DNA of 64,000 nucleotides, from NCBI GenBank assembly GCA_021234155.1, contig JAJEKV010000023.1:4297638-4361637 (forward strand), written 5' to 3'. This stretch comes from Isoetes taiwanensis. Its lineage: Eukaryota > Streptophyta > Lycopodiopsida > Isoetales > Isoetaceae. How positions within the stretch are numbered: the first letter of the stretch is position 1; each line of letters opens with the position of its first letter. A model generated the notes under the pieces. It did no database searches. It was not told the origin of the DNA and saw nothing but the letters and a program-made list of their open reading frames with translations. Of this stretch, positions 1-64,000 are shown in pieces. A program made the translations under genes and the position numbers.

Positions 1-955
1 GTGAAACCTTCACCCCCATCGATTACCGCTGCAGAAACCCGGATTCTTGCCGCTTGCCAGGCAGCCTTGATGTATAGGACACATCGTCTATTTTGGAAAG
101 TGGTTACTATGGGTGATGCTCGCCCCGCACTTTGGCTTACTTTGTGGCAATGGGGTCCGCCAGCCGCTTAGGAATTTGTTGGAGGGTAAGAGATCGATGG
201 TTCGCCCGGATGGAACGTGTAGAACATGTGACATCGCGCAAGTTTGGACCTGGCTGACGCATCGTGGCGGCCTAGCGGGAGGGCCTAGGCGCTTGTTTCC
301 TTGGCAAGCTATGGGACCCGGCAGCTCTAGAAGGGTCAAAATGGCCCATTATAAGGAGCACATCAACCCCGTGTTAGGCGGGGCCCACGACTCTACTGTG
401 TTCGGTACGCCCCTGAAAAAGCCTTGGACTCATTGCCTCCATTCGCATTGGTGCCCACCATCTTAGCATCGAGGCAGGCGGTGGATTGGGGAGCCCGCCA
501 GATGTGCTCTGTCGCTCTTTGTCAAGCGGGTGCCATTGAGGATGAGTCTCACACTTTCGAGAGTTGCCCGGCGTTCAGTCAGATCCGGGCCGATCACGCT
601 CCTTAGTACGGCGGACTTGCCCTTACATTTGCCGATGAACACACCGTCAAAGACGCGTGCCGGGTCGTATATTCGGGAGGTATCTTGGACTGCGAGGTCA
701 CCTTTGCCCCACCGCTGCTCCCGATTAGGCACTACGGGTGCGGTGCATGACCGTATATATTTGGGTGTTTTCGTGATTTCATATGTTACGACGGTTTGTC
801 GGTAGGCTGATTCTTGCCGCGGTTTTCCTCGAAAACCCTTCCGGGCGGGGTTTTTTAATCCGAAGCGATGAATCCGCTTTGTGTTTTTGTATTGGCCTCG
901 GTCTCGTGGGACGATAAAAGTACCTTCCTTCCTTCCTTCCTTCCTTCCTTCCTAT
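1..955 (+). mobile_element. LINE (non-LTR retrotransposon), 3' terminal fragment
   Basis: Frameshifted plus-strand coding remnants at about 113-606 resemble the C-terminal part of the LINE proteins elsewhere in this window: a 'HYKEHINP' segment is followed by a Cys/His cluster with an EDESHTFESCP-like motif (compare EDESHTLLSCP at about 14,300). The 3' UTR has a short inverted pair (GTTTTCCTCGAAAACCCTTCCGGGCGGGG) and the terminal block GGTCTCGTGGGACGATAAAA shared with the other LINE ends, followed by a (CCTT)n tail. The coding part has several frame changes and is not functional. The 5' part lies outside the window. LINE identity is clear from the shared ends; the exact clade is not. Confidence 0.75.
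922..953 (+). repeat. (CCTT)n microsatellite, LINE tail
   Basis: About eight CTTC repeats directly follow the conserved LINE 3' block. This is the tail of the LINE in place of poly(A), and marks its 3' junction. Confidence 0.85.
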
Positions 956-1017
956 ATTGCATTTGACATAAACAAATTATACAATTATTAAAAACTGCAA
1001 CCCTTGAACCAAATGAT

Positions 1018-1049
1018 AACCATCATTCAATTAAATTGGGATTATGTCT
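1018..1049 (+). repeat. Left terminal inverted repeat of element A
   Basis: Identical over 32 bp to the reverse complement of 13307-13338. Directly preceded by TGAT at 1014-1017. Confidence 0.9.
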
Positions 1050-1348
1050 TAATTTTGGGATAAATTTTATATTGCACTTTTTTAGTAACTTTGTTAAATT
1101 CACTTTTTTAGTAACTTTGTTGCCCTTAGACTAGAATAGACGTTAACATATAATCACACACGGGAATATAAATTCACACCTTAACTTCAAATTACAAAAT
1201 CATATATCATGAAACTCAAGTAGTACACAACTTTTATTAAAAGTGATTGATACATAGTAACTGTTTATCATTTTTCCACCAACATCCCCAAGGATATGAG
1301 AACCTTATTCCTTACATCCACGAGGTATTGTAACTCTCATTTGTTTTA

Positions 1349-4237
1349 CTAGGAATAGTTTTTGGAGTCCATGAGTACAATACGGTTTTCAATGTCTAGC
1401 CAAAGATCAGGATCACTAGGATTTCTCCTCCACCTCTTTGTCCAACAATCTGAATATCTTTCTTTATCGGTGACATTACTCAACTGATGTACTGGACACC
1501 ACCATTCCACGCGCACCTTATTGAAGTTAACATCACCTTCTTCTTTGCAAATATCTGAGATAGTCCATCCCAACCACACTGGATAGGTCTCTAGATCTGC
1601 TGGTTTTACTACTACAAATTGGTGGCACTCCACGTCAGTAGAAGGTTCATAACAATCCATGCCTAGATATTTTGGCCTATCCTTCTTAGGACCAACATAG
1701 TGTTTATCAGATTGAGGAGGAGCATATGCCTTCACAATGCTAGTAATGGTACCATCATCTTCGTCAGCACCAGCTAATGTTTTCCACTTACTTTTAGGGA
1801 ACCACCCTTCCAGCAGCTGTTCTGAGGATGTGTCTACCTCATCCAACAAGTTGATCACCTTCTTCCAATAATCTATCAATGCACGATTAGTCTCATCTGA
1901 ATTAGTTTGCCAATGCTTGATGTAGTCATTGATGCCATCCTTAGTCAAGCCCAATTGCTTGACTTCTTCAGTTGGTTTTAGAGCTTTTGGTTGACCAGGA
2001 GGTATCATAGGCTTGCCATTTGCATCCCTGCGCCAAATTTCTGCCCCACCTCTCCACTTCTCCTCTGAAGGTCTCATTTTCCATTGCATGATTGGAATCC
2101 CTTCTCTCACCCAAAAAGTGAATTGAAGAGGTCTAGAATGACCTTCCATGTCGAGAGCATAACCATCCACAAAACTCTTCCAATCAGGCACTTCTTCTAT
2201 GATAGATCCTATAGGAGATGGATTTGTACATCCATGAAATATTTCCAATAGCCTGGGAAAGTTGGTAACTGTCTGCTGTCTCAATACATGACTATATTTT
2301 CCAAACAATGCATCCACATCCTCATGAGTATGTCCGGGCATTAGGAACCCCAAATTGACTCTTTCAAAAATACCCACAGCTGTTAAGTAGGATAAGAAAG
2401 AAAACATCCACCTATTCTTATTTTGACCAGCACAATTATCTAGTTGCAAGAGGAGCTTTCTGGGCAGATCTCGAGGTTTAGCACGAGATGTTGAAGCTCC
2501 AACATGTTCATTAGGTCCATTCCTCCTAAATCTTGCCTTGCTAAACTTTTCAATACTATTAGGGGTTCCATCCAACAATGCACTATGTAGTGCCTGGCTA
2601 GCTGTAGGATCCTGTGAGGTGACCATTGTAACCCTTCTCATAGTTTCTTAAACACCTCATGATACTCCCAATGTGAAAATACGGACCATCACTCCACAAC
2701 TCTAAACTGAAATGGCCATAATAGGTCTGAGACTGCCCATGCAATATTGCCCCAGTCATTGAAATCTGCAAAGGGTATGATCTTCCACATGACTTAGGAA
2801 TGTACTTGAATTGTGGAAGACAAGTCTTCTGTTGGTCCATTTTATCATGTATAATACATAGATAGTTATTAGGTTCCATTGCAGATAAGGTCCTCCACAT
2901 CCAATAAGTTGATCTACATGATAGTTGATCTGTCATATGGTCCTTCATATGTTCCCTTATCTTTGCCCTTAGACTTGGTTGCACAGTCTTATCTAGTGTC
3001 TCCTTCAGCTTAGCACATAAATTGCACTTGGCAAAGTTGTTTGAAGTTGCTATGGTCACATGCTTGAAATGCTTATTCCATAGCCTACTAAAACTGGGGG
3101 ATATAGAGGCCACTCCAAGTTCAAGCAATGCATTTATTTCCTCTAATATGCTCTTACGGGTACAATGGGATGGCAATCTCTTTCAACAATAACTCTACCC
3201 CTGTTCATCCTTCTTACTCTTATGTGGCATGTTTTCTGCATTGAAATCCACATATCTTTCAAATATTTCCTTTGCAGCTATAGTTCTTGAGGTAGGCCTT
3301 ACCAGGCCAGTGTTCCCATGCAATGCAATTTTACTACCATTTTCATGTCTCTTTTGCCAGTTGTGCCAAGAAGAGGTTGGAATTCCATGTATAGCCATCC
3401 ATGCTTTTGAACATATCCACTTTCCATTCAATGGGAATCTTTTCTTCTTTGATCTTTCATCCCGAATTGCATAGCCAAATATGGTGTACATGAAATTCCT
3501 CCCGCTATCACACTTATGTTCCTGATATGTAGCTCTTGCTCCCACCAACTCCTCTATTGTGAACATTCTAACACAAGAAGCCCAACAACATTCACCTCCT
3601 CTAACCTTCATCATAGCTTCAGGAGAACAATCATAATCTGACTTGCATCTTTTGGTGGGATAATGTTTGAAAGTTGGAAGTGGCCTCTTGCTACACTGTG
3701 TAAACATTATTGACAATGGTTCTACATCTATAGGAAACGTGTAGTTCCCCTCCAGTTGAATCACTGTCCCTAGGCCATGCAACAATAGTTGGAACCTCTA
3801 GTTGCTTCACACAAGCTAGGCATTCTTGTTTGCCTGAACCCTTTTCCTTCCAATTGTCATATAATTTTGAGATTGCCACACCTAACCTGTCCTCCCCTAA
3901 TCTTTCATCATTCACTGCATTGATAGGATCTGCTAGAACAATAATCCCTTCTCCCATCGCCTCTCTCATTTGCATGCATGCAGGATCTTGACCTTTTGTT
4001 TTTCCAATCGACCCTAGTATAAAGTACAATTTCCTTTCTGTGGCATCATCCTTTTCATTTGAGGTCTTTTTCTTTCCTTTGCCATCATCTTTGTCATCTT
4101 CATCCTTTTCATTTCTGGTCTTTTCCCTTTCCTTTCCCATCATCTTTGTCATCTTCATTAGTTGGGGATTTTTCTTTGCTTTGATCACCATCATTGGGGG
4201 CCTTGGGGATTTAGCATTTTGCATGCCATTGACCTAA
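1349..4237 (-). pseudogene. DUF7869-like DDE transposase-type protein of element A (frameshifted)
   Basis: Four adjoining open segments read right to left (4224-3691, 3785-3195, 3176-2598, 2641-1349) and appear to be one protein broken by small frame changes. An acceptor-like TTTTAG precedes the first at about 4237, so upstream exons probably exist. The N-terminal part is Lys/Asp/Glu rich. The middle has Cys pairs (CNLCAKL; GGECCWASC). A D-bearing IHDKMDQQK segment lies at about 2,830. In the last segment LQLDNCAGQNKNR (residues 65-77) and GHTHEDVDALF (residues 103-113) are the hallmark of DUF7869 proteins, thought to be DDE-type transposase relatives. Two in-frame stops at 3183-3197 plus overlaps between segments mark decay. 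Position just inside the left TIR supports a role as the element's transposase. DUF7869 assignment is confident; catalytic role is inference. Confidence 0.7.
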
Positions 4238-4239
4238 AA

Positions 4240-4720
4240 TGAATAAAACCTATAGTAAGTTAGCATATCCAAATAACATCTCCCTAACATGTTCTTAAAT
4301 GAAAGTTAACCTTAATAATAACCTTAATAACCTATAATAACTTAATCTATAATAATAATAAGTTAACCTATAATATAGTAACTTCTAATAACCTTTAATG
4401 TTGTAACCTTAAAAACAACTTTAAGGCTTTAGGTTAGCACTTTTAAGGTTAGAAGTTGTAAGGTTAAAACTTCTAACCTTCAATAAATATAACCTTAGCC
4501 TAAAACTTTTTTAAAACTTAAAACTTCTAAATTCAAATTCATAAACCTTAAATCTTAAATCTTATATTAACCTTAAATCTTAAATCTTATATAAACCTTA
4601 AATCTTAAATCTTATATAAACCTAAATCTTATATTAACCTTAACCTTAAATCTTCAAATTCATTAACCTTAAATCTTATAACTTATATAACCCTTTGCAA
4701 TAAATGTTTGGCGGTTATTA
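4240..4720. repeat. AT-rich degenerate repeat block (AACCTTAAATCTT units)
   Basis: The stretch is made of variants of AACCTTAAATCTTATAT and related TAACCT words, most regular at 4545-4700. It is internal to element A, upstream of the transposase gene. I see no gene in it. Confidence 0.7.
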
Positions 4721-5900
4721 TGGCTGTGATGCGTAAATTTTTAAAGCGCTTATTATTTCAGTTCACAATCCTTTCCAACTTTTCCAGCTTTTACGTCTCT
4801 CATTCGAACTTGAACTCACAGTGCGCTCAGAACTCGCTGAACTGCTCGCTTGAACTGCTTTCGAACCGCCGCTTGATCTATCGCTTCGCTTTGAACTATC
4901 TGCCGCTTTCGAATCCATTCGCAATCTGCTTCAATCTCTCGCGGGCTTCAATCTTTGCATGCAATCTGCTTCAATCTACGCGGGCGCTTCAATCGCTTCA
5001 ATCTGCATCGAACCGCTCTTTTAGGGCTTCTATATGCTTTAAACTTCGGCTTCTATATGCTTTAAACTTCGGCTTTTCGAGCTTTTCTGGGCTTCTACAA
5101 TCATCTGCTTTAGGGTTTTAGGCTCAAAGGTGTTTTCGGCTCAAAGGTTTGTAGGCTTTTTTTGGTTTTTGGTTTTTGGCTCTTTGACTTTGGTTTTTTG
5201 TGTTAAAGCTTCTCGGTCTCCAAATCATCTGCTTTTTGTGTTAAAGATTTTTCTCGGCTTCTTAAGGCTCAAATCATCTCGAATCAAATCATCTGCTATT
5301 GGTTTTCGATCTTTTGGTTTCGGCTCAAGTCGAGGCTCAATTCTTTACCACAAATAGGTTAGTATGTCTCATTCTTTACATAAATAGGTCTGAGAACACA
5401 AATAGGTTAGTATCTCTCATTCTTTTAGTTATTTTACAGAAAGGTATTTTACATGCATCAGTATATTTACCACAGTTAATTTAATCAGTTAATCAGTTAC
5501 TTTTACATGAATCAGAATATCCTGCTCTATGATCTTGTTCTGTGATCTTGCCTATATGATCTGCTCTTATTCTATTTCACTAGCTCTTCCTCTATCTGTT
5601 CTAATTAATGATCTAAAATAATGAAGTTATTCTATTTCACGAGCTCTTCCTCTATCTATTCTAATTAATGATCATAATTCTGAAGTAAATAATGATCATA
5701 ATTCTGAAGTAAATAATGATCATAGATCATATCTGCTCTATGATCTTGCTCTATGATCTATATGATCATAGATCATAGATCTTCACTAGCTCTTCCTCTA
5801 TCTGCTCTAAATAATGAACTAAAACAATGAACTAAACAATGAACTATCGGCTTTATATTTTGAATTTCGCATTACGCATTACGCATTATGCATTTTGTTA
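4720..5900. repeat. Tandem-duplicated non-coding block inside element A
   Basis: Local duplications dominate: GGCTTCTATATGCTTTAAACTT twice near 5030-5075; a roughly 61-bp unit containing CTAGCTCTTCCTCTATCTG near 5571 and 5632, with a further partial copy near 5786; TGATCATAATTCTGAAGTAAA twice near 5690; and CGCATTA repeats at about 5868-5895. Short open frames here are not supported as genes. Confidence 0.65.
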
Positions 5901-5922
5901 GAATAATATGTTGGAATAATAG

Positions 5923-6595
5923 AAATCGCGCTTGGCGCATTTCTATTTTGGGTTACGTTTTTCCACTAGGTTAATCAAATCGCGGTAGCGCTTTTAGTTT
6001 GGCATTTCAATTTCATACGGCTCTATACAAATCGCGCCCGGCGGCGTGTGAAATAGATCCGTGCTAATTACTTTTTCTCGTTCTAGTGCCATGGATTTTT
6101 TCCTTATGCATGGACACCGGCTGGTTCAAATACACCGGCCTGGTTCTAGTTCCTGGGACGACCATCAACTCTGGACCTCGCACAAGATATTACTTGAGTG
6201 TCTTTGTTTTCAAAACGTTCAAAGAGAGTTGGAGAATCCATTAGACAGCCTGTATCGGGGGCCATGGGTACACTTCCATCGCATCTATGGACATATCAGA
6301 CTCCTCATGCTCTTAGTAAGGCTCATGCCAACAAATAAGTACAAGGATTTGATTTATAGTATCGGGGATCGATACAAACACACTGTTTGAGACTTCGACA
6401 TCCTCAGGAAAGATGAGGATCCTGTCATATCAGGGTGGTTCAGGTGGGACTTCTTGCGGGATTGGGCAGATGAAGTGGGACTGTCTGACATATTGTAGAG
6501 ATAGAAAGAATTCGCGCCTGGCGCATTTTTGGAGAAGAAGAAATGTACATAACTTTTTTGGAATATGAATACAAACTCGCGCCTGGCGCAATTTT
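5923..6595. repeat. Dispersed element palindromes, left group
   Basis: Copies occur at about 5923-5943 (TCGCGCTTGGCGCA), 5978-5997, 6024-6050, 6509-6530 and 6575-6595 (TCGCGCCTGGCGCA). They bracket the coding remnant 6061-6495. Confidence 0.75.
6061..6495 (+). pseudogene. Unidentified protein-coding remnant in element A
   Basis: One frame is open from 6061 to a stop at 6388-6390 and continues in the same frame to about 6495. The second part (DILRKDEDPVISGWFRWD and following) has the look of real protein. It is flanked on both sides by the element palindrome (about 6024-6050 and 6509-6530), so it may be an exon between palindrome-bearing introns. I do not recognise a family. Confidence 0.35.
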
Positions 6596-6830
6596 GCACT
6601 ATACTTTTCTGTCATTAGTTTATTTTTTTTTATATGCAATGTCGAAAACATTGAATCCTGTGATGCCCTCCAGCCAGTATGACCAACCCCAAGAAACTAC
6701 ATATTTTCATTAATGTGTAATTTCATGGGGTTGATAAGACTGGCTAAAGACCATCACAGAATTCAAAGTTCACAACATCACGCAGATGATATGATATATT
6801 CTTTTTTTTTGAATATCCAAATATACATAC

Positions 6831-7000
6831 CTTTTTCAGACGTTCTTTTGGCCATGCTACAAATGTGCCCACGCTTTCACCAACTGTATCGCCACCGGGA
6901 TGTCTTCTTGGAAGAGCCTCATCTTCATAATTGCAGTTTAGAATAGAAATCTTACGTAAACTTGTTCCAAGAGGAACACCATGACACATAGAACTTGGAT
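6831..7000 (-). pseudogene. DUF8039-like exon, minus strand of element A
   Basis: Read on the minus strand, an open segment contains CHGVPLGTSLRKI, then HPGGDTVGESVGTFVAWP. The order HGVPLG ... VG..VGTFVAWP is characteristic of DUF8039, a domain of plant proteins commonly linked to transposons. A good 5' splice donor (AAAAAG|GTATGT) ends it at 6831. It is on the same strand as the transposase-type gene at 1349-4237 and may belong to its upstream exons or to a second transposon protein. Connection to neighbours is inferred. Confidence 0.45.
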
Positions 7001-7149
7001 TCAAATCTTGATTTTACACAATCCTACTCAAACGCTTCAAGTTTCTTTGTTAAAAGATAGCATTCTTCTCCGACAATCGATAAAGAACCGGAATGCATTG
7101 TAAAAAATAGAGGGCCGAAAAATTGAGAACAAGAGAATGCATTTGAATT

Positions 7150-7320
7150 CACCATAGTTCAGCCGGACATCGAATGGGAATTGAAGGCGGCTCGATCGAA
7201 TGGATTGAAGGCGGCTCGATCGATCGAATGGGATCGAGCGGATCTTGGGCGCCTCGATAGTCGATTGTTCTTGGGCGCCTCGATACTAGGAATGATCTTG
7301 GGCTCTGATAGTAGGTGGCG
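7150..7320. repeat. Short GC-rich direct repeats
   Basis: Repeats of GAAGGCGGCTCGATCGA and TCTTGGGCGCCTCGATA occur two or three times each, upstream of the plus-strand gene. They could be promoter-proximal; no function is shown. Confidence 0.5.
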
Positions 7321-7572
7321 ATTAGGTGGTAGTAGATTGCCACATATCGTTTCTTGAAATTAATAATTAATTGTTATCTTGAAATTGCACTAAAAAAGAA
7401 AAACACAATTTAAATTTGTAAATGAGCTGGACAGGCGGTTAATTAAAGCGGTATAAATTTAAAAGGACGCGAATTTGAATTTACGGTTGTAAATCGGCGG
7501 CCCTAGATTATGAACATACATATAAGTTTAAACCAAAAACCCAGATCTCTTACTATCCGCACTTGCAGTTCT

Positions 7573-7694
7573 ATGGCGTCTAGAGGATCTCGCCGCGGCC
7601 GAGGTATTTGGTAGAGGTGGGCGACAGCCCAAAGCACAAATCCAAGCACGGAGGGCTGAACAAGCGAAAGTTTTGATCCAACAAGCGCCTCCGG
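7573..7694 (+). pseudogene. Exon 1 of the cargo gene (RG/Q-rich N-terminus)
   Basis: ATG at 7573 begins MASRGSRRGRG, a typical basic RG-rich start. A 4-base disruption at about 7,609-7,615 gives an in-frame TAG; after it the original frame resumes as GRGGRQPKAQIQARRAEQ. The exon ends at a GT donor at 7695. Joining 7694 to the acceptor-proximal base 8199 keeps the frame (PPG|SSKNVKRK), which supports this splice. Confidence 0.55.
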
Positions 7695-8146
7695 GTAATT
7701 GATCTGCATTTTTGTTTTGTAATTGATTTCGTGTCTCTTTTATTGTTAGGTTTCTAGGATGTTTTTCAACCAAAGTGTATTTTTCGTGGTATGCGTGTCT
7801 CTCGTGTATTGTCTACCTTTCATATTGTTTTCGTGTCATTTCTCTCGCTTCTACTACCTTGTTTTGTGTGTTTTTTGTTATAATCTTCTCCTTTACTCCG
7901 ATATGTTTTTTGTTGGAACAATTATCCATTTTGTATAATGTAGACCGTGGAAGTCTTTACTTCTGTATTCTCCAGTTCTTTTGACAAGTCTTTTTTGTAG
8001 CCTAGTATGTCTCTTATAAAAGAGAAGTGTCTGTAGGTCCCCTCTTAAGAACAGCTCGGTACAAGGATTTATAATTATGAGTGGTTTTGGTTGTGTCTGC
8101 TACTTTCCCTGTGTACAATTTATGTTTTTGAAAGTAAGGCGTCTAT

Positions 8147-8169
8147 GAAAACGCGCTCGGCGCGATTTC
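8147..8169. repeat. Element palindrome in an intron of the cargo gene
   Basis: GAAAACGCGCTCGGCGCGATTTC lies 30 bp upstream of the exon 2 acceptor. It is a variant of the 19-21-bp palindrome found about 20 times in elements A and B. Confidence 0.8.
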
Positions 8170-8198
8170 ATTACTCACCACATGATTGTAACTTTCAG

Positions 8199-9339
8199 GA
8201 TCTTCTAAAAATGTGAAAAGAAAAGCAAGAACATCTGCACAGGGTCCAGGGACATCTGCACAGAAAAAACCAAGAACGGATGAAGATGTATCAGTTGCAG
8301 ATTTGGCACACGTTGTGACCATTGACGATACGACCGAAATAATGAAGGCTCAGGTAGAGCCTCCATGTCGAAGAAGATCTACCGAGGGCTCTGAATGGTA
8401 TGTGGAGATCTTCAAGACTAGCGGAAAGACAGATCTGATTTTCATGTCTAGAGTTAAGGAAACAGATCAAATGAAGAAACAAGGTATTCTGATCACATGC
8501 GAAGAACAGGACGATTCTTACTGTTCCGTATTACTTGAAGCGGGTCAGAAAAATAAAAAAGTATTGAAGAAGTTAAATTACTGCAGTGCTAGTTCCTTTA
8601 AAGAGACTGCCCTAAGAACGGATGAGGCCGCAGATAACCTCTTCAAATTTGGCTGGTCAGGTGGTGATCTATTGACACCAAAAAAAAATATGTGAAGGTC
8701 TCTCAGCTGTGAGAAGAGCAATCAGTACAAGGCCGTCAGCTAGTCTGTACCTACAAGCTTTAAAAGAGAAGGAAGATGCAAGTTCTAGAGCCAGGGAAAC
8801 ACCAGACGTTCTAGGCATTACAGATATGACTAGTGATGATGACAAGGCGAGGCAGGTTAGAGGCCATGAGCAAACTCAAGAAATATCGACGACAAGTATC
8901 CACTGGGCCTTAGCTTCACGCATCCTATCCATGTCGACAGGCTTTTCAGGTCCACGAAGGCTATGTTTGTCAGCAGAAGATTTGACAAGCAGCACGCAAT
9001 GGAAATAGTCGACAGCATGATAGAAAACCCAGGACAGGTGCCAATGCCGGCAGATGTGGTGCCTTTTGATATGAAGACGAAGAAGGTGTTGATATGGAAT
9101 AAACTTGAAGATTTAACTGGCAACCTCGATATTCACTTCATGATAATAGATGGCCAAAGATTCGGTGGAGGTTGTATGAAGGTTTTGATCAGTCAAGCAC
9201 AAAAAACTGGAAATCAGTTATTCTATAGACTGTATTCAGTCAGAAATTGCCGATTCCTCAGTGGCTCCACAACAGCAGCAGAATTAGCCGAAATCAGCGC
9301 GCTACTGAATGACATGGGAAAGACATTCCTGTACAAAAG
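8199..9339 (+). pseudogene. Exon 2 of the cargo gene, ParB-like region
   Basis: The exon follows an ACTTTCAG acceptor and ends AAAAG|GTATTTT. The first 165 codons are open (Lys-rich nuclear-localisation-like start, KRKARTSAQ, QKKPRTDED). A 9-A run at 8681-8689 shifts the frame, and a second shift lies near 8,885. The last part has RRFDKQHAMEIVDSM, a P..V..F segment, then HFMIIDGQRFGGG. The order R.fD..ha.eiv.SM ... IIDGQh matches the ParB/sulfiredoxin DGQH fold, but the usual His after DGQ is replaced (DGQRF), so activity in this copy is doubtful. The family call rests on this short pattern only; a structure-aware profile search is needed to confirm it. Confidence 0.5.
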
Positions 9340-9367
9340 GTATTTTATGTTCCACACATAGCGTTCC

Positions 9368-9614
9368 AAATCGCGCCAGGCGCGTTTTCGCTAATCACGT
9401 ATTTACAAGAAACGCGCCTGGCGCGATTTCTTCATATGGCTGCGATTTTCTAAATACGTGATTAGCAAAAACGCGCCTGGCGCGTTTTATGTTGTTATTT
9501 GTGTGACGGATTTACAAGAAACGAGCCTGGCGCGAATTCTTCATCATGAAGAAATCGCGCCAGGCGCGTTTCTTGTAAATACGTGATTAACGAAAACGCG
9601 CCTGGCGCGTTTTA
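9368..9614. repeat. Cluster of six GC-rich palindromes (intron)
   Basis: Six copies of GCGCCTGGCGC or GCGCCAGGCGC cores lie about 30-60 bp apart, centred near 9379, 9420, 9477, 9529, 9562 and 9602. Each is flanked by AAATC/GATTT or AAAAC/GTTTT arms. Linker words (ACGTATTTACAAGAAA and its reverse) recur in both orientations, giving larger nested inverted repeats. The cluster sits in the intron between 9340 and 9670. Confidence 0.9.
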
Positions 9615-9670
9615 TATTGTTACTTTCACGACCTGTTTATTTTTTTTATCTAACGGCCCATATTTTGCAG

Positions 9671-11630
9671 TCCGTATGTGGAGCTTGCGACGCCAGAACC
9701 AATGGATCGAATATGGAAAACCAATGCCGACGGACAAAGGGCAATCTAAGAGTGCGAATTCAAATTACTAGAAAGGACAACATGCCAAACCATAATACTG
9801 GACAAGAACAAGGCCACTAGATCAAAGAAGAAAAAAGGGGATGCACAAGTCGGGCGGAGTAAGAGCAAGCGGTGCCAAAGGATGCCCGCAAGATTATTTT
9901 TTCTTCCTCGACTGTATGGGAAAAGTGGAGCAATTTTGGGACGCCTATTCGGAAAAGAAGTTGCGGATTCGTATGGCGGGTTTCCTCCGCAAGATACGCC
10001 TATTTTTGATATAGGTATCACGTAAATGAGAAAGGCACAAGGATTGGATGATGCGGAATTAATCTCGATTTCTAGATAGTTGCATCGAGAAAGGAAGTTA
10101 TCTACAAGAAAACGTCTGCAGCAAAGCACTTGACATCTTCAAGATGCATGCGAATCGATAAAGAATATGAAAGTCCCGAAAAAAAGTTGGTGAAGAACCG
10201 CAAAGGCTCTCGGGAGACATGATGTTATCGAGATAGGCTTAATGCAAAAGTACAACGTATCTAATGATGACATTAAGAAATATGTATTTTGGTCAAAAGA
10301 TTTTGTGAAGCAAACAAAAGGCTTAAGAATGTGGCAACTCTTAAGGGGATTCACACGAAAGTTAAGGCCCCGACCTAAAAAAAAAAAAGTTGCTTTGGTG
10401 AAGAAGACGGGCAAGAGACGAAGTCTCCCTTTTTTCTATAAGGTGTCCACCGGTTATAAGTGTGCCATGCCGAGGTAGGTGAAGGGCCAACCGACATCAC
10501 TCTATTTGTTCTTGATAGCCGCGGGCACGAGATGGACACAGGATGATTATAAAGCACCTTCTTCAACACATGCGTTGGTTTGACGATCGAGATGCATTAT
10601 ACTATCGTGACAGGTTTGCCACTCCGACATTTTACGCGATATGCACTAGCTGCCGCAAATGATGTCGAATGCATTAAAGTGATGAGGCAAGCAAGAATGA
10701 TAGATGAAAACAAAGATAGTGAGTTTAGTACCGAAAGTAAGATCTCACATGTGCTAGTCCTTATGATAGCCATTATGGATGATAAAGAATATGAAAGACT
10801 CAAGGGAAACCGGAAGGTGAGAAGATTGTTTGGCGGTGCTTCTGGGCTAGATGAACCCCTATTGAAGAATGTTTTTATGTCGAATCCAATTGTAAGACAA
10901 AGGAAAGGGACCGCAGATGTGGATGTGGACGGACGAAGAGGAAGAGGAAGAGGAAGAAGAAAACTGGTCGACCACGCCCTTAATTCACCAATCAAGTATG
11001 AGCTCTTGACGGCGCATAAGGGGGGAGGCTGAATAAGCACGGGTTTTCTTTGGCCCTTTCGAGTTTTTCGATTGAAGCCTTTCGCCCGTTAGAGTCTAAT
11101 GTTGGGAGTTTCATGTTGGAGGTTATGTCGGTGGGAAGCTCAAGCTAGCTAGGAAATGCCAAAGTGTGGTCTCCGATGGTCAAGCCAAGGACTTCCTCGA
11201 TATTTTTTCGAGAAAGTGCTAGAGGTGGCACCTAGGGGTCCGCTAGGTAGTGCAAAAAATAAAGCTTCCAGCTCTAAGTCCAGCTTTTACCGCAGATCCT
11301 GGGGCTGCAGAGCGGGAAGAAATGAGAAAGCATATAGAGGGCATAAGGAAGAATATCGACAAGCAAACAGCTTAACTATGCGGCCGAGGCGTGCCTATCC
11401 TTCCAATCACATTGGAAAATCCGATTTAAGTGGATGTAGGTAACATAAGCGAAGAAGACAAAATCCTAGATGATACAATTGGATTAGGAAAGCTCGAATG
11501 GGGTTAGCATAAAGAGTAATGAAGTATCAACCATAGTTCAAACACTAAGTGATGTGGTCGACACTTCCGCGCATCAAGAAAGGCGGTAGAGAGTAAGCTC
11601 ATCATTGCGGATGTTGAACAGAACCGAAAG
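9671..11630 (+). pseudogene. Middle coding segments of the cargo gene
   Basis: After a poly-pyrimidine/TTTTGCAG acceptor at 9670 the plus strand shows broken but protein-like frames: basic stretches (RSKKKKGDAQVGRSKSKR), a segment around 10,242-10,478 (SNDDIKKYVFWSKDFVKQ, RPRPKKKKVALVKKTG), the longest open frame at 10580-11032 (VECIKVMRQARMIDENKD; MDDKEYERLKGNRKVRR; an RGRGRGRRK patch), and EREEMRKHIEGIRKN near 11,320. A donor (CCGAAAG|GTATGT) ends the block at 11630. No family was recognised in this part. Frame changes are frequent, and borders of individual exons between 9,760 and 11,600 are not resolved. Confidence 0.45.
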
Positions 11631-11650
11631 GTATGTTATTCAACAGAAAT

Positions 11651-11757
11651 GAAAATCGGCGCGCCAGCGCGATTTCAATTCTTCAAACATTGAAAATCGA
11701 CCGGCGCGATTTCAATTATTCCAACAATTGAAAATCGCCAAGTAGCGATTTCAATTT
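11651..11757. repeat. Three decayed palindromes (intron)
   Basis: TGAAAATCG...CGATTTCA occurs three times at about 37-bp spacing, with cores of decreasing completeness (GCGCGCCAGCGC, ACCGGCG, CCAAGTAG). The arms are better kept than the centres. Confidence 0.8.
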
Positions 11758-11778
11758 TCTTTTTCCTTGTCTCACAAG

Positions 11779-12435
11779 TGTGTGCTTTATTATTACGGAC
11801 CTAATCCGGTTTCCTCCAAAATTCGGGTGTTCGATTTGAATGGAGTGCTTTCGCAAAAGCGTTACCTAAAGCACAATTTCCTTTATCATGGTATGCCGCG
11901 AAACCATTTGAGACATATCTGAAATGGGTATATCCGCGGCCGTATCTGAAGGAGATGTTAGACCAAGCTTTCTTTTTATTTCGTTGTGCAATTTGGTCGT
12001 CGATGGAGAATAGAAATATACAGGAAGTTTTGAGAGTAGTTCCTGAGTTACATAGAGATTGGGCATCTGTTTGGGATCAGAGCAAATGTAAGTCATTCAA
12101 TAACCCAAAGGATCCTACAGGTAAAAAAATATTTGTGAAATGCTTGAGCGACATGATGGATGACTTGGGCGTTCAGGAGAAGGAAGACATCATTATAGTT
12201 GATGATGACGCCTTGAAGTGTTGCTTCAATCGATCCACGATCACTAAATCCACCATCCTATCATCCCCGAGGATTTTGAAAAAGATGACTTCCGCTTCGT
12301 TTTGTCCAAGATCTTGCACCTAAATATCTACAGGAAAAAAGGTCGAAGAGATACAAACACTATACATAACTTAATTCGGATGGGGAAATTGATGGGGACC
12401 TAGAGAAGATCGTTCTAGAAAGGGAACTTTTTTGA
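11779..12435 (+). pseudogene. FCP1-homology (HAD-type) phosphatase-like exon
   Basis: After a TTGTCTCACAAG acceptor the frame reads IRVFDLNGVLSQKRY, the HAD/FCP1 motif I position (DLNG, with the second Asp of DxD replaced by Asn, as in several plant members). A frame change near 11,890 is followed by PRPYLKEMLDQAF and RCAIWSSMENRN (motif II, WSS), WASVWDQSKCKSF, KKIFVKCLSD and IIIVDDDALKCCFN (motif III/IV, DD). The order and spacing fit plant FCP1-homology/NIF proteins, which dephosphorylate Ser/Thr in nuclear substrates such as the RNA polymerase II CTD. The stop is at 12433-12435. Motif order is clear; activity is unlikely in this frameshifted copy. Confidence 0.65.
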
Positions 12436-12639
12436 TATATATATATATGTATACAGGAAATACACTTTCCAATAAGTTTTGAATATGAAATATACTTTAC
12501 ACCAAACTCATTCGAATATATATTGTGTTCTTATATCAGCATTATTGGTTCTGTGTACGTATTGTTCTTTTATATTACGTGTATGGTTTGCTATACTTGC
12601 AATAATTTGTATGTATATACCGTCAATAATTTAGGTGTC

Positions 12640-12846
12640 TATAAATACGTATGCATGAAATTGGCAAACCATCGGCTTCGGCTTCGCCTTTCTGCTTGTT
12701 ATTATGGCACATTCTATTACCGCCGGATGAACCACGCAGACCTCTGCGAGTGCCGCGAGCTAGAAATAGAACTTCGTGGATCCGGCTTGATGTCGTTGCT
12801 ATGAATCCCGGGCCCGCTTCTATCCCGATCCCTTTGATGTTGTAAT
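12640..12846 (+). other. Possible coding remnant downstream of the phosphatase-like exon
   Basis: A short plus-strand frame (MHEIGKPSASASPF and following, to a stop at 12845) has GC-rich, coding-like composition unlike its AT-rich surroundings. No family is recognised, and it may be a 3' exon or chance. Confidence 0.2.
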
Positions 12847-12985
12847 CCATCTTATATGGAATCCGAGCATGGTTTGTTCATGATCGAAAGGATCAAAGAT
12901 CAACCGCCGCTGCCGCCTTTGTCGACGATGATTCGGATTAGTTTTTAAAGTTTATGTTCCACTATAATACGTTATGTATGAAAAT

Positions 12986-13007
12986 AAAATCGCGCCACGC
13001 GCGATTT
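12986..13007. repeat. Element palindrome near the right end
   Basis: AAAATCGCGCCACGCGCGATTT lies about 330 bp inside the right terminus; a half copy at 13291-13301 lies beside the TIR. Confidence 0.75.
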
Positions 13008-13306
13008 GACCCTTGAAAATCTCTGTTCTGTAGCAACTTGCTTGCTGTTATTTATTCGTAAAACACTACAATTTCAATGTTTAGATTTCGTTGTAAATTC
13101 GGTGATTGTACGAATTAATAAGCAATTTCCTACTTTTTATATTGCCAACATTCTTTCATAATATGGGTCATTTGGACCGAATATTTGGATGCCCTTGCAT
13201 TTCAACATAAAATGCATCTTCCTAGCCCGAAAATGAACTCAGTGCAAAAGTGTGGTTAATTCAATATAATGGTCAATAAATAGCTTATACGGCGCGATTT
13301 TGGAAT

Positions 13307-13338
13307 AGACATAATCCCAATTTAATTGAATGATGGTT
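13307..13338 (-). repeat. Right terminal inverted repeat of element A
   Basis: Perfect inverted match to 1018-1049, followed by TGAT at 13339-13342. Its inward sequence (TCCAAAATCGCGCCG when read from the end) is nearly the same as the left end of element B, showing that the palindromic motif starts right at this terminus. Confidence 0.9.
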
Positions 13339-13342
13339 TGAT

Positions 13343-13715
13343 CATCTAATTTTGGATGGCCTAAATGTAGGGGTTTGCAAAGTATAGAAGTGAGTCGACC
13401 TAATGACTCTTTAGCATTTATTGTTCTTGTTACTGTTTCGTATGTGCAACATATTTGACATCCATTTGCAATCTAATAATAGCTAACATCGTGTCAATAT
13501 GAGGCGACTATTGGAAATAAGTTGTTTCTTGATGGGCTTGTAATGTACTTTCTCAAAGGAGGTATAGGTGACAAGTCTTCCTTCTGCATAAATAACGGGA
13601 TGTCCCAGAACATAGATCGTATATAACTAGTGTGTGAATAAAGTGGCTTTTTTTTTTTTTTAAACTCTATGTATCTATGACTGATGATTAGGATGTTTTT
13701 AGGAGCAATCTAGTG
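13343..13715. other. AT-rich intergenic stretch
   Basis: Between element A and the next LINE fragment. I see no gene; there is only a short T run at about 13,650. Confidence 0.5.
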
Positions 13716-14650
13716 CATTATGTATGCAGAAAGGTTTGAACTTTGGACATGGCGTACACGGAGGGCCCTTTGCTATCACCTTCCTCACACATGCCACCTC
13801 CTTTTTCAACATTCTACCATGAAGCGCCATCTCCACTATATCTGCAAGGTGCACCACATGGATGATGTTAGATATCCTGTTCTTGCACTTGCCATGGCTG
13901 AATCTCCTCAGCGTTTGAAACGATGTTGGAAAGAGCATTGCACTACATGGTTTGCCCGTTGGGTCTGTAAACCGAGTAACCGCCTCGATGCTTTGCCGGT
14001 TCTAATCCCGAGCTTTTGCAACAATATCTCAATGGTCGCTTTTTTCTCAAAAGATATGGGACGCTAGATTACTTTGGCCCAAGTGAAAACCGGTCATTAT
14101 CATGCACACATAAATCCCACTTTGGCACCAGGGCCCCAAGTTTATTTGCTTGCTTCATTGTCCAGGAACAAGCTTGTAGCTATTGCATCAATTCGCACGG
14201 GGTCCCACAGACTACGGATTGAGACAGGTAGATGGGAACGGCCGCAATTGACGCGAGAAGCGAGACTATGTGCCTGTTGCCAGTTACAGGTTATTGAAGA
14301 TGAAAGCCATACTCTTCTGAGTTGCCCTGTTTTTGAGATAGTCCGGAATCATTTTTTGACCTTAGCATTCCATTCCACGCTTCCACAACTTCTTAGAGCA
14401 CCATCTGTGCAAGACTTGGCATTATACATACTTGAGGTTCTAGATAAATGTCTGCAATTACTGAGCCCTCAGTAGTCATTATCTCCGCTTGTCTAGTATC
14501 ATCATTACTGCAAAGGTTTTTCCCTTGAAAACCTTTCGAGGCAGGGGTTTTTTATTCCCAGTAGTAATGATTGTACTAGCCCATTGTATGGGTCCCATGA
14601 CCTATTGGTCTCCGTGGACGTTAAAAAAACTATTCTATTCTATTTACAGT
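13716..14650 (+). mobile_element. LINE, 3' part with (CTATT)n tail
   Basis: Plus-strand frames at 13720-14067 and 14074-14475 encode the post-RT C-terminal region of a LINE protein, including LALAMAESPQRLKR, HYHAHINPTLAPGP and a Cys-His cluster CACCQLQVIEDESHTLLSCP. The stop is at 14473-14475. The 3' UTR has a hairpin (GGTTTTTCCCTTGAAAACC), the shared block GGTCTCCGTGGACGTTAAAAA and a CTATT repeat tail ending near 14,645. The copy is 5' truncated, with frame changes near 14,070. The same family is present on the minus strand at 49,545-50,600. Confidence 0.8.
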
Positions 14651-14825
14651 AGATGACATCCTAGATAAAAAGTGTTCATTATCGAAGTTTTTTAGTCCCA
14701 TTAATCTCATATCTATCCTACCATTTGGTTCTTTATGGATGCAAAAAATCAACTCAGTTAGCTCTTCTAGTTGACACAACTCGAAAGATAATATGTGACA
14801 AAGAATGAAGGTAAACCGATTTAAA

Positions 14826-14876
14826 TTTACAAGAAATTTATCGGGGCGGCCGCAACAAACATTTCTTTTGTTCGGC
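14826..14876 (+). mobile_element. CACTA-like transposon terminus (decayed)
   Basis: TTTACAAGAAATTTATCGG followed by GCGGCCGC and CATTTC resembles 15500-15560 and the plant CACTA end CACTACAAGAAA. The first bases are lost, and no partner end was found. Confidence 0.4.
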
Positions 14877-15017
14877 TCGATGCAAAATATATTGAGTGTA
14901 AAAGATACTCGGTGTGAAAGAAGAAATAGTGTGAATGTAGCCACTATAAAAGAAAGTTTGTGCCGGTCTAGAACTCTGTTTGAGAAACCCAGTATTCAAC
15001 GTTATGATCATGTTCTC

Positions 15018-15066
15018 TATGAATAGAATAGAATAGAATAAATTTTTTAACGTCCACAGAGACTAT
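15018..15066 (-). mobile_element. Very short LINE 3' end, inverted
   Basis: Only about 45 bp remain: the reverse complement of GTCTCTGTGGACGTTAAAAA plus a (TATTC)n tail (reads GAATA repeats on the plus strand). It faces the LINE tail at 14,650, leaving about 370 bp between two opposed LINE ends. Confidence 0.65.
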
Positions 15067-15499
15067 CTTGTGTCACATTCTATCTTAGGCTATGGTGTAA
15101 TCTATAAGAATTTGAGGAAACTAACTAGTCATCTGTCAAAGAACATGCTCTTAACAATAAATACCTTAAGCGGAGCAATGCCCCTCCATGCATAACAACA
15201 ATATTTCCCTAGGAGTATTTTCCCTTTGCTTTTATGTGTTCCTTATTTTATGCAAACTACAATAATTGTTATATTGTAAGCATTTCTTATTCTAATCTTT
15301 CTTATCGATGTAGCCTCTCCGGCCCTAAGAAATAGTGCTCTTTTGGGGTCTACACTTTATGCCTTATGCCTGACAACTGAAATGAATTAAAAAAGATTCA
15401 CAAAATAAAAGAGGCTTCTTCTCCAACACCCAATCAAATCTTACGCATGCCAATCACTTATGCATTTTCCACAGTTGGATTCTAGCCACTATATTTAGT

Positions 15500-15562
15500 T
15501 ACTACAAGAAATTTATCGCGGCGGCCAAGGCCGCCGCGAACATTTCTCTTTACCGACTTGGT
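15500..15562 (+). mobile_element. CACTA-like transposon terminus with GC palindrome
   Basis: ACTACAAGAAATTTATC closely matches the plant CACTA (En/Spm) end CACTACAAGAAA, lacking the leading C (TTACTAC). Directly inside is a perfect subterminal palindrome, CGCGGCGGCC-AA-GGCCGCCGCG (15517-15538). No opposite end (TTTCTTGTAGT) was found in the window. Confidence 0.5.
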
Positions 15563-16550
15563 GTCAATTTTAAACTCGAATATTATAAAGGACATCTCAA
15601 AATAAAAATTTAAATTCAAATTATAATTTTGTGTCATTGTTGCTTCATTAAAAAAAAAAAAATTATTTGCACTATGGCCTATAGAATAGTAAAGTGAGTT
15701 AATCACAAAGTCTCTCTTGCTTCAAATTGCATTGCAGTTTCTCTCTTGCCTCAAATTGCATTGCTCTAAGGTGCTCTGTTAGTGTAATTTTGGGATTGAT
15801 TGTTATATACTGCCACTTAGACACAATAAAAATGATATTTTGAAAATAATTATGCACTTTGCATTCTTTCAAATATGCAAACTTAAGTCATTTGCAATAT
15901 CCAGCAAGACAAAGCCACGGATGTCGAGAATGGCTTCAAATTAATGTATGCAATGGAACCTTTTCGAGGTAAAGTTTAGTAGCTTTAAGTCATGCTTCAA
16001 CAACATGCAACAAAATCAAAAAGGCCTACCCATAAGATTGTTCAACGTAGGTTGAGTAGGCCAGGCTTAGAACGAAAGCGGTTGAGTAGCATTGTGCTTA
16101 GAAAGAAGATCCGACACACTTTTCTTTTCTATTTTCTAACCAATTGATAATCCACATGCGTCTCATTTCCTAATTAGATTCAAAATTTCCTATGGCTCTC
16201 GTGTTCCTTACACGGGGCGGAGAGGTGCAATGAACCAAACATAACGAAGCTCTAAATCAAAAGAGTGAGATAAAAAGAGGAGAGCTTTTCGGTCCCCGAT
16301 GTTTTGTCAAACATAAAATTTGGACCCCCGCTATGGCCTTTTTCATCCGGCTTAAGCATCCGTTGCTCCCTGTCTCCATCTTTACCATCGCGCTTACGGG
16401 ACTCGTGGCCTTCCTTTCACAATCCATGAATTACGCAGAATTTACATTCAACTACGGCTTCCTTTTGAAGGGGAGCTCACTGAAGTTTCTAACTCTTTTG
16501 TGGTACGTTCACCGCTTTGTTGCTTTTGCCTCAAAGATAAATAGCTTTAG
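15563..16550. other. AT-rich sequence, no gene recognised
   Basis: It includes an 11-A run near 15,651 and a short direct repeat (TCTCTCTTGCYTCAAATTGCATTG) at about 15,711-15,765. No supported gene. Confidence 0.4.
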
Positions 16551-16559
16551 CCCTTGCAT

Positions 16560-17240
16560 CTTCTAATGCCTTCTTTTCCAATCTGTCATTCCTATCCTCA
16601 AGCAGATTTTGCAAACTTCGTTCTTGCTAATCAGAAGCACGTTAATTCCAAAGATCCTCATTAGGTGGAGATTCAGTTTTCGCTTGTTTTGTCTGCCATT
16701 GCTAGTGACCAAGCCGTTTTAGCCCTCGTGGTCTTATCTTCCTCCGCGAGAGAATTTTTTTTCATGTGCGCTAGCTTGCCTCCATCCTTTCTAGGGGTGC
16801 AACCACGAATTTTTTTATTAGCGTAAGCATCGTGTGAAGAGACCTTCCCCGCTAGTGGTGAAGATCGAGAAGCACCAGGAGCGAGCATGTCCTGTTTTGC
16901 CACGTTTATTGAGTCCATCGATTATTGATGCAATCTTACCCCGCTATCTTTTCAAAGATCCTTTTTCTCGCATTGAAAGGATTTATTAGGGCTTATTGGC
17001 TCGGAAGAATAGTCAACCGAAGATCTTTGGAGAAGCCTTGGCATTTCTTTTATAAGCATCGAGACCGTGGCTTGCGGCTGGAACCGCAGATTTTACTTGG
17101 AGAAGAATTAGCAAGAAGGCCAATAGTTTGTTGTACCCTCCTCGGTCTTTATTTCAACAACTTCTACATCTTTCTTTGCACTCTCTCAACCTTCATCTCA
17201 ACAACTTCCACATGCTTACGCATAACAAAACATAGATAAA
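16560..17240 (-). pseudogene. Coiled-coil segment downstream of an NT-C2 fragment
   Basis: Minus-strand reading shows broken frames with coiled-coil flavour (ERSLQNLLEDRNDRLEKKALEDARAKA near 16,560-16,630) and a basic Ser/Lys segment at 16673-16918 (APGASRSSPLAGKVSSHDAY). The order after the NT-C2-like part at 17,281-18,090 fits plant proteins with an N-terminal C2 domain and long coiled coil. Multiple stops show decay. Confidence 0.4.
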
Positions 17241-17280
17241 CTTCACTTTATGGACATTGCCATAATAATAGTATATACAA

Positions 17281-18090
17281 AGTTCAGGAAAACATTATAC
17301 CTCGCCGTTTACGCCCGGCAATAGTGCTTGGGGTTCCCGCGGATCTGGCGAGGGTGGAGAAGCCTCGTCATCAGTAAATGATGCAATTTCCTCTTCATCT
17401 TCATCTTCTTCTTCATCACGACAGATGCTGCCAGTGATGGATGATTCTTGGCAATTTGCATCCGAGGGTCTACGATTTTGGACGATTATTTTTGGATCTC
17501 TCGCTACTAGGGCTAGAATGTAGATAGGGTTTTACATTATCCAATTGAGCAGTTACATTCTTCTTCCCATAGGGCGAAATGCTAAGGTACAAATTGGGGT
17601 TCCCACAGCACCATGCTCTTTTTTCGCAATGATTATGGAAATATCTTGGCCATTGTTAAGCGTATCAATCTTGGCAAAATCTGCAAGATCTAATACAAAG
17701 ACGACCTAGAGGTGTCCCTTAATGGTCCTATCCGATTGAACCTCAACTAAGCTGAAAACCACACATTTTTTTTCGAAATGTTACCTTGCCGAATTTGCTT
17801 TCTTCCCGATACAAAGTTGAGGAAGTCTAAAAGAATCATTGAATATAAATCTTATCTTTGTCGGTGTCTCTCCAATCAAAGGCTGCATGGATTTTGTACT
17901 TCCAGTTCGTTTGTCGCCTCTTTGCCATTGCACCCAGTAAAGGAGGGGATCTTCCAGTTCTAGGTTGAGGCCACGGCCTGATCTCATGCAAGCAAACATT
18001 GAAAGATACTGTAATTCCCTTTTTACTTTTAGATCTGAGTCCCAGAACCATATTGCTGGGATCTTCGGCCTTCTTCCGAACCAGCATTCA
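17281..18090 (-). pseudogene. NT-C2 (EEIG1/EHBP1-type) domain gene fragment, frameshifted
   Basis: Minus-strand segments read in order: KKGITVSFNVCLHEIRPWP (about 18,040), LLYWVQWQRGDKRTGSTKS, IRFIFNDSFRLPQLC, then about 17,760-17,560 CVVFSLVEVQSDRTIKGHL, VVFVLDLADFAKIDTLNNG and HGAVGTPICTLAFRPM, followed by an acidic linker DEEEDEDEEEIASFTDDEAS at about 17,390. This order (SFNV.LHEI, W.W.G, F.DSF, LVE.., LDLADFA) fits the plant NT-C2 domain that anchors organelle-movement and cytoskeletal adaptor proteins. A donor-like AACGGCGAG|GTATAAT at about 17,307 shows that an intron was kept, so this is not a retrocopy. Several frame changes break it. It could be a gene fragment carried by the nearby CACTA-like element; that is inference. 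Confidence 0.55.
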
Positions 18091-18250
18091 CTCCGGCGAC
18101 TTTGATCTCTCAGCTCCCAAGACTTTCAGCTTGGATTTAAAATGCCATAGCTTAAATTCTACCAGAGAAACCTTGATCGTCGAGCTTTAGAATGTACGAA
18201 CAACACGAGTATTTATAATGGCAGACAAGTTTGATTGAAGAGCTTGATGT

Positions 18251-18326
18251 AGATGGGCGCTGGACGATTCCATAGCCGGAGGTGATGCAGATGGGCGCTG
18301 GGCGATTCCATAGCCGGAGGAGATGC
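18251..18326. repeat. Tandem duplication, 38-bp unit
   Basis: Two copies of AGATGGGCGCTGG...CCGGAGGTGATGC at 18251-18288 and 18289-18326, differing at two or three bases. Confidence 0.85.
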
Positions 18327-19086
18327 TTCAGCGATTGGGGTTGCCACAGTTGCCAAACATGCCATAGCCAGAAAAGTTTGCAACGTGTCGAAAAAATTTT
18401 CATAGAAGTGTTGCGCACGAAAAAAGCTGACGTGTCGTGATCATAGCATCGGTCTCCAATAATTATATATGTTAAGATAATTATTTCTTGGCACCTCCCC
18501 GGCTCAATGACCAACATATTTTTAAAACCATCATTCAATTAAATTGGGATTATGTCTGGTCCAAAATCGCGCCGAATAGGCTTATTATAGGCCATTTTAG
18601 CTATATAACCATGTGTTGAATTTGATGAAACTTGTAAAATATGATGGAATTTAACCTAAAAATTTTATGTTTTGGCAACATAAAAACCTAAAAAATTGCA
18701 TATTTTAAACACAATTATCCGCAACCGCGAAATTTGTAGAGTAAAATAACAAGTATATTTGAATAACTAACTGCAAGAAAGTCCTTATTTTCGAAATGAA
18801 AATGGCTACCGGGCGCGATTTTGTGGACATAAACATACTACATTTATGCAGATTCAACTCAAATATTTATACAAACAATAAAATTTATGTCCTACAAAAT
18901 GGTCAAAACAGACGATTTTACAAACGTGAAGAGTCTTTATAATGCTCCTGATGCGATTTTATCCTGCCCAAAATACTTAAAATGTCCTACAAAATAGTTA
19001 AAAAAAACCAGTTTTAGAGAAAAATAATAACAAAAACATCCTACAAAACAGTTAAAAGAACAACTTTTTATGGAAAAAGTAAATAC

Positions 19087-19209
19087 AAAATCGCGCCTGG
19101 CGCGATTTAACAAGGACAATCACTCTCAAATGTCCTTAAAAATGTCCAAAAATGACAAAAAATAAGGAATAGGCTAACCTCAAATCGCGCCAGGCGCGTT
19201 TTCATTTTC

Positions 19210-19271
<62 letters not shown>

Positions 19272-19304
19272 GCACTCACCTCAAATCGCGCCAGGCGCGA
19301 TTTC
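19087..19304. repeat. Family palindromes in element B
   Basis: Three good copies lie at 19087-19109, 19181-19203 and 19282-19304, with half copies at 18562-18574 and 18811-18822. The copy at 19087 is a perfect palindrome with the core GCGCCTGGCGC. Confidence 0.9.
19212..19270. repeat. Poly(T) tract of 59 bp
   Basis: An uninterrupted T run lies between two family palindromes in element B. The length is probably unreliable in assembly. Confidence 0.9.
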
Positions 19305-19589
19305 AACTATGGGCTCTTCACAAAACCCTGCAACATCACGAAATTGAGAAAATTTTAATCCCACGCAACATCACGAAATTGAGCAAATTTCACCTTTGAT
19401 CTTGAAATTGCTTGTTTGTAACACTTCAAAGTAGGTCGGATTTGACAGTTAGATCATGCCCAACCCCAAAGCCCCTTCAATAATTGTGATTTTGAGCATT
19501 TTTGGGCTGATTCAACATCAGAATTTGTATTGCAGCAAGCAACTGTGAATCAAGTCAAAATTACAAGGGCTTCTCTCCAGCAATCTGGA

Positions 19590-20160
19590 CTATTACCATC
19601 CTGCCGAGTCTACCTAGCAATAACAGAGTAATATCTAGAAGAGATAACAGATGAGATATTGGTAGTATACCTAGCAGTATCCAGAAGAGATAACAGAGTA
19701 TTGTATTGTTGCGTCTGGGCTGTGCTCCAAGTGCTTCATCCACCAGTGTTCCATCCGCCGTTGCTCCCAAGCGCCCACATTCTGATTCGATGTGGAAAAG
19801 CTCGATGGAAAACCCTGTGGAAAAGCTCGATGTGGAAAGCCTGTGGAAAACCTACCCGATATGGTAAAAGAGGCGTGGACCTCTTTGTTGAGAAACGAAG
19901 AAACACAAAATAAAAAACTGAAGGCGGAGCAACTAAAAGCGAGGAGGGAGTAAAAGAAAAGGGACGGGCGGGAATTTAGAGGAGGGAAAAAAATAAGGAG
20001 AGGGAGCAAAAGAATAGGAGACGAAAAAAAGGGGGGAAAACGGACGGGCGGGAATCTGAAAATTGAAAATTGAAAATGAAAACAAGAAAGGCGGATGGAG
20101 AGAAAAAACAAAAAAAATGGCGGACGGGGAATAAAAAACAAAAAAAACGCGGACGGAAAA
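19590..20160. other. Right half of element B, purine-rich
   Basis: It holds short duplications (AGAAGAGATAACAGA; GTGGAAAAGCTCGATG) and a purine-rich tract with GGCGGACGGG words at 19,920-20,160. The hydrophobic minus-strand frames here come from this composition and are not supported as genes. Confidence 0.5.
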
Positions 20161-20419
20161 AAGTACCAAAATTAAGACATATTCTCAATTTTTTTGAATG
20201 ATGGTTTTAAGATCATTTATGACTCTTTCTTGCACATGACATCTTCGAACAAACGAAATAGATTTTCAAGGTTGTGATCGTGTCATTGACACGAATAGAT
20301 CAAACATAAAAAAGCATGCATGTATGAACACTAAAATATAGATTGATAACCATATTGATAAAAGCTAAAGATTAAACCATCTATTAGGTAGTAGCCAGGA
20401 ATTACACAGACGCCAATTA

Positions 20420-20590
20420 TACAGGCCGCATTGCACCATTTTTTTATATTGAAGAAGCCCTCTTCAACAGCTTTTATCTGGTATCTTTCGCCTGAGGGAA
20501 CTTCAATGGCATCAAAATGGGGTACATAGAAAGAACTAAACTTGACACAATTTGTAAAATCCAGATGCCGTTGTTTGGCAAATCAATCTA
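20420..20590 (-). other. Possible exon remnant
   Basis: Minus-strand reading gives SSFYVPHFDAIEVPSGERY then QIKAVEEGFFNIKKW, an uninterrupted protein-like segment. No family was recognised, and no partner exons were found. Confidence 0.25.
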
Positions 20591-21089
20591 GATATGGGGT
20601 AGCATCAGGCTAGACTAAAGAGCCATCCACTCCAAAGAATAAAAATGAGCAAAAAATAAAATAGTAGTAAATGAACAAAGGACCAAAGCATCAAGGGCAG
20701 TTTTAAGCTTCAACTACAATGTCAACTACAATGCCTGACCAAAACCTTGCAGCTTCATTGTTAGAAATCATTACCTTGTTGCTTCTTATAATAGTTGCTT
20801 TCGTGCCATCTAGCATCTGCAAAATGCAAAAACAATACCATTCAGCAAAATGCATTACCAAAGCAATTTGCAAGGACCATAGATGCTTTGACAGACTTTA
20901 TTTTCAACCACTTTTTAAGAAGCTTCAAAGAACACAAAGATCTATTCATGATTGTTCCTGCTTTTGCAAACGGAGAAGAAAGTGGTGCTATTCAAATGTC
21001 TCAGACTTGATGTTTAACATAACTTAATTTTTTGCATTTACAACCTCGCGGCTAATCCCGCCTATCAGTTTCCAGCTTGGGAATCCCTC

Positions 21090-21560
21090 CCCTCTCCCCC
21101 CTCCTCTCCCCCCCCCCCTGGTGGTTTTGTAGCACATACATGTGTCTTAAATGTGCAAGACTGTCAATTACACATGCACAATGATCTATGCTTGATGTAA
21201 TGGCATGGCCTTCTCTCATCATTTTAACTTTCTTGGTCGAATATAACAGCATCCGGATTTATGCCCCTTCTTTGCATGTCCACAAACATTGCACAGCCTT
21301 GTCACCCTCATGATTTACCCCATATCCTTTTATCATGTCATTCCAAGATATAACATCTCAAACTGGCAGTCTGTCAAAGACTTTTCGTGCTTTTCTAGCT
21401 GAACCACACTTCCCATACATGTCAACCAAGCTATTTCCAAGATTAAGAATATTATCAAACCCATTATATACAACCTGGGAAGGTAATTCTTGCCTATGAT
21501 TCCAATGAACCCACATGCTTTTAAATGATTTATCAAATCTTCATAAGGCTATTCCAGAAT
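21090..21560 (-). pseudogene. PPR protein pseudogene fragment
   Basis: Minus-strand segments in shifting frames read KACGFIGIIGK, NLGNSLVDMYGKCGSARKAR, KVFDRLPV, DVISWNDMIKGYG, RRGINPDAVIF and HAITSSIDHCACVIDSLAHL. These are the standard repeats of a plant PLS-type pentatricopeptide repeat protein (organelle RNA editing or processing). There are at least three frame changes and in-frame stops, so it is not functional. The rest of the gene is absent. Confidence 0.75.
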
Positions 21561-23160
21561 GAAACATGAGGCATAACAAGAGGTACAGATATGGGGCTTG
21601 GTCTGCTAATGGCTTGGGCAGAAATATAAGGCTCCACATCACCACTACTCCTACGTGGTTGCAACATGGATATTTTAAAATTGCTTCAAAGTCTCAACTC
21701 GTCTTTGTGCAAACATGTGAAAAAATAAAGGCTACAGTCCAGGTAGCTGCTAGGCAGTAGAGAGAGCATTAAAGAATCGAGCGGGGGTGTTTGATGGCCC
21801 CAGTCTCGCCAACAGATTGCCGCAAGCATCAATCGTGACGTTTGGAGCTAAAGCCCCAATTCCTAGAGAGGTAATTTATAATTTTGCATCTGGAATAGAG
21901 AAAAGAGTAGCAGGATTGGGCATTGGGGTAAATGTTATGTAAAAGCATTGGAAAAGAAGGGGATGTGAATGATAAGCTGGCACAGATGAGGTAAAAAATA
22001 ACTGCTCTGATGAAGGCCATTGTCGCTAAAGAAAGGAGTTGGTTCAAGAAGGTGTGTAAGTGCCAAACTAGCACTACAAAAGCTGAAATCAGTTGTATTG
22101 AGGAACTGATGATTCAAGGACAAGTGAATCGGGTAAGTTTTCCTATTTTGATTCTGGGATTTCTTTATACATAAACGAAAAAGCATGTAGAAATATTATA
22201 GAGGAAGGTAGCAAGGAAGAGGAATGTGGGCAGAGTAAAAAGGCAGTAGGGAAGAATGGGCTTCAAGAGAAAGCTGAACTTGGCAATACATGAGAGCCGT
22301 TGGTAAATAATAAAGCAGCATGGGAAGGGCCAGACTTAGTTCACATAATCGTCCTAAATTCTCAGAATGGATTTCGAGCAACATTCAGGAGGAAAATAGA
22401 GTATAAAGATAACCAAAGCATTAAATATGGTAGAAAGGGAGTTCTTTCAAGAAATGGCTTACCCTCAAAGAAGAAAAACAACGGAACATACAAAAGGAGT
22501 AATACAAAGTTGAAGATGAGGATTTTTCAATGGTGGAACTCAACCACCAAGTGCATGTGAAATTTATGCAGAGTCTGGTATCACGCTCAGTTGTAGGCTT
22601 CTTCAGAGAGGGCTTTTTAGATTTTTGCAGGCTTGACACATAGCTATCAACACATCTAAAGAAGCTAAATTTGCCTCAACATCAATTGTTAATAAAGGCA
22701 TTAAAAAGGGGACTTCTTTTTTATCATGTTTGATAGTGAAACTATAGTAGACAAAATAGTGGCCCAAGCAATGGACTCATTTGCAGGGGATTTTATCCTA
22801 TATCAGTTCTACAATCCTGGTTTCTTTTCTAACCAAATGTCAGCTATTAAAATACCTTGCACTCTATCGCTATAGGCCCTAGAACTAGTATTGCTATGTC
22901 TTGCACTCTATCGCTATAGGCCCTAGAACTAGTATTGCTATCCCAACCAACATGCACATTCCTAAAGGAGTAGCAATAAAGAGTGGAAGTAACTTAAAAT
23001 TCCCTCTAAAACTCATCAATAATTGAAGGATAAGGAGAATGTTTCTCAATTTCAAAATGGAGGGATTAATGGCGCCAAGAAATATTGCACATGCAATGAA
23101 CCTCTCCCAGCCAGCAGCACTCAGCAGATACAAGTGTTTAAAAGCATAAAGAAGCACAGA
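21561..23160. other. Unassigned stretch
   Basis: No supported gene. A 44-bp tandem duplication lies at 22856-22941; other frames are short and without recognisable motifs. Confidence 0.4.
22856..22941. repeat. Tandem duplication, 44-bp unit
   Basis: CTTGCACTCTATCGCTATAGG...ATTGCTAT occurs twice head to tail with almost no change. Confidence 0.9.
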
Positions 23161-23167
23161 CATGAAA

Positions 23168-23745
23168 TCAAAAAATAGATGTACCTAACAGCCCTGCCGT
23201 AGTGGAATTGCATCTCGATTTTGTGGACGAAGCCATCACCATTGTCGAGGTTCTGGCTCTCCAAATATCATGGTTTCTTTGCCTCGTTGTGGCTGCCATT
23301 GTCTGTTTCAAGTTGTTGAGAAGCACCTCTGCGTCCTTGCACTCCTTTGGATTTGGCAAAATTCCAGGTTTTGAGATTTCCATTTCTTGGTGATGAACCA
23401 CCCTCTTCATCACATCGGCCTTGATTTCAGGTGAATGCTTCTTGGTAAGCTTGTTGAAGTAATCAACTGTAAGCTTCGCTATTTCATGCCCGCATCTGAT
23501 GCTCAGATCTTCCTCTTCAACTGCTGCTTTTTTCATCTTATTTTGTAATCTGGCATCTCTCTTCCTCTGTGCATTCAATTTCTTGTAAATTGCAGAGGAA
23601 ACTGGATCTTCACGCGATATCTCCTGTGTTTCAGTGAGATCCAATAAATCTAGAACAGTGTATTTGAATTCATTTGGCCGAAAGTCCAATGCTAAACGTG
23701 TGATTGCCTCCAGACCGTATCAGGGAGCGCCATGAATTTCTTGAC
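23168..23745 (-). CDS. Unidentified host-like gene exon (Lys/Glu-rich, helical)
   Basis: A 173-codon minus-strand frame contains RLALDFRPNEFKYTVLDLLD, then a charged helical stretch (YKKLNAQRKRDARLQNKMKK), HEIAKLTVDYFNKLTKKHSP and ECKDAEVLLNNLKQ. The composition and open length indicate a real exon. An ATG at about 23,730 (MALPDTV) would be a natural start but is one base out of frame. Near the 3' end a different frame (NGDGFVHKIEMQFHYGRAVR) before GTACATC also looks coding, suggesting a second shift and a donor near 23,184. It is either a young pseudogene or a gene with errors in the sequence. No family was recognised. Confidence 0.45.
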
Positions 23746-24109
23746 AGAGGGAGAATAACTGAATTGGAGGGAGAATTTGTGTGAGCTATAAGCTCGGAGT
23801 AGTTCGGGGCTCGAATTTGCAACATACCAACACTCGCGTGAAAATCTTGCCAAAATCCATTTCCCAACAGTTCATTGCTGAGGTGGACATGTGTATACAT
23901 GAAGGGCGTGGAAAAAATGACGGGCGGTTACACCCACCAACACCTTAATTAAGCAAAAGCAGGGGTGCTTTAAGCGGGCTAAAACCCTGCTATAAGCATA
24001 CGTCCGAATGCATGCTTTTAATACCCATCAGCATACGTTTGCCCATCTGAACAGTAGATATCTAACGGATTTCGTGTTTGAGAATAGGTGCAAAGAATTG
24101 TAGCAAGAT

Positions 24110-24760
24110 GCTTTAAGGTTTGTAATACTAGTATGAAAGCTCTCATGGTTGCACTAGCAAATATAAATTCCTTTGCAAAATTATGGGGCAGATCAAAAGT
24201 AAGACATGAAAGGGTCGATTACTTGTTTCATTGAGAGCAAGAGGACCCAACGACGGAGTGGATGAGAAAAGAATACTTGAATTATAGAATATCAAGAAAG
24301 ATAGTTTAAGATGGCTTAAGCAGGCAGATAAATACTCAAGATTCTTCTTTAAGGCTGCAAAGCAAAAGAAATTGTTAATAGCTCTAAGTCGTATCACATT
24401 TGAAGATGGGACGAGTTTAGATTACGTGAAAGATGGGGCAAGAAGTATTTGAAAAGTTAAAGTTAGTTATATCAAAGGAACAACTATAGGTGTTGAGTCC
24501 ACCTGTATAATTAAAATACATGAAGTAGTCCTTTCGCTTGACAAATGAAAATGTCCAGAGATGGACGGAATACCAATAAAATTCTTTCAAAACTTTGGGA
24601 ATGGACAAAAGAAGGCATCCTTTCAGTCATAAAGATTTTACACAAGCCGATAAATCGGATGCAAAAATAAATATAGATTGCATTTCCTTGATCCCAAGTA
24701 AAGATCTAAGCACAATATCCTTGTGTGCAATTAGGATTTCTTTCTTTGGGCTAACTTGAT
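24110..24760 (+). mobile_element. LINE fragment, start of RT region
   Basis: Plus-strand translation shows WLKQADKYSRFFFKAAKQKK, RITFEDGTSLD, then after frame changes CPEMDGIPIKFFQNF and KYRLHFLDPK. This is the conserved LINE stretch leading into the reverse transcriptase (W...D....FFK..K; PG.DGIP..F; ISLIPK). Stops and shifts show decay. Confidence 0.65.
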
Positions 24761-24814
24761 TTTACTCAAGTTTTTTATTTTTTTCGTGGCTTGCAAAATT
24801 CTTCCCTACTTTTG

Positions 24815-24842
24815 TTAGTTACAAGAAATTTATTGCAGCAGC
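24815..24842 (+). mobile_element. Possible CACTA-like terminus remnant
   Basis: GTTACAAGAAATTTATTGCAG resembles the ends at 14826 and 15500, with the GC-rich part mutated. Weak on its own. Confidence 0.25.
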
Positions 24843-24894
24843 CCATGTTCTAAGGAAGTTATTTCCCTCTACTGACTCATTTAGTAATTGGAAT

Positions 24895-25290
24895 TTTGTT
24901 TGCCCTAAGTTCTGTGAAGATTCCCTTAAGTTCCATAAATATTCCTCAGCACTCTCTAATATTCTATAAAGATTTTCCTAGATTCCCTAAGATTCTATCA
25001 AGATCCTCCAAGATGCTCAAAGATTCTTCTAGATTCCCTTAAATACCACAAAGATTTCCCAGTATTCTATAAAGAATCCCCTAGGTTCTCGAAGATTCTA
25101 TGAAGTTTCTCCAAGATTCTCTAAGATTCTATGAGGATTCTTTAAGATTCTTTTAAGACTTGTCTAGGTTCCTAAAGATTCTCTTAAGATTCCTCTAGAT
25201 TACTTAGGATTCTATAAAAATTTCTTAAGATTCTAGGAAAATTTCACATAGTTCTCGAAGCTTCCACGAAGATTCTCCATTTAGATTACA
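24895..25290. repeat. Degenerate minisatellite (AAGATTCT-based)
   Basis: About 380 bp consists of variants of CTCTAAGATTCTATGAAG, with AAGATTCT/AAGATTCC words roughly every 12 or 24 bp and drifting linkers. Confidence 0.75.
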
Positions 25291-26262
25291 TTGGCTCTAA
25301 TGACAATGAAACAATGGCAAATTACCAGTTGTTGGAAAACTCTCGATATGAGTGGAATGCAATGGCATGGGGTCTTCCTTAACTATTGTGCGATACGGTT
25401 GTTTGAAGCAGAGGATGAAAAAAGAAGCTTTCTAGAATGCTAGAGTGCCACCTCACCCACCCTTTCCACATTATTTCTTGGCACCTTCCTTAACCTAGTC
25501 GAAAAGGTTCACACGTGTCAAGGTTTTTGAATAGAATATCCAAAGTGTGAGGAATAAATATGCCTTTGGACACGTGTAAAAAAAAGCCTCAAAAGTGTTA
25601 GAAACTGATAATCCTAAGTGTTTACAAAGCAAATATTAAAGAATATTCAAAGAATCTTGCCCATAGCAATTATATAGTTTAAATAAAACCTAAAGTCCAC
25701 GTGGGATGCAATTTTTAGCTCCCCCCTCCAATTGCTAAGTGCTATGTGTCTAAGGCCTAAATGACACTATAGGCCAAACTGAAAAAATGTAAAAGAAGAA
25801 CCAACAGAAATATGCCATGTGGAGTTTAGGCATGCGCCACATATCACATCTAGGGTGCCAAATGCCCAATCAGCCTTTTGGCACCCTTGTATTTTTGGAG
25901 GGGGGATTTTCCCTATCCCAACTTTCGGCAGGCACCACGTCATCCACTTGCTCGTGCAATCTGGCGGGAGATCATGCCCTAAAATTACCTGTTCATGCAA
26001 TCCGGCGGGAGCTTTCTGAGAATTGTTGGAGTCGAGATGAATTCGTGGTATGTAGTTTGAAAATCATTGGGAAAATTGGTGAAAATCAATGGCAAATATG
26101 TGAAATCGATGGCAGATCCGTGAAAGACGGTGGATTTCTGTGATGGCCTTTCTCCAAAGTACAGCCGAGATGATCAAGAGGAACCGAGAAAAGATTATGG
26201 TCTTCGCAAAAATCGCATCAGAGCTTTTCCATCAGAGCTTTTCTATACTTGCATCAGAGCTT

Positions 26263-26398
26263 TTCCATTAGAGCTTTTCAATCTTGGATTTCAATCAGAT
26301 TTCGGGTAATATTGATGGGGCTTTTGGCATTTCCATTAGAGCTTTTCAATCTTGGATTTCAATCAGATTTCGGGTAATATTGATGGGGCTTTTGGCAT
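26263..26398. repeat. Tandem duplication, 68-bp unit
   Basis: TTCCATTAGAGCTTTTCAAT...GGGGCTTTTGGCA occurs twice in tandem, essentially identical, hence recent. Confidence 0.9.
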
Positions 26399-26548
26399 AC
26401 ATATGAGCAGGAAGCTATTTTGGCTTAGATTATAGTAGAAATAAACTGATTTTCATGAAGAATAGGGGAGATCAAAAGGATTAAAAGCGATCACAAAAGC
26501 TTTATAAAACTTCATAGAGTCTGTCACAGATTATTGCTGCTTGTGTGA

Positions 26549-26655
26549 CAGATGACATGGAAGGCTTTTTAGAAATTTAGACATGATAGTGTGATATTGT
26601 ATAGTGGCAGATGACATGGAAGGCTTTTTAGAAATTTAGACATGATAATGTGATA
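26549..26655. repeat. Tandem duplication, about 59-bp period
   Basis: CAGATGACATGGAAGGCTTT...GTGATAT occurs twice with one substitution and a variable spacer. Confidence 0.85.
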
Positions 26656-28134
26656 TTTAGTGGCAGAATGTTTTTTGGGGCTAAACACCCGCCTAAACTT
26701 GCCACGTATTTAATTGAGTTTGGCGGTAGTGTGATTTCACCCTAAGTTTCTTGCTTAGAATCTTTAACAGCCATCATTTTCCGATTCCTTTTTCCTGCCC
26801 ACATACGTCCATGAGAGGTTGAAAACCTTGTACTTGAACTTTGGGAACTTTGGAAAATGGCCTTGGGGCCTAAGATTTTGGCTTAGGAAGTATCGGCTCG
26901 CACTCAAGGCTATTCTCCTATACGCGAAAACAGGATAACAGCTCCATCCACGTCCAGCCACGCCTCGCCATATCTCATTCCAAAGCTGACATTAGGGGTG
27001 GCCACATGCAATATTTGCTGCCTCCACCTCCGTATCTGAATCTGATACGTATCTGAATCTGATACGAGAGCAGCTACGAGAGAGGTGAAGAGAGGGAAAA
27101 TTGAAGGGGGAAGAGGGGGAAGAGCTGCAGGAGAGAGGGGAAGCAACAAATTAAACTAGTTTTTCTGGATCCACCTCCCTCAGAAGTGGAAGATTGAAAA
27201 CTGGCCTCCGATTTGAAACGGAGGCCTCCACCTCCATTTTTTCATGAAAATCTGCCGGTGGAGAGGAAAAAATAATCATGTGGCCACCCTTATTGTGGCG
27301 TTTTAATCCAACATTCGGGGGGCTTTTACCCCACACTAAATTAATGTTACCCTGTGTTAGAATTTTGATGTCGAATAAAATTTAAGCCCCCAAAAGTGTA
27401 CACATGGCGCATGTTGTCATGGCACATTTAATGTGAACCTGGGAGAACTGTGCACATATGGAATCCATTGGGGACATCTTGATTGGGCGCCACACTAGAG
27501 CTGGTTTGTCTCCAAGCACCTTCGTTCCCAAGTTCCTAGCAAACTGCATTAAAATTATATAAAAATTGCAGAATTTCTTTCTAAACGTCGTTTAATCTAA
27601 TTCGTAACATTGCAGACCTCCTCCATTTAAAGACTTTGGGTCCTGCCTTGACAGCAGAGATAAACTAAAACTCAAAACATAAAAAAACAAACTCAAACTG
27701 AGGAGCAAAAGAATTTCAGATGCCAAAGGAAAATCTTAGAATTGTCTGAGAACACGGGTTATAATATTAGATCATGAATAGGCCAATCTGCAGGCTCTAC
27801 TAGTTTCCATGGTTTCGCCTCCTGAATGTCGTAATATTCAAGCAAAAACCATGACTGGTAACTCACTAATGAGTGCAAACCAAGCAGATGAGACTAAGCA
27901 GATGAAAGCAAGCAAGTCAAGCATATTTTCAACTACTAAAATAAAATAATGTACCAATTTCACATGACAGACCATATCCCTCATTAGCTTATTGACTTTT
28001 ACCATTACAACAGAAGCACTTGCCCTTTGGTCACTATTCTGCAGAAAATATGAACATCCCCTCCAACACAGCTAGCGTACTTGTAGATTCTGCAGAAAAC
28101 TGTTCTTTCCTGCAAGATGACCTCAATAAGCAGT

Positions 28135-29019
28135 TTAACTACTTGATGTTGGCCCAGATGAATTATTATTGGGAGGCATCTGCTGTTGCTGCCAAACAGG
28201 CTGCTGACCAGGCTGCGGTGACATATATGCCGAGAAAGATCCACGCGGTTGCTGGGCGTATAATGCTGGATCCATAGGCATTGCAGGCCTTCCCATCACC
28301 ACTCCTGGTGGCACCATACCCCCCTGCTGTGGCTGTGGCATTTGACCACCTAAAACCTGAGATTGTTGTGGCATATAATACACCCCTCCATAGGGTATTG
28401 GTTCTGCTGGTGCGCCAACAGGCAATGCAGGATGTGGAAATCCTATACCCTCCTCTTTTAATTCATCCCTTGGTACAATGTCCACCAAGAAGTCAAATAT
28501 GTCTGTACGAGTAATTGCTGCTGCAATATCATTCTTCTGAAGCGTGCGTCGTTTATTTTCTTCAGTATGTATCCAGGCCCTTAAAGTGAGCTCTAATATA
28601 AACATCTCACAGGCCTTAGCAAAAAGAACAGGGGCCTCAGCTGCTATCATCCTCACATCCTCATCTGCTTTCATTATCTTCTTGATACGTGCTAAGGGCA
28701 ACTGATGAGTCTTGAAGTCCATGACCTGTTCAATTTCTTGCCTTTGTCCCATCCAAAATGCCTGAAGTTGCTCTTGTTGCTGCTGCTGCAGATATTGATA
28801 GCTAAGTGGAGCTGGGTATGCACCCATGGCCTGACCAGGAACCTGTGCAAGGCTTAAAGAAGATGCTTGAGCTCCCTGTTGTGACTGATATGTTGGTGAC
28901 ATCCCGGCTGGTGGAGCAGCAGTTGCTTGTCCTTGATTATTATACTGCTGCTGATTTTGTCCAGGGTCTGCCCTTACTGGCTGTACACCCTTTTGATCCA
29001 TTTCTTTCTCACTACTCAA
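28135..29019 (-). CDS. NF-YC: Nuclear transcription factor Y subunit C (NF-YC/HAP5)
   Basis: This is an intact single-exon frame of 294 residues. NF-YC pairs with NF-YB through a histone fold, then with NF-YA, to bind CCAAT boxes in the nucleus; in plants it also serves in flowering, light and ABA responses. Residues 1-80 are Gln/Ala/Pro rich and include a polyQ run; residues about 83-96 ([14 protein letters not shown]) and 105-186 form the conserved core: [18 protein letters not shown], then [24 protein letters not shown], and [19 protein letters not shown]. The C-terminus is Gln/Pro/Met rich, the usual activation region. Core residues look unbroken. A second Met at residue 7 could also start translation. 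Lack of introns in the coding part is normal for plant NF-YC. No operon-like context; nearest neighbours are repeats. Confidence 0.95.
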
Positions 29020-30111
29020 CTAGCAGCCTTCTTTCCCAACACTGGATTATATCTAAAGAGAGACCTAGACAAGCTTACATACAATAAAAAACCTTCAGCG
29101 GAAGAAAGGCGTACATTTTTGTAAGACAAAATGGCTATGGAAAATGCTAGAGGCTCCGGAACTGCGCCTAAGAAGGGAAAAACAAATTGAAAAAATGAAA
29201 ATCCGAGCCGTTGAAGACATGCAATCTCTAAAATTAGCCCAGAATGACATGCATACCTGAGCCGTAGGATTCGAGCAAGGAAAAAGTACTCCAGCCTCTG
29301 AAGAAACTTGCGACGGATCCGCTCCAATCGTTAAGCGCCGGAGATGCAGATGCCGCCGCTCTTTTGCTTCGTTTTAGGGTAAGGATAAAAGCACTACTTC
29401 TACCATAGCTCTGCCGCGCGTGTCTTTGACGGGTAGATCTCGCTCGCATTCTACGTGCCTTGGTCTCGACCGTCGATGTGATGTTGTTTCTCCACCGTCC
29501 GATCGGGTGGATTGATCTTGACAACAACAACCACACAAATATAACCTTGAAGATTTCTTTTTGTTTTTTGTTTTATGTTATGCCTCTAAACTCTAAAAGG
29601 GGTTTTCTTAGCTGGAAATTGCTAAGGCTCTTTTGATGGGTATTAGGGCGGCTTCACACCGGGGGGCTAAACTCCGTTAAGTTAAAAAAATTAGTTAATT
29701 GGCCTTCACGTTAGTGCACTTAAGATTTGCCGCTAAATTAGGAACGGGTTTAAAATTAGCGGTCCAGTTAGGCAAACGGTGCCTCTTAACCGTGGTTCAT
29801 ATTGGATTTATGCTAGGTTAAAAATAAACGGCAGCTAACTGGTCCCGAAAATTTTCGTTCTACCCTAACCCCTGTCGCAGACCCCGTTAAGAAAGCTCGC
29901 AGGCAGAAATCGCGTTTTGGGCAGCCCCAAGATCATTTACGGTGGTCCCTGGATGGCAGATTCGATGCTTGCAGACGATTTTCCAGTGCAACAACTTCTT
30001 TCATTAGGAAAGATCGATTCTTTACTATTTTCCGATTGATTTCGGTAGCATAAATCGTCCCTAAAAGCTCGTTCAAGATTGCAAAATCAATTTTTATTCT
30101 TGTAGATATCA
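29020..30111. promoter_or_regulatory. 5' flank of NF-YC and intergenic DNA
   Basis: The region just right of 29,019 should contain the 5' UTR and promoter of NF-YC. No TATA box or start site can be fixed by eye. From about 29,560 the sequence is AT-rich with some repeat-like words (TTAGGGCGGCTTCACACCGG at about 29,645). No gene is seen. Confidence 0.35.
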
Positions 30112-30122
30112 TCCTTTTTCTA

Positions 30123-30571
30123 GGCGTAGGATAGTCTTACCCTGGATTGGGGGATCCCGAGGGTGTGATCCCGGAGGACGGGATCCCAAGAGGGCATGTG
30201 ATCCCGGAGGGCGGGATCCCCTTACTGCACAGTAACTGCGAAAAAAAAAAGCCCCTTATAGCGAAAATCAGCCAAGTTTTCTTATGTTTTTTTCTTGGCC
30301 GATCCTCCACGGAATCGGCTGGGGTTTGTGCGAGGTTGGTCGGAATGGGTTTGAGAAGAGCTGTAGTTTGATGCCAAGGAGGAAGAGAGGGCAGCGCCGC
30401 TGCTATCAGCAAGCAAAAATCAGGCCAAAAAATGGCCCTAAACTGTGAGTCACCTTTTAACTGCGCAGTTAACAGTGGGATCCCGCCCTCCGGGATCACA
30501 CGCCCTCCGGGATCCTGTCCTCCGGGATCACACCTCCGGGATCCCCCAATCCAGGGTAAGACTATCCTACG
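30123..30571. mobile_element. Mutator-type MITE with long TIRs and 11-bp TSD
   Basis: The ends are about 110-bp inverted repeats beginning CGTAGGATAGTCTTACCC and containing iterated GGGATCCCGGAGGGCG words. The 11-bp direct repeat TCCTTTTTCTA flanks the element (30112-30122 and 30572-30582). Long TIRs with a 9-11-bp duplication are the Mutator (MULE) signature. The centre (about 30,240-30,465) has no transposase, so it is non-autonomous. The left side has two extra G bases between duplication and TIR. Confidence 0.85.
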
Positions 30572-30582
30572 TCCTTTTTCTA

Positions 30583-31490
30583 TACTCGAGGATTTGCTAT
30601 CTGAACTCCGATCTACTTGAAGCTGTGCTGCTCTTGCTTTCGCCCATTTTCAAGCCTTTTTGAACTAACGACAGGATTCAGTGTGAAGGGATCTTTGACG
30701 ACATACTAAATTTTAATAGTGTGAAGTAAATTTTGACAGTTTCTGTTATGCTAATCTTTAATCTAATCTAAGTGCATCATACAGTCTGAAGCAATTTTTA
30801 ATTGTTTCTGTTATTTTAAGTTTTATGTAAACTGCCGTTTGGGGAAATTCCTCGAATATTCCCTAATTGTTTATTACAAGTAATTTTGAGTTTATGGTTC
30901 TTGGTGGCACCGCTTATAGCGCCGCCATAGCTTTCCTTGTAGCGGCGGGCAGAACTTCCCTTGTTTCTTCTTTCTTCTACAACCTCAAGCAGAGCTAGAG
31001 ATGAAAAGGCAAGAAAAACGCAAACTTGCGAGACATGGAGCATCTCCAAAAGACAAGGCTTTACAAAGCTAAGGGAGTCTGTTAGGACATACACCCACAT
31101 ATTCTCCAATGAGATAAGATGGTTGTTGTACCAACATATAATCTCGCCACCAGATCCTTACTGAATTGTATTGCTCGATTACAATGCAAGTCATTTTTTT
31201 GTAGCATCTCCTCTCTTCAGTTCCCAACCTTATTGGGTGACCATGTACATAAGATTTATTTTATTTACATCTTGGATTACTTCCATGTATACTCACTGCT
31301 ACTTAAGAGGCTCTCTGCTTCAAAGCGAATTGCCGGAGGAGAGTTTTTTTCCTTGGGCAAACATCAACGAAATATAGATGTGTACAAATTAAAAATTAAA
31401 AATAAAAATAATTAAATGTCCTAGTTGCTGCTGCTAATTCAGCCAAGGCTGATTTCCTCACTATCGTTGGAAGCCTTCCCTTAACGTTAC
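30583..31490. other. Intergenic stretch
   Basis: No supported gene. Short frames without motifs; AT-rich. Confidence 0.4.
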
Positions 31491-31950
31491 TTTTACTCAA
31501 GTAGACAAGTTTGGACGTTGGATAATAGTCAAATGAATGGACAATGGGCAAGAGTGGGGGATTGTGAATGGGTACGCACCTAATCAGCCATGTCAACGAG
31601 GTTCTTTGTGGGCCACCTTACGGACCAAGATTATGCGACTCGGACCTAATGTAGCATGGCTATTGGTTGGTGATTTTAATATGGTTGGGCTTGAAGGTGA
31701 TAGATGTGGCAGAGGCACACAAGTTGTTCGGGGATTTGAACGTGAGCGCTGGAGGCAGTTTCTGCTGGATTACAGGCTTGTAGAGATTGACAAAGATCAA
31801 TATTTTACATGGTGTTTTGGTTGGACTGGACCAAGTAGAGCTTATGCTCGGCACGATCGTGGCTATTATAATGTAATAGCTGCTGGCTTGTTGGGTAATT
31901 TGCAAAGGGCAATATGCTTGATAGTTCTATATCTGGTCACAATCCACACA
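31490..31950 (+). mobile_element. LINE endonuclease (APE-type) region, left half of a split LINE
   Basis: The frame from 31537 reads GIVNGYAPNQPCQRGSLW, WLLVGDFNMVGLEGDRCGRG, FLLDYRLVEIDKDQYFTW and AYARHDRGY, and (in another frame) SGHNP near 31,940. This is the order of the apurinic-endonuclease domain of LINEs (N.YAP, GDFN, D..T., R.DR, SDH.P). The key GDFN is intact; the DR motif is kept; frame changes occur near the end. The LINE resumes at 36394 after a 4.4-kb insertion. Confidence 0.8.
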
Positions 31951-32112
31951 TTAGGGCGGATTTGGGGTCTCAAAATGGCCCTTAACTTGGATGCCAGAAT
32001 TCCACGTCATGTTTCTCGCGACCAATGATGTTTGCGCATTTTTTTCCAAAGTCAATATTAGTTGGCAAGTAGAAAGAGGAGCAGGCGCATTCATTGCAAC
32101 CACATTAATGGC

Positions 32113-32237
32113 CGCATTTTTCGAAAATCGTATCGCGGACCAAAATAATGGCTACTTTTTCCGCACTGTGCACATGCCCACATGCTGGCCCGCATTTTTC
32201 GAAAATCGTATCGCGGACCAAAATAATGGCTACTTTT
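32113..32237. repeat. Duplicated 47-bp segment, 78-bp period
   Basis: CGCATTTTTCGAAAATCGTA...GGCTACTTTT occurs at 32113-32159 and 32191-32237, identical in both. Confidence 0.9.
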
Positions 32238-32952
32238 CCTGCCTACTATGCACAGGCCCACATGCACCAACCACCTTATCAAATTTTGGCACCAAGATTT
32301 CCATTGTTCACATTAGCGCCGCTACGTGCATCCTCTCCGCCTTCACTCTTCATTTGGAATCCAAGTCTCCAATAGTGTCTGTGTTTTTGCCCCATTTACA
32401 GAACACTCAAGGTCAAGAAGTAGGAGGTTATGTCTCCAAATGGGTGAGTATGTTATAGCATCGATGAGGGGCGAGCATAGAATTTAGCAACGGGCGAGGC
32501 GATGTCTTGGGACAAGCAAACATACATTACATGCCATGTTTTACTACCCAAATTTTCATTCGAAGTTTTCCTACTTTTCAGCTCTTCCCATTCATCGTAT
32601 TGCTCCCCCGCCATTCATTCTTACCATTCAACTAACCGTCTGTATCTCTAATTGCATCCATCATTGCTCCTAGTACTCCTACATTGCTTCTGCAGTTCAT
32701 CACTTACAAAACAATAAAGGCATGACGGTGGAAGGATATCTATCCATAGGCTCGTGGGTGAGAATGCTATTCTTAACAAAGGGTGACTATGGAGTTACAT
32801 CGCCGGAGCGACATTCATACGCAATGAATAGGTAGAACTATAGGGTTCAAAATAAGTGCTATGGATAGTATATTGCAAAAAAAACGGGAAGGGAGGGGGG
32901 GAAGGGATTTGAAGAGGAGGATATTTGTAAATTTGCACCCTCAATAATACAT

Positions 32953-33020
32953 GGATCACACCATGCGAAAATGCATATGCACTTTGTAAATGTGTAGTGA
33001 GATTTCGCGTCATGTGATCC
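32953..33020. ncRNA. Hairpin unit 1 of the 68-nt array
   Basis: The left arm GGATCACACCATGCGAA and right arm TTCGCGTCATGTGATCC are inverted with about three mismatches, total 68 nt. Treated as a candidate small-RNA precursor on structure only. Confidence 0.4.
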
Positions 33021-33358
33021 TTGCTTCTTTTTTCTTCCCTCTTCTTGATTTATATTCACCCACTGAATCAAATATTTTTCTTTGGGCTATATTTATCAGA
33101 TGTCGGGCCTTTGGATCAGTTAACACAAAGTGTCACATATGGAAACATTGTTAGGTTTGATAAAATAACATAAAAATCTTATTTAATAAAGCTTTGGTTG
33201 TTGGTAAAGTGTTGGCTTATTGATTAAGTGTTTGTATTTTGCTTTGGGACCCTCTTTGAAACATAATATAACTTGGAATGATACATATTTTATATGCAAA
33301 TGGGAGACTATTGATGAGGGACTTGGTATTATTATCTATTGACAACAAACAAGAAAGT

Positions 33359-33426
33359 GGATCACACCATGCGAATTTAGTATATTCCAACCTTTTAACT
33401 TATATAAAATTCGCTTGGTGTGATCT
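33359..33426. ncRNA. Hairpin unit 2 of the 68-nt array
   Basis: Arms GGATCACACCATGCGAA and TTCGCTTGGTGTGATCT pair with one or two mismatches; total length is exactly 68 nt. Confidence 0.5.
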
Positions 33427-33685
33427 TTTTGGAAAAAGATGACTTCCTATAGTAAAATTACTTTGATTATCTTTTCTATTCTATTCTATTCTTTAATAAA
33501 AGAAATATATATGTGTCTTATTTGAAGTTAAGTGTGGATATGTGACGTGCTCATTTATTGATAAAGTGTTTGCTTTTTGGAAAGGGCTAATAACTTTATG
33601 TACTACTAGAGTTGGTAAAGTATTTTAGATGCAAATAGGAAGGGGTACTTGTGTTTAAGTTTAATTTGACAACAAGCAAGAAAGC

Positions 33686-33753
33686 GTATCACACCATGCG
33701 AAATGATTGTGTTCTATTTTTTTTTGCATTGTATTATTCGCTTGATGTGATCC
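33686..33753. ncRNA. Hairpin unit 3 of the 68-nt array
   Basis: Arms GTATCACACCATGCGAA and TTCGCTTGATGTGATCC, 68 nt in total. Confidence 0.5.
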
Positions 33754-33873
33754 TTCTTAAAAAAAGATATGCTCTTTGAAAATGACTAATAACTTTATGC
33801 ACTTGGGGTGGTAAACCATTAAATGAGAAGGAGTACTTGTGTTTAATTTTAATTTGATAACAAATAAGAAAGT

Positions 33874-33941
33874 GGATCACACGATGCGAATTTAGTGTGT
33901 TCCATTTTTGTTGCATATGTACTATTCGCTTGGTGTGATCC
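33874..33941. ncRNA. Hairpin unit 4 of the 68-nt array
   Basis: Arms GGATCACACGATGCGAA and TTCGCTTGGTGTGATCC. Pairing extends inward (GCGAAT..AGT with ACTATTCGC), giving a stem of roughly 25-30 bp with a small terminal loop; 68 nt between the arm ends. Best preserved unit together with unit 5. Confidence 0.55.
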
Positions 33942-34069
33942 TTCTTGAAAAAGAATATGCTCTTTGAAAAGGGATAATGACTTATGTACTTAAGAGTGGT
34001 AAAGCATTTTAGATACAAATAGGAATGAGTACTTGTGTTTAATTTTAATTTGACAACAAATAAGAAAGT

Positions 34070-34137
34070 GGATCACACCATGCAAATTTAGTGTGTCCCT
34101 TTTTTTTTGCATATGTATTATTCGCTTGGTGTGATCC
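34070..34137. ncRNA. Hairpin unit 5 of the 68-nt array
   Basis: Arms GGATCACACCATGCAAA and TTCGCTTGGTGTGATCC; 68 nt in total; flanks (AATAAGAAAGTG before, ATCTTGAAAA after) are shared with unit 4. Confidence 0.55.
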
Positions 34138-34296
34138 ATCTTGAAAAAAAATAGCTTTCAAGTAAAAGGAAAGAAAGAAATATCTTATTTAAAGTGTAAA
34201 GTGTTAGTATGTAAAGTGTTGGTTTATTAAAATACTATTTGTTTACGCTAAGTTGTAAGTTCAATATTTGTGTTTCTATTTACTTTTTTACGCAAA

Positions 34297-34364
34297 GGAT
34301 CACACCGGTGTAATTTCTTATATGCAATTATCACAAGCATGAAGATTTCGTGATCATATGATCC
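34297..34364. ncRNA. Hairpin unit 6, decayed
   Basis: It starts GGATCACACC and ends TATGATCC exactly 68 nt later, but the inner arm pairing is largely lost. The constant length is the reason to include it. Confidence 0.35.
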
Positions 34365-34369
34365 TCTTT

Positions 34370-36360
34370 AAACAAGGATGGCTTTGACCTTCAATGTTCA
34401 TAAATTTTATGAATGTTTGCATATAAGAATGTCACATATCATATTTTCTTAAAAAATGATAACTAGTCGAAGAGTTCTTCTACTACTTAAAGAGTTTCAA
34501 GACTCATTTTTGCTATAATTTAAATAGCAATAGATTTTTAAAGGAATCTATTGTGAAAAGTAGTCAAAGACTTCTTATATTAGAGGTATCTAAACACAAA
34601 CACCATAACCTTTGTATTTCAAGAATGTATAAACCCTTCGCATTGCAAAGTATAATGTCATTTATTAGCATCTTCATGGACATTTTCCTTCCTTATCGGA
34701 ATTTTAATTTCATTTCAAGTAATCGTGGATTCACCATTCAAATGCCTTCATCCTCTCAATCTCTCACAATATCCGGGAGGCTAGAGTTACCGTCACCACA
34801 AAATCGGACTAAACTTGAAACGCCCGAAATGACGGTTTCTTGCCACTCAACGGATCCAATGGATATAAACCGCCATCCGCCCGGATGTTGGTTTTTGAGC
34901 CCGCAAGTTAAAACACGCCGAGGTCTAAGTTCTTATTTTTTACCTGTTTTTGCGATTGAAGACTGGAGCATATTCGTGAGTCGGGCTAGATCCTTATCCA
35001 CACATCATTTGAGCTTCCATATTTGCGTGGATCATATGATCCTTTAAAATGAAGGTGTACAATTTGTATGCCCCAAAGACAATTCGCCGTGTGAGCCTAA
35101 CGTGTCATTAACCTCATTTTTGAAATTTGCAACGTGCATATGGAAATCGAAAAGTCCATTCTCCTACAATCCATGCTTTTTATACATAAAGCAAATTCAA
35201 ATTTCGAATTGTAGGGGCGGAAGCCCTGTATTGGGATGAAGTAAAGATCTCGGTTAAGGGTGCTTTCCCATGAAAAACACTGAAAAAGCCATACTAAGGT
35301 CAAAACCCGAGGCTCAAATTGTGTGGAGAATACTTTCATTGGGTCCTAAACCTGAATCAAGCAAGTAAAGGCTCATGGGAACATCCTGAGCCTTCTACCG
35401 ACTTCAAGAAAATCTCCGGTTTTAGTCCCATGGGAAAGCACCCTTCTTGTTTCATCCGGATCCAATGGAAATGAAAGTCCATACAAAGCTTCAACCTACA
35501 CATCGCAAATACCGAAATGAAAGTTCGATACAAAGCTTCAACCTACACATTCAAATTTTGAAATGTAAAAGTCGGGGAAGCTTGTATGGCCATGGCCTCT
35601 AAATGAAAATAGCGCAAGACAAGAATAGTGACGCCACGACGCATGGTATCACGACAAACCAGGAGACACCGTCATGAGTTGCCGGTATCTTTATAATGCA
35701 AGTGGCTTTTAGAAGTCCATTCTCCTGCAATCCATCACCGTGTCGACAACCAATTCAAAATTAATATGTAGCAAAAAATGGGAGGGGGTTCTAGGGGATT
35801 TGATATAGATATAATTCTTAAAATCATAGACCATATCCCTAAAACAATTCAATGGGTTATTATAAAAAACATAGATTTAAGATAAAAATAGTCACATGAG
35901 CTCACCGGGTTAGATTGGTTAAAGTAGTCTTATTAGGACATTGAGTTATTTTGGTAGAGGTTTTAATCCCATGGAAATTTCATATCTAAAAGCTTAAGCT
36001 TAAAACGAAAGTGAGATACAAGGCTCGATATACCATCAAAACCTTAGGGAAGCTTGTATGGCCATATCTTAAAATCATAAAATAGCCCCAATCATAATTG
36101 AGCATAATCAAACGAGAGGTGTCCAGAGGCTCCAACCGGGACCGGGCCATGAGTTGGACGTGATCCTATAACCAAGTGGTAGTCCTTTGGTGCACCTCGT
36201 TTAGAATATGTAGCAAAATACATAAATACATATGGCGCCATGAATGCGCGATCCCCCTTATTCCGGGAGAATATTCCAAGTAAATCTGTAATTATGAGAT
36301 TTTGGTATCCTAGGTGGCATGGGAAAAAAGGAGCGGAAATATGACGTGGAATGGCTGATA
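34370..36360. other. Right part of element C, no gene recognised
   Basis: A 164-codon frame (34553-35047) has no motif I know. Local repeats: a 47-bp-period direct repeat with ACAAAGCTTCAACCTACACA at 35,468-35,552; GAAGTCCATTCTCCTGCAATCCA near 35,713 with a diverged copy near 35,150; inverted GGGTGCTTTCCCATG near 35,257 and 35,430. Confidence 0.45.
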
Positions 36361-36393
36361 GGAGGCCATTTTGAGACCCCAAATCCGCCCTAA

Positions 36394-37365
36394 TGGTGGA
36401 TTTTTGATACAGCCTCCAGTGCAAGACGAGCGGCAAGAACTTATTTCAAACTTAACATTCACTATTTGTCAGACACTGAGTTTAGTGCTGGATGCAAGCG
36501 TGCTTGGTCCGTTAGATTTTGTTATCTCTGAGGTATGCTGGTGTCGTTGTTGCTTTGGCAGTCGTTAAATCCTTTGCTAAGCAGTGGGAACAAAGGAAGG
36601 CTCAAGAAAATAAAGGCGAGTCGAATGTGTCGTTCACAAGCCCCTTCACCAGGTCTTCGATAGAAAGAGATATTGGCAAAAATAAGACATATACAGTCTA
36701 TGCACACAACTCAGGCTTGCATTAAGGCTGGCTTGGGTTGGTTCAAATTGGAGGATATGTGCTCTTACTTCTTCTTTAGGGCTACCAAAAGAAGATGTGT
36801 GTCGAGCTCTATTTCTTATATGTTGTTACCTGATGGCTTAGAAATATCCGAGACTACATAGTTAAAGCAAATTATTTTTTATCATTTCTCTTCCTTTTTT
36901 GCTAAGTGCCCTCTACCCTTCCAAGAGGACATGCAGGAGGCAGTTTTGTCTAAGATCCATCCTATTATCTCCTCACAACAACGCGCTCTATTAGAATTCA
37001 ACATTATTGTAGATGATTTGCACTCTGACATGGATTCCTTAAAAAAATGTAAGTGCCCAGGCTTGGATGATTTTCCTTCAGAGGTTTTTCAAGTATATTG
37101 GAGTTGGCTAGGTAATGACATCTTCAATGCTTTCTCTGAGTTTCATCAGTGCAGGAGCTTGGATAAGATCCTCAACACTGGTTGCATTGCTCTTATCTCT
37201 AAATGTAAAGAGCCTAAAACTATTTCTGATTGGCGCCCCATAACTTTGCTTTACGGTATATAAGATCTTCGCTAAGGTCGTGGCAGAGAAAGTGGGAGAT
37301 ATTTTGGCAGAATCTATCTCCTCCACACAGTTAGGTTTTTTGCCTAAGCATGGCTGCAGCTAAGC
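36394..37365 (+). mobile_element. LINE reverse-transcriptase region, right half of the split LINE
   Basis: Plus-strand frames read RTYFKLNIHYLSDTEF, then FFFRATKRRCVSS, and in 36931-37263 KCKCPGLDDFPSEVFQVYW, ALISKCKEPKTISDWRPIT and LLYGI, followed out of frame by YKIFAKVVAEKVG and TQLGFLPKHG. This is the canonical start of a LINE RT (PG.DG.P.EF; LI.K...P..I.DWRPI.L; K...K..A.R). There are several frame changes. The catalytic YADD part is missing; the LINE breaks off at about 37,365. Confidence 0.8.
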
Positions 37366-39920
37366 ATGATGAGATCTAAAAGAAACAAAATGGAGCCATA
37401 AGGGATAAATGGTGAATAGAATCCACCAAACTGATGAGGCAAAGGAATAATAGGGACCAGCAAGACACAAGAACCGAGTGGTGTGCCAGGAACTAAACAG
37501 TAGCATTGAAAATGATCCTAAGAAAGTAAAGTGATGAAAATAGACTCTAATGAATCGGGCAATCTGAATAAAGATAACTATAAGGATAAGAAAGCATGAA
37601 CATCTGACTCGCAAGGCTAATAGAACAAGTAAAACCGAGGGTCAAGAAGATTAGCAATGAAACTATGAACAAGGGAAAATAAAACAACAAAGCCAAATAA
37701 GAATAATGAGACTAAAAGAACAAATTCAAAACAAATGAACCCAATCAACCAGTCATGGAGTAGCCATTGAGCAAGCGAAGCAAGATGACATAAATATGAT
37801 TAAAGGCGATAGAAACCGGCCGCTAGACATGTGGAAATACTTGACTGAAATTTAATCTACCTTGATTGCTGTCAAGAAAGGCACAGAGCAGAACTCAAAT
37901 GCAACCAGCGACGGAACTGCAATACTACATGACATGGAGCCCACTGAGAAAGAAAAAATCCGTGAGAATATGCACAAATCCATGGAAACTTTCTCACCTT
38001 TCTCCAGTCTTGGAGTAATCAGAACTTTAAGTCTTGCAGGATTATGGATCAAATAGGTCGAAGCTACTTAGATGAGATGGGAGCTTCAACTGCAGAAATC
38101 GGAAGCAACGGGAAGAAACCCCTTTTTCTTTATTTCGTTTATGCGGCCCCTGCCCTTGACAATTGGAATAAACGTCAACTGAAAGACTCTAATAGAAAAC
38201 ACTCCAAGAAGGAAAGTGGCAGATGGTCAACCTTGGAGGAATAAGGGGGAAGTGAGTAAGAAAAAACGTAACATGAACTATGGAAGCAAATAGGGTACAA
38301 GCAGGAGTGCAGGAATCCATAAGAACAATCAGGACCATCGAAATAAGAACGAATATCAGGCAGACACTAAAGAGGCTCGCGGAACTGTACAAGGTTAATG
38401 ACACAATCTAAGACAACTAGAACTAAAGGAAGTGAAAAAAATAGAAAAATGAGTAAGGGCAATTGAACCTTGAGATCGAATAAATGAATTGGCACATTGA
38501 TGATAAGGACCTGAAGCAATGACTCTTTAAAAAACAAGATAGAAAGCGTCCATGGAACTAAAGAGACCACCAATCATGGAACTAAGAAATCACCAACCAT
38601 GGAACAGGCGGAGTAAAAAGAGCAAATAAAAAAAAGGCAATAGAAATTTTACCATAAATAGAAGGGCGAGAGGAACAAATTTGACAATTGAAACATATGA
38701 ACAAATACAAGGATTCCATGAAGAAATAGGACATAAGGCCAACTTAGGTGAATAAAATTGGCGAAAACAAGAACTATCGAAGTAAATGGAGCACAAGTAG
38801 GACTACAAGAACCATAGGAGAAAACAGGACAAATGGAACAAGTACGACACTAGGGCAAACACTAAAAAGATGCACAAACTATGAGACAATGGAGCAATAA
38901 AGGATGACCAGAACTAAAGAACGTGACGGGTGACCTAGAGAGAAGACAATGACTGAGGTAGTGGAATAATTAATGAGATACAAAATTGATGGAAAAAGAT
39001 ACAAACTGACAAAGCACTCCAACCTTAGGGATCAACCCAGCCCAGTGTCTAAGTAGGATGAAGGGGATCAGAGATAACATGGTAAATGAGACTAGGGATG
39101 GAGCAAAGAGATAGCGATGAAAGGGTAACACGAACCGCAGGGCCCAAACAGCATGAAAGCAAGATTAACAATGACTAATAGAACAGGCTAAAAAAAAAAA
39201 AGCCAGAAGAGACCATGAATAAGGACAAAATGAAACAATAAAGTCGAACACGAGCTAACAAGACTAAAAGAACAAAACCATAACAAATGGGCAAGAAGAA
39301 CAGACTATCAAACTAACAGAAAGGAGATGTGAAGAAGGTAGAAGGTAGAAGATAGCCATAAGGATTTTAAAAAATTTTCAAAAGCAAGATGGAACATGCC
39401 CAAAGAACGAAAGAGACTAACCAACTATGGAACAAGAGGAGCAACATGCGACAAATCAGAGTAGAGGCAATAGAAAAGGGATACCACGAAGATAAGGGAC
39501 AAAAGGTTTAACTAGGTGAACGCTTAAAGGTGGCATATGCAAGGACTACAGAAGCGGGTGGAGCACAAGTAAGACTGCAAGGATCCATAAGAAGAAACAT
39601 GATAATTAGAACTAGTACTACGACAACAGAGCAACCACTCCACTAAAGAGACTCACAGTATAAGGGACAAATGGAGCAATAATAGACAACTAAAACTAAA
39701 GCACATAATGGGTGATATGGAGAGAAGAAAACGAATAAGGCAGTGGAAATAAACGAGATAAAAAAGGATTGAAGGCACATGGGTTTTAGGGTAGTTGTAA
39801 CACCGACAAGAACCAAAGAGACACATATAAACCGTATAACTAGGAAAAACGATTCCAATATCATCACTAATAAGCATATGGAAAAAGGTTAGATCAAGAA
39901 ATGAGCACTCTAGAGGAAAA
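37366..39920. repeat. Degenerate repeat region, about 770-bp period
   Basis: Purine-rich sequence in which related segments recur: a block with GGAGCACAAGTA...AAGGATCCATAAGA near 38,283, 38,786 and 39,558; one with ACTAAAGAGAC.ACCAA.CATGGAAC near 38,551 and 39,400; and one with GACTAAAAGAACAAA near 37,710 and 39,260. Spacing suggests a unit of roughly 770 bp with deletions. All long minus-strand hydrophobic frames here follow from the purine-rich plus strand and are not genes. Confidence 0.45.
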
Positions 39921-41160
39921 ACAGAACTAATCGGCGCAAATAATCTTCATGCAAGAGATCATGGCTAATGCCAATAACTTGGATATGTGCAATTCAGAAA
40001 AAACAAACGATGACGGGGCACATAATGGTGAAGTGGTGTTCCATTGAGCTGAATGAATGAGTATATGATACATAGGGGTAAATGATGAGTCCCAAAAAGA
40101 GTAAGAAACAATAGCATCCCCGATTGTCTAAAGAAATCCGAGAGTAACACAAAAATCCTTCATAGTGATGCTAGGCCCAGTAGAATGTCAAGACAGAAGA
40201 AAGCCAGAAGATTGCCATCGCACTGCCCAAACCGCAACTTCAAAAAATACTGCCACTCGTCGAAGCTGCACCCCAACAAGTCTTACTAAGATCTCCACCA
40301 CAATATTACACGCGCCCACCTTGGCAACCATCCAAGATGCAACTCAAAACATGTCTCACTAAGGTTGCCACACCAACTCTGTGTGTCGACCCTTGGCCGC
40401 TCATCTGAAAAAGCAACTTCACCCCCGCTAGTGAGATCAGAGCTAAAAAATGGTCAACTCGGCAAGACAAGTGACTCCAAGAGCATTAGTGAGGCCAGAG
40501 CTCCAAAACTGCAAAAGCATGCCAATAGTCAAACATGCAAGGGTTAGGAGCCACCCACGGCCAGTGTCAGGAGACTATAAAACTGGGCCAACAATACAAG
40601 AATTACAGTATCAAAAAAGAGAAATGATCCATGAGAATCCCCAGAACCCTCGGGGCTACATCGGGATTGGGAATACAAGAATCACAACATCAATATGGGG
40701 AAACAACCCACGAGGATGCTCAGAAGTCATGAAGCTATGCCAAGATCGAGAATTCCAATATCTATATACAGGCCCGACCGCGTGGGGCTTTCCCTTGGTG
40801 CCCTCCAGAAGCGACAAGTGCTACGCTGGAAAAAAAATATAGGGGCCCATTGGCCAACTGATCAAATAGTTAATAGCTAACATAAGCGACCAAGCACGAT
40901 AGCACAATATATAAAAAAAAAAAAATTGAAAAGACGATTCAGAAAAACCAATAAAGCATTTTCAAGCAAATAATGTTACATGAGACATGGGTAGGCCCAT
41001 TATACTAGGGCTTGAAATATCTCTCTCTTAAACACAATTGAGCACAAATTGGTGAGTGTGATGAAGAAGGGTGGATAACAGAAATGTAAAATTGGGCAGA
41101 TAGAATGGGAATCAATAATGAAAAGGAATTGGATAGTAGAACGCTACAAATTAACAGAAT
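39921..41160. other. Unassigned stretch
   Basis: A moderately GC-rich part at about 40,160-40,850 contains recurring words (AAGTCTTACTAAGATC / ATGTCTCACTAAGGTT; two related CC.GGGGCTAC / CCCACGAGG segments), suggesting old repeat DNA. No gene is supported. Confidence 0.35.
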
Positions 41161-41164
41161 GAAA

Positions 41165-41405
41165 TCAAGGTAAGGATGAAAAGGACATGGGCAGAGAGAC
41201 AACTGGATGTGAAATTAGGGCTAAACCTGGCAAATATGACAACATGACTAGAATCATCTTGTGCATATTGAAGACTAGAAACCACAAGCTATGGATAGCA
41301 AAAGGGAGATGGCAAAGACAGGTATTTGAGAGAAGCAATAGGTTGTGCCAACTATGCGACATGCATGAAGTAAAGGATGAACCACGCCGTGTGGTACGGT
41401 AGACC
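41165..41405 (+). mobile_element. LINE C-terminal zinc-cluster remnant
   Basis: The plus-strand frame reads RNHKLWIAKGRWQRQVFERS then NRLCQLCDMHEVKDEPRRV. The order of a basic LRIE.GRW-like segment, CxxC and E.EDE.H matches the C-terminal cluster of the other LINEs (14,230-14,320 and 60,780-60,860). The final His is lost here (DEPRR). Confidence 0.55.
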
Positions 41406-44300
41406 ATACATATCTAACATACTAATACGGGTTTAGTACATCCCAATTAAAAAATACTTTAAATACATTTTTCTTATATGTTAAATACTTATAAATATGT
41501 AATATACGTACTTTATATAGAGTATGTTAAATATTTTAATTCATTTTCTGAAACAGTTAAAGTCTAAAATAGTTGCAATGTCAATGAATTTACAGTTTTA
41601 AACAATAGATCAGATTATACTACTCTATAAATAAGTATTTCCCAAAATTTCTAATCAGAATACCTGCGACAGTTCAAGCTTGAACTCTTCATATTCCAAC
41701 TTAAGTTTGAACTCTTGAACAAAGATGCTTAAAAAGAAAGAAAGAAGGAGAATCATTGTCCACTCCTTCCTCTTTGTCATCTTCATCATCAAACATAGTT
41801 TCAGTAGATGACTACCACACAAGCTCCCCATCTATAAGTTCATCATCAGTGCCAACTTCTTCTTCAATCACATCAAGATTATCTTCATTTGATAAACCAG
41901 CATATATAACCGATCGTGTTACTAGTGTAGTACTTCACTTCAAATTCAGCTAAAAAGGACAAAAATGCAACTAAATCTTCAGCTTCTACTTACTAAAATG
42001 CAACGCAGTCTTCACTGTCTAGCTTCATCTTCAGTCTTCAACTCCAATTTCTCAGAGCCTATAACTAAACCAGTTGCTTGTAACCTGTAATGACATTGTG
42101 AAAATCGTGTATGGCTGGCATTGCTTAGGTCAGATAGAAGAAGGAAAAGAAGAAGGGGGGGAATTATTTGCGTACAAGGAATCTTATTACAATTTTGAAT
42201 TTAGGTGTACATTTGAGCCCTTTTTTAATATTTGTTACATTTGGAGTTTTTTTCTGATAATATGTACTATACATATTTTTTGCACCAGTATGTTAAGTAC
42301 GGTATTAAACAAAGAAGTGAGCAATTTGGTAGAGTAACTTTAAGGTATAGTACATATCTTATTCATGAGATATTATGCATACATAGACATTAAATACGCG
42401 TATGTAAACAACATTGACCACACGCATAGAATGTATGCCCAACACTTGAACAACTAGAAAGAAGGATGAAGAAGTCGACTAAACATTAGAGGTGCACAAG
42501 GCAATGAGTATCACAAGAATAGCAGGAAAAACAACAAATGCCATCAAGGAATTATGTAAGAGTATGAAAAGAAGAAGAAGAAGAAGAAGAAGAAGAAGAA
42601 GAAGAAGAAGAAGAAGAGATTTTAACGTAAGGAAAAGGTAACACCAAACAAACCGATCGATGGTACAGGCTCAGAGCTAGTATCATGAGATCTTCAATGG
42701 GTATATATGTAAAATGAGTTATTCTTCTTGATATAATGGTTTTCTTCATCACAATTTCCACTATTTGTGACTGGCTGATGGAGTCGGCCACTTGTAAAAT
42801 AAGTCAACTTTTTATTGTCAATTTTAGTATTGAAGTTGTGGTTATATCACTAACCATTACTTGTCACATGCCCCATGAGTCAAGTGATAATAAAAATTTA
42901 CTTACTCAGTGTTCTACTCTATTGACATAATCATAATTTAACCTTGATTTCACAAATTAAAAATTGTTGGATTGTCCAAAGCATGTGGTTATAAAGCATA
43001 TCAAGTTTGATAGTATAGACACATGTAAAGAAACATTGATAGGACATTCAAATAGCACCTCAACGAACATTGAGTCAATCTAACCTTGAACCCAATGGTG
43101 CAGATGATTGCGAATACAGGAATAGCATTGAAATCTCTAATGGTGCCCTCTATAGAAAATTTTTGCTAATGACTTATTGACATTTAGATAGAGATTGCAA
43201 TGCAACCAAAAACCTTTGGCGCAACAAACCTTATATAGAGATTACTTCTGGCACTTCTGTGAGGGAAATTGGACCCCTTTGCTATATTGCATCCATGACA
43301 GTGCTTATCAAAATAATGCCAAAGCTTAAGAATTTATAGTTCATGGAGATTGAAATAAAGCAAGAAAATGCTATTATACAACCCTTAAACATATGCAAAT
43401 AAATGATTAATTACATGTAAAAGAACTGATGTCTATTTCCATCTGATGGTGGTACTTAAAACTTAGTGAACACTGGCAACTTAGTATTGTGTATTTCCAA
43501 AGATGAGGTATACAAATGCGTAGAATAATTTGAACCACTAGAACAACCCTTAATTTAGAGCGTCATCATACCACCAACATGCTTTTCATAAATGGCCTTT
43601 CAACTTCTCTTTAAGACAAATATATAAATGATCTTGAAACTGCCAAAAACTTTTCAATTTTTGGATGGAGGTTTTGGATTCAGTATATGCTACAGAATAT
43701 GCAATTGGACCATGCATATGTGGCTTCTCTCAATTTGGATGGTGGAGATATGGCCTAGAGCTGACGCATTTGTGAGAGTGAGGATTTCTTATTTTCCAGG
43801 TCCTTTTTTTGTTATTATGGGCTTGAAGCGAAGTGATGCTTAACTGGAGTGTTGACAAGCTAGTATGCTTTCTATTTGGTTAATGTTAGCAATACTTCTT
43901 GAACCCTTCTGATGGCAACCCATCGTGCAACAACACCTTGTTTATAGCTGAGGAACATCGTAGCATTTTGCAGGATACCTTTTGCCTGGAAGTGAGGTTC
44001 CAAAATGTACATGATACCGCTTTTATTTTATCAGAAAGATGATTATTAATATTCATTTCTTGATCTGCAACAAAAGGCCTTTTTTATTAAAAGAATTCTA
44101 TAGAATTGTGTCCATTTTGATAATATCCTGACAAGAAATTCCAAGCACCATAGCTTCTAGAAGCTGCTCTTGTGTAGATCACATCTCACAAACTATACTT
44201 TGAATTGGATCATTCAATTTCTTATCATAGAAGAAGCATGCTTCAAGCAACGCATGAAGGAGGACATCATTTGATTACAGCGAGGGTTATGGGAAAAACT
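41406..44300. other. AT-rich intergenic stretch
   Basis: No supported gene. It contains an ACT/TCATC-rich segment at about 41,750-41,900 and a (GAA)n microsatellite at 42,571. Confidence 0.4.
42571..42616 (+). repeat. (GAA)n microsatellite
   Basis: Fifteen uninterrupted GAA triplets. Confidence 0.95.
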
Positions 44301-44306
44301 CTGAAA

Positions 44307-44830
44307 TACCCTTATGTTTTGCTAAAATTAACAAAACGCCCCTAGTTTTGGGGGTATTTTTATGGAAATGATCATAACTTTTTTGTGATGATCCAAATGA
44401 GAATGAGTCTTTCAGATATATTGTAGAATGAGTCTTTCAGATATATTGTAGAAGAGGTTGAGATCTTTTCATGAAAGTTAACATCTCCTAGATATATTGT
44501 AGAATGAGTCTTTCAGATATATTGTAGAAGAGGTTGAGATCTTTTCATGAAAGTTAACATCTCCTGAATCGGATTCCGAAATATCAAGTTATGGTCTCGT
44601 AAATCCCTCTGAAATTTCTACAATTTTCTTGTGTATTAAAAATAGCATAACTTGTGATTTAAGACTCCGATTTATATGATCTTACCTTTGATGGAAAGAT
44701 CTCATCCTCCTTTACAATAGTTCTGAAAGGCTCATTCTCATTTGGATCATCACAAAAAAGTTATGATCATTTCCATTAAAATACCCCAAAACTAGGGGCG
44801 TTTTGTTAATTTTAGCAAAACATAAAGGTA
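44307..44830. mobile_element. Foldback MITE with about 110-bp TIRs
   Basis: The left arm starts TACCCTTATGTTTTGCTAAA and the right arm (44718-44830) is its inverted copy with about 95 percent identity over roughly 110 bp, including CAAAACGCCCCTAGTTTTGG. The centre has no coding capacity. No clear target duplication could be read. A 76-bp tandem duplication lies inside. Confidence 0.8.
44414..44565. repeat. Perfect 76-bp tandem duplication inside the MITE
   Basis: AGATATATTGTAGAATGAG...AACATCTCCT occurs twice without change (44414-44489, 44490-44565), hence recent. Confidence 0.95.
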
Positions 44831-44887
44831 GCCAGACGTAATCAAGAATGCGCCCTAACATCTTGGCATCTGTCATGTAGCTTGTCC

Positions 44888-44907
44888 CACACACACACAC
44901 ACACACA
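44888..44907. repeat. (CA)n microsatellite
   Basis: Ten CA dinucleotides, just right of the foldback MITE. Confidence 0.9.
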
Positions 44908-45111
44908 AAGGGAAAGCGGGCCATATGTGCCCTTTGTCAGAACATGGTGCACACATAGCACAATTTTCGATTCCAGGCACAACAAGTATTTCAATATGTA
45001 CATATTCTTAGTAAAACCATAAAATACATGTGTACAACTTGGGTAAACTTGGGTATGTACAAGGAGCTGAAAATTGACGTACATTCCCAATGATGATAAA
45101 TTGTCTAATCC

Positions 45112-48100
45112 TCAAGCCCTTAGATTCCCAGTTATTATACCTGTCTGTATATAAGAGGTATCCCATAGGGACTTTGGTGCAGCAGATGCACCATTGGTAT
45201 ATTCTTGTTGACAAGTCTCTATTTTCACATCATTACCATAAAATTGCTGCCCGGTTTGATTGTACCTATCGAGAGCAATCTTTTCGGTAGTGAACTTTGA
45301 CCTTGATTTAAAACTTGGAGTCGTCATTGCACTTTCACTCACAGAATGAGAGTTCTTGGATCCAATTGATATGGAGCTCATTTGTTGTCCCTGAACCCTC
45401 TGTGATGCGCTTTGCTCAGATGTCCAAGTGTCTAAGGCCATTGGCAGGGTCATGTCTGCAGTACACAAACTTGAAGTTGGGTCTGGAATGTGTTTGTAAA
45501 AAATCAAATTAGCTATGGTTCGATCAAGTGGATTTGTTTCCTTCTCCATGTCCGTAACAGCAGACCTGAAGTAGCAAAAAAAAATATTAGCATACTAAGC
45601 CCCGTGTTCTTTAGCTGCCACAACCAGACTCAAAGAATGCAATCTTATTCAGTAACTCATGCTGCAAAACCTCTGTGGTTTCCCATTAGTCATGCAACAC
45701 CTTAAGCAAGCATAAAATGACCATTAGTCAATGTTTTCTTATGTTCAACATAATGCATCATGAATATTCTGGAAAATACCTAAGGCCGCCTTCATTGTCA
45801 TTGGCTTCAGAAGAAAGTTCAGTATTAACACTCTTACTAACTTTCATACGCCGCTCCATAGCACTTGCTGCAAGGCGATATAATGCATCACGGATGCAGA
45901 GCCTTGTTCTGATATCTAACTGCATAAAGAATACTGGAAATTAAGTAAAAAGAGTTTCATTTGTGCCTAAACGAAATAAAGCCTTGTTCTCATATCTAAC
46001 TGCATAAAGAATACTAGAAATTAAGTAAAAAAGAGCTTCATTTGTGCCTAAACGACATCATACCTGTGCCATTATGTCCTCGAGCTCATTTAAGACTGCA
46101 AACTCAGCCAAATCTCCTGCATCTTTTCTTTCCGACTCAATTTTCACTTTATCCACTGGCAAGAGCTCAATGATGGCATTGCTTTCTTGTTTCACAGTTA
46201 AACTTTTGGTTACAGTTTCATTCCTCAATGAATGAATAGTTCTTGCTGACTTTTGTGAATGCTGTCTATTCAAGCTTTGTTGAGGTTTTTTGTCATGCTT
46301 GGAAACAAATGAACTGTTAAGAGGAGGCCAGGATGAGGACAGCATATGCTGGTTCAAACTGCCATCCTGCAGCTGCTTTGGATGCTGCTGCACATATGCA
46401 CCACAGAACATGTCTCGCGATTGATCTACTGCTGAAACTGTAGGATATGCATGCCCAGATTCTGCATAGCAACCATTTTCTACAGTATTTATATTTCTTG
46501 CCTCTGAAAGAGTATGCAGCTTCTTTCTTGGAGATTCAGTTGAGCTGTCAGACACCCCAATACTTTGTATTCTTTCAGCAATTTGCATTTGTTTATCATC
46601 CTGAGTAACATATTGGTTGATCTGCAAGATGATACACTGCTGTTAAAGAATGATAGAAAACCACAACAAATGAGAGAGAACATACATCATCCACTTCTAG
46701 CGTTCCAAGCAATGCATCCTCAAAACTATCGGGGTCTTGTCTATTCCCAATAGCTTCATATGTTTCTGTTGACTGGATATGAAATATAGATTGAAATTAG
46801 TAGAGTAGAATGTCCATATGCCCTTTCTTTGTCACGTCCTGTACTCATTAAACAGTAATAAGCAAGCTTGATTTTGTCCCTCTTTTATGAAGATTCGTAA
46901 ATTTACAGTATATAATTATTTGCCTAGTTTTCCTTTTGTGAATGCATAAATAACAGGAAAGAAATCATTTATATATTACATACTGCTGCAAAACTGCATA
47001 GCAACAATATGAAAGTAGCAATTGGACGCAATATGAAAGTAGCAATTGGACGCAACCTCACCATATGAAACTAGTAACCAATAAACATTTAACTTTAAAT
47101 GCAAGAGAGTGTTGTTATGAACCCTGTTATGATCATATAAATACCTGGAATAAACTCTGATCTTCCCTTCCATAAAGTAAGGAATTTCCCTGTTCCTGCT
47201 GATAAAATTCATTTTGTCTCCGAGAGGAATGAGATTCTTCATACTCATCTTCTGAGCTATTTCTGTGACCTTCATCTAAGGATGTTGCATATCCTAGGGG
47301 CACAGTGCCTGGTGTGGCTTGTCCAAAAGATGAGTCATCATCTCTGAGGTAAAGAAAGAAATTTAACAATGAGCCAGTGACAATAAGCAAGAAAACACAG
47401 CAGGAGAAGATGGACAGTTTACCGGAAAAAGTATTCTACATCCTCGAGGTCACTAATTTCCCAGCCAGAATTCAACATGTTATTCCCTGTTACATCTTCA
47501 TTACCACCTTCAAACATGTCAACGTTTGCAGCAGCCCCAACATCAGACAATGAGAAATGACATGAAGCAGTCACAACACTAGCATCCTCTTCTGGATAGA
47601 CTGCATCTAGCAGAAAACTCGTGTCATCATTTATCACAATCTCCGCTGGTTCGCCAACATTTTCCATGACTCTAGCTGCTTGATCACATTGGAAAGATAA
47701 TGGGTTTGATACAGGCACGCCTCCAATATCTGTAGTGGGCGGATGACTCCAGTGCAGAAACGTTTCCTGTGGATTGGCTACCAATTTTGGCGCAACCGTG
47801 TTTTGTTCCTTCATATCCTTGTTCTTGTCTATATCTTTACTTGAATTCATAAAAGACATCCAGTATTGTCTTTTGTGCTGAAGATTCTTAATATCTTGAA
47901 AATGTTTAGCATCTGGCACAAAATGCTCCCCGTTTCTTCGGTACTCAGCCCATATGGGATCGTCAAACTGCAGGGACGGATGGTCCTTTCATCAGAATGG
48001 TTATGTTGTAAATCTACTACAGCACTTTGTCTAATACCAAACAAATAAGGAAACCGATGTAAGTTAAAATTGCTTATTTGACATAGAAAAATAATTGTGC

Positions 48101-48227
48101 TAGGCAATGCGAATATTTTTGTGAGAAATTTAAAACTTCACGTTCCTGCAGCTTTATGCGTACAGGGAACAGGCATACGAAACCAAATGCGACTAGCGCG
48201 TACCTCCATAGACGACGACCAAACCAT
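45112..48227 (-). CDS. LNK: LNK-type clock co-activator (night light-inducible and clock-regulated), seven coding exons
   Basis: LNK proteins are nuclear co-activators that bind RVE-type MYB factors and drive evening clock genes. Coding exons on the minus strand: 48227-48204, 47967-47423, 47343-47145, 46772-46686, 46621-46064, 45919-45780 and 45565-45112; all borders are GT/AG and phases join without a break, giving about 668 residues, close to Arabidopsis LNK1/2. Diagnostic parts: exon 1-2 join MVWSSSMEFDDPIWAEYRR; SGWEISDLEDVEYFFR (exon 2 end) with DDDSSFGQA (exon 3); LDIRTRLCIRDALYRLAASA in exon 6; and NPLDRTIANLIFYKHIPDP in exon 7. A GTATAAT donor at 45140 could divert the last codons to another exon. 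A 5'-UTR intron is possible at about 48,386-48,305. Only the family, not the LNK1/2 subtype, is called. Confidence 0.85.
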
Positions 48228-48730
48228 TGGGAGGGCAAACTAAGACTTCTTGTTATATATGCCTCAGAATTCGATCTTGTGACTGCTCCGAGACTTTTTA
48301 AGCTGAAATCCCAAAAAGAATCAGCTGTGTTGAATAGTTTCATCAATGCGACTCAACGTAAGGAGAAGTGGGTACTGATACTCACATGATTTATGTCGTT
48401 AACTAGCAAAAAGGCACCGGACGAAGGAGGAAAAAACTATCTATTTCCGGGGGAACTTTTCATCCTTGCATTGATTATTAGGAGCTTGAAAAAACTTGAG
48501 AAAGAAGCCGAAAATGCAAGACATAAAACAAGCGACATAGGTTAACTTGATCTGACAAGCTGAAGCTGAAACAATGGATCGGAGTAATCGATCGCTCCAC
48601 AGAAAGTCGAGAAGCTTCTTGTAAAACAACAACAGAGATCGCCCAGAGAAAGTCGAGCCTCGAATCGAGACCGCACATCTAAAAACAGTGAACCACATAT
48701 GAAGCCACACGTAAGTAGGATACACGTGGC
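48228..48730 (-). promoter_or_regulatory. 5' UTR and promoter side of LNK
   Basis: A likely leader intron: donor at CAT|GTGAGTATC (about 48,388) and acceptor TTTCAG|CTTAAAAAG (about 48,303). No TATA or evening-element motif could be placed with confidence by eye. Confidence 0.35.
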
Positions 48731-49540
48731 AATATATTTTTAACTAGTGGTCAGGAGAGAAGAGAGGGGTAGTCGTTTTCAGCCAGATCACCACAAATTT
48801 GTTGCCACGTGTCAGTCAACCCACTATGTAGGATGCAAATCTACACCACTAATCCATATGGCCGCCCCTCCATTGCCTTTCGTAGAAAGAGAAATGCCAC
48901 TTGACCACTTCTTTTTGGCCCACCTAATGGTTAACACGTCTATCTCAAACATGTCTACTACATTACCTGTTAGAGAGCAAACCATATCTCATGTATATTG
49001 CAATTGGAAAACTGCATTTGAGGATCTCCAATCCCATCTAATTATGCTTCCATGTCTAGGGTCATTCATAAACAACTTCGAAATTGTCTCTTCTTATATG
49101 AACATCACTGCTAACACCTCATCTATTGATTAGGCTATGGGAACCAATAACACCTTGCAATTGCCATCATCCACGAACGAGCTGGTAAAAATCCACTTTC
49201 ATCCACTAGTTTTCCATTCACATGCTTAGAATGAAGGGCCCTACTGCTACATTTGAAGTTTGTGTTGCTTCTTTACGTGAATATTTTAAAATACACTACA
49301 TAAAAGGTGGACCATGACTCTAAGATCTATTGTTAAAATATTCAAAAGTTAGAGATAAGAATGGCACAGGAAAGCACATGGAGAAAAGAAAGGCAAACTC
49401 GTTTTTGGCACAGATGTCATCCATTGCCCACACCCATTTGTAAAACATCTACCACAAACAAAATAGCAAGGCCACACAAACACAAGAAGAGATATCCTTT
49501 TTAGATTGCCCCCCTATTAGGGGGCAATGTGTGATAAGTA
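48731..49540. other. Intergenic stretch
   Basis: A 128-codon plus-strand frame (48747-49133) has no recognisable motif. No gene is supported. Confidence 0.35.
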
Positions 49541-49544
49541 GAAT

Positions 49545-50600
49545 ACAGTAGATTTTTTAATGTCCGCGAAGATCAAGAGGTTATGCAACCCATACAATAG
49601 GCTAGTAAAACCATTACTACCAGGATGAAGAACCCCCTGCTTCGAAAAGCTTTCAAGAGAAAAACTTTGCCTTAATTATGATACTAGAGAATCAGGAATA
49701 AATAAGTAACTATTGAGGGCTCAACAATTGAAGACGTGTATCTCGAACCTCAAGTATATATAATATCAAGTCGTGAACAGATGGTGCTCTGAGAAGTTGT
49801 AGGAGCGTGATAGAATGCTAATGTCAAATAACAATTCCTGACTATTTCAAAAGCATGACATTTCAGAAGCATATGGTTTTCATCTTCAATAACCTGTAAT
49901 TGGCAACATGCACATAATCTCGCTTCTCATGGCAATTGTGATTTCTCCAGAGCTTGTGGGACCCTGTGCAAATTGATGCAATAGCTACAAACTTTTTTCG
50001 GACAAAGAAGCAAGCAAATAGGCTTGTGGCCCTGGTGCCAAAGTAGGGTTTATGTGTGCATGATGATGACCAGTTTTGACTTTGGCCAAGTGCATCCCAT
50101 ATCATTTGAAAAAAACGATCATCGAAGTAGTGTTCCAAAAGCTCGGAATTAGAACTTGCAAGCATCATCAGTCTTTCTGATCCACAGACCAACGAGCAAA
50201 ATCTTTTCAAATGCTGAGGAGATTCAGCCATGGCAAGTGTGAGAAGTGGGTACTCCTAGACTGGAAGTGATAAAGGATATTTGCACCCATCCCAAGCCCT
50301 TCTAAGCACTAACAAGCCTCCACACACTTTTCTTGAACGATCATGAATCTCTGCGCTAAAGCAATCATAGAGTCCTCTCCAACTAGCAGTCACATGCTTG
50401 GTGATACACTGTTTTTAAAGTGTGTTCTTCCAAAATTCTACATCAAGATACTTGTAGCTATATACAACTTCAACTTCATGGCTATCATAGTGCCAAGTTG
50501 GAAGACTATGCCCAATAGATTAGACTACTAAGAGCTTAGTCTTCTGCAGATTAAGCGCAGACCTGTGTTCTCACAAAAAATATGTAGAGCATATAAATGT
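49545..50600 (-). mobile_element. LINE, 3' part (same family as 13,716-14,650)
   Basis: On the minus strand, right to left: an RT C-terminal segment NTGLRLNLQKTKLLV near 50,560, MIALAQRFMI near 50,350, then MAESPQHLKR and SSCTHKPYFGTRATSLFA, which matches the 14-kb copy. The Cys cluster is degraded. The 3' block (reverse complement of AATGTCCGCGAAGATC) and the terminal CTGTATTCTAC mark the end near 49,545. Multiple frame changes. Confidence 0.75.
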
Positions 50601-50796
50601 TATTGCATACTAGTAGTTGCATTCTAGTTATTGCATATAAACTCTCTTTCTATTTTGTTCCTTTTTTTTTTCAATGGTACCCATTTTATTATCCTCATCA
50701 AAAAAAACACTCTATGAGGTTGAGGTTGTGCCTTCTTTTTTTTCTATTTGATAATGTATATATAGAACTAAGAGATTGAGGGAGAAGAAAACGAGT

Positions 50797-52770
<1,974 letters not shown>

Positions 52771-52774
52771 AACC

Positions 52775-55000
<2,226 letters not shown>

Positions 55001-55118
55001 TAAACATATCTACAATCTTATGAAGGCAACTTCTTCTCCAAATACATTTAAGTCAATTTCAGCCATAAGAGAGACAAGCAGAGAGAGAGCTTTTACCATT
55101 AGCAAGCCTCTTAAGTCG

Positions 55119-55138
55119 AGAGAGAGAGAGAGAGAGAG
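55119..55138. repeat. Short (GA)n tract
   Basis: About ten GA units within the LINE-associated sequence. Confidence 0.85.
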
Positions 55139-55149
55139 CACCTTAGCAA

Positions 55150-55331
55150 AAGCTAAACCAAGCAAAACCATATTTTAACTAACTCAATGTAGAATAGTGT
55201 AATATTTAAGACCGTAACATATCTCTTCAAGAGTAAATTAAAGATGCATTCAAACAAACAGAAACGATTACTCCCTTCTACGAAGGCAATTTCTGTTGTC
55301 TAAATACGTCAAAGGTCAAGGCCTTTGCTGT
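55150..55331. repeat. Direct repeat copy 2 (paired with 52775-52944)
   Basis: Same ordered words as 52,775-52,944, roughly 2.38 kb apart. Confidence 0.6.
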
Positions 55332-56836
55332 TACCTGCATCCATAGCAAGCAAACAAACGAAGTTAGTTGCAAGCCATATTACAGGTGTCGTAGCAAAGA
55401 ACCACTTGTTATCGATGTCAAACCTTCTAAGTATTATGAATATGCAAAACGGTCTCACACCAATCATAAATTCCATCAAAAAAGAATCAATAGTGAAGAT
55501 AAACAATATAGAAGCCATATTCATGAAGATTGCAAAACACAAGATTTATCCAAATAGACAGAGCTTGTTGCAATTAAATAAGAAAAGGAAATACTATAAG
55601 AAAGGCTTTTTCCCATAAGCAGTAGTATTCTAATAAGACTAACAATAAGTAGATGTAGGAGATGTTGCGCGCTATTAGACTAGTTAATATGCATGTAATT
55701 TTAACTACATAAAGATGTGATCAGCCCATAATGTAAGTATAAAAGAACTAGGAAAAATGATATCGCAAGAGCGCTAATGCTGAGATGTATCTAGTCACTT
55801 GCATTCAATCAATAATTATACCAATTCACAAATGCAATCTCGCAAAGAACCTTCTTGCACAATATATGCAAAACAGTTATACGCTCTTATACAAATAATT
55901 TCAGCTTCATAACGGTGTATCCAAGCATATAATTTCAGCAAAATATTTCAGCTTCATGAAGGTGTATCCAAGCATATAATTTCAGCAAAAAATTCAGCAT
56001 AATCACATGATAAATGCAAACTGGCAAAGAAAATCTTGCATAGTATATGCATAAGTGATTACGTAATCAATTCCAAAAGCAAATTAATAGAGAGCTAAAA
56101 GCATTCAGAAAAATGCCTCTGTGATCTTCAACCACCAGAGATAAAAGCAATCAAGTAAAATAGGACCTGATTTGAAGAGCCCTCATCATCAAGATGCGAA
56201 GAAGAGGAAGCCATAATTGGATTGTGCACTTTGTTTGGAACCCACAAAGGAAATCAGTGTCTTATGGTAGCCTGTGGAGAATGAGAATAATGAAACAAAG
56301 CCTGCGACAGTAAGAGAGTATGCTTCTGGCTTTGGATAGTGTATCCCATGCTTAATCACTCTATTAATTCGAAAATCATCATGCAATACCTGTTCATGCA
56401 GTCTGAGATGTGTCACACGCAGCTTTAAGAGCAGACTAGATGGCGAATAGAGCATCTGGAAGCGGTGGATCTGATATGTATTAAGGCATCCGGCACCTCC
56501 ATCTGTTTAATTCGATTTGGGTCATGGATCAGGCTCCTCCATCTGTCCATCTATATCGGGCCAGGAATTGAATAACAGCAGAACTAGAGCTACCCTAAAC
56601 GTGACTGCAATTTGCCGATTTTTTTGCCAAATAACAAATGCAAATAGTTCCAATTTGGTTCGAAAAAAACTATAGTCTTAAAACACTAAAAGGCAAGGGT
56701 TCCAAGTATCATGAGGTTGTTTCTATTATAATGCACACAAGTTCAAATACATCAATGTCAAATTCATACGTTCTCTTTAAAACAAGGAAGAAAAAACGAC
56801 GTTTGGCAGCAATATAGAAAGAAGGTTATTACCTTA
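55332..56836. other. AT-rich stretch, 3' side of the Penelope-like element
   Basis: No gene recognised. It contains the tandem duplication 55898-55991. The 3' end of the Penelope-like element could not be located here. Confidence 0.4.
55898..55991. repeat. Tandem duplication, 47-bp unit
   Basis: ATTTCAGCTTCAT.A.GGTGT...AATTTCAGCAAAA is present twice with two or three differences. Confidence 0.85.
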
Positions 56837-58090
56837 TTAGTGTTTACTTTCTAGTAATGGCAAGGATGTCGCATCATCAATGCTGAATCTTGCCGCTGGA
56901 AAGATGTTGTTCCTCAAATATTTGCGCACTAATGATAATAATCTCTGTCTGTGGAAGCCATTCAGCACAAATGCATCTATTAAGATTTTCAATTCTTTTA
57001 CAAAACCCTCTATGGAGTTGCAACAGTAAATAAGTGGAAATACTTGTGAAAGAATAACTTTGTAAGCATTACCAATAGGTCTGTTAGACTCCAAATGAAT
57101 AAATTGAACAAATTTAAAGCTCAACTCTCGTCTTTTGTCATATTTATTTATCAACACATTATTCATGTTGGAGCAGTCAATGTCCGTTCTAAGAAAATGA
57201 CCATGAAATAGGTCATTAGACTGGAATTCAAATTTTAAGTGTTCGTTTGGATATATCCAAAAGGGGTTATCATGGACCCTTGGTTCATCAAGCCGAAAGA
57301 AAGCAGGAGCCATGGAATTATTCAAGGTGCATAAATCATCTATGTAGCGATATGAGAATGCAAATAGTTTCATCAGGTCATATTTAGCTAGTGCAGCCAG
57401 TCTCTTAAAAAAAGTAATTTCATACCATGATAAATACCAGTTGCACCACAAGGGTGAACACGAGAAACCCATTGGTATACCTTTTAGTTGCCGCCACAAA
57501 TCATTACCACATCTGATGATTCCACAATTCAAGAGCCATGAGTTCCATATGATAATTGTTTCTTTATTTAGGATGTCCCAATCCCCTGAAAGTCGAGCTG
57601 CAAGTTTACATTTAATTTTGTTGCCACATGTATTAAAACAAACCAACTCATCATGAGCCAAGTTTTTAAAGGCCAAGTTTACCATTTTGGCCATGATATT
57701 AATAATTCCATCCTCACCTTCTAATGGAATGTTTTCGTAACATTTAGCAATGTCCAAACATAAAATACTCTCAATTTTGGAAGGCAGATTTAAAAAAAAA
57801 AATTCCGTAATGGAATTGCAAGGCCAGTAAGGTGATACATTGACATTAAAGAACTGCATATATATCTGTTTCATCTTAGCACATTCTCTTTTGATCAGTG
57901 GCTCCAATTCAGTAAAGATTGTGGTTAAAGTGCGCCCTATGTCTGAGACGAGGCAACCACTGGCATTTGTGAGCCATCTAAAATTGCACGTGTGTGCTTT
58001 AAATATCCCCATTATGTATGGGAGCTTTTGTGAAGTCACAGGAATGTGCGGAAACACATTTTCTAAATCATCTTTTATTTTGAATACCAA
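56837..58090 (-). CDS. Penelope-like reverse transcriptase, catalytic part (417 codons)
   Basis: RT motifs in order: SGCLVSDIGRTLTTIF (residues about 43-58, the region following the primer-grip-like start), ILCLDIAKCYENIPL (motif A, catalytic Asp), WRQLKGIPMGFSCSPLWCNW (motif B, GIPMG), and FSYRYIDDLCTLNN (motif C, the DD pair intact). The combination KGIPMG...SP and RYIDDL is typical of Penelope/TERT-related RTs and differs from the LINE pattern in this window (GCP.SP, YADD). It enzymatically copies RNA to DNA at the target. It overlaps the preceding frame by 16 bp in another frame, so one indel separates them. All catalytic Asp residues are present. Confidence 0.75.
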   Translation of the reverse strand: MVFKIKDDLENVFPHIPVTSQKLPYIMGIFKAHTCNFRWLTNASGCLVSDIGRTLTTIFTELEPLIKRECAKMKQIYMQFFNVNVSPYWPCNSITEFFFLNLPSKIESILCLDIAKCYENIPLEGEDGIINIMAKMVNLAFKNLAHDELVCFNTCGNKIKCKLAARLSGDWDILNKETIIIWNSWLLNCGIIRCGNDLWRQLKGIPMGFSCSPLWCNWYLSWYEITFFKRLAALAKYDLMKLFAFSYRYIDDLCTLNNSMAPAFFRLDEPRVHDNPFWIYPNEHLKFEFQSNDLFHGHFLRTDIDCSNMNNVLINKYDKRRELSFKFVQFIHLESNRPIGNAYKVILSQVFPLIYCCNSIEGFVKELKILIDAFVLNGFHRQRLLSLVRKYLRNNIFPAARFSIDDATSLPLLESKH

Positions 58091-58866
58091 AATCCCAAGT
58101 CTAAATCCATGGAAGATACTTTAGAGAAGTCTGATGTATTTAGCCTTTCTCTAGCTTTATCTTGTATCATTTTTTTACATATAAAGGCACAAGTGTTATC
58201 AGCTTTATCAACGCCAGAGATGTAGAGCTTATCTACCAGCCAGTCGAGTTCATTATAGTAAGTCATATTTCTCATATCTGCACCTAAACTATTCTTGCCT
58301 TTACTAAATAAAAAATCCAGAGCAACCTTTTTAATCTTATGGTAGGTTTCAAATTTGACCTGATGCGTCAGTTGACTCAGTTCCGGGACGATGTCAATCA
58401 GCTTGTACCATCCTTTTGCAAGGTTGTCGGCTACATCAATAAATTTGTCCTGCTTCATCACAATATGATTTAGTCCTTTACTGATATCGGCCCTTAACCT
58501 CCGATTCATGACAATCATAGTATCCATGGTAAGTACATGACCAAAACTGGGATGAATAAACTTTTTGAATCTATTGTATTTTAAGCAATTACAAAGAGCT
58601 TCGTCACCACAAAACACTTCAAAGGGCTTGTACAACCTAGACTTAATGGGCTTATCATATGTCCAACCAAAAACAATATTTGTAAAGTCAATACTGATGT
58701 TAAAGTATTCAAGACAGAACTCATAATAGAAATCTCTAGGAGAAATCCACTCAAAGGCCCTATTACAATAATGTAGGTGAATGAACTGTTTTTTATCTTC
58801 TTTCAAAACTATGAGCTGACGTCTGCCACAACAATCATCCATAAGAACTCTTTGAACTCCCAGCAA
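58075..58866 (-). CDS. Penelope-like RT N-terminal part (263 codons)
   Basis: A Cys-containing stretch (CGDEALCNCLKYNRFKKF) is followed by FGHVLTMDTMIVMNRRLRAD and ISKGLNHI. A GHV.T.D..I..N..LR...KG pattern is the conserved element just ahead of the Penelope RT core (the DKG-type motif). Then come ELSQLTHQVKFETYHKIKKV and a helical stretch. It reads into the catalytic part through one frame change at about 58,085. Start at 58866 is only the first Met after a frame change. Confidence 0.6.
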   Translation of the reverse strand: MLGVQRVLMDDCCGRRQLIVLKEDKKQFIHLHYCNRAFEWISPRDFYYEFCLEYFNISIDFTNIVFGWTYDKPIKSRLYKPFEVFCGDEALCNCLKYNRFKKFIHPSFGHVLTMDTMIVMNRRLRADISKGLNHIVMKQDKFIDVADNLAKGWYKLIDIVPELSQLTHQVKFETYHKIKKVALDFLFSKGKNSLGADMRNMTYYNELDWLVDKLYISGVDKADNTCAFICKKMIQDKARERLNTSDFSKVSSMDLDLGFWYSK

Positions 58867-58892
58867 ATTGACACATGTAAATGGAACATATC

Positions 58893-59516
58893 TCAGTGCC
58901 TTTTCCAGTTAAATTTCTTCTTTGGTAGCTCAGAACTAACAACAGAATCATTAGAAGTGTGGCTGGCCGTTTTATTTGGAATGTATTTTCTAGTATCTCT
59001 AGAGCTGTTACTAGAAAATGTCCTTCTCTTCGCTTTAGAACCATAAACAAAGGGGCTACCCGGTGTGCTGGGTCCTGGAGAGGAAGCTTGTCGTTTAAGT
59101 TTGTTACTGGATAGCTCAGAGAACTGAGGACCTTTAATCATATGTTCAATCTGTCGGGCTGCCGGAGCGTCCCCATAGTCAGCAAGAAGCTTTGCATCTT
59201 TATCATTGGAAAATTGTTGAAGGGCGTCAATCATCATTGATCTAATAAATAAAAAAGTCACCTGCCCAAGAAGTACCATCTTGACATCTTTGTTTTGCAG
59301 CCATAATAAAAAAGCATCAAACTGTTTCGTGTAAGATGGCTCTAGGAAAAAGGCATCCAGATGATTCAACATGTACCAAACGATATGATCAAACCAAATA
59401 ATTGTACCATTACTAGTGCAGCATTTGCATTTTAAAAAAGGCCGTCTCCAATTCCAAAATCTCTCATAATGGTTCTCATCTCTATCGTATCCAGTTTTAA
59501 AAGCCTCATTTGGCAT
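58893..59516 (-). CDS. Upstream PLE frame, Ser/Lys-rich C-terminus
   Basis: Two halves: an N-terminal part with CKCCTSNGTIIWFDHIVWY and DAFLLWLQNKDVKMVLLGQV, folded-looking, and a C-terminal low-complexity basic tail (RQASSPGPSTPGSPFVYGSK; SKAKRRTFSSNSSRDTRKY) that could bind nucleic acid. No family is recognised. It overlaps the previous frame by 85 bp in another frame, consistent with one indel. Confidence 0.45.
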   Translation of the reverse strand: MPNEAFKTGYDRDENHYERFWNWRRPFLKCKCCTSNGTIIWFDHIVWYMLNHLDAFFLEPSYTKQFDAFLLWLQNKDVKMVLLGQVTFLFIRSMMIDALQQFSNDKDAKLLADYGDAPAARQIEHMIKGPQFSELSSNKLKRQASSPGPSTPGSPFVYGSKAKRRTFSSNSSRDTRKYIPNKTASHTSNDSVVSSELPKKKFNWKRH

Positions 59517-60202
59517 ACTTTACTCTTACATCTTCTAGGTTCAAACATGGAAAGAGATAACCAACCATCAAAAGCAATGCTATCTTCCCATATAGGCGAA
59601 TCCTCCTTGGCTTTCCTGCGACAGAAGTCCATTTCCTCCTCACCTAAATTGCCCATCAAGGCCCACATATCCACAGAAATGGGAGCATTAAAGTTTAGAG
59701 AAGGCAAAGCCCATAGTTTGTGGTTTTTATCGGCAGCTTTAGACTCAATGGTGGAATTGGTAACTAAAGGGATATTGGCTTTATGCACCGCATTGAAATC
59801 AAAAGCAGAAAGTTTACTATTAGGATCTTGGGATACCAGAGGTGTAGAGGGACTAGATGAGCACCTAAGTAAAGGATGCGGTAATTTTTGAGGAGCGGGT
59901 AAAGGGGCCAATTTAGGGCCTGATTTCAGAGAGGAGAAAAGACTAAAGGCAATCGGAATAATCTCTGCAAATTTCTCTTCTTCCAGACTATCATTCAAAA
60001 CTACATCAAGCAATTCATCATGGACCTTTTTCAAAAACTCAATAGCTGCTTGCTTGTTTTTTAAACACTCCAAATAAACTAGCATCCAATCCTTAAAATT
60101 CATTATATCAGTCAAACACATAGGCATCTCCTCCGAGCTGGCACAGTCCGCAGGCTTTACGATCAGCCTCAAGAACAAATAAAAGAACTTCCTTTTCTTC
60201 AA
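59432..60202 (-). CDS. First PLE-associated frame, unidentified
   Basis: A 256-codon frame: a helical N-terminus (FKDWMLVYLECLKNKQAAIE), a Pro/Ser-rich middle (LAPLPAPQKLPHPLLRCSSS), and a Trp-containing C-terminus (DMWALMGNLGEEEMDFC; SPIWEDSIAFDGWLSLSMF). Position suggests a gag-like or accessory role, which is inference only. Coding-like sequence continues a little upstream (to about 60,240) in other frames. Confidence 0.4.
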   Translation of the reverse strand: MKKRKFFYLFLRLIVKPADCASSEEMPMCLTDIMNFKDWMLVYLECLKNKQAAIEFLKKVHDELLDVVLNDSLEEEKFAEIIPIAFSLFSSLKSGPKLAPLPAPQKLPHPLLRCSSSPSTPLVSQDPNSKLSAFDFNAVHKANIPLVTNSTIESKAADKNHKLWALPSLNFNAPISVDMWALMGNLGEEEMDFCRRKAKEDSPIWEDSIAFDGWLSLSMFEPRRCKSKVCQMRLLKLDTIEMRTIMRDFGIGDGLF

Positions 60203-60311
60203 GCATACAAGACATCAGATGTTGGATAATGGGAATGGGTGCAGGAAGAGGATCACCAAATCCAATCTTAGTTAGATCCCTAAACCATCCATCAGCTCCA
60301 ATGTTATATAC

Positions 60312-62265
<1,954 letters not shown>

Positions 62266-62588
62266 TTTTTTTTTTGGCGCCCAAAAACTCACGCCGGAAA
62301 TGGAGGCCCCAATTCCGACCTCTGTTCAAGAATTGATGCCCCACTTCTTGCTTTGATTTTCCGGACTCCCTTTATCAATTCGACCACAATTCTGCATACG
62401 AGCTTGAAGATCAGCATTACAAATCAAAATCCGTGGTTAATAAGAGTAAGTTTTCAACAACCTGATCTGATACGGTTCTTGAATTTTTCTGATATAATAT
62501 GTGATGAAGATCTAATTCACATCTGATTTCTGCAGTAAGCATCCTCAAATCATGACAAGAGCTACTCGATTTGCCTTACCAGTGGCTA
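62266..62588. other. Stretch between LINE and Copia fragment
   Basis: About 320 bp with an intron-like look (GTAAGT at about 62,450; TTTCTGCAG near 62,535) but no supported gene. Plus-strand frame without motifs. Confidence 0.35.
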
Positions 62589-64000
62589 CTAAGGTGCTGG
62601 AACTGCTGCAGGTGCTGGAATATCAGAAATTGAGTCCGATGGTTTGGAAGCTATGTCGTCATCTATTAACCATGCAGAGATATCAATAAATTCCACATTA
62701 GGAGTTTTTGAACCTTGCTGAAATGCCGAAACATCTTCATGAAAAATAACATCGCGACTAACACAAAGCTTCTTGGTATCCGGATCAATCAGCCTATAAC
62801 CATGCTTGCACTGGTCAGAGAAACCCACAAAGATCATTTTCTTGCTGGTATGCTCAAGTTTCTTGCGATTAGCTTTGGGAATAAGCATAAAGGCAGCACA
62901 TCCAAAGACACGCAAGCGAGACAAATTTGGCTTTATGCCAGTGAAAGCTTGTTCAGGAGTCTGATTTTTCACAACAACAGTGGGCAATCTATTGAGAAGG
63001 TAAACTGAGTACCTTACTGCTTCAGCCCAAAATTGAATGGGTGTTGAGGATTGAGCGAGCAAGCAACGTGCCATGTCAACAATGCTGCGATTCTTCCGTT
63101 CAACAACGCCATTATGTTGTGGAGTATGAGGCTCGGTAAGTTGGCGCTCAATACCATGATCAGCACAAAAATGATTGAATGCTTGACTGGTAAATTCTCC
63201 ACCATTATCAAATATGAGCTTCTTGATCCAATGGGCTACTTGGTTCTCAACAAGCGCTTTCCATTCTTGGAAATGGGCAAATGCATCAGATTTTTTCAAG
63301 AAATAGACCCATATTTTCCTGCTCAAATCATCAATGAATGTCAGAAAATAATAGGCACCCGAGAGAGAAGGAACATGAGTTGGACCACAAAGATCCGTGT
63401 GTACGAGTTCAAGAAGAGCAGTAGCACGAGGTCCAATGAGAGTAAAGGATCTGCGGTGCTGTTTGCCCAATACACAAGCCTCACAACTTGCAAGAGTAGG
63501 ATGCTGATGAAGATCAAAACCTTCTACAAGTTGGGGCAGCTGGTTGAGTGCTTTAAGACTGATGTGTCCAAGCCTCTTATGCCATAAATCACAAGTACCA
63601 TTACCAGCAGCTACAAGAATAACTTGGTCAGCATATTCTTGGCCCAAATGATAGAGATTACCCGTACGAATAGCACGAGCAAGGCTCTTTCTTGTAACTT
63701 TGTTGCGAACAATGCAGTCTTCACTATCAAAGGAAACTATTGTGCCCATATCAGTAAGACGTGCAACAGAAATCAGATCTTTACGTAAAGTAGGAGCATA
63801 CATTACCCCTTTTAGAGTGAAAATACCAAGACTAGTGGGTACTTGAATGTCACCCATTCCGCAGATTTGATGCTCACTAGTGTCGCCAATTTGAACAATG
63901 TGATTGGAAGAGGTAGGTCTGAAATTTTCAAACCAATCTTTGTGCCAACTAATATGAGCTGTAGCACCAGAATCCATGATGAATTTGATAGAGCGAGGGG
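62589..64000 (-). mobile_element. Copia-type LTR retrotransposon, protease-integrase part (runs off the right edge)
   Basis: The minus-strand frame is open from the window edge through 62589, and the start at 63977 is an internal Met. Protease: MDSGATAHIS (active-site D-S-G). Then the pre-integrase zinc finger: LWHKRLGHIS with CEACVLGKQHRRSF. Integrase: VHTDLCGP (first Asp), FDNGGEFTS (second Asp), PQHNGVVERKNRS (Glu), then LRVFGCAAFMLIPKANRKKL. The protein order PR-INT with the GAG-pre-integrase HHCC finger marks Ty1/Copia. The frame stops at 62589 before the RT, so the element is truncated on this side; no LTR was found. Residues in the visible part look intact. Confidence 0.9.

Follow-up and report, generated by a model that had tools for sequence, protein, structure and literature searches.

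Sola transposons produce a 4-bp target-site duplication (TSD), are bounded by terminal inverted repeats (TIRs) of 11-1124 bp, encode a DDD transposase and measure 2-9 kb, with some exceeding 15 kb (PMC10741241). They are described from plants and bacteria, including Sola1 of Physcomitrella and also Capsicum, and the Sola elements of Azolla (PMC10741241, PMC9033089, PMC6786969). A giant Sola element of 21.5 kb, Sola1-1_Ec32 of the brown alga Ectocarpus, has an accessory gene that is ParB-like plus DNA methyltransferase, and such accessory proteins are suggested by the authors to bind and modify their own transposon (PMC12477816). In Arabidopsis, VANDAL21 encodes the accessory protein VANC, which acts in anti-silencing and is associated with a short, mainly non-coding motif enriched in the family (PMC5735166).

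The window, a stretch of 64,000 nucleotides from Isoetes taiwanensis, holds a transposon of 12,321 bp (element 1, 1018-13338) with two divergent genes, a putative transposase gene and a second gene (the cargo), along with short sites of a family motif, AAATCGCGCC. Its features, in window coordinates, are:

1014-1017: left TSD, TGAT, read from the sequence
1018-1049, plus strand: left 32-bp TIR, perfect by TIR comparison
1349-4233, minus strand: decayed putative transposase gene, in pieces at 1352-2647, 2601-3182, 3198-3797 and 3694-4233 with shifting frames
2075-2479, minus strand: DUF7869 (PF25273) match, residues 57-191 of ORF 1352-2647, E 8.8e-36
5919-8198: non-coding region between the divergent genes, with motif 10-mers at 6029 and 8159 and looser sites at 5919, 6505 and 6570
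8199-9339, plus strand: cargo exon with approximate borders (GT/AG by eye), ParB-like from motif reading only
9340-9670, plus strand: intron with an inverted motif array, 10-mers at 9368, 9420 and 9552
9671-11636, plus strand: main cargo exon, decayed in element 1
11637-11804, plus strand: intron with motif, 10-mer at 11703
11805-12330, plus strand: FCP1/NIF phosphatase-like exon (PF03031, E 7.2e-9), upstream border uncertain
12987-13300: 3' motif sites, 10-mers at 12987 and 13291
13307-13338, minus strand: right 32-bp TIR, perfect by TIR comparison
13339-13342: right TSD, TGAT, read from the sequence

The original prediction of a 12.3-kb transposon with perfect termini was borne out, as the TIRs are complementary at 32/32 positions (0 matches in shuffled controls) and TGAT flanks them on both sides. 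Both genes are interrupted by several frame shifts or stops; element 1 is a decayed copy of its transposon family. Its termini are AACCATCATT, for which no match to a known family was made. An Rfam search of the window at the gathering threshold gave 0 matches, and IMG/VR yielded no relative (three stretches fitted a pattern with 0 confirmed, and two further searches gave 0).

In the 1.66-Gb source genome, the 29-bp family end occurs 1896 + 1918 times with at most three mismatches, and the reversed-sequence control 0 + 0 times. Ten further copies of 12.1-12.5 kb were selected via exact end matches, which is why their TIRs are perfect; the same borders recur in all ten, and an exact 4-bp duplication is present in 10/10. 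The two ends also co-occur at the predicted distance, with 13 of 23 neighbouring +/- end pairs among the first 100 exact end matches listed lying 12.1-12.85 kb apart. Across the 12 duplications seen, the target sequence is not fixed. For one copy with an open cargo gene (C1027:2490066) the left end was not found within 12.7 kb of the right end, and it is therefore recombinant, truncated or equipped with a different left half.

A second, much smaller member of the family lies downstream in the window:

18522-18525: left TTAA duplication of element 2 (right copy at 20207-20210)
18526-20206: element 2, a non-autonomous member of 1681 bp with the same ends as element 1
18526-18557: left TIR of element 2, 32/32 in the TIR comparison
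20175-20206: right TIR of element 2, 28/32 in the TIR comparison

The search for empty sites proposed in the original prediction succeeded in part. None for element 1 was present in the source genome in a genome-wide search, but related genomic sequences run straight through the insertion point of element 2. The latter resembles element 1 only in the first 75 bp, the ends and short motif-bearing stretches.

The DUF7869-like gene anticipated on one strand is the minus-strand ORF 1352-2647, whose profile score for PF25273 (123.7 bits) exceeds the Pfam cut-off of 26; the matched region includes LDNCAGQNKN and GHTHEDVDALFG. A natural copy of the gene is open over 557 amino acids (L068), and another, at C423:60383, has an open frame of 807. 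In the numbering of L068, Asp 447 and Asp 489 are invariant and Asp 315 is conserved in at least 90% of 14 plant and bacterial sequences. A PDB sequence search with the DUF7869 ORF found nothing at E<=10. All 11 full-length copies examined contain the gene, at 92-97% pairwise likeness, which ties the domain to a mobile element with defined ends as had been envisaged. By analogy with established transposase biology, we infer that the DUF7869 protein is a DDD transposase, which would cut at the TIRs and insert with a 4-bp stagger.

Bacterial DUF7869 genes, like that of the plant family, lie between inverted repeats, at 8/11 loci (L001, L003, L005-L008, L010 and L012). A 4-bp TSD accompanies three of the 11 (L001, L006 and, ambiguously, L008, where AATT could be part of the repeat because it is itself palindromic), and an exact one was not found at the other eight. 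These bacterial elements measure 2.0-3.5 kb between repeat ends and differ from the plant family in their termini; four of them start GGGG (L001, L005, L007 and L008).

Sola and the present family have in common the 4-bp duplication, here TGAT in the window, TTAA at element 2 and one in 10/10 further copies, and the TIRs; a DDD-type transposase in Sola stands beside three conserved Asp here. The 32-bp TIRs and the 12.3-kb size lie within the ranges given for Sola (PMC10741241). These features fit Sola, an assignment made by structure and description rather than by protein comparison. Element 1 is quite probably a member of a family of large cut-and-paste DNA transposons that is very abundant and, judged by its structure, of Sola type. 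Unlike the present family, Sola elements are described with no second gene or internal motif in the portions of the accounts considered here (PMC10741241, PMC9033089, PMC6786969).

The divergent cargo gene is present in 11/11 full-length copies. Of the ParB-like and FCP1-like parts that the original prediction assigned to a spliced plus-strand gene, the FCP1/NIF part stands: ORF 11805-12320 on the plus strand matches PF03031 at 36 bits against a cut-off of 21.8, and L064 matches at E 1.8e-7 (31.4 bits). FDLNGVL is read just upstream of this exon in a different frame. Pfam searches of two of the three plus-strand frames over 5000-12800 found nothing beyond NIF, a PDB sequence search with the NIF exon gave one weak match (UBLCP1, E 0.71), and PDB profile searches with the cargo gave nothing convincing. 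The ParB-like part, based on IDGQHSIEAQ in the cargo exon of L052, L053 and L061, drew no significant profile match: no match at E<=10 in Pfam, E 0.1 in PHROGs for one of two pieces (L075) only, P 0.39 by hhalign, and no relative in a phage tblastn with the exon. The best PHROGs match of L061 is a portal protein (E 0.06). In N4/N6 DNA methyltransferases, motif IV reads (D/S)PP(Y/W/F); at the presumed place the cargo has LDSRG, LDSRD, LDSCG or LDSHS, and hhalign gave P 0.14 over a motif-I-like stretch. Neither ParB nor methyltransferase is used here as an established label, both being unproven after searches with Pfam, PHROGs, NCBIfam and PDB profiles and after hhalign against sets collected for the purpose.

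The main cargo exon is open over 690-722 amino acids in L056, L060, L061, L062 and L072. The cargo falls into two types, A and B, of about 67% identity on a transposase that is 94% identical. Between the types dN/dS is 0.05-0.27 at a dS of at least 0.81, and the low ratio points to long purifying selection. A genome-wide search returned 5299 first-look candidates, and many of the 127 rows listed have long open frames. A single capture of the cargo was rejected in view of its presence in all 11 copies, the two old types and the low dN/dS. The evidence supports the cargo as an old accessory gene of the family. Hence the host-like, multi-exon cargo that had been predicted retains its exon-intron structure but is not a one-off capture.

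The motif AAATCGCGCC is often doubled into a palindrome, and 79/79 of its 10-mers in the 11 copies lie in non-coding DNA. It recurs in element 2 and is missing from the window's other 50 kb. Exact palindromes number 613 genome-wide, and 33 of 34 checked lie on the inner side of a family end, at most 13 kb from it, with 32 sites under 4.1 kb; the exact 21-bp form is missing from element 1 and from 7/11 copies, which keep half-sites or decayed forms. The motif is almost confined to the family where checked, which hints at recognition of the element by its own second gene. Different motif cores for the two cargo types were considered and rejected. The core is identical in both, and there is therefore no clear protein-site co-variation; the preceding base leans, being C in 1/24 type A and 9/17 type B intron sites, which are related by descent.

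We propose that the cargo encodes an accessory protein that would act on the very element carrying its gene, in the manner of VANC in Arabidopsis. Both VANDAL21 and the present family combine an element-encoded accessory protein with a mainly non-coding family motif. VANDAL elements are MULE-type. The motif of VANDAL21 forms same-orientation tandem arrays whereas the present one, of putative function, is often a palindrome. The candidate targets of the cargo protein are the AAATCGCGCC half-sites and AAATCGCGCCWGGCGCGATTT. It is possible, and we suggest it tentatively from the sequence patterns, that the cargo product binds the motif and that its action reaches both the element encoding it and those small relatives in which the motif persists, most likely to lift silencing or control expression. 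A fuller version appears unlikely: a lycophyte Sola-type self-recognition module in which an accessory DNA-binding protein, ParB-like and equipped with an FCP1 phosphatase domain and a degenerate part resembling a methyltransferase, would read a palindromic tag in family introns and spacers and lift silencing in cis and in trans, small relatives with the tag included, its two ancient alleles being exchanged like cassettes. Sola1-1_Ec32 likewise carries its accessory gene on the strand opposite the transposase. That element is algal, of 21.5 kb, and its accessory gene is ParB-like plus DNA methyltransferase, while the present one is from a land plant, of about 12.3 kb, with FCP1/NIF supported and neither ParB nor methyltransferase proven; a candidate target motif and two cargo types were seen only in the latter.

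The motif could instead be an internal or subterminal signal for transposition to which the transposase, or a host factor, binds, the cargo having another role. A half-site sits just inside the right TIR of element 1 (13291) and another occupies the corresponding end of element 2 (18564), and element 2, too short to hold the cargo gene, carries seven motif 10-mers. We regard this as somewhat unlikely, as the transposase half of the 11 copies holds 0/79 10-mers and many are intronic, their distance to the nearest end reaching about 5 kb. That the array is a functionless by-product of a small repeat spreading within the family would agree with the inverted duplications formed by the copies in the 9353-9625 intron. 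This appears improbable: the 10-mer ranks first in type A and second in type B, behind one overlapping it by nine bases, though the introns of the two types are only 53-58% alike, and the motif appears again in element 2 in spite of a largely unrelated interior.

Plant genes often contain NIF/FCP1-like domains, and this, with the exon-intron structure, could favour a captured host gene, a Pack-type passenger with no role for the element. Such an origin is very improbable against a cargo in every full-length copy, two types so far diverged at so low a dN/dS, and the many genomic candidates with long open frames. As to the transposon itself, it is doubtful that it represents, rather than Sola, a transposase superfamily of its own that likewise makes 4-bp duplications. 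The comparison with Sola is by description, the 12 duplications lack a fixed target and the termini have been matched to no known family; yet the 4-bp TSD, the three conserved Asp, the size and the presence in bacteria and seed-free plants all fit the description of Sola.

DUF7869, a domain of unknown function, gains a likely role: in a plant and in bacteria it would be the transposase of elements that duplicate 4 bp on insertion. Giant Sola-type elements whose accessory gene lies on the strand opposite the transposase are reported from algae (PMC12477816), and the family adds to them a land-plant case and a candidate DNA target. The placing of either of two old cargo types on a single transposase backbone would be a clear modular exchange within a DNA transposon family, and how large transposons stay expressed in silenced genomes becomes testable outside Arabidopsis.

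The original prediction of a 12.3-kb transposon with perfect 32-bp terminal inverted repeats (TIRs) and a TGAT duplication was borne out, as was its claim of a DUF7869-like gene inside the element, here by a profile match. The features concerned are these:

1018-13338: element 1, 12,321 bp; inverted 32-bp ends with 0 mismatches, TGAT on either side
1352-2647, minus strand: open reading frame (ORF) with the DUF7869 match, E 8.8e-36
About 8199-9339, 9671-11636 and 11805-12330, plus strand, divergent from the transposase: three exons taken as parts of one predicted cargo gene, GT/AG borders placed by eye
18526-20206: element 2, 1681 bp, a small non-autonomous relative; TTAA on either side, far end 28/32 identical to the 32-bp end

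One end of element 2, at 18526, is a third copy of the 32-bp end. Element 2 is 88% identical to the right end of element 1 over its first 75 bp; its ends and short stretches with the motif aside, nothing in its interior matched element 1. Elsewhere in the window, a minus-strand reverse transcriptase-like frame at 56840-60214 (RVT_1 E 1.1e-4 in 56840-58120, below the cut-off; no Pfam match in the adjoining frames) is a putative retroelement, and 31537-32025 on the plus strand, with a weak endonuclease/exonuclease/phosphatase match (E 0.0048, below the cut-off), is perhaps a LINE remnant. An open 294-aa frame at 28138-29019 (minus; histone-fold/CBF-NFY match, E 2.5e-17) reads as NF-YC-like and would be a plant host gene among mobile elements. 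An inverted repeat pair about 35 kb apart (13880-14646 and 49535-50245) aligns over 774 columns at 76%, and 38001-40000 has a strong local A-over-T skew (0.448).

Element 1 belongs to a large family. Across the genome searched (1,658,258,908 bases, 1110 contigs), the first 29 bp of the end occurred at 1896 forward and 1918 reverse places when no more than 3 mismatches were allowed; the reversed-sequence control gave none in either direction. Among the 100 places listed, every one an exact match, 40 pairs of neighbours shared a contig: 23 +/-, 4 -/+ and 13 same-orientation pairs. The +/- pairs were spaced at 12.1-12.85 kb (13 pairs), 13.7-27.5 kb (8) or farther (2); the closest -/+ pair lay 29 kb apart and the closest same-orientation pair 537 bases. 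Ten of the 13 pairs at 12.1-12.85 kb were fetched for comparison. Their perfect TIRs follow from the selection of exact end matches; the selection was made without regard to duplications, and all ten had an exact 4-bp duplication (ATAA, ATGA, GATT, AGTT, CAAA, TATA, CCTC, AACT, GATT, ATGC). The genome search found paired ends at the distance expected of the element. The joined flanks of element 2 matched five other stretches of the genome that run through the insertion point: in four (83-85%) the length is equal on either side, and the fifth (78%) is one base longer, with only about 21 bases to the left. These resemble related sequence lacking the element. The joined flanks of element 1 found nothing in the genome except its own two flanks.

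The transposase gene of element 1 is interrupted by frame shifts, and the piece preceding the ORF matches the start of DUF7869 weakly (E 0.022, below the cut-off). The longest open transposase frame among the 11 full-length copies (element 1 and the ten fetched) does not exceed 432 aa. A natural copy elsewhere in the genome, L068, is open over 557 aa, and a genome search for the transposase, in which 97 of 13,729 first-look candidates were scored, included open frames of up to 807 and 1167 aa among the 101 rows listed. The Pfam DUF7869 model gave 9902 first-look candidates in the source genome, with 150 scored and some frames reaching 987 aa among the rows listed; it matched none of 14 control genomes, those named being prokaryotes. 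Since LDNTTRENKN is present in all of its ten best-scoring loci (L041-L050; frames to 600 aa), these constitute another, better preserved DUF7869 type in the same genome.

Relatives were sought with a degenerate DNA pattern for DNCxGQNKN, which had no match in IMG/VR and 12 in GTDB genomes. Eleven of the 12 sit in frames of 251-668 aa, and L004 in a frame of 41. PF25273 scored above the cut-off in all ten bacterial loci scanned, a scan that left out L011. Inverted repeats surround 8 of 11 bacterial loci (L001, L003, L005, L006, L007, L008, L010, L012) and were not found at L002, L009 and L011, where contig ends restrict the view. ATTT is duplicated at L001 and L006 (by script) and AATT at L008 (by eye; palindromic, hence ambiguous); the other five loci with inverted repeats have no exact 4-bp duplication. 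When 14 proteins from the plant and from bacteria are aligned (L068 numbering), the Asp of LDN (447) and that of HTHEDVD (489) are invariant, and the Asp of HDKMD (315) is present in at least 90%. Together, these repeats, duplications and conserved Asp residues link DUF7869 with mobile elements both in the plant and in bacteria, and the protein appears to fit a DDD transposase. Sola elements are described as having a DDD transposase, 4-bp duplications, TIRs of 11-1124 bp and sizes mostly of 2-9 kb with some above 15 kb, in bacteria, metazoans and Physcomitrella (PMC10741241); SOLA elements are also reported as more abundant in Azolla than in Salvinia (PMC6786969). Compared by description rather than protein sequence, the structural features tested in the I. 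taiwanensis family fit Sola.

Of the predicted spliced cargo gene with ParB-like and FCP1-like parts, the FCP1 part was upheld, through a NIF/FCP1 profile match in the last exon (E 7.2e-9; E 1.8e-7 in genomic locus L064). The ParB-like label came from our reading of FMIIDGQHSIEAQK, which we take to be such a motif, and a methyltransferase-like label from LHVGGYIGREALKLARKCQSVVSD, presumably motif-I-like, with LDSRG at what we take to be the DPPY position; profile tests of the cargo confirmed neither identity. A genome search with the main cargo exon of one copy (5299 candidates, 126 scored, 127 rows) listed several open frames above 700 aa, and open main-exon frames were read in L052, L054-L058, L060-L062, L072 and L073. 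The copy at G000:C1027:2486081-2493638 (L060, L063-L065) has an open main cargo exon (717 aa), and its right end is perfect; it has no stretch resembling the transposase half of element 1, and a left end was not found within 12.7 kb.

Alignment of the 11 copies separates two cargo types on one backbone, compared here by mean identity:

Cargo type A: element 1 (window), C30, C67, C106, C112, C258
Cargo type B: C74, C85, C113, C115, C170
Transposase gene: 95.2% within types, 94.3% between
First cargo exon: 86.9% within, 66.5% between
Main cargo exon: 91.2% within, 67.2% between
Two cargo introns: 83-90% within, 53-58% between
FCP1 exon: 90.3% within, 74.0% between
Right end: 91.0% within, 86.2% between

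The cargo types diverged anciently, and then either recombined onto one transposase half or had their transposase half homogenised. By the Nei-Gojobori method, applied only to blocks with local identity of at least 40% and with type A pieces from decayed copies, between-type dN/dS was 0.05-0.27 at dS 0.81-3.2 in 32 of 40 possible pairs (six with fewer than 60 aligned codons and two with saturated dS were left out). Within type B it was 0.12-0.35 in 41 of 45 pairs and 0.44-0.81 in four, among close copies. The type A values of 0.37, 0.38 and 0.94 (three of six pairs computable) are as expected for copies decaying once inserted. Given the low between-type values, the cargo gene was probably long maintained by selection.

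The non-coding DNA of the family carries a 10-mer, AAATCGCGCC/GGCGCGATTT, with 8 occurrences in element 1, 7 in element 2 and none in the window's remaining 49,982 bases; the averages in shuffled sequences were 0.02 and 0.003. It ranks first in type A copies and second in type B, behind CAAATCGCGC, a 10-mer with which it has a nine-base overlap. The 11 full-length copies hold 79 matches, which are often paired into forms approaching AAATCGCGCC-W-GGCGCGATTT; this palindrome in its exact 21-mer form occurs nine times in four of the copies and was not found in element 1. On the alignment, none of the 79 falls in an exon or in the transposase half; 24 are located in the spacer and the intron upstream of 8199, 22 and 19 in the two later introns, and 14 in the 3' part. 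Genome-wide, the exact 21-mer has 613 places against 0 for the reversed control. Of 50 listed, 34 were on contigs that the end list also covers, and these were compared with family ends; 33 lay less than 13 kb from an exact end in the inward direction, with 32 at less than 4.1 kb, and one lay 14.6 kb away. In the two introns, the motif is preceded by C at 1 of 24 sites in type A and at 9 of 17 in type B, a lean that is only a hint among copies related by descent.

DUF7869 was absent from the literature searched, with most subscription journals outside coverage. Neither Sola nor transposase work on Isoetes was among the matches listed, and the Isoetes genome paper, in the part available, mentions repeats and no Sola (PMC8566536). 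Among listed matches for ParB with transposon, methyltransferase or Sola, only the Ectocarpus paper was judged relevant: Sola1-1_Ec32 is reported to carry an opposite-strand gene for a ParB-like and DNA methyltransferase protein, and its authors suggest that this protein binds and modifies the transposon encoding it (PMC12477816). A bacterial frame (L098:1459-2796) combines ParB and N6/N4 methyltransferase matches in a single protein, the architecture reported for that accessory protein. In Arabidopsis, VANC21 is described as binding a 9-base motif that lies in the non-coding DNA of VANDAL21, leading to methylation loss (PMC5735166), and fungal DNA transposons encoding a TET/JBP dioxygenase are reported as another case of an element-borne DNA-modification enzyme (PMC12730594).

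From the ends and duplications, the DUF7869 transposase would cut at the 32-bp ends and insert with a 4-bp stagger, and the second gene would supply an accessory protein that, itself or through a partner, may bind the motif and control the element. The transposase itself could also read the motif. The accessory protein or its partner is suggested as reader by the long conservation of the second gene, its occurrence in all 11 full-length copies and the position of the motif in the family's non-coding DNA. Sola1-1_Ec32 and VANC21 are the nearest precedents for this proposed role.
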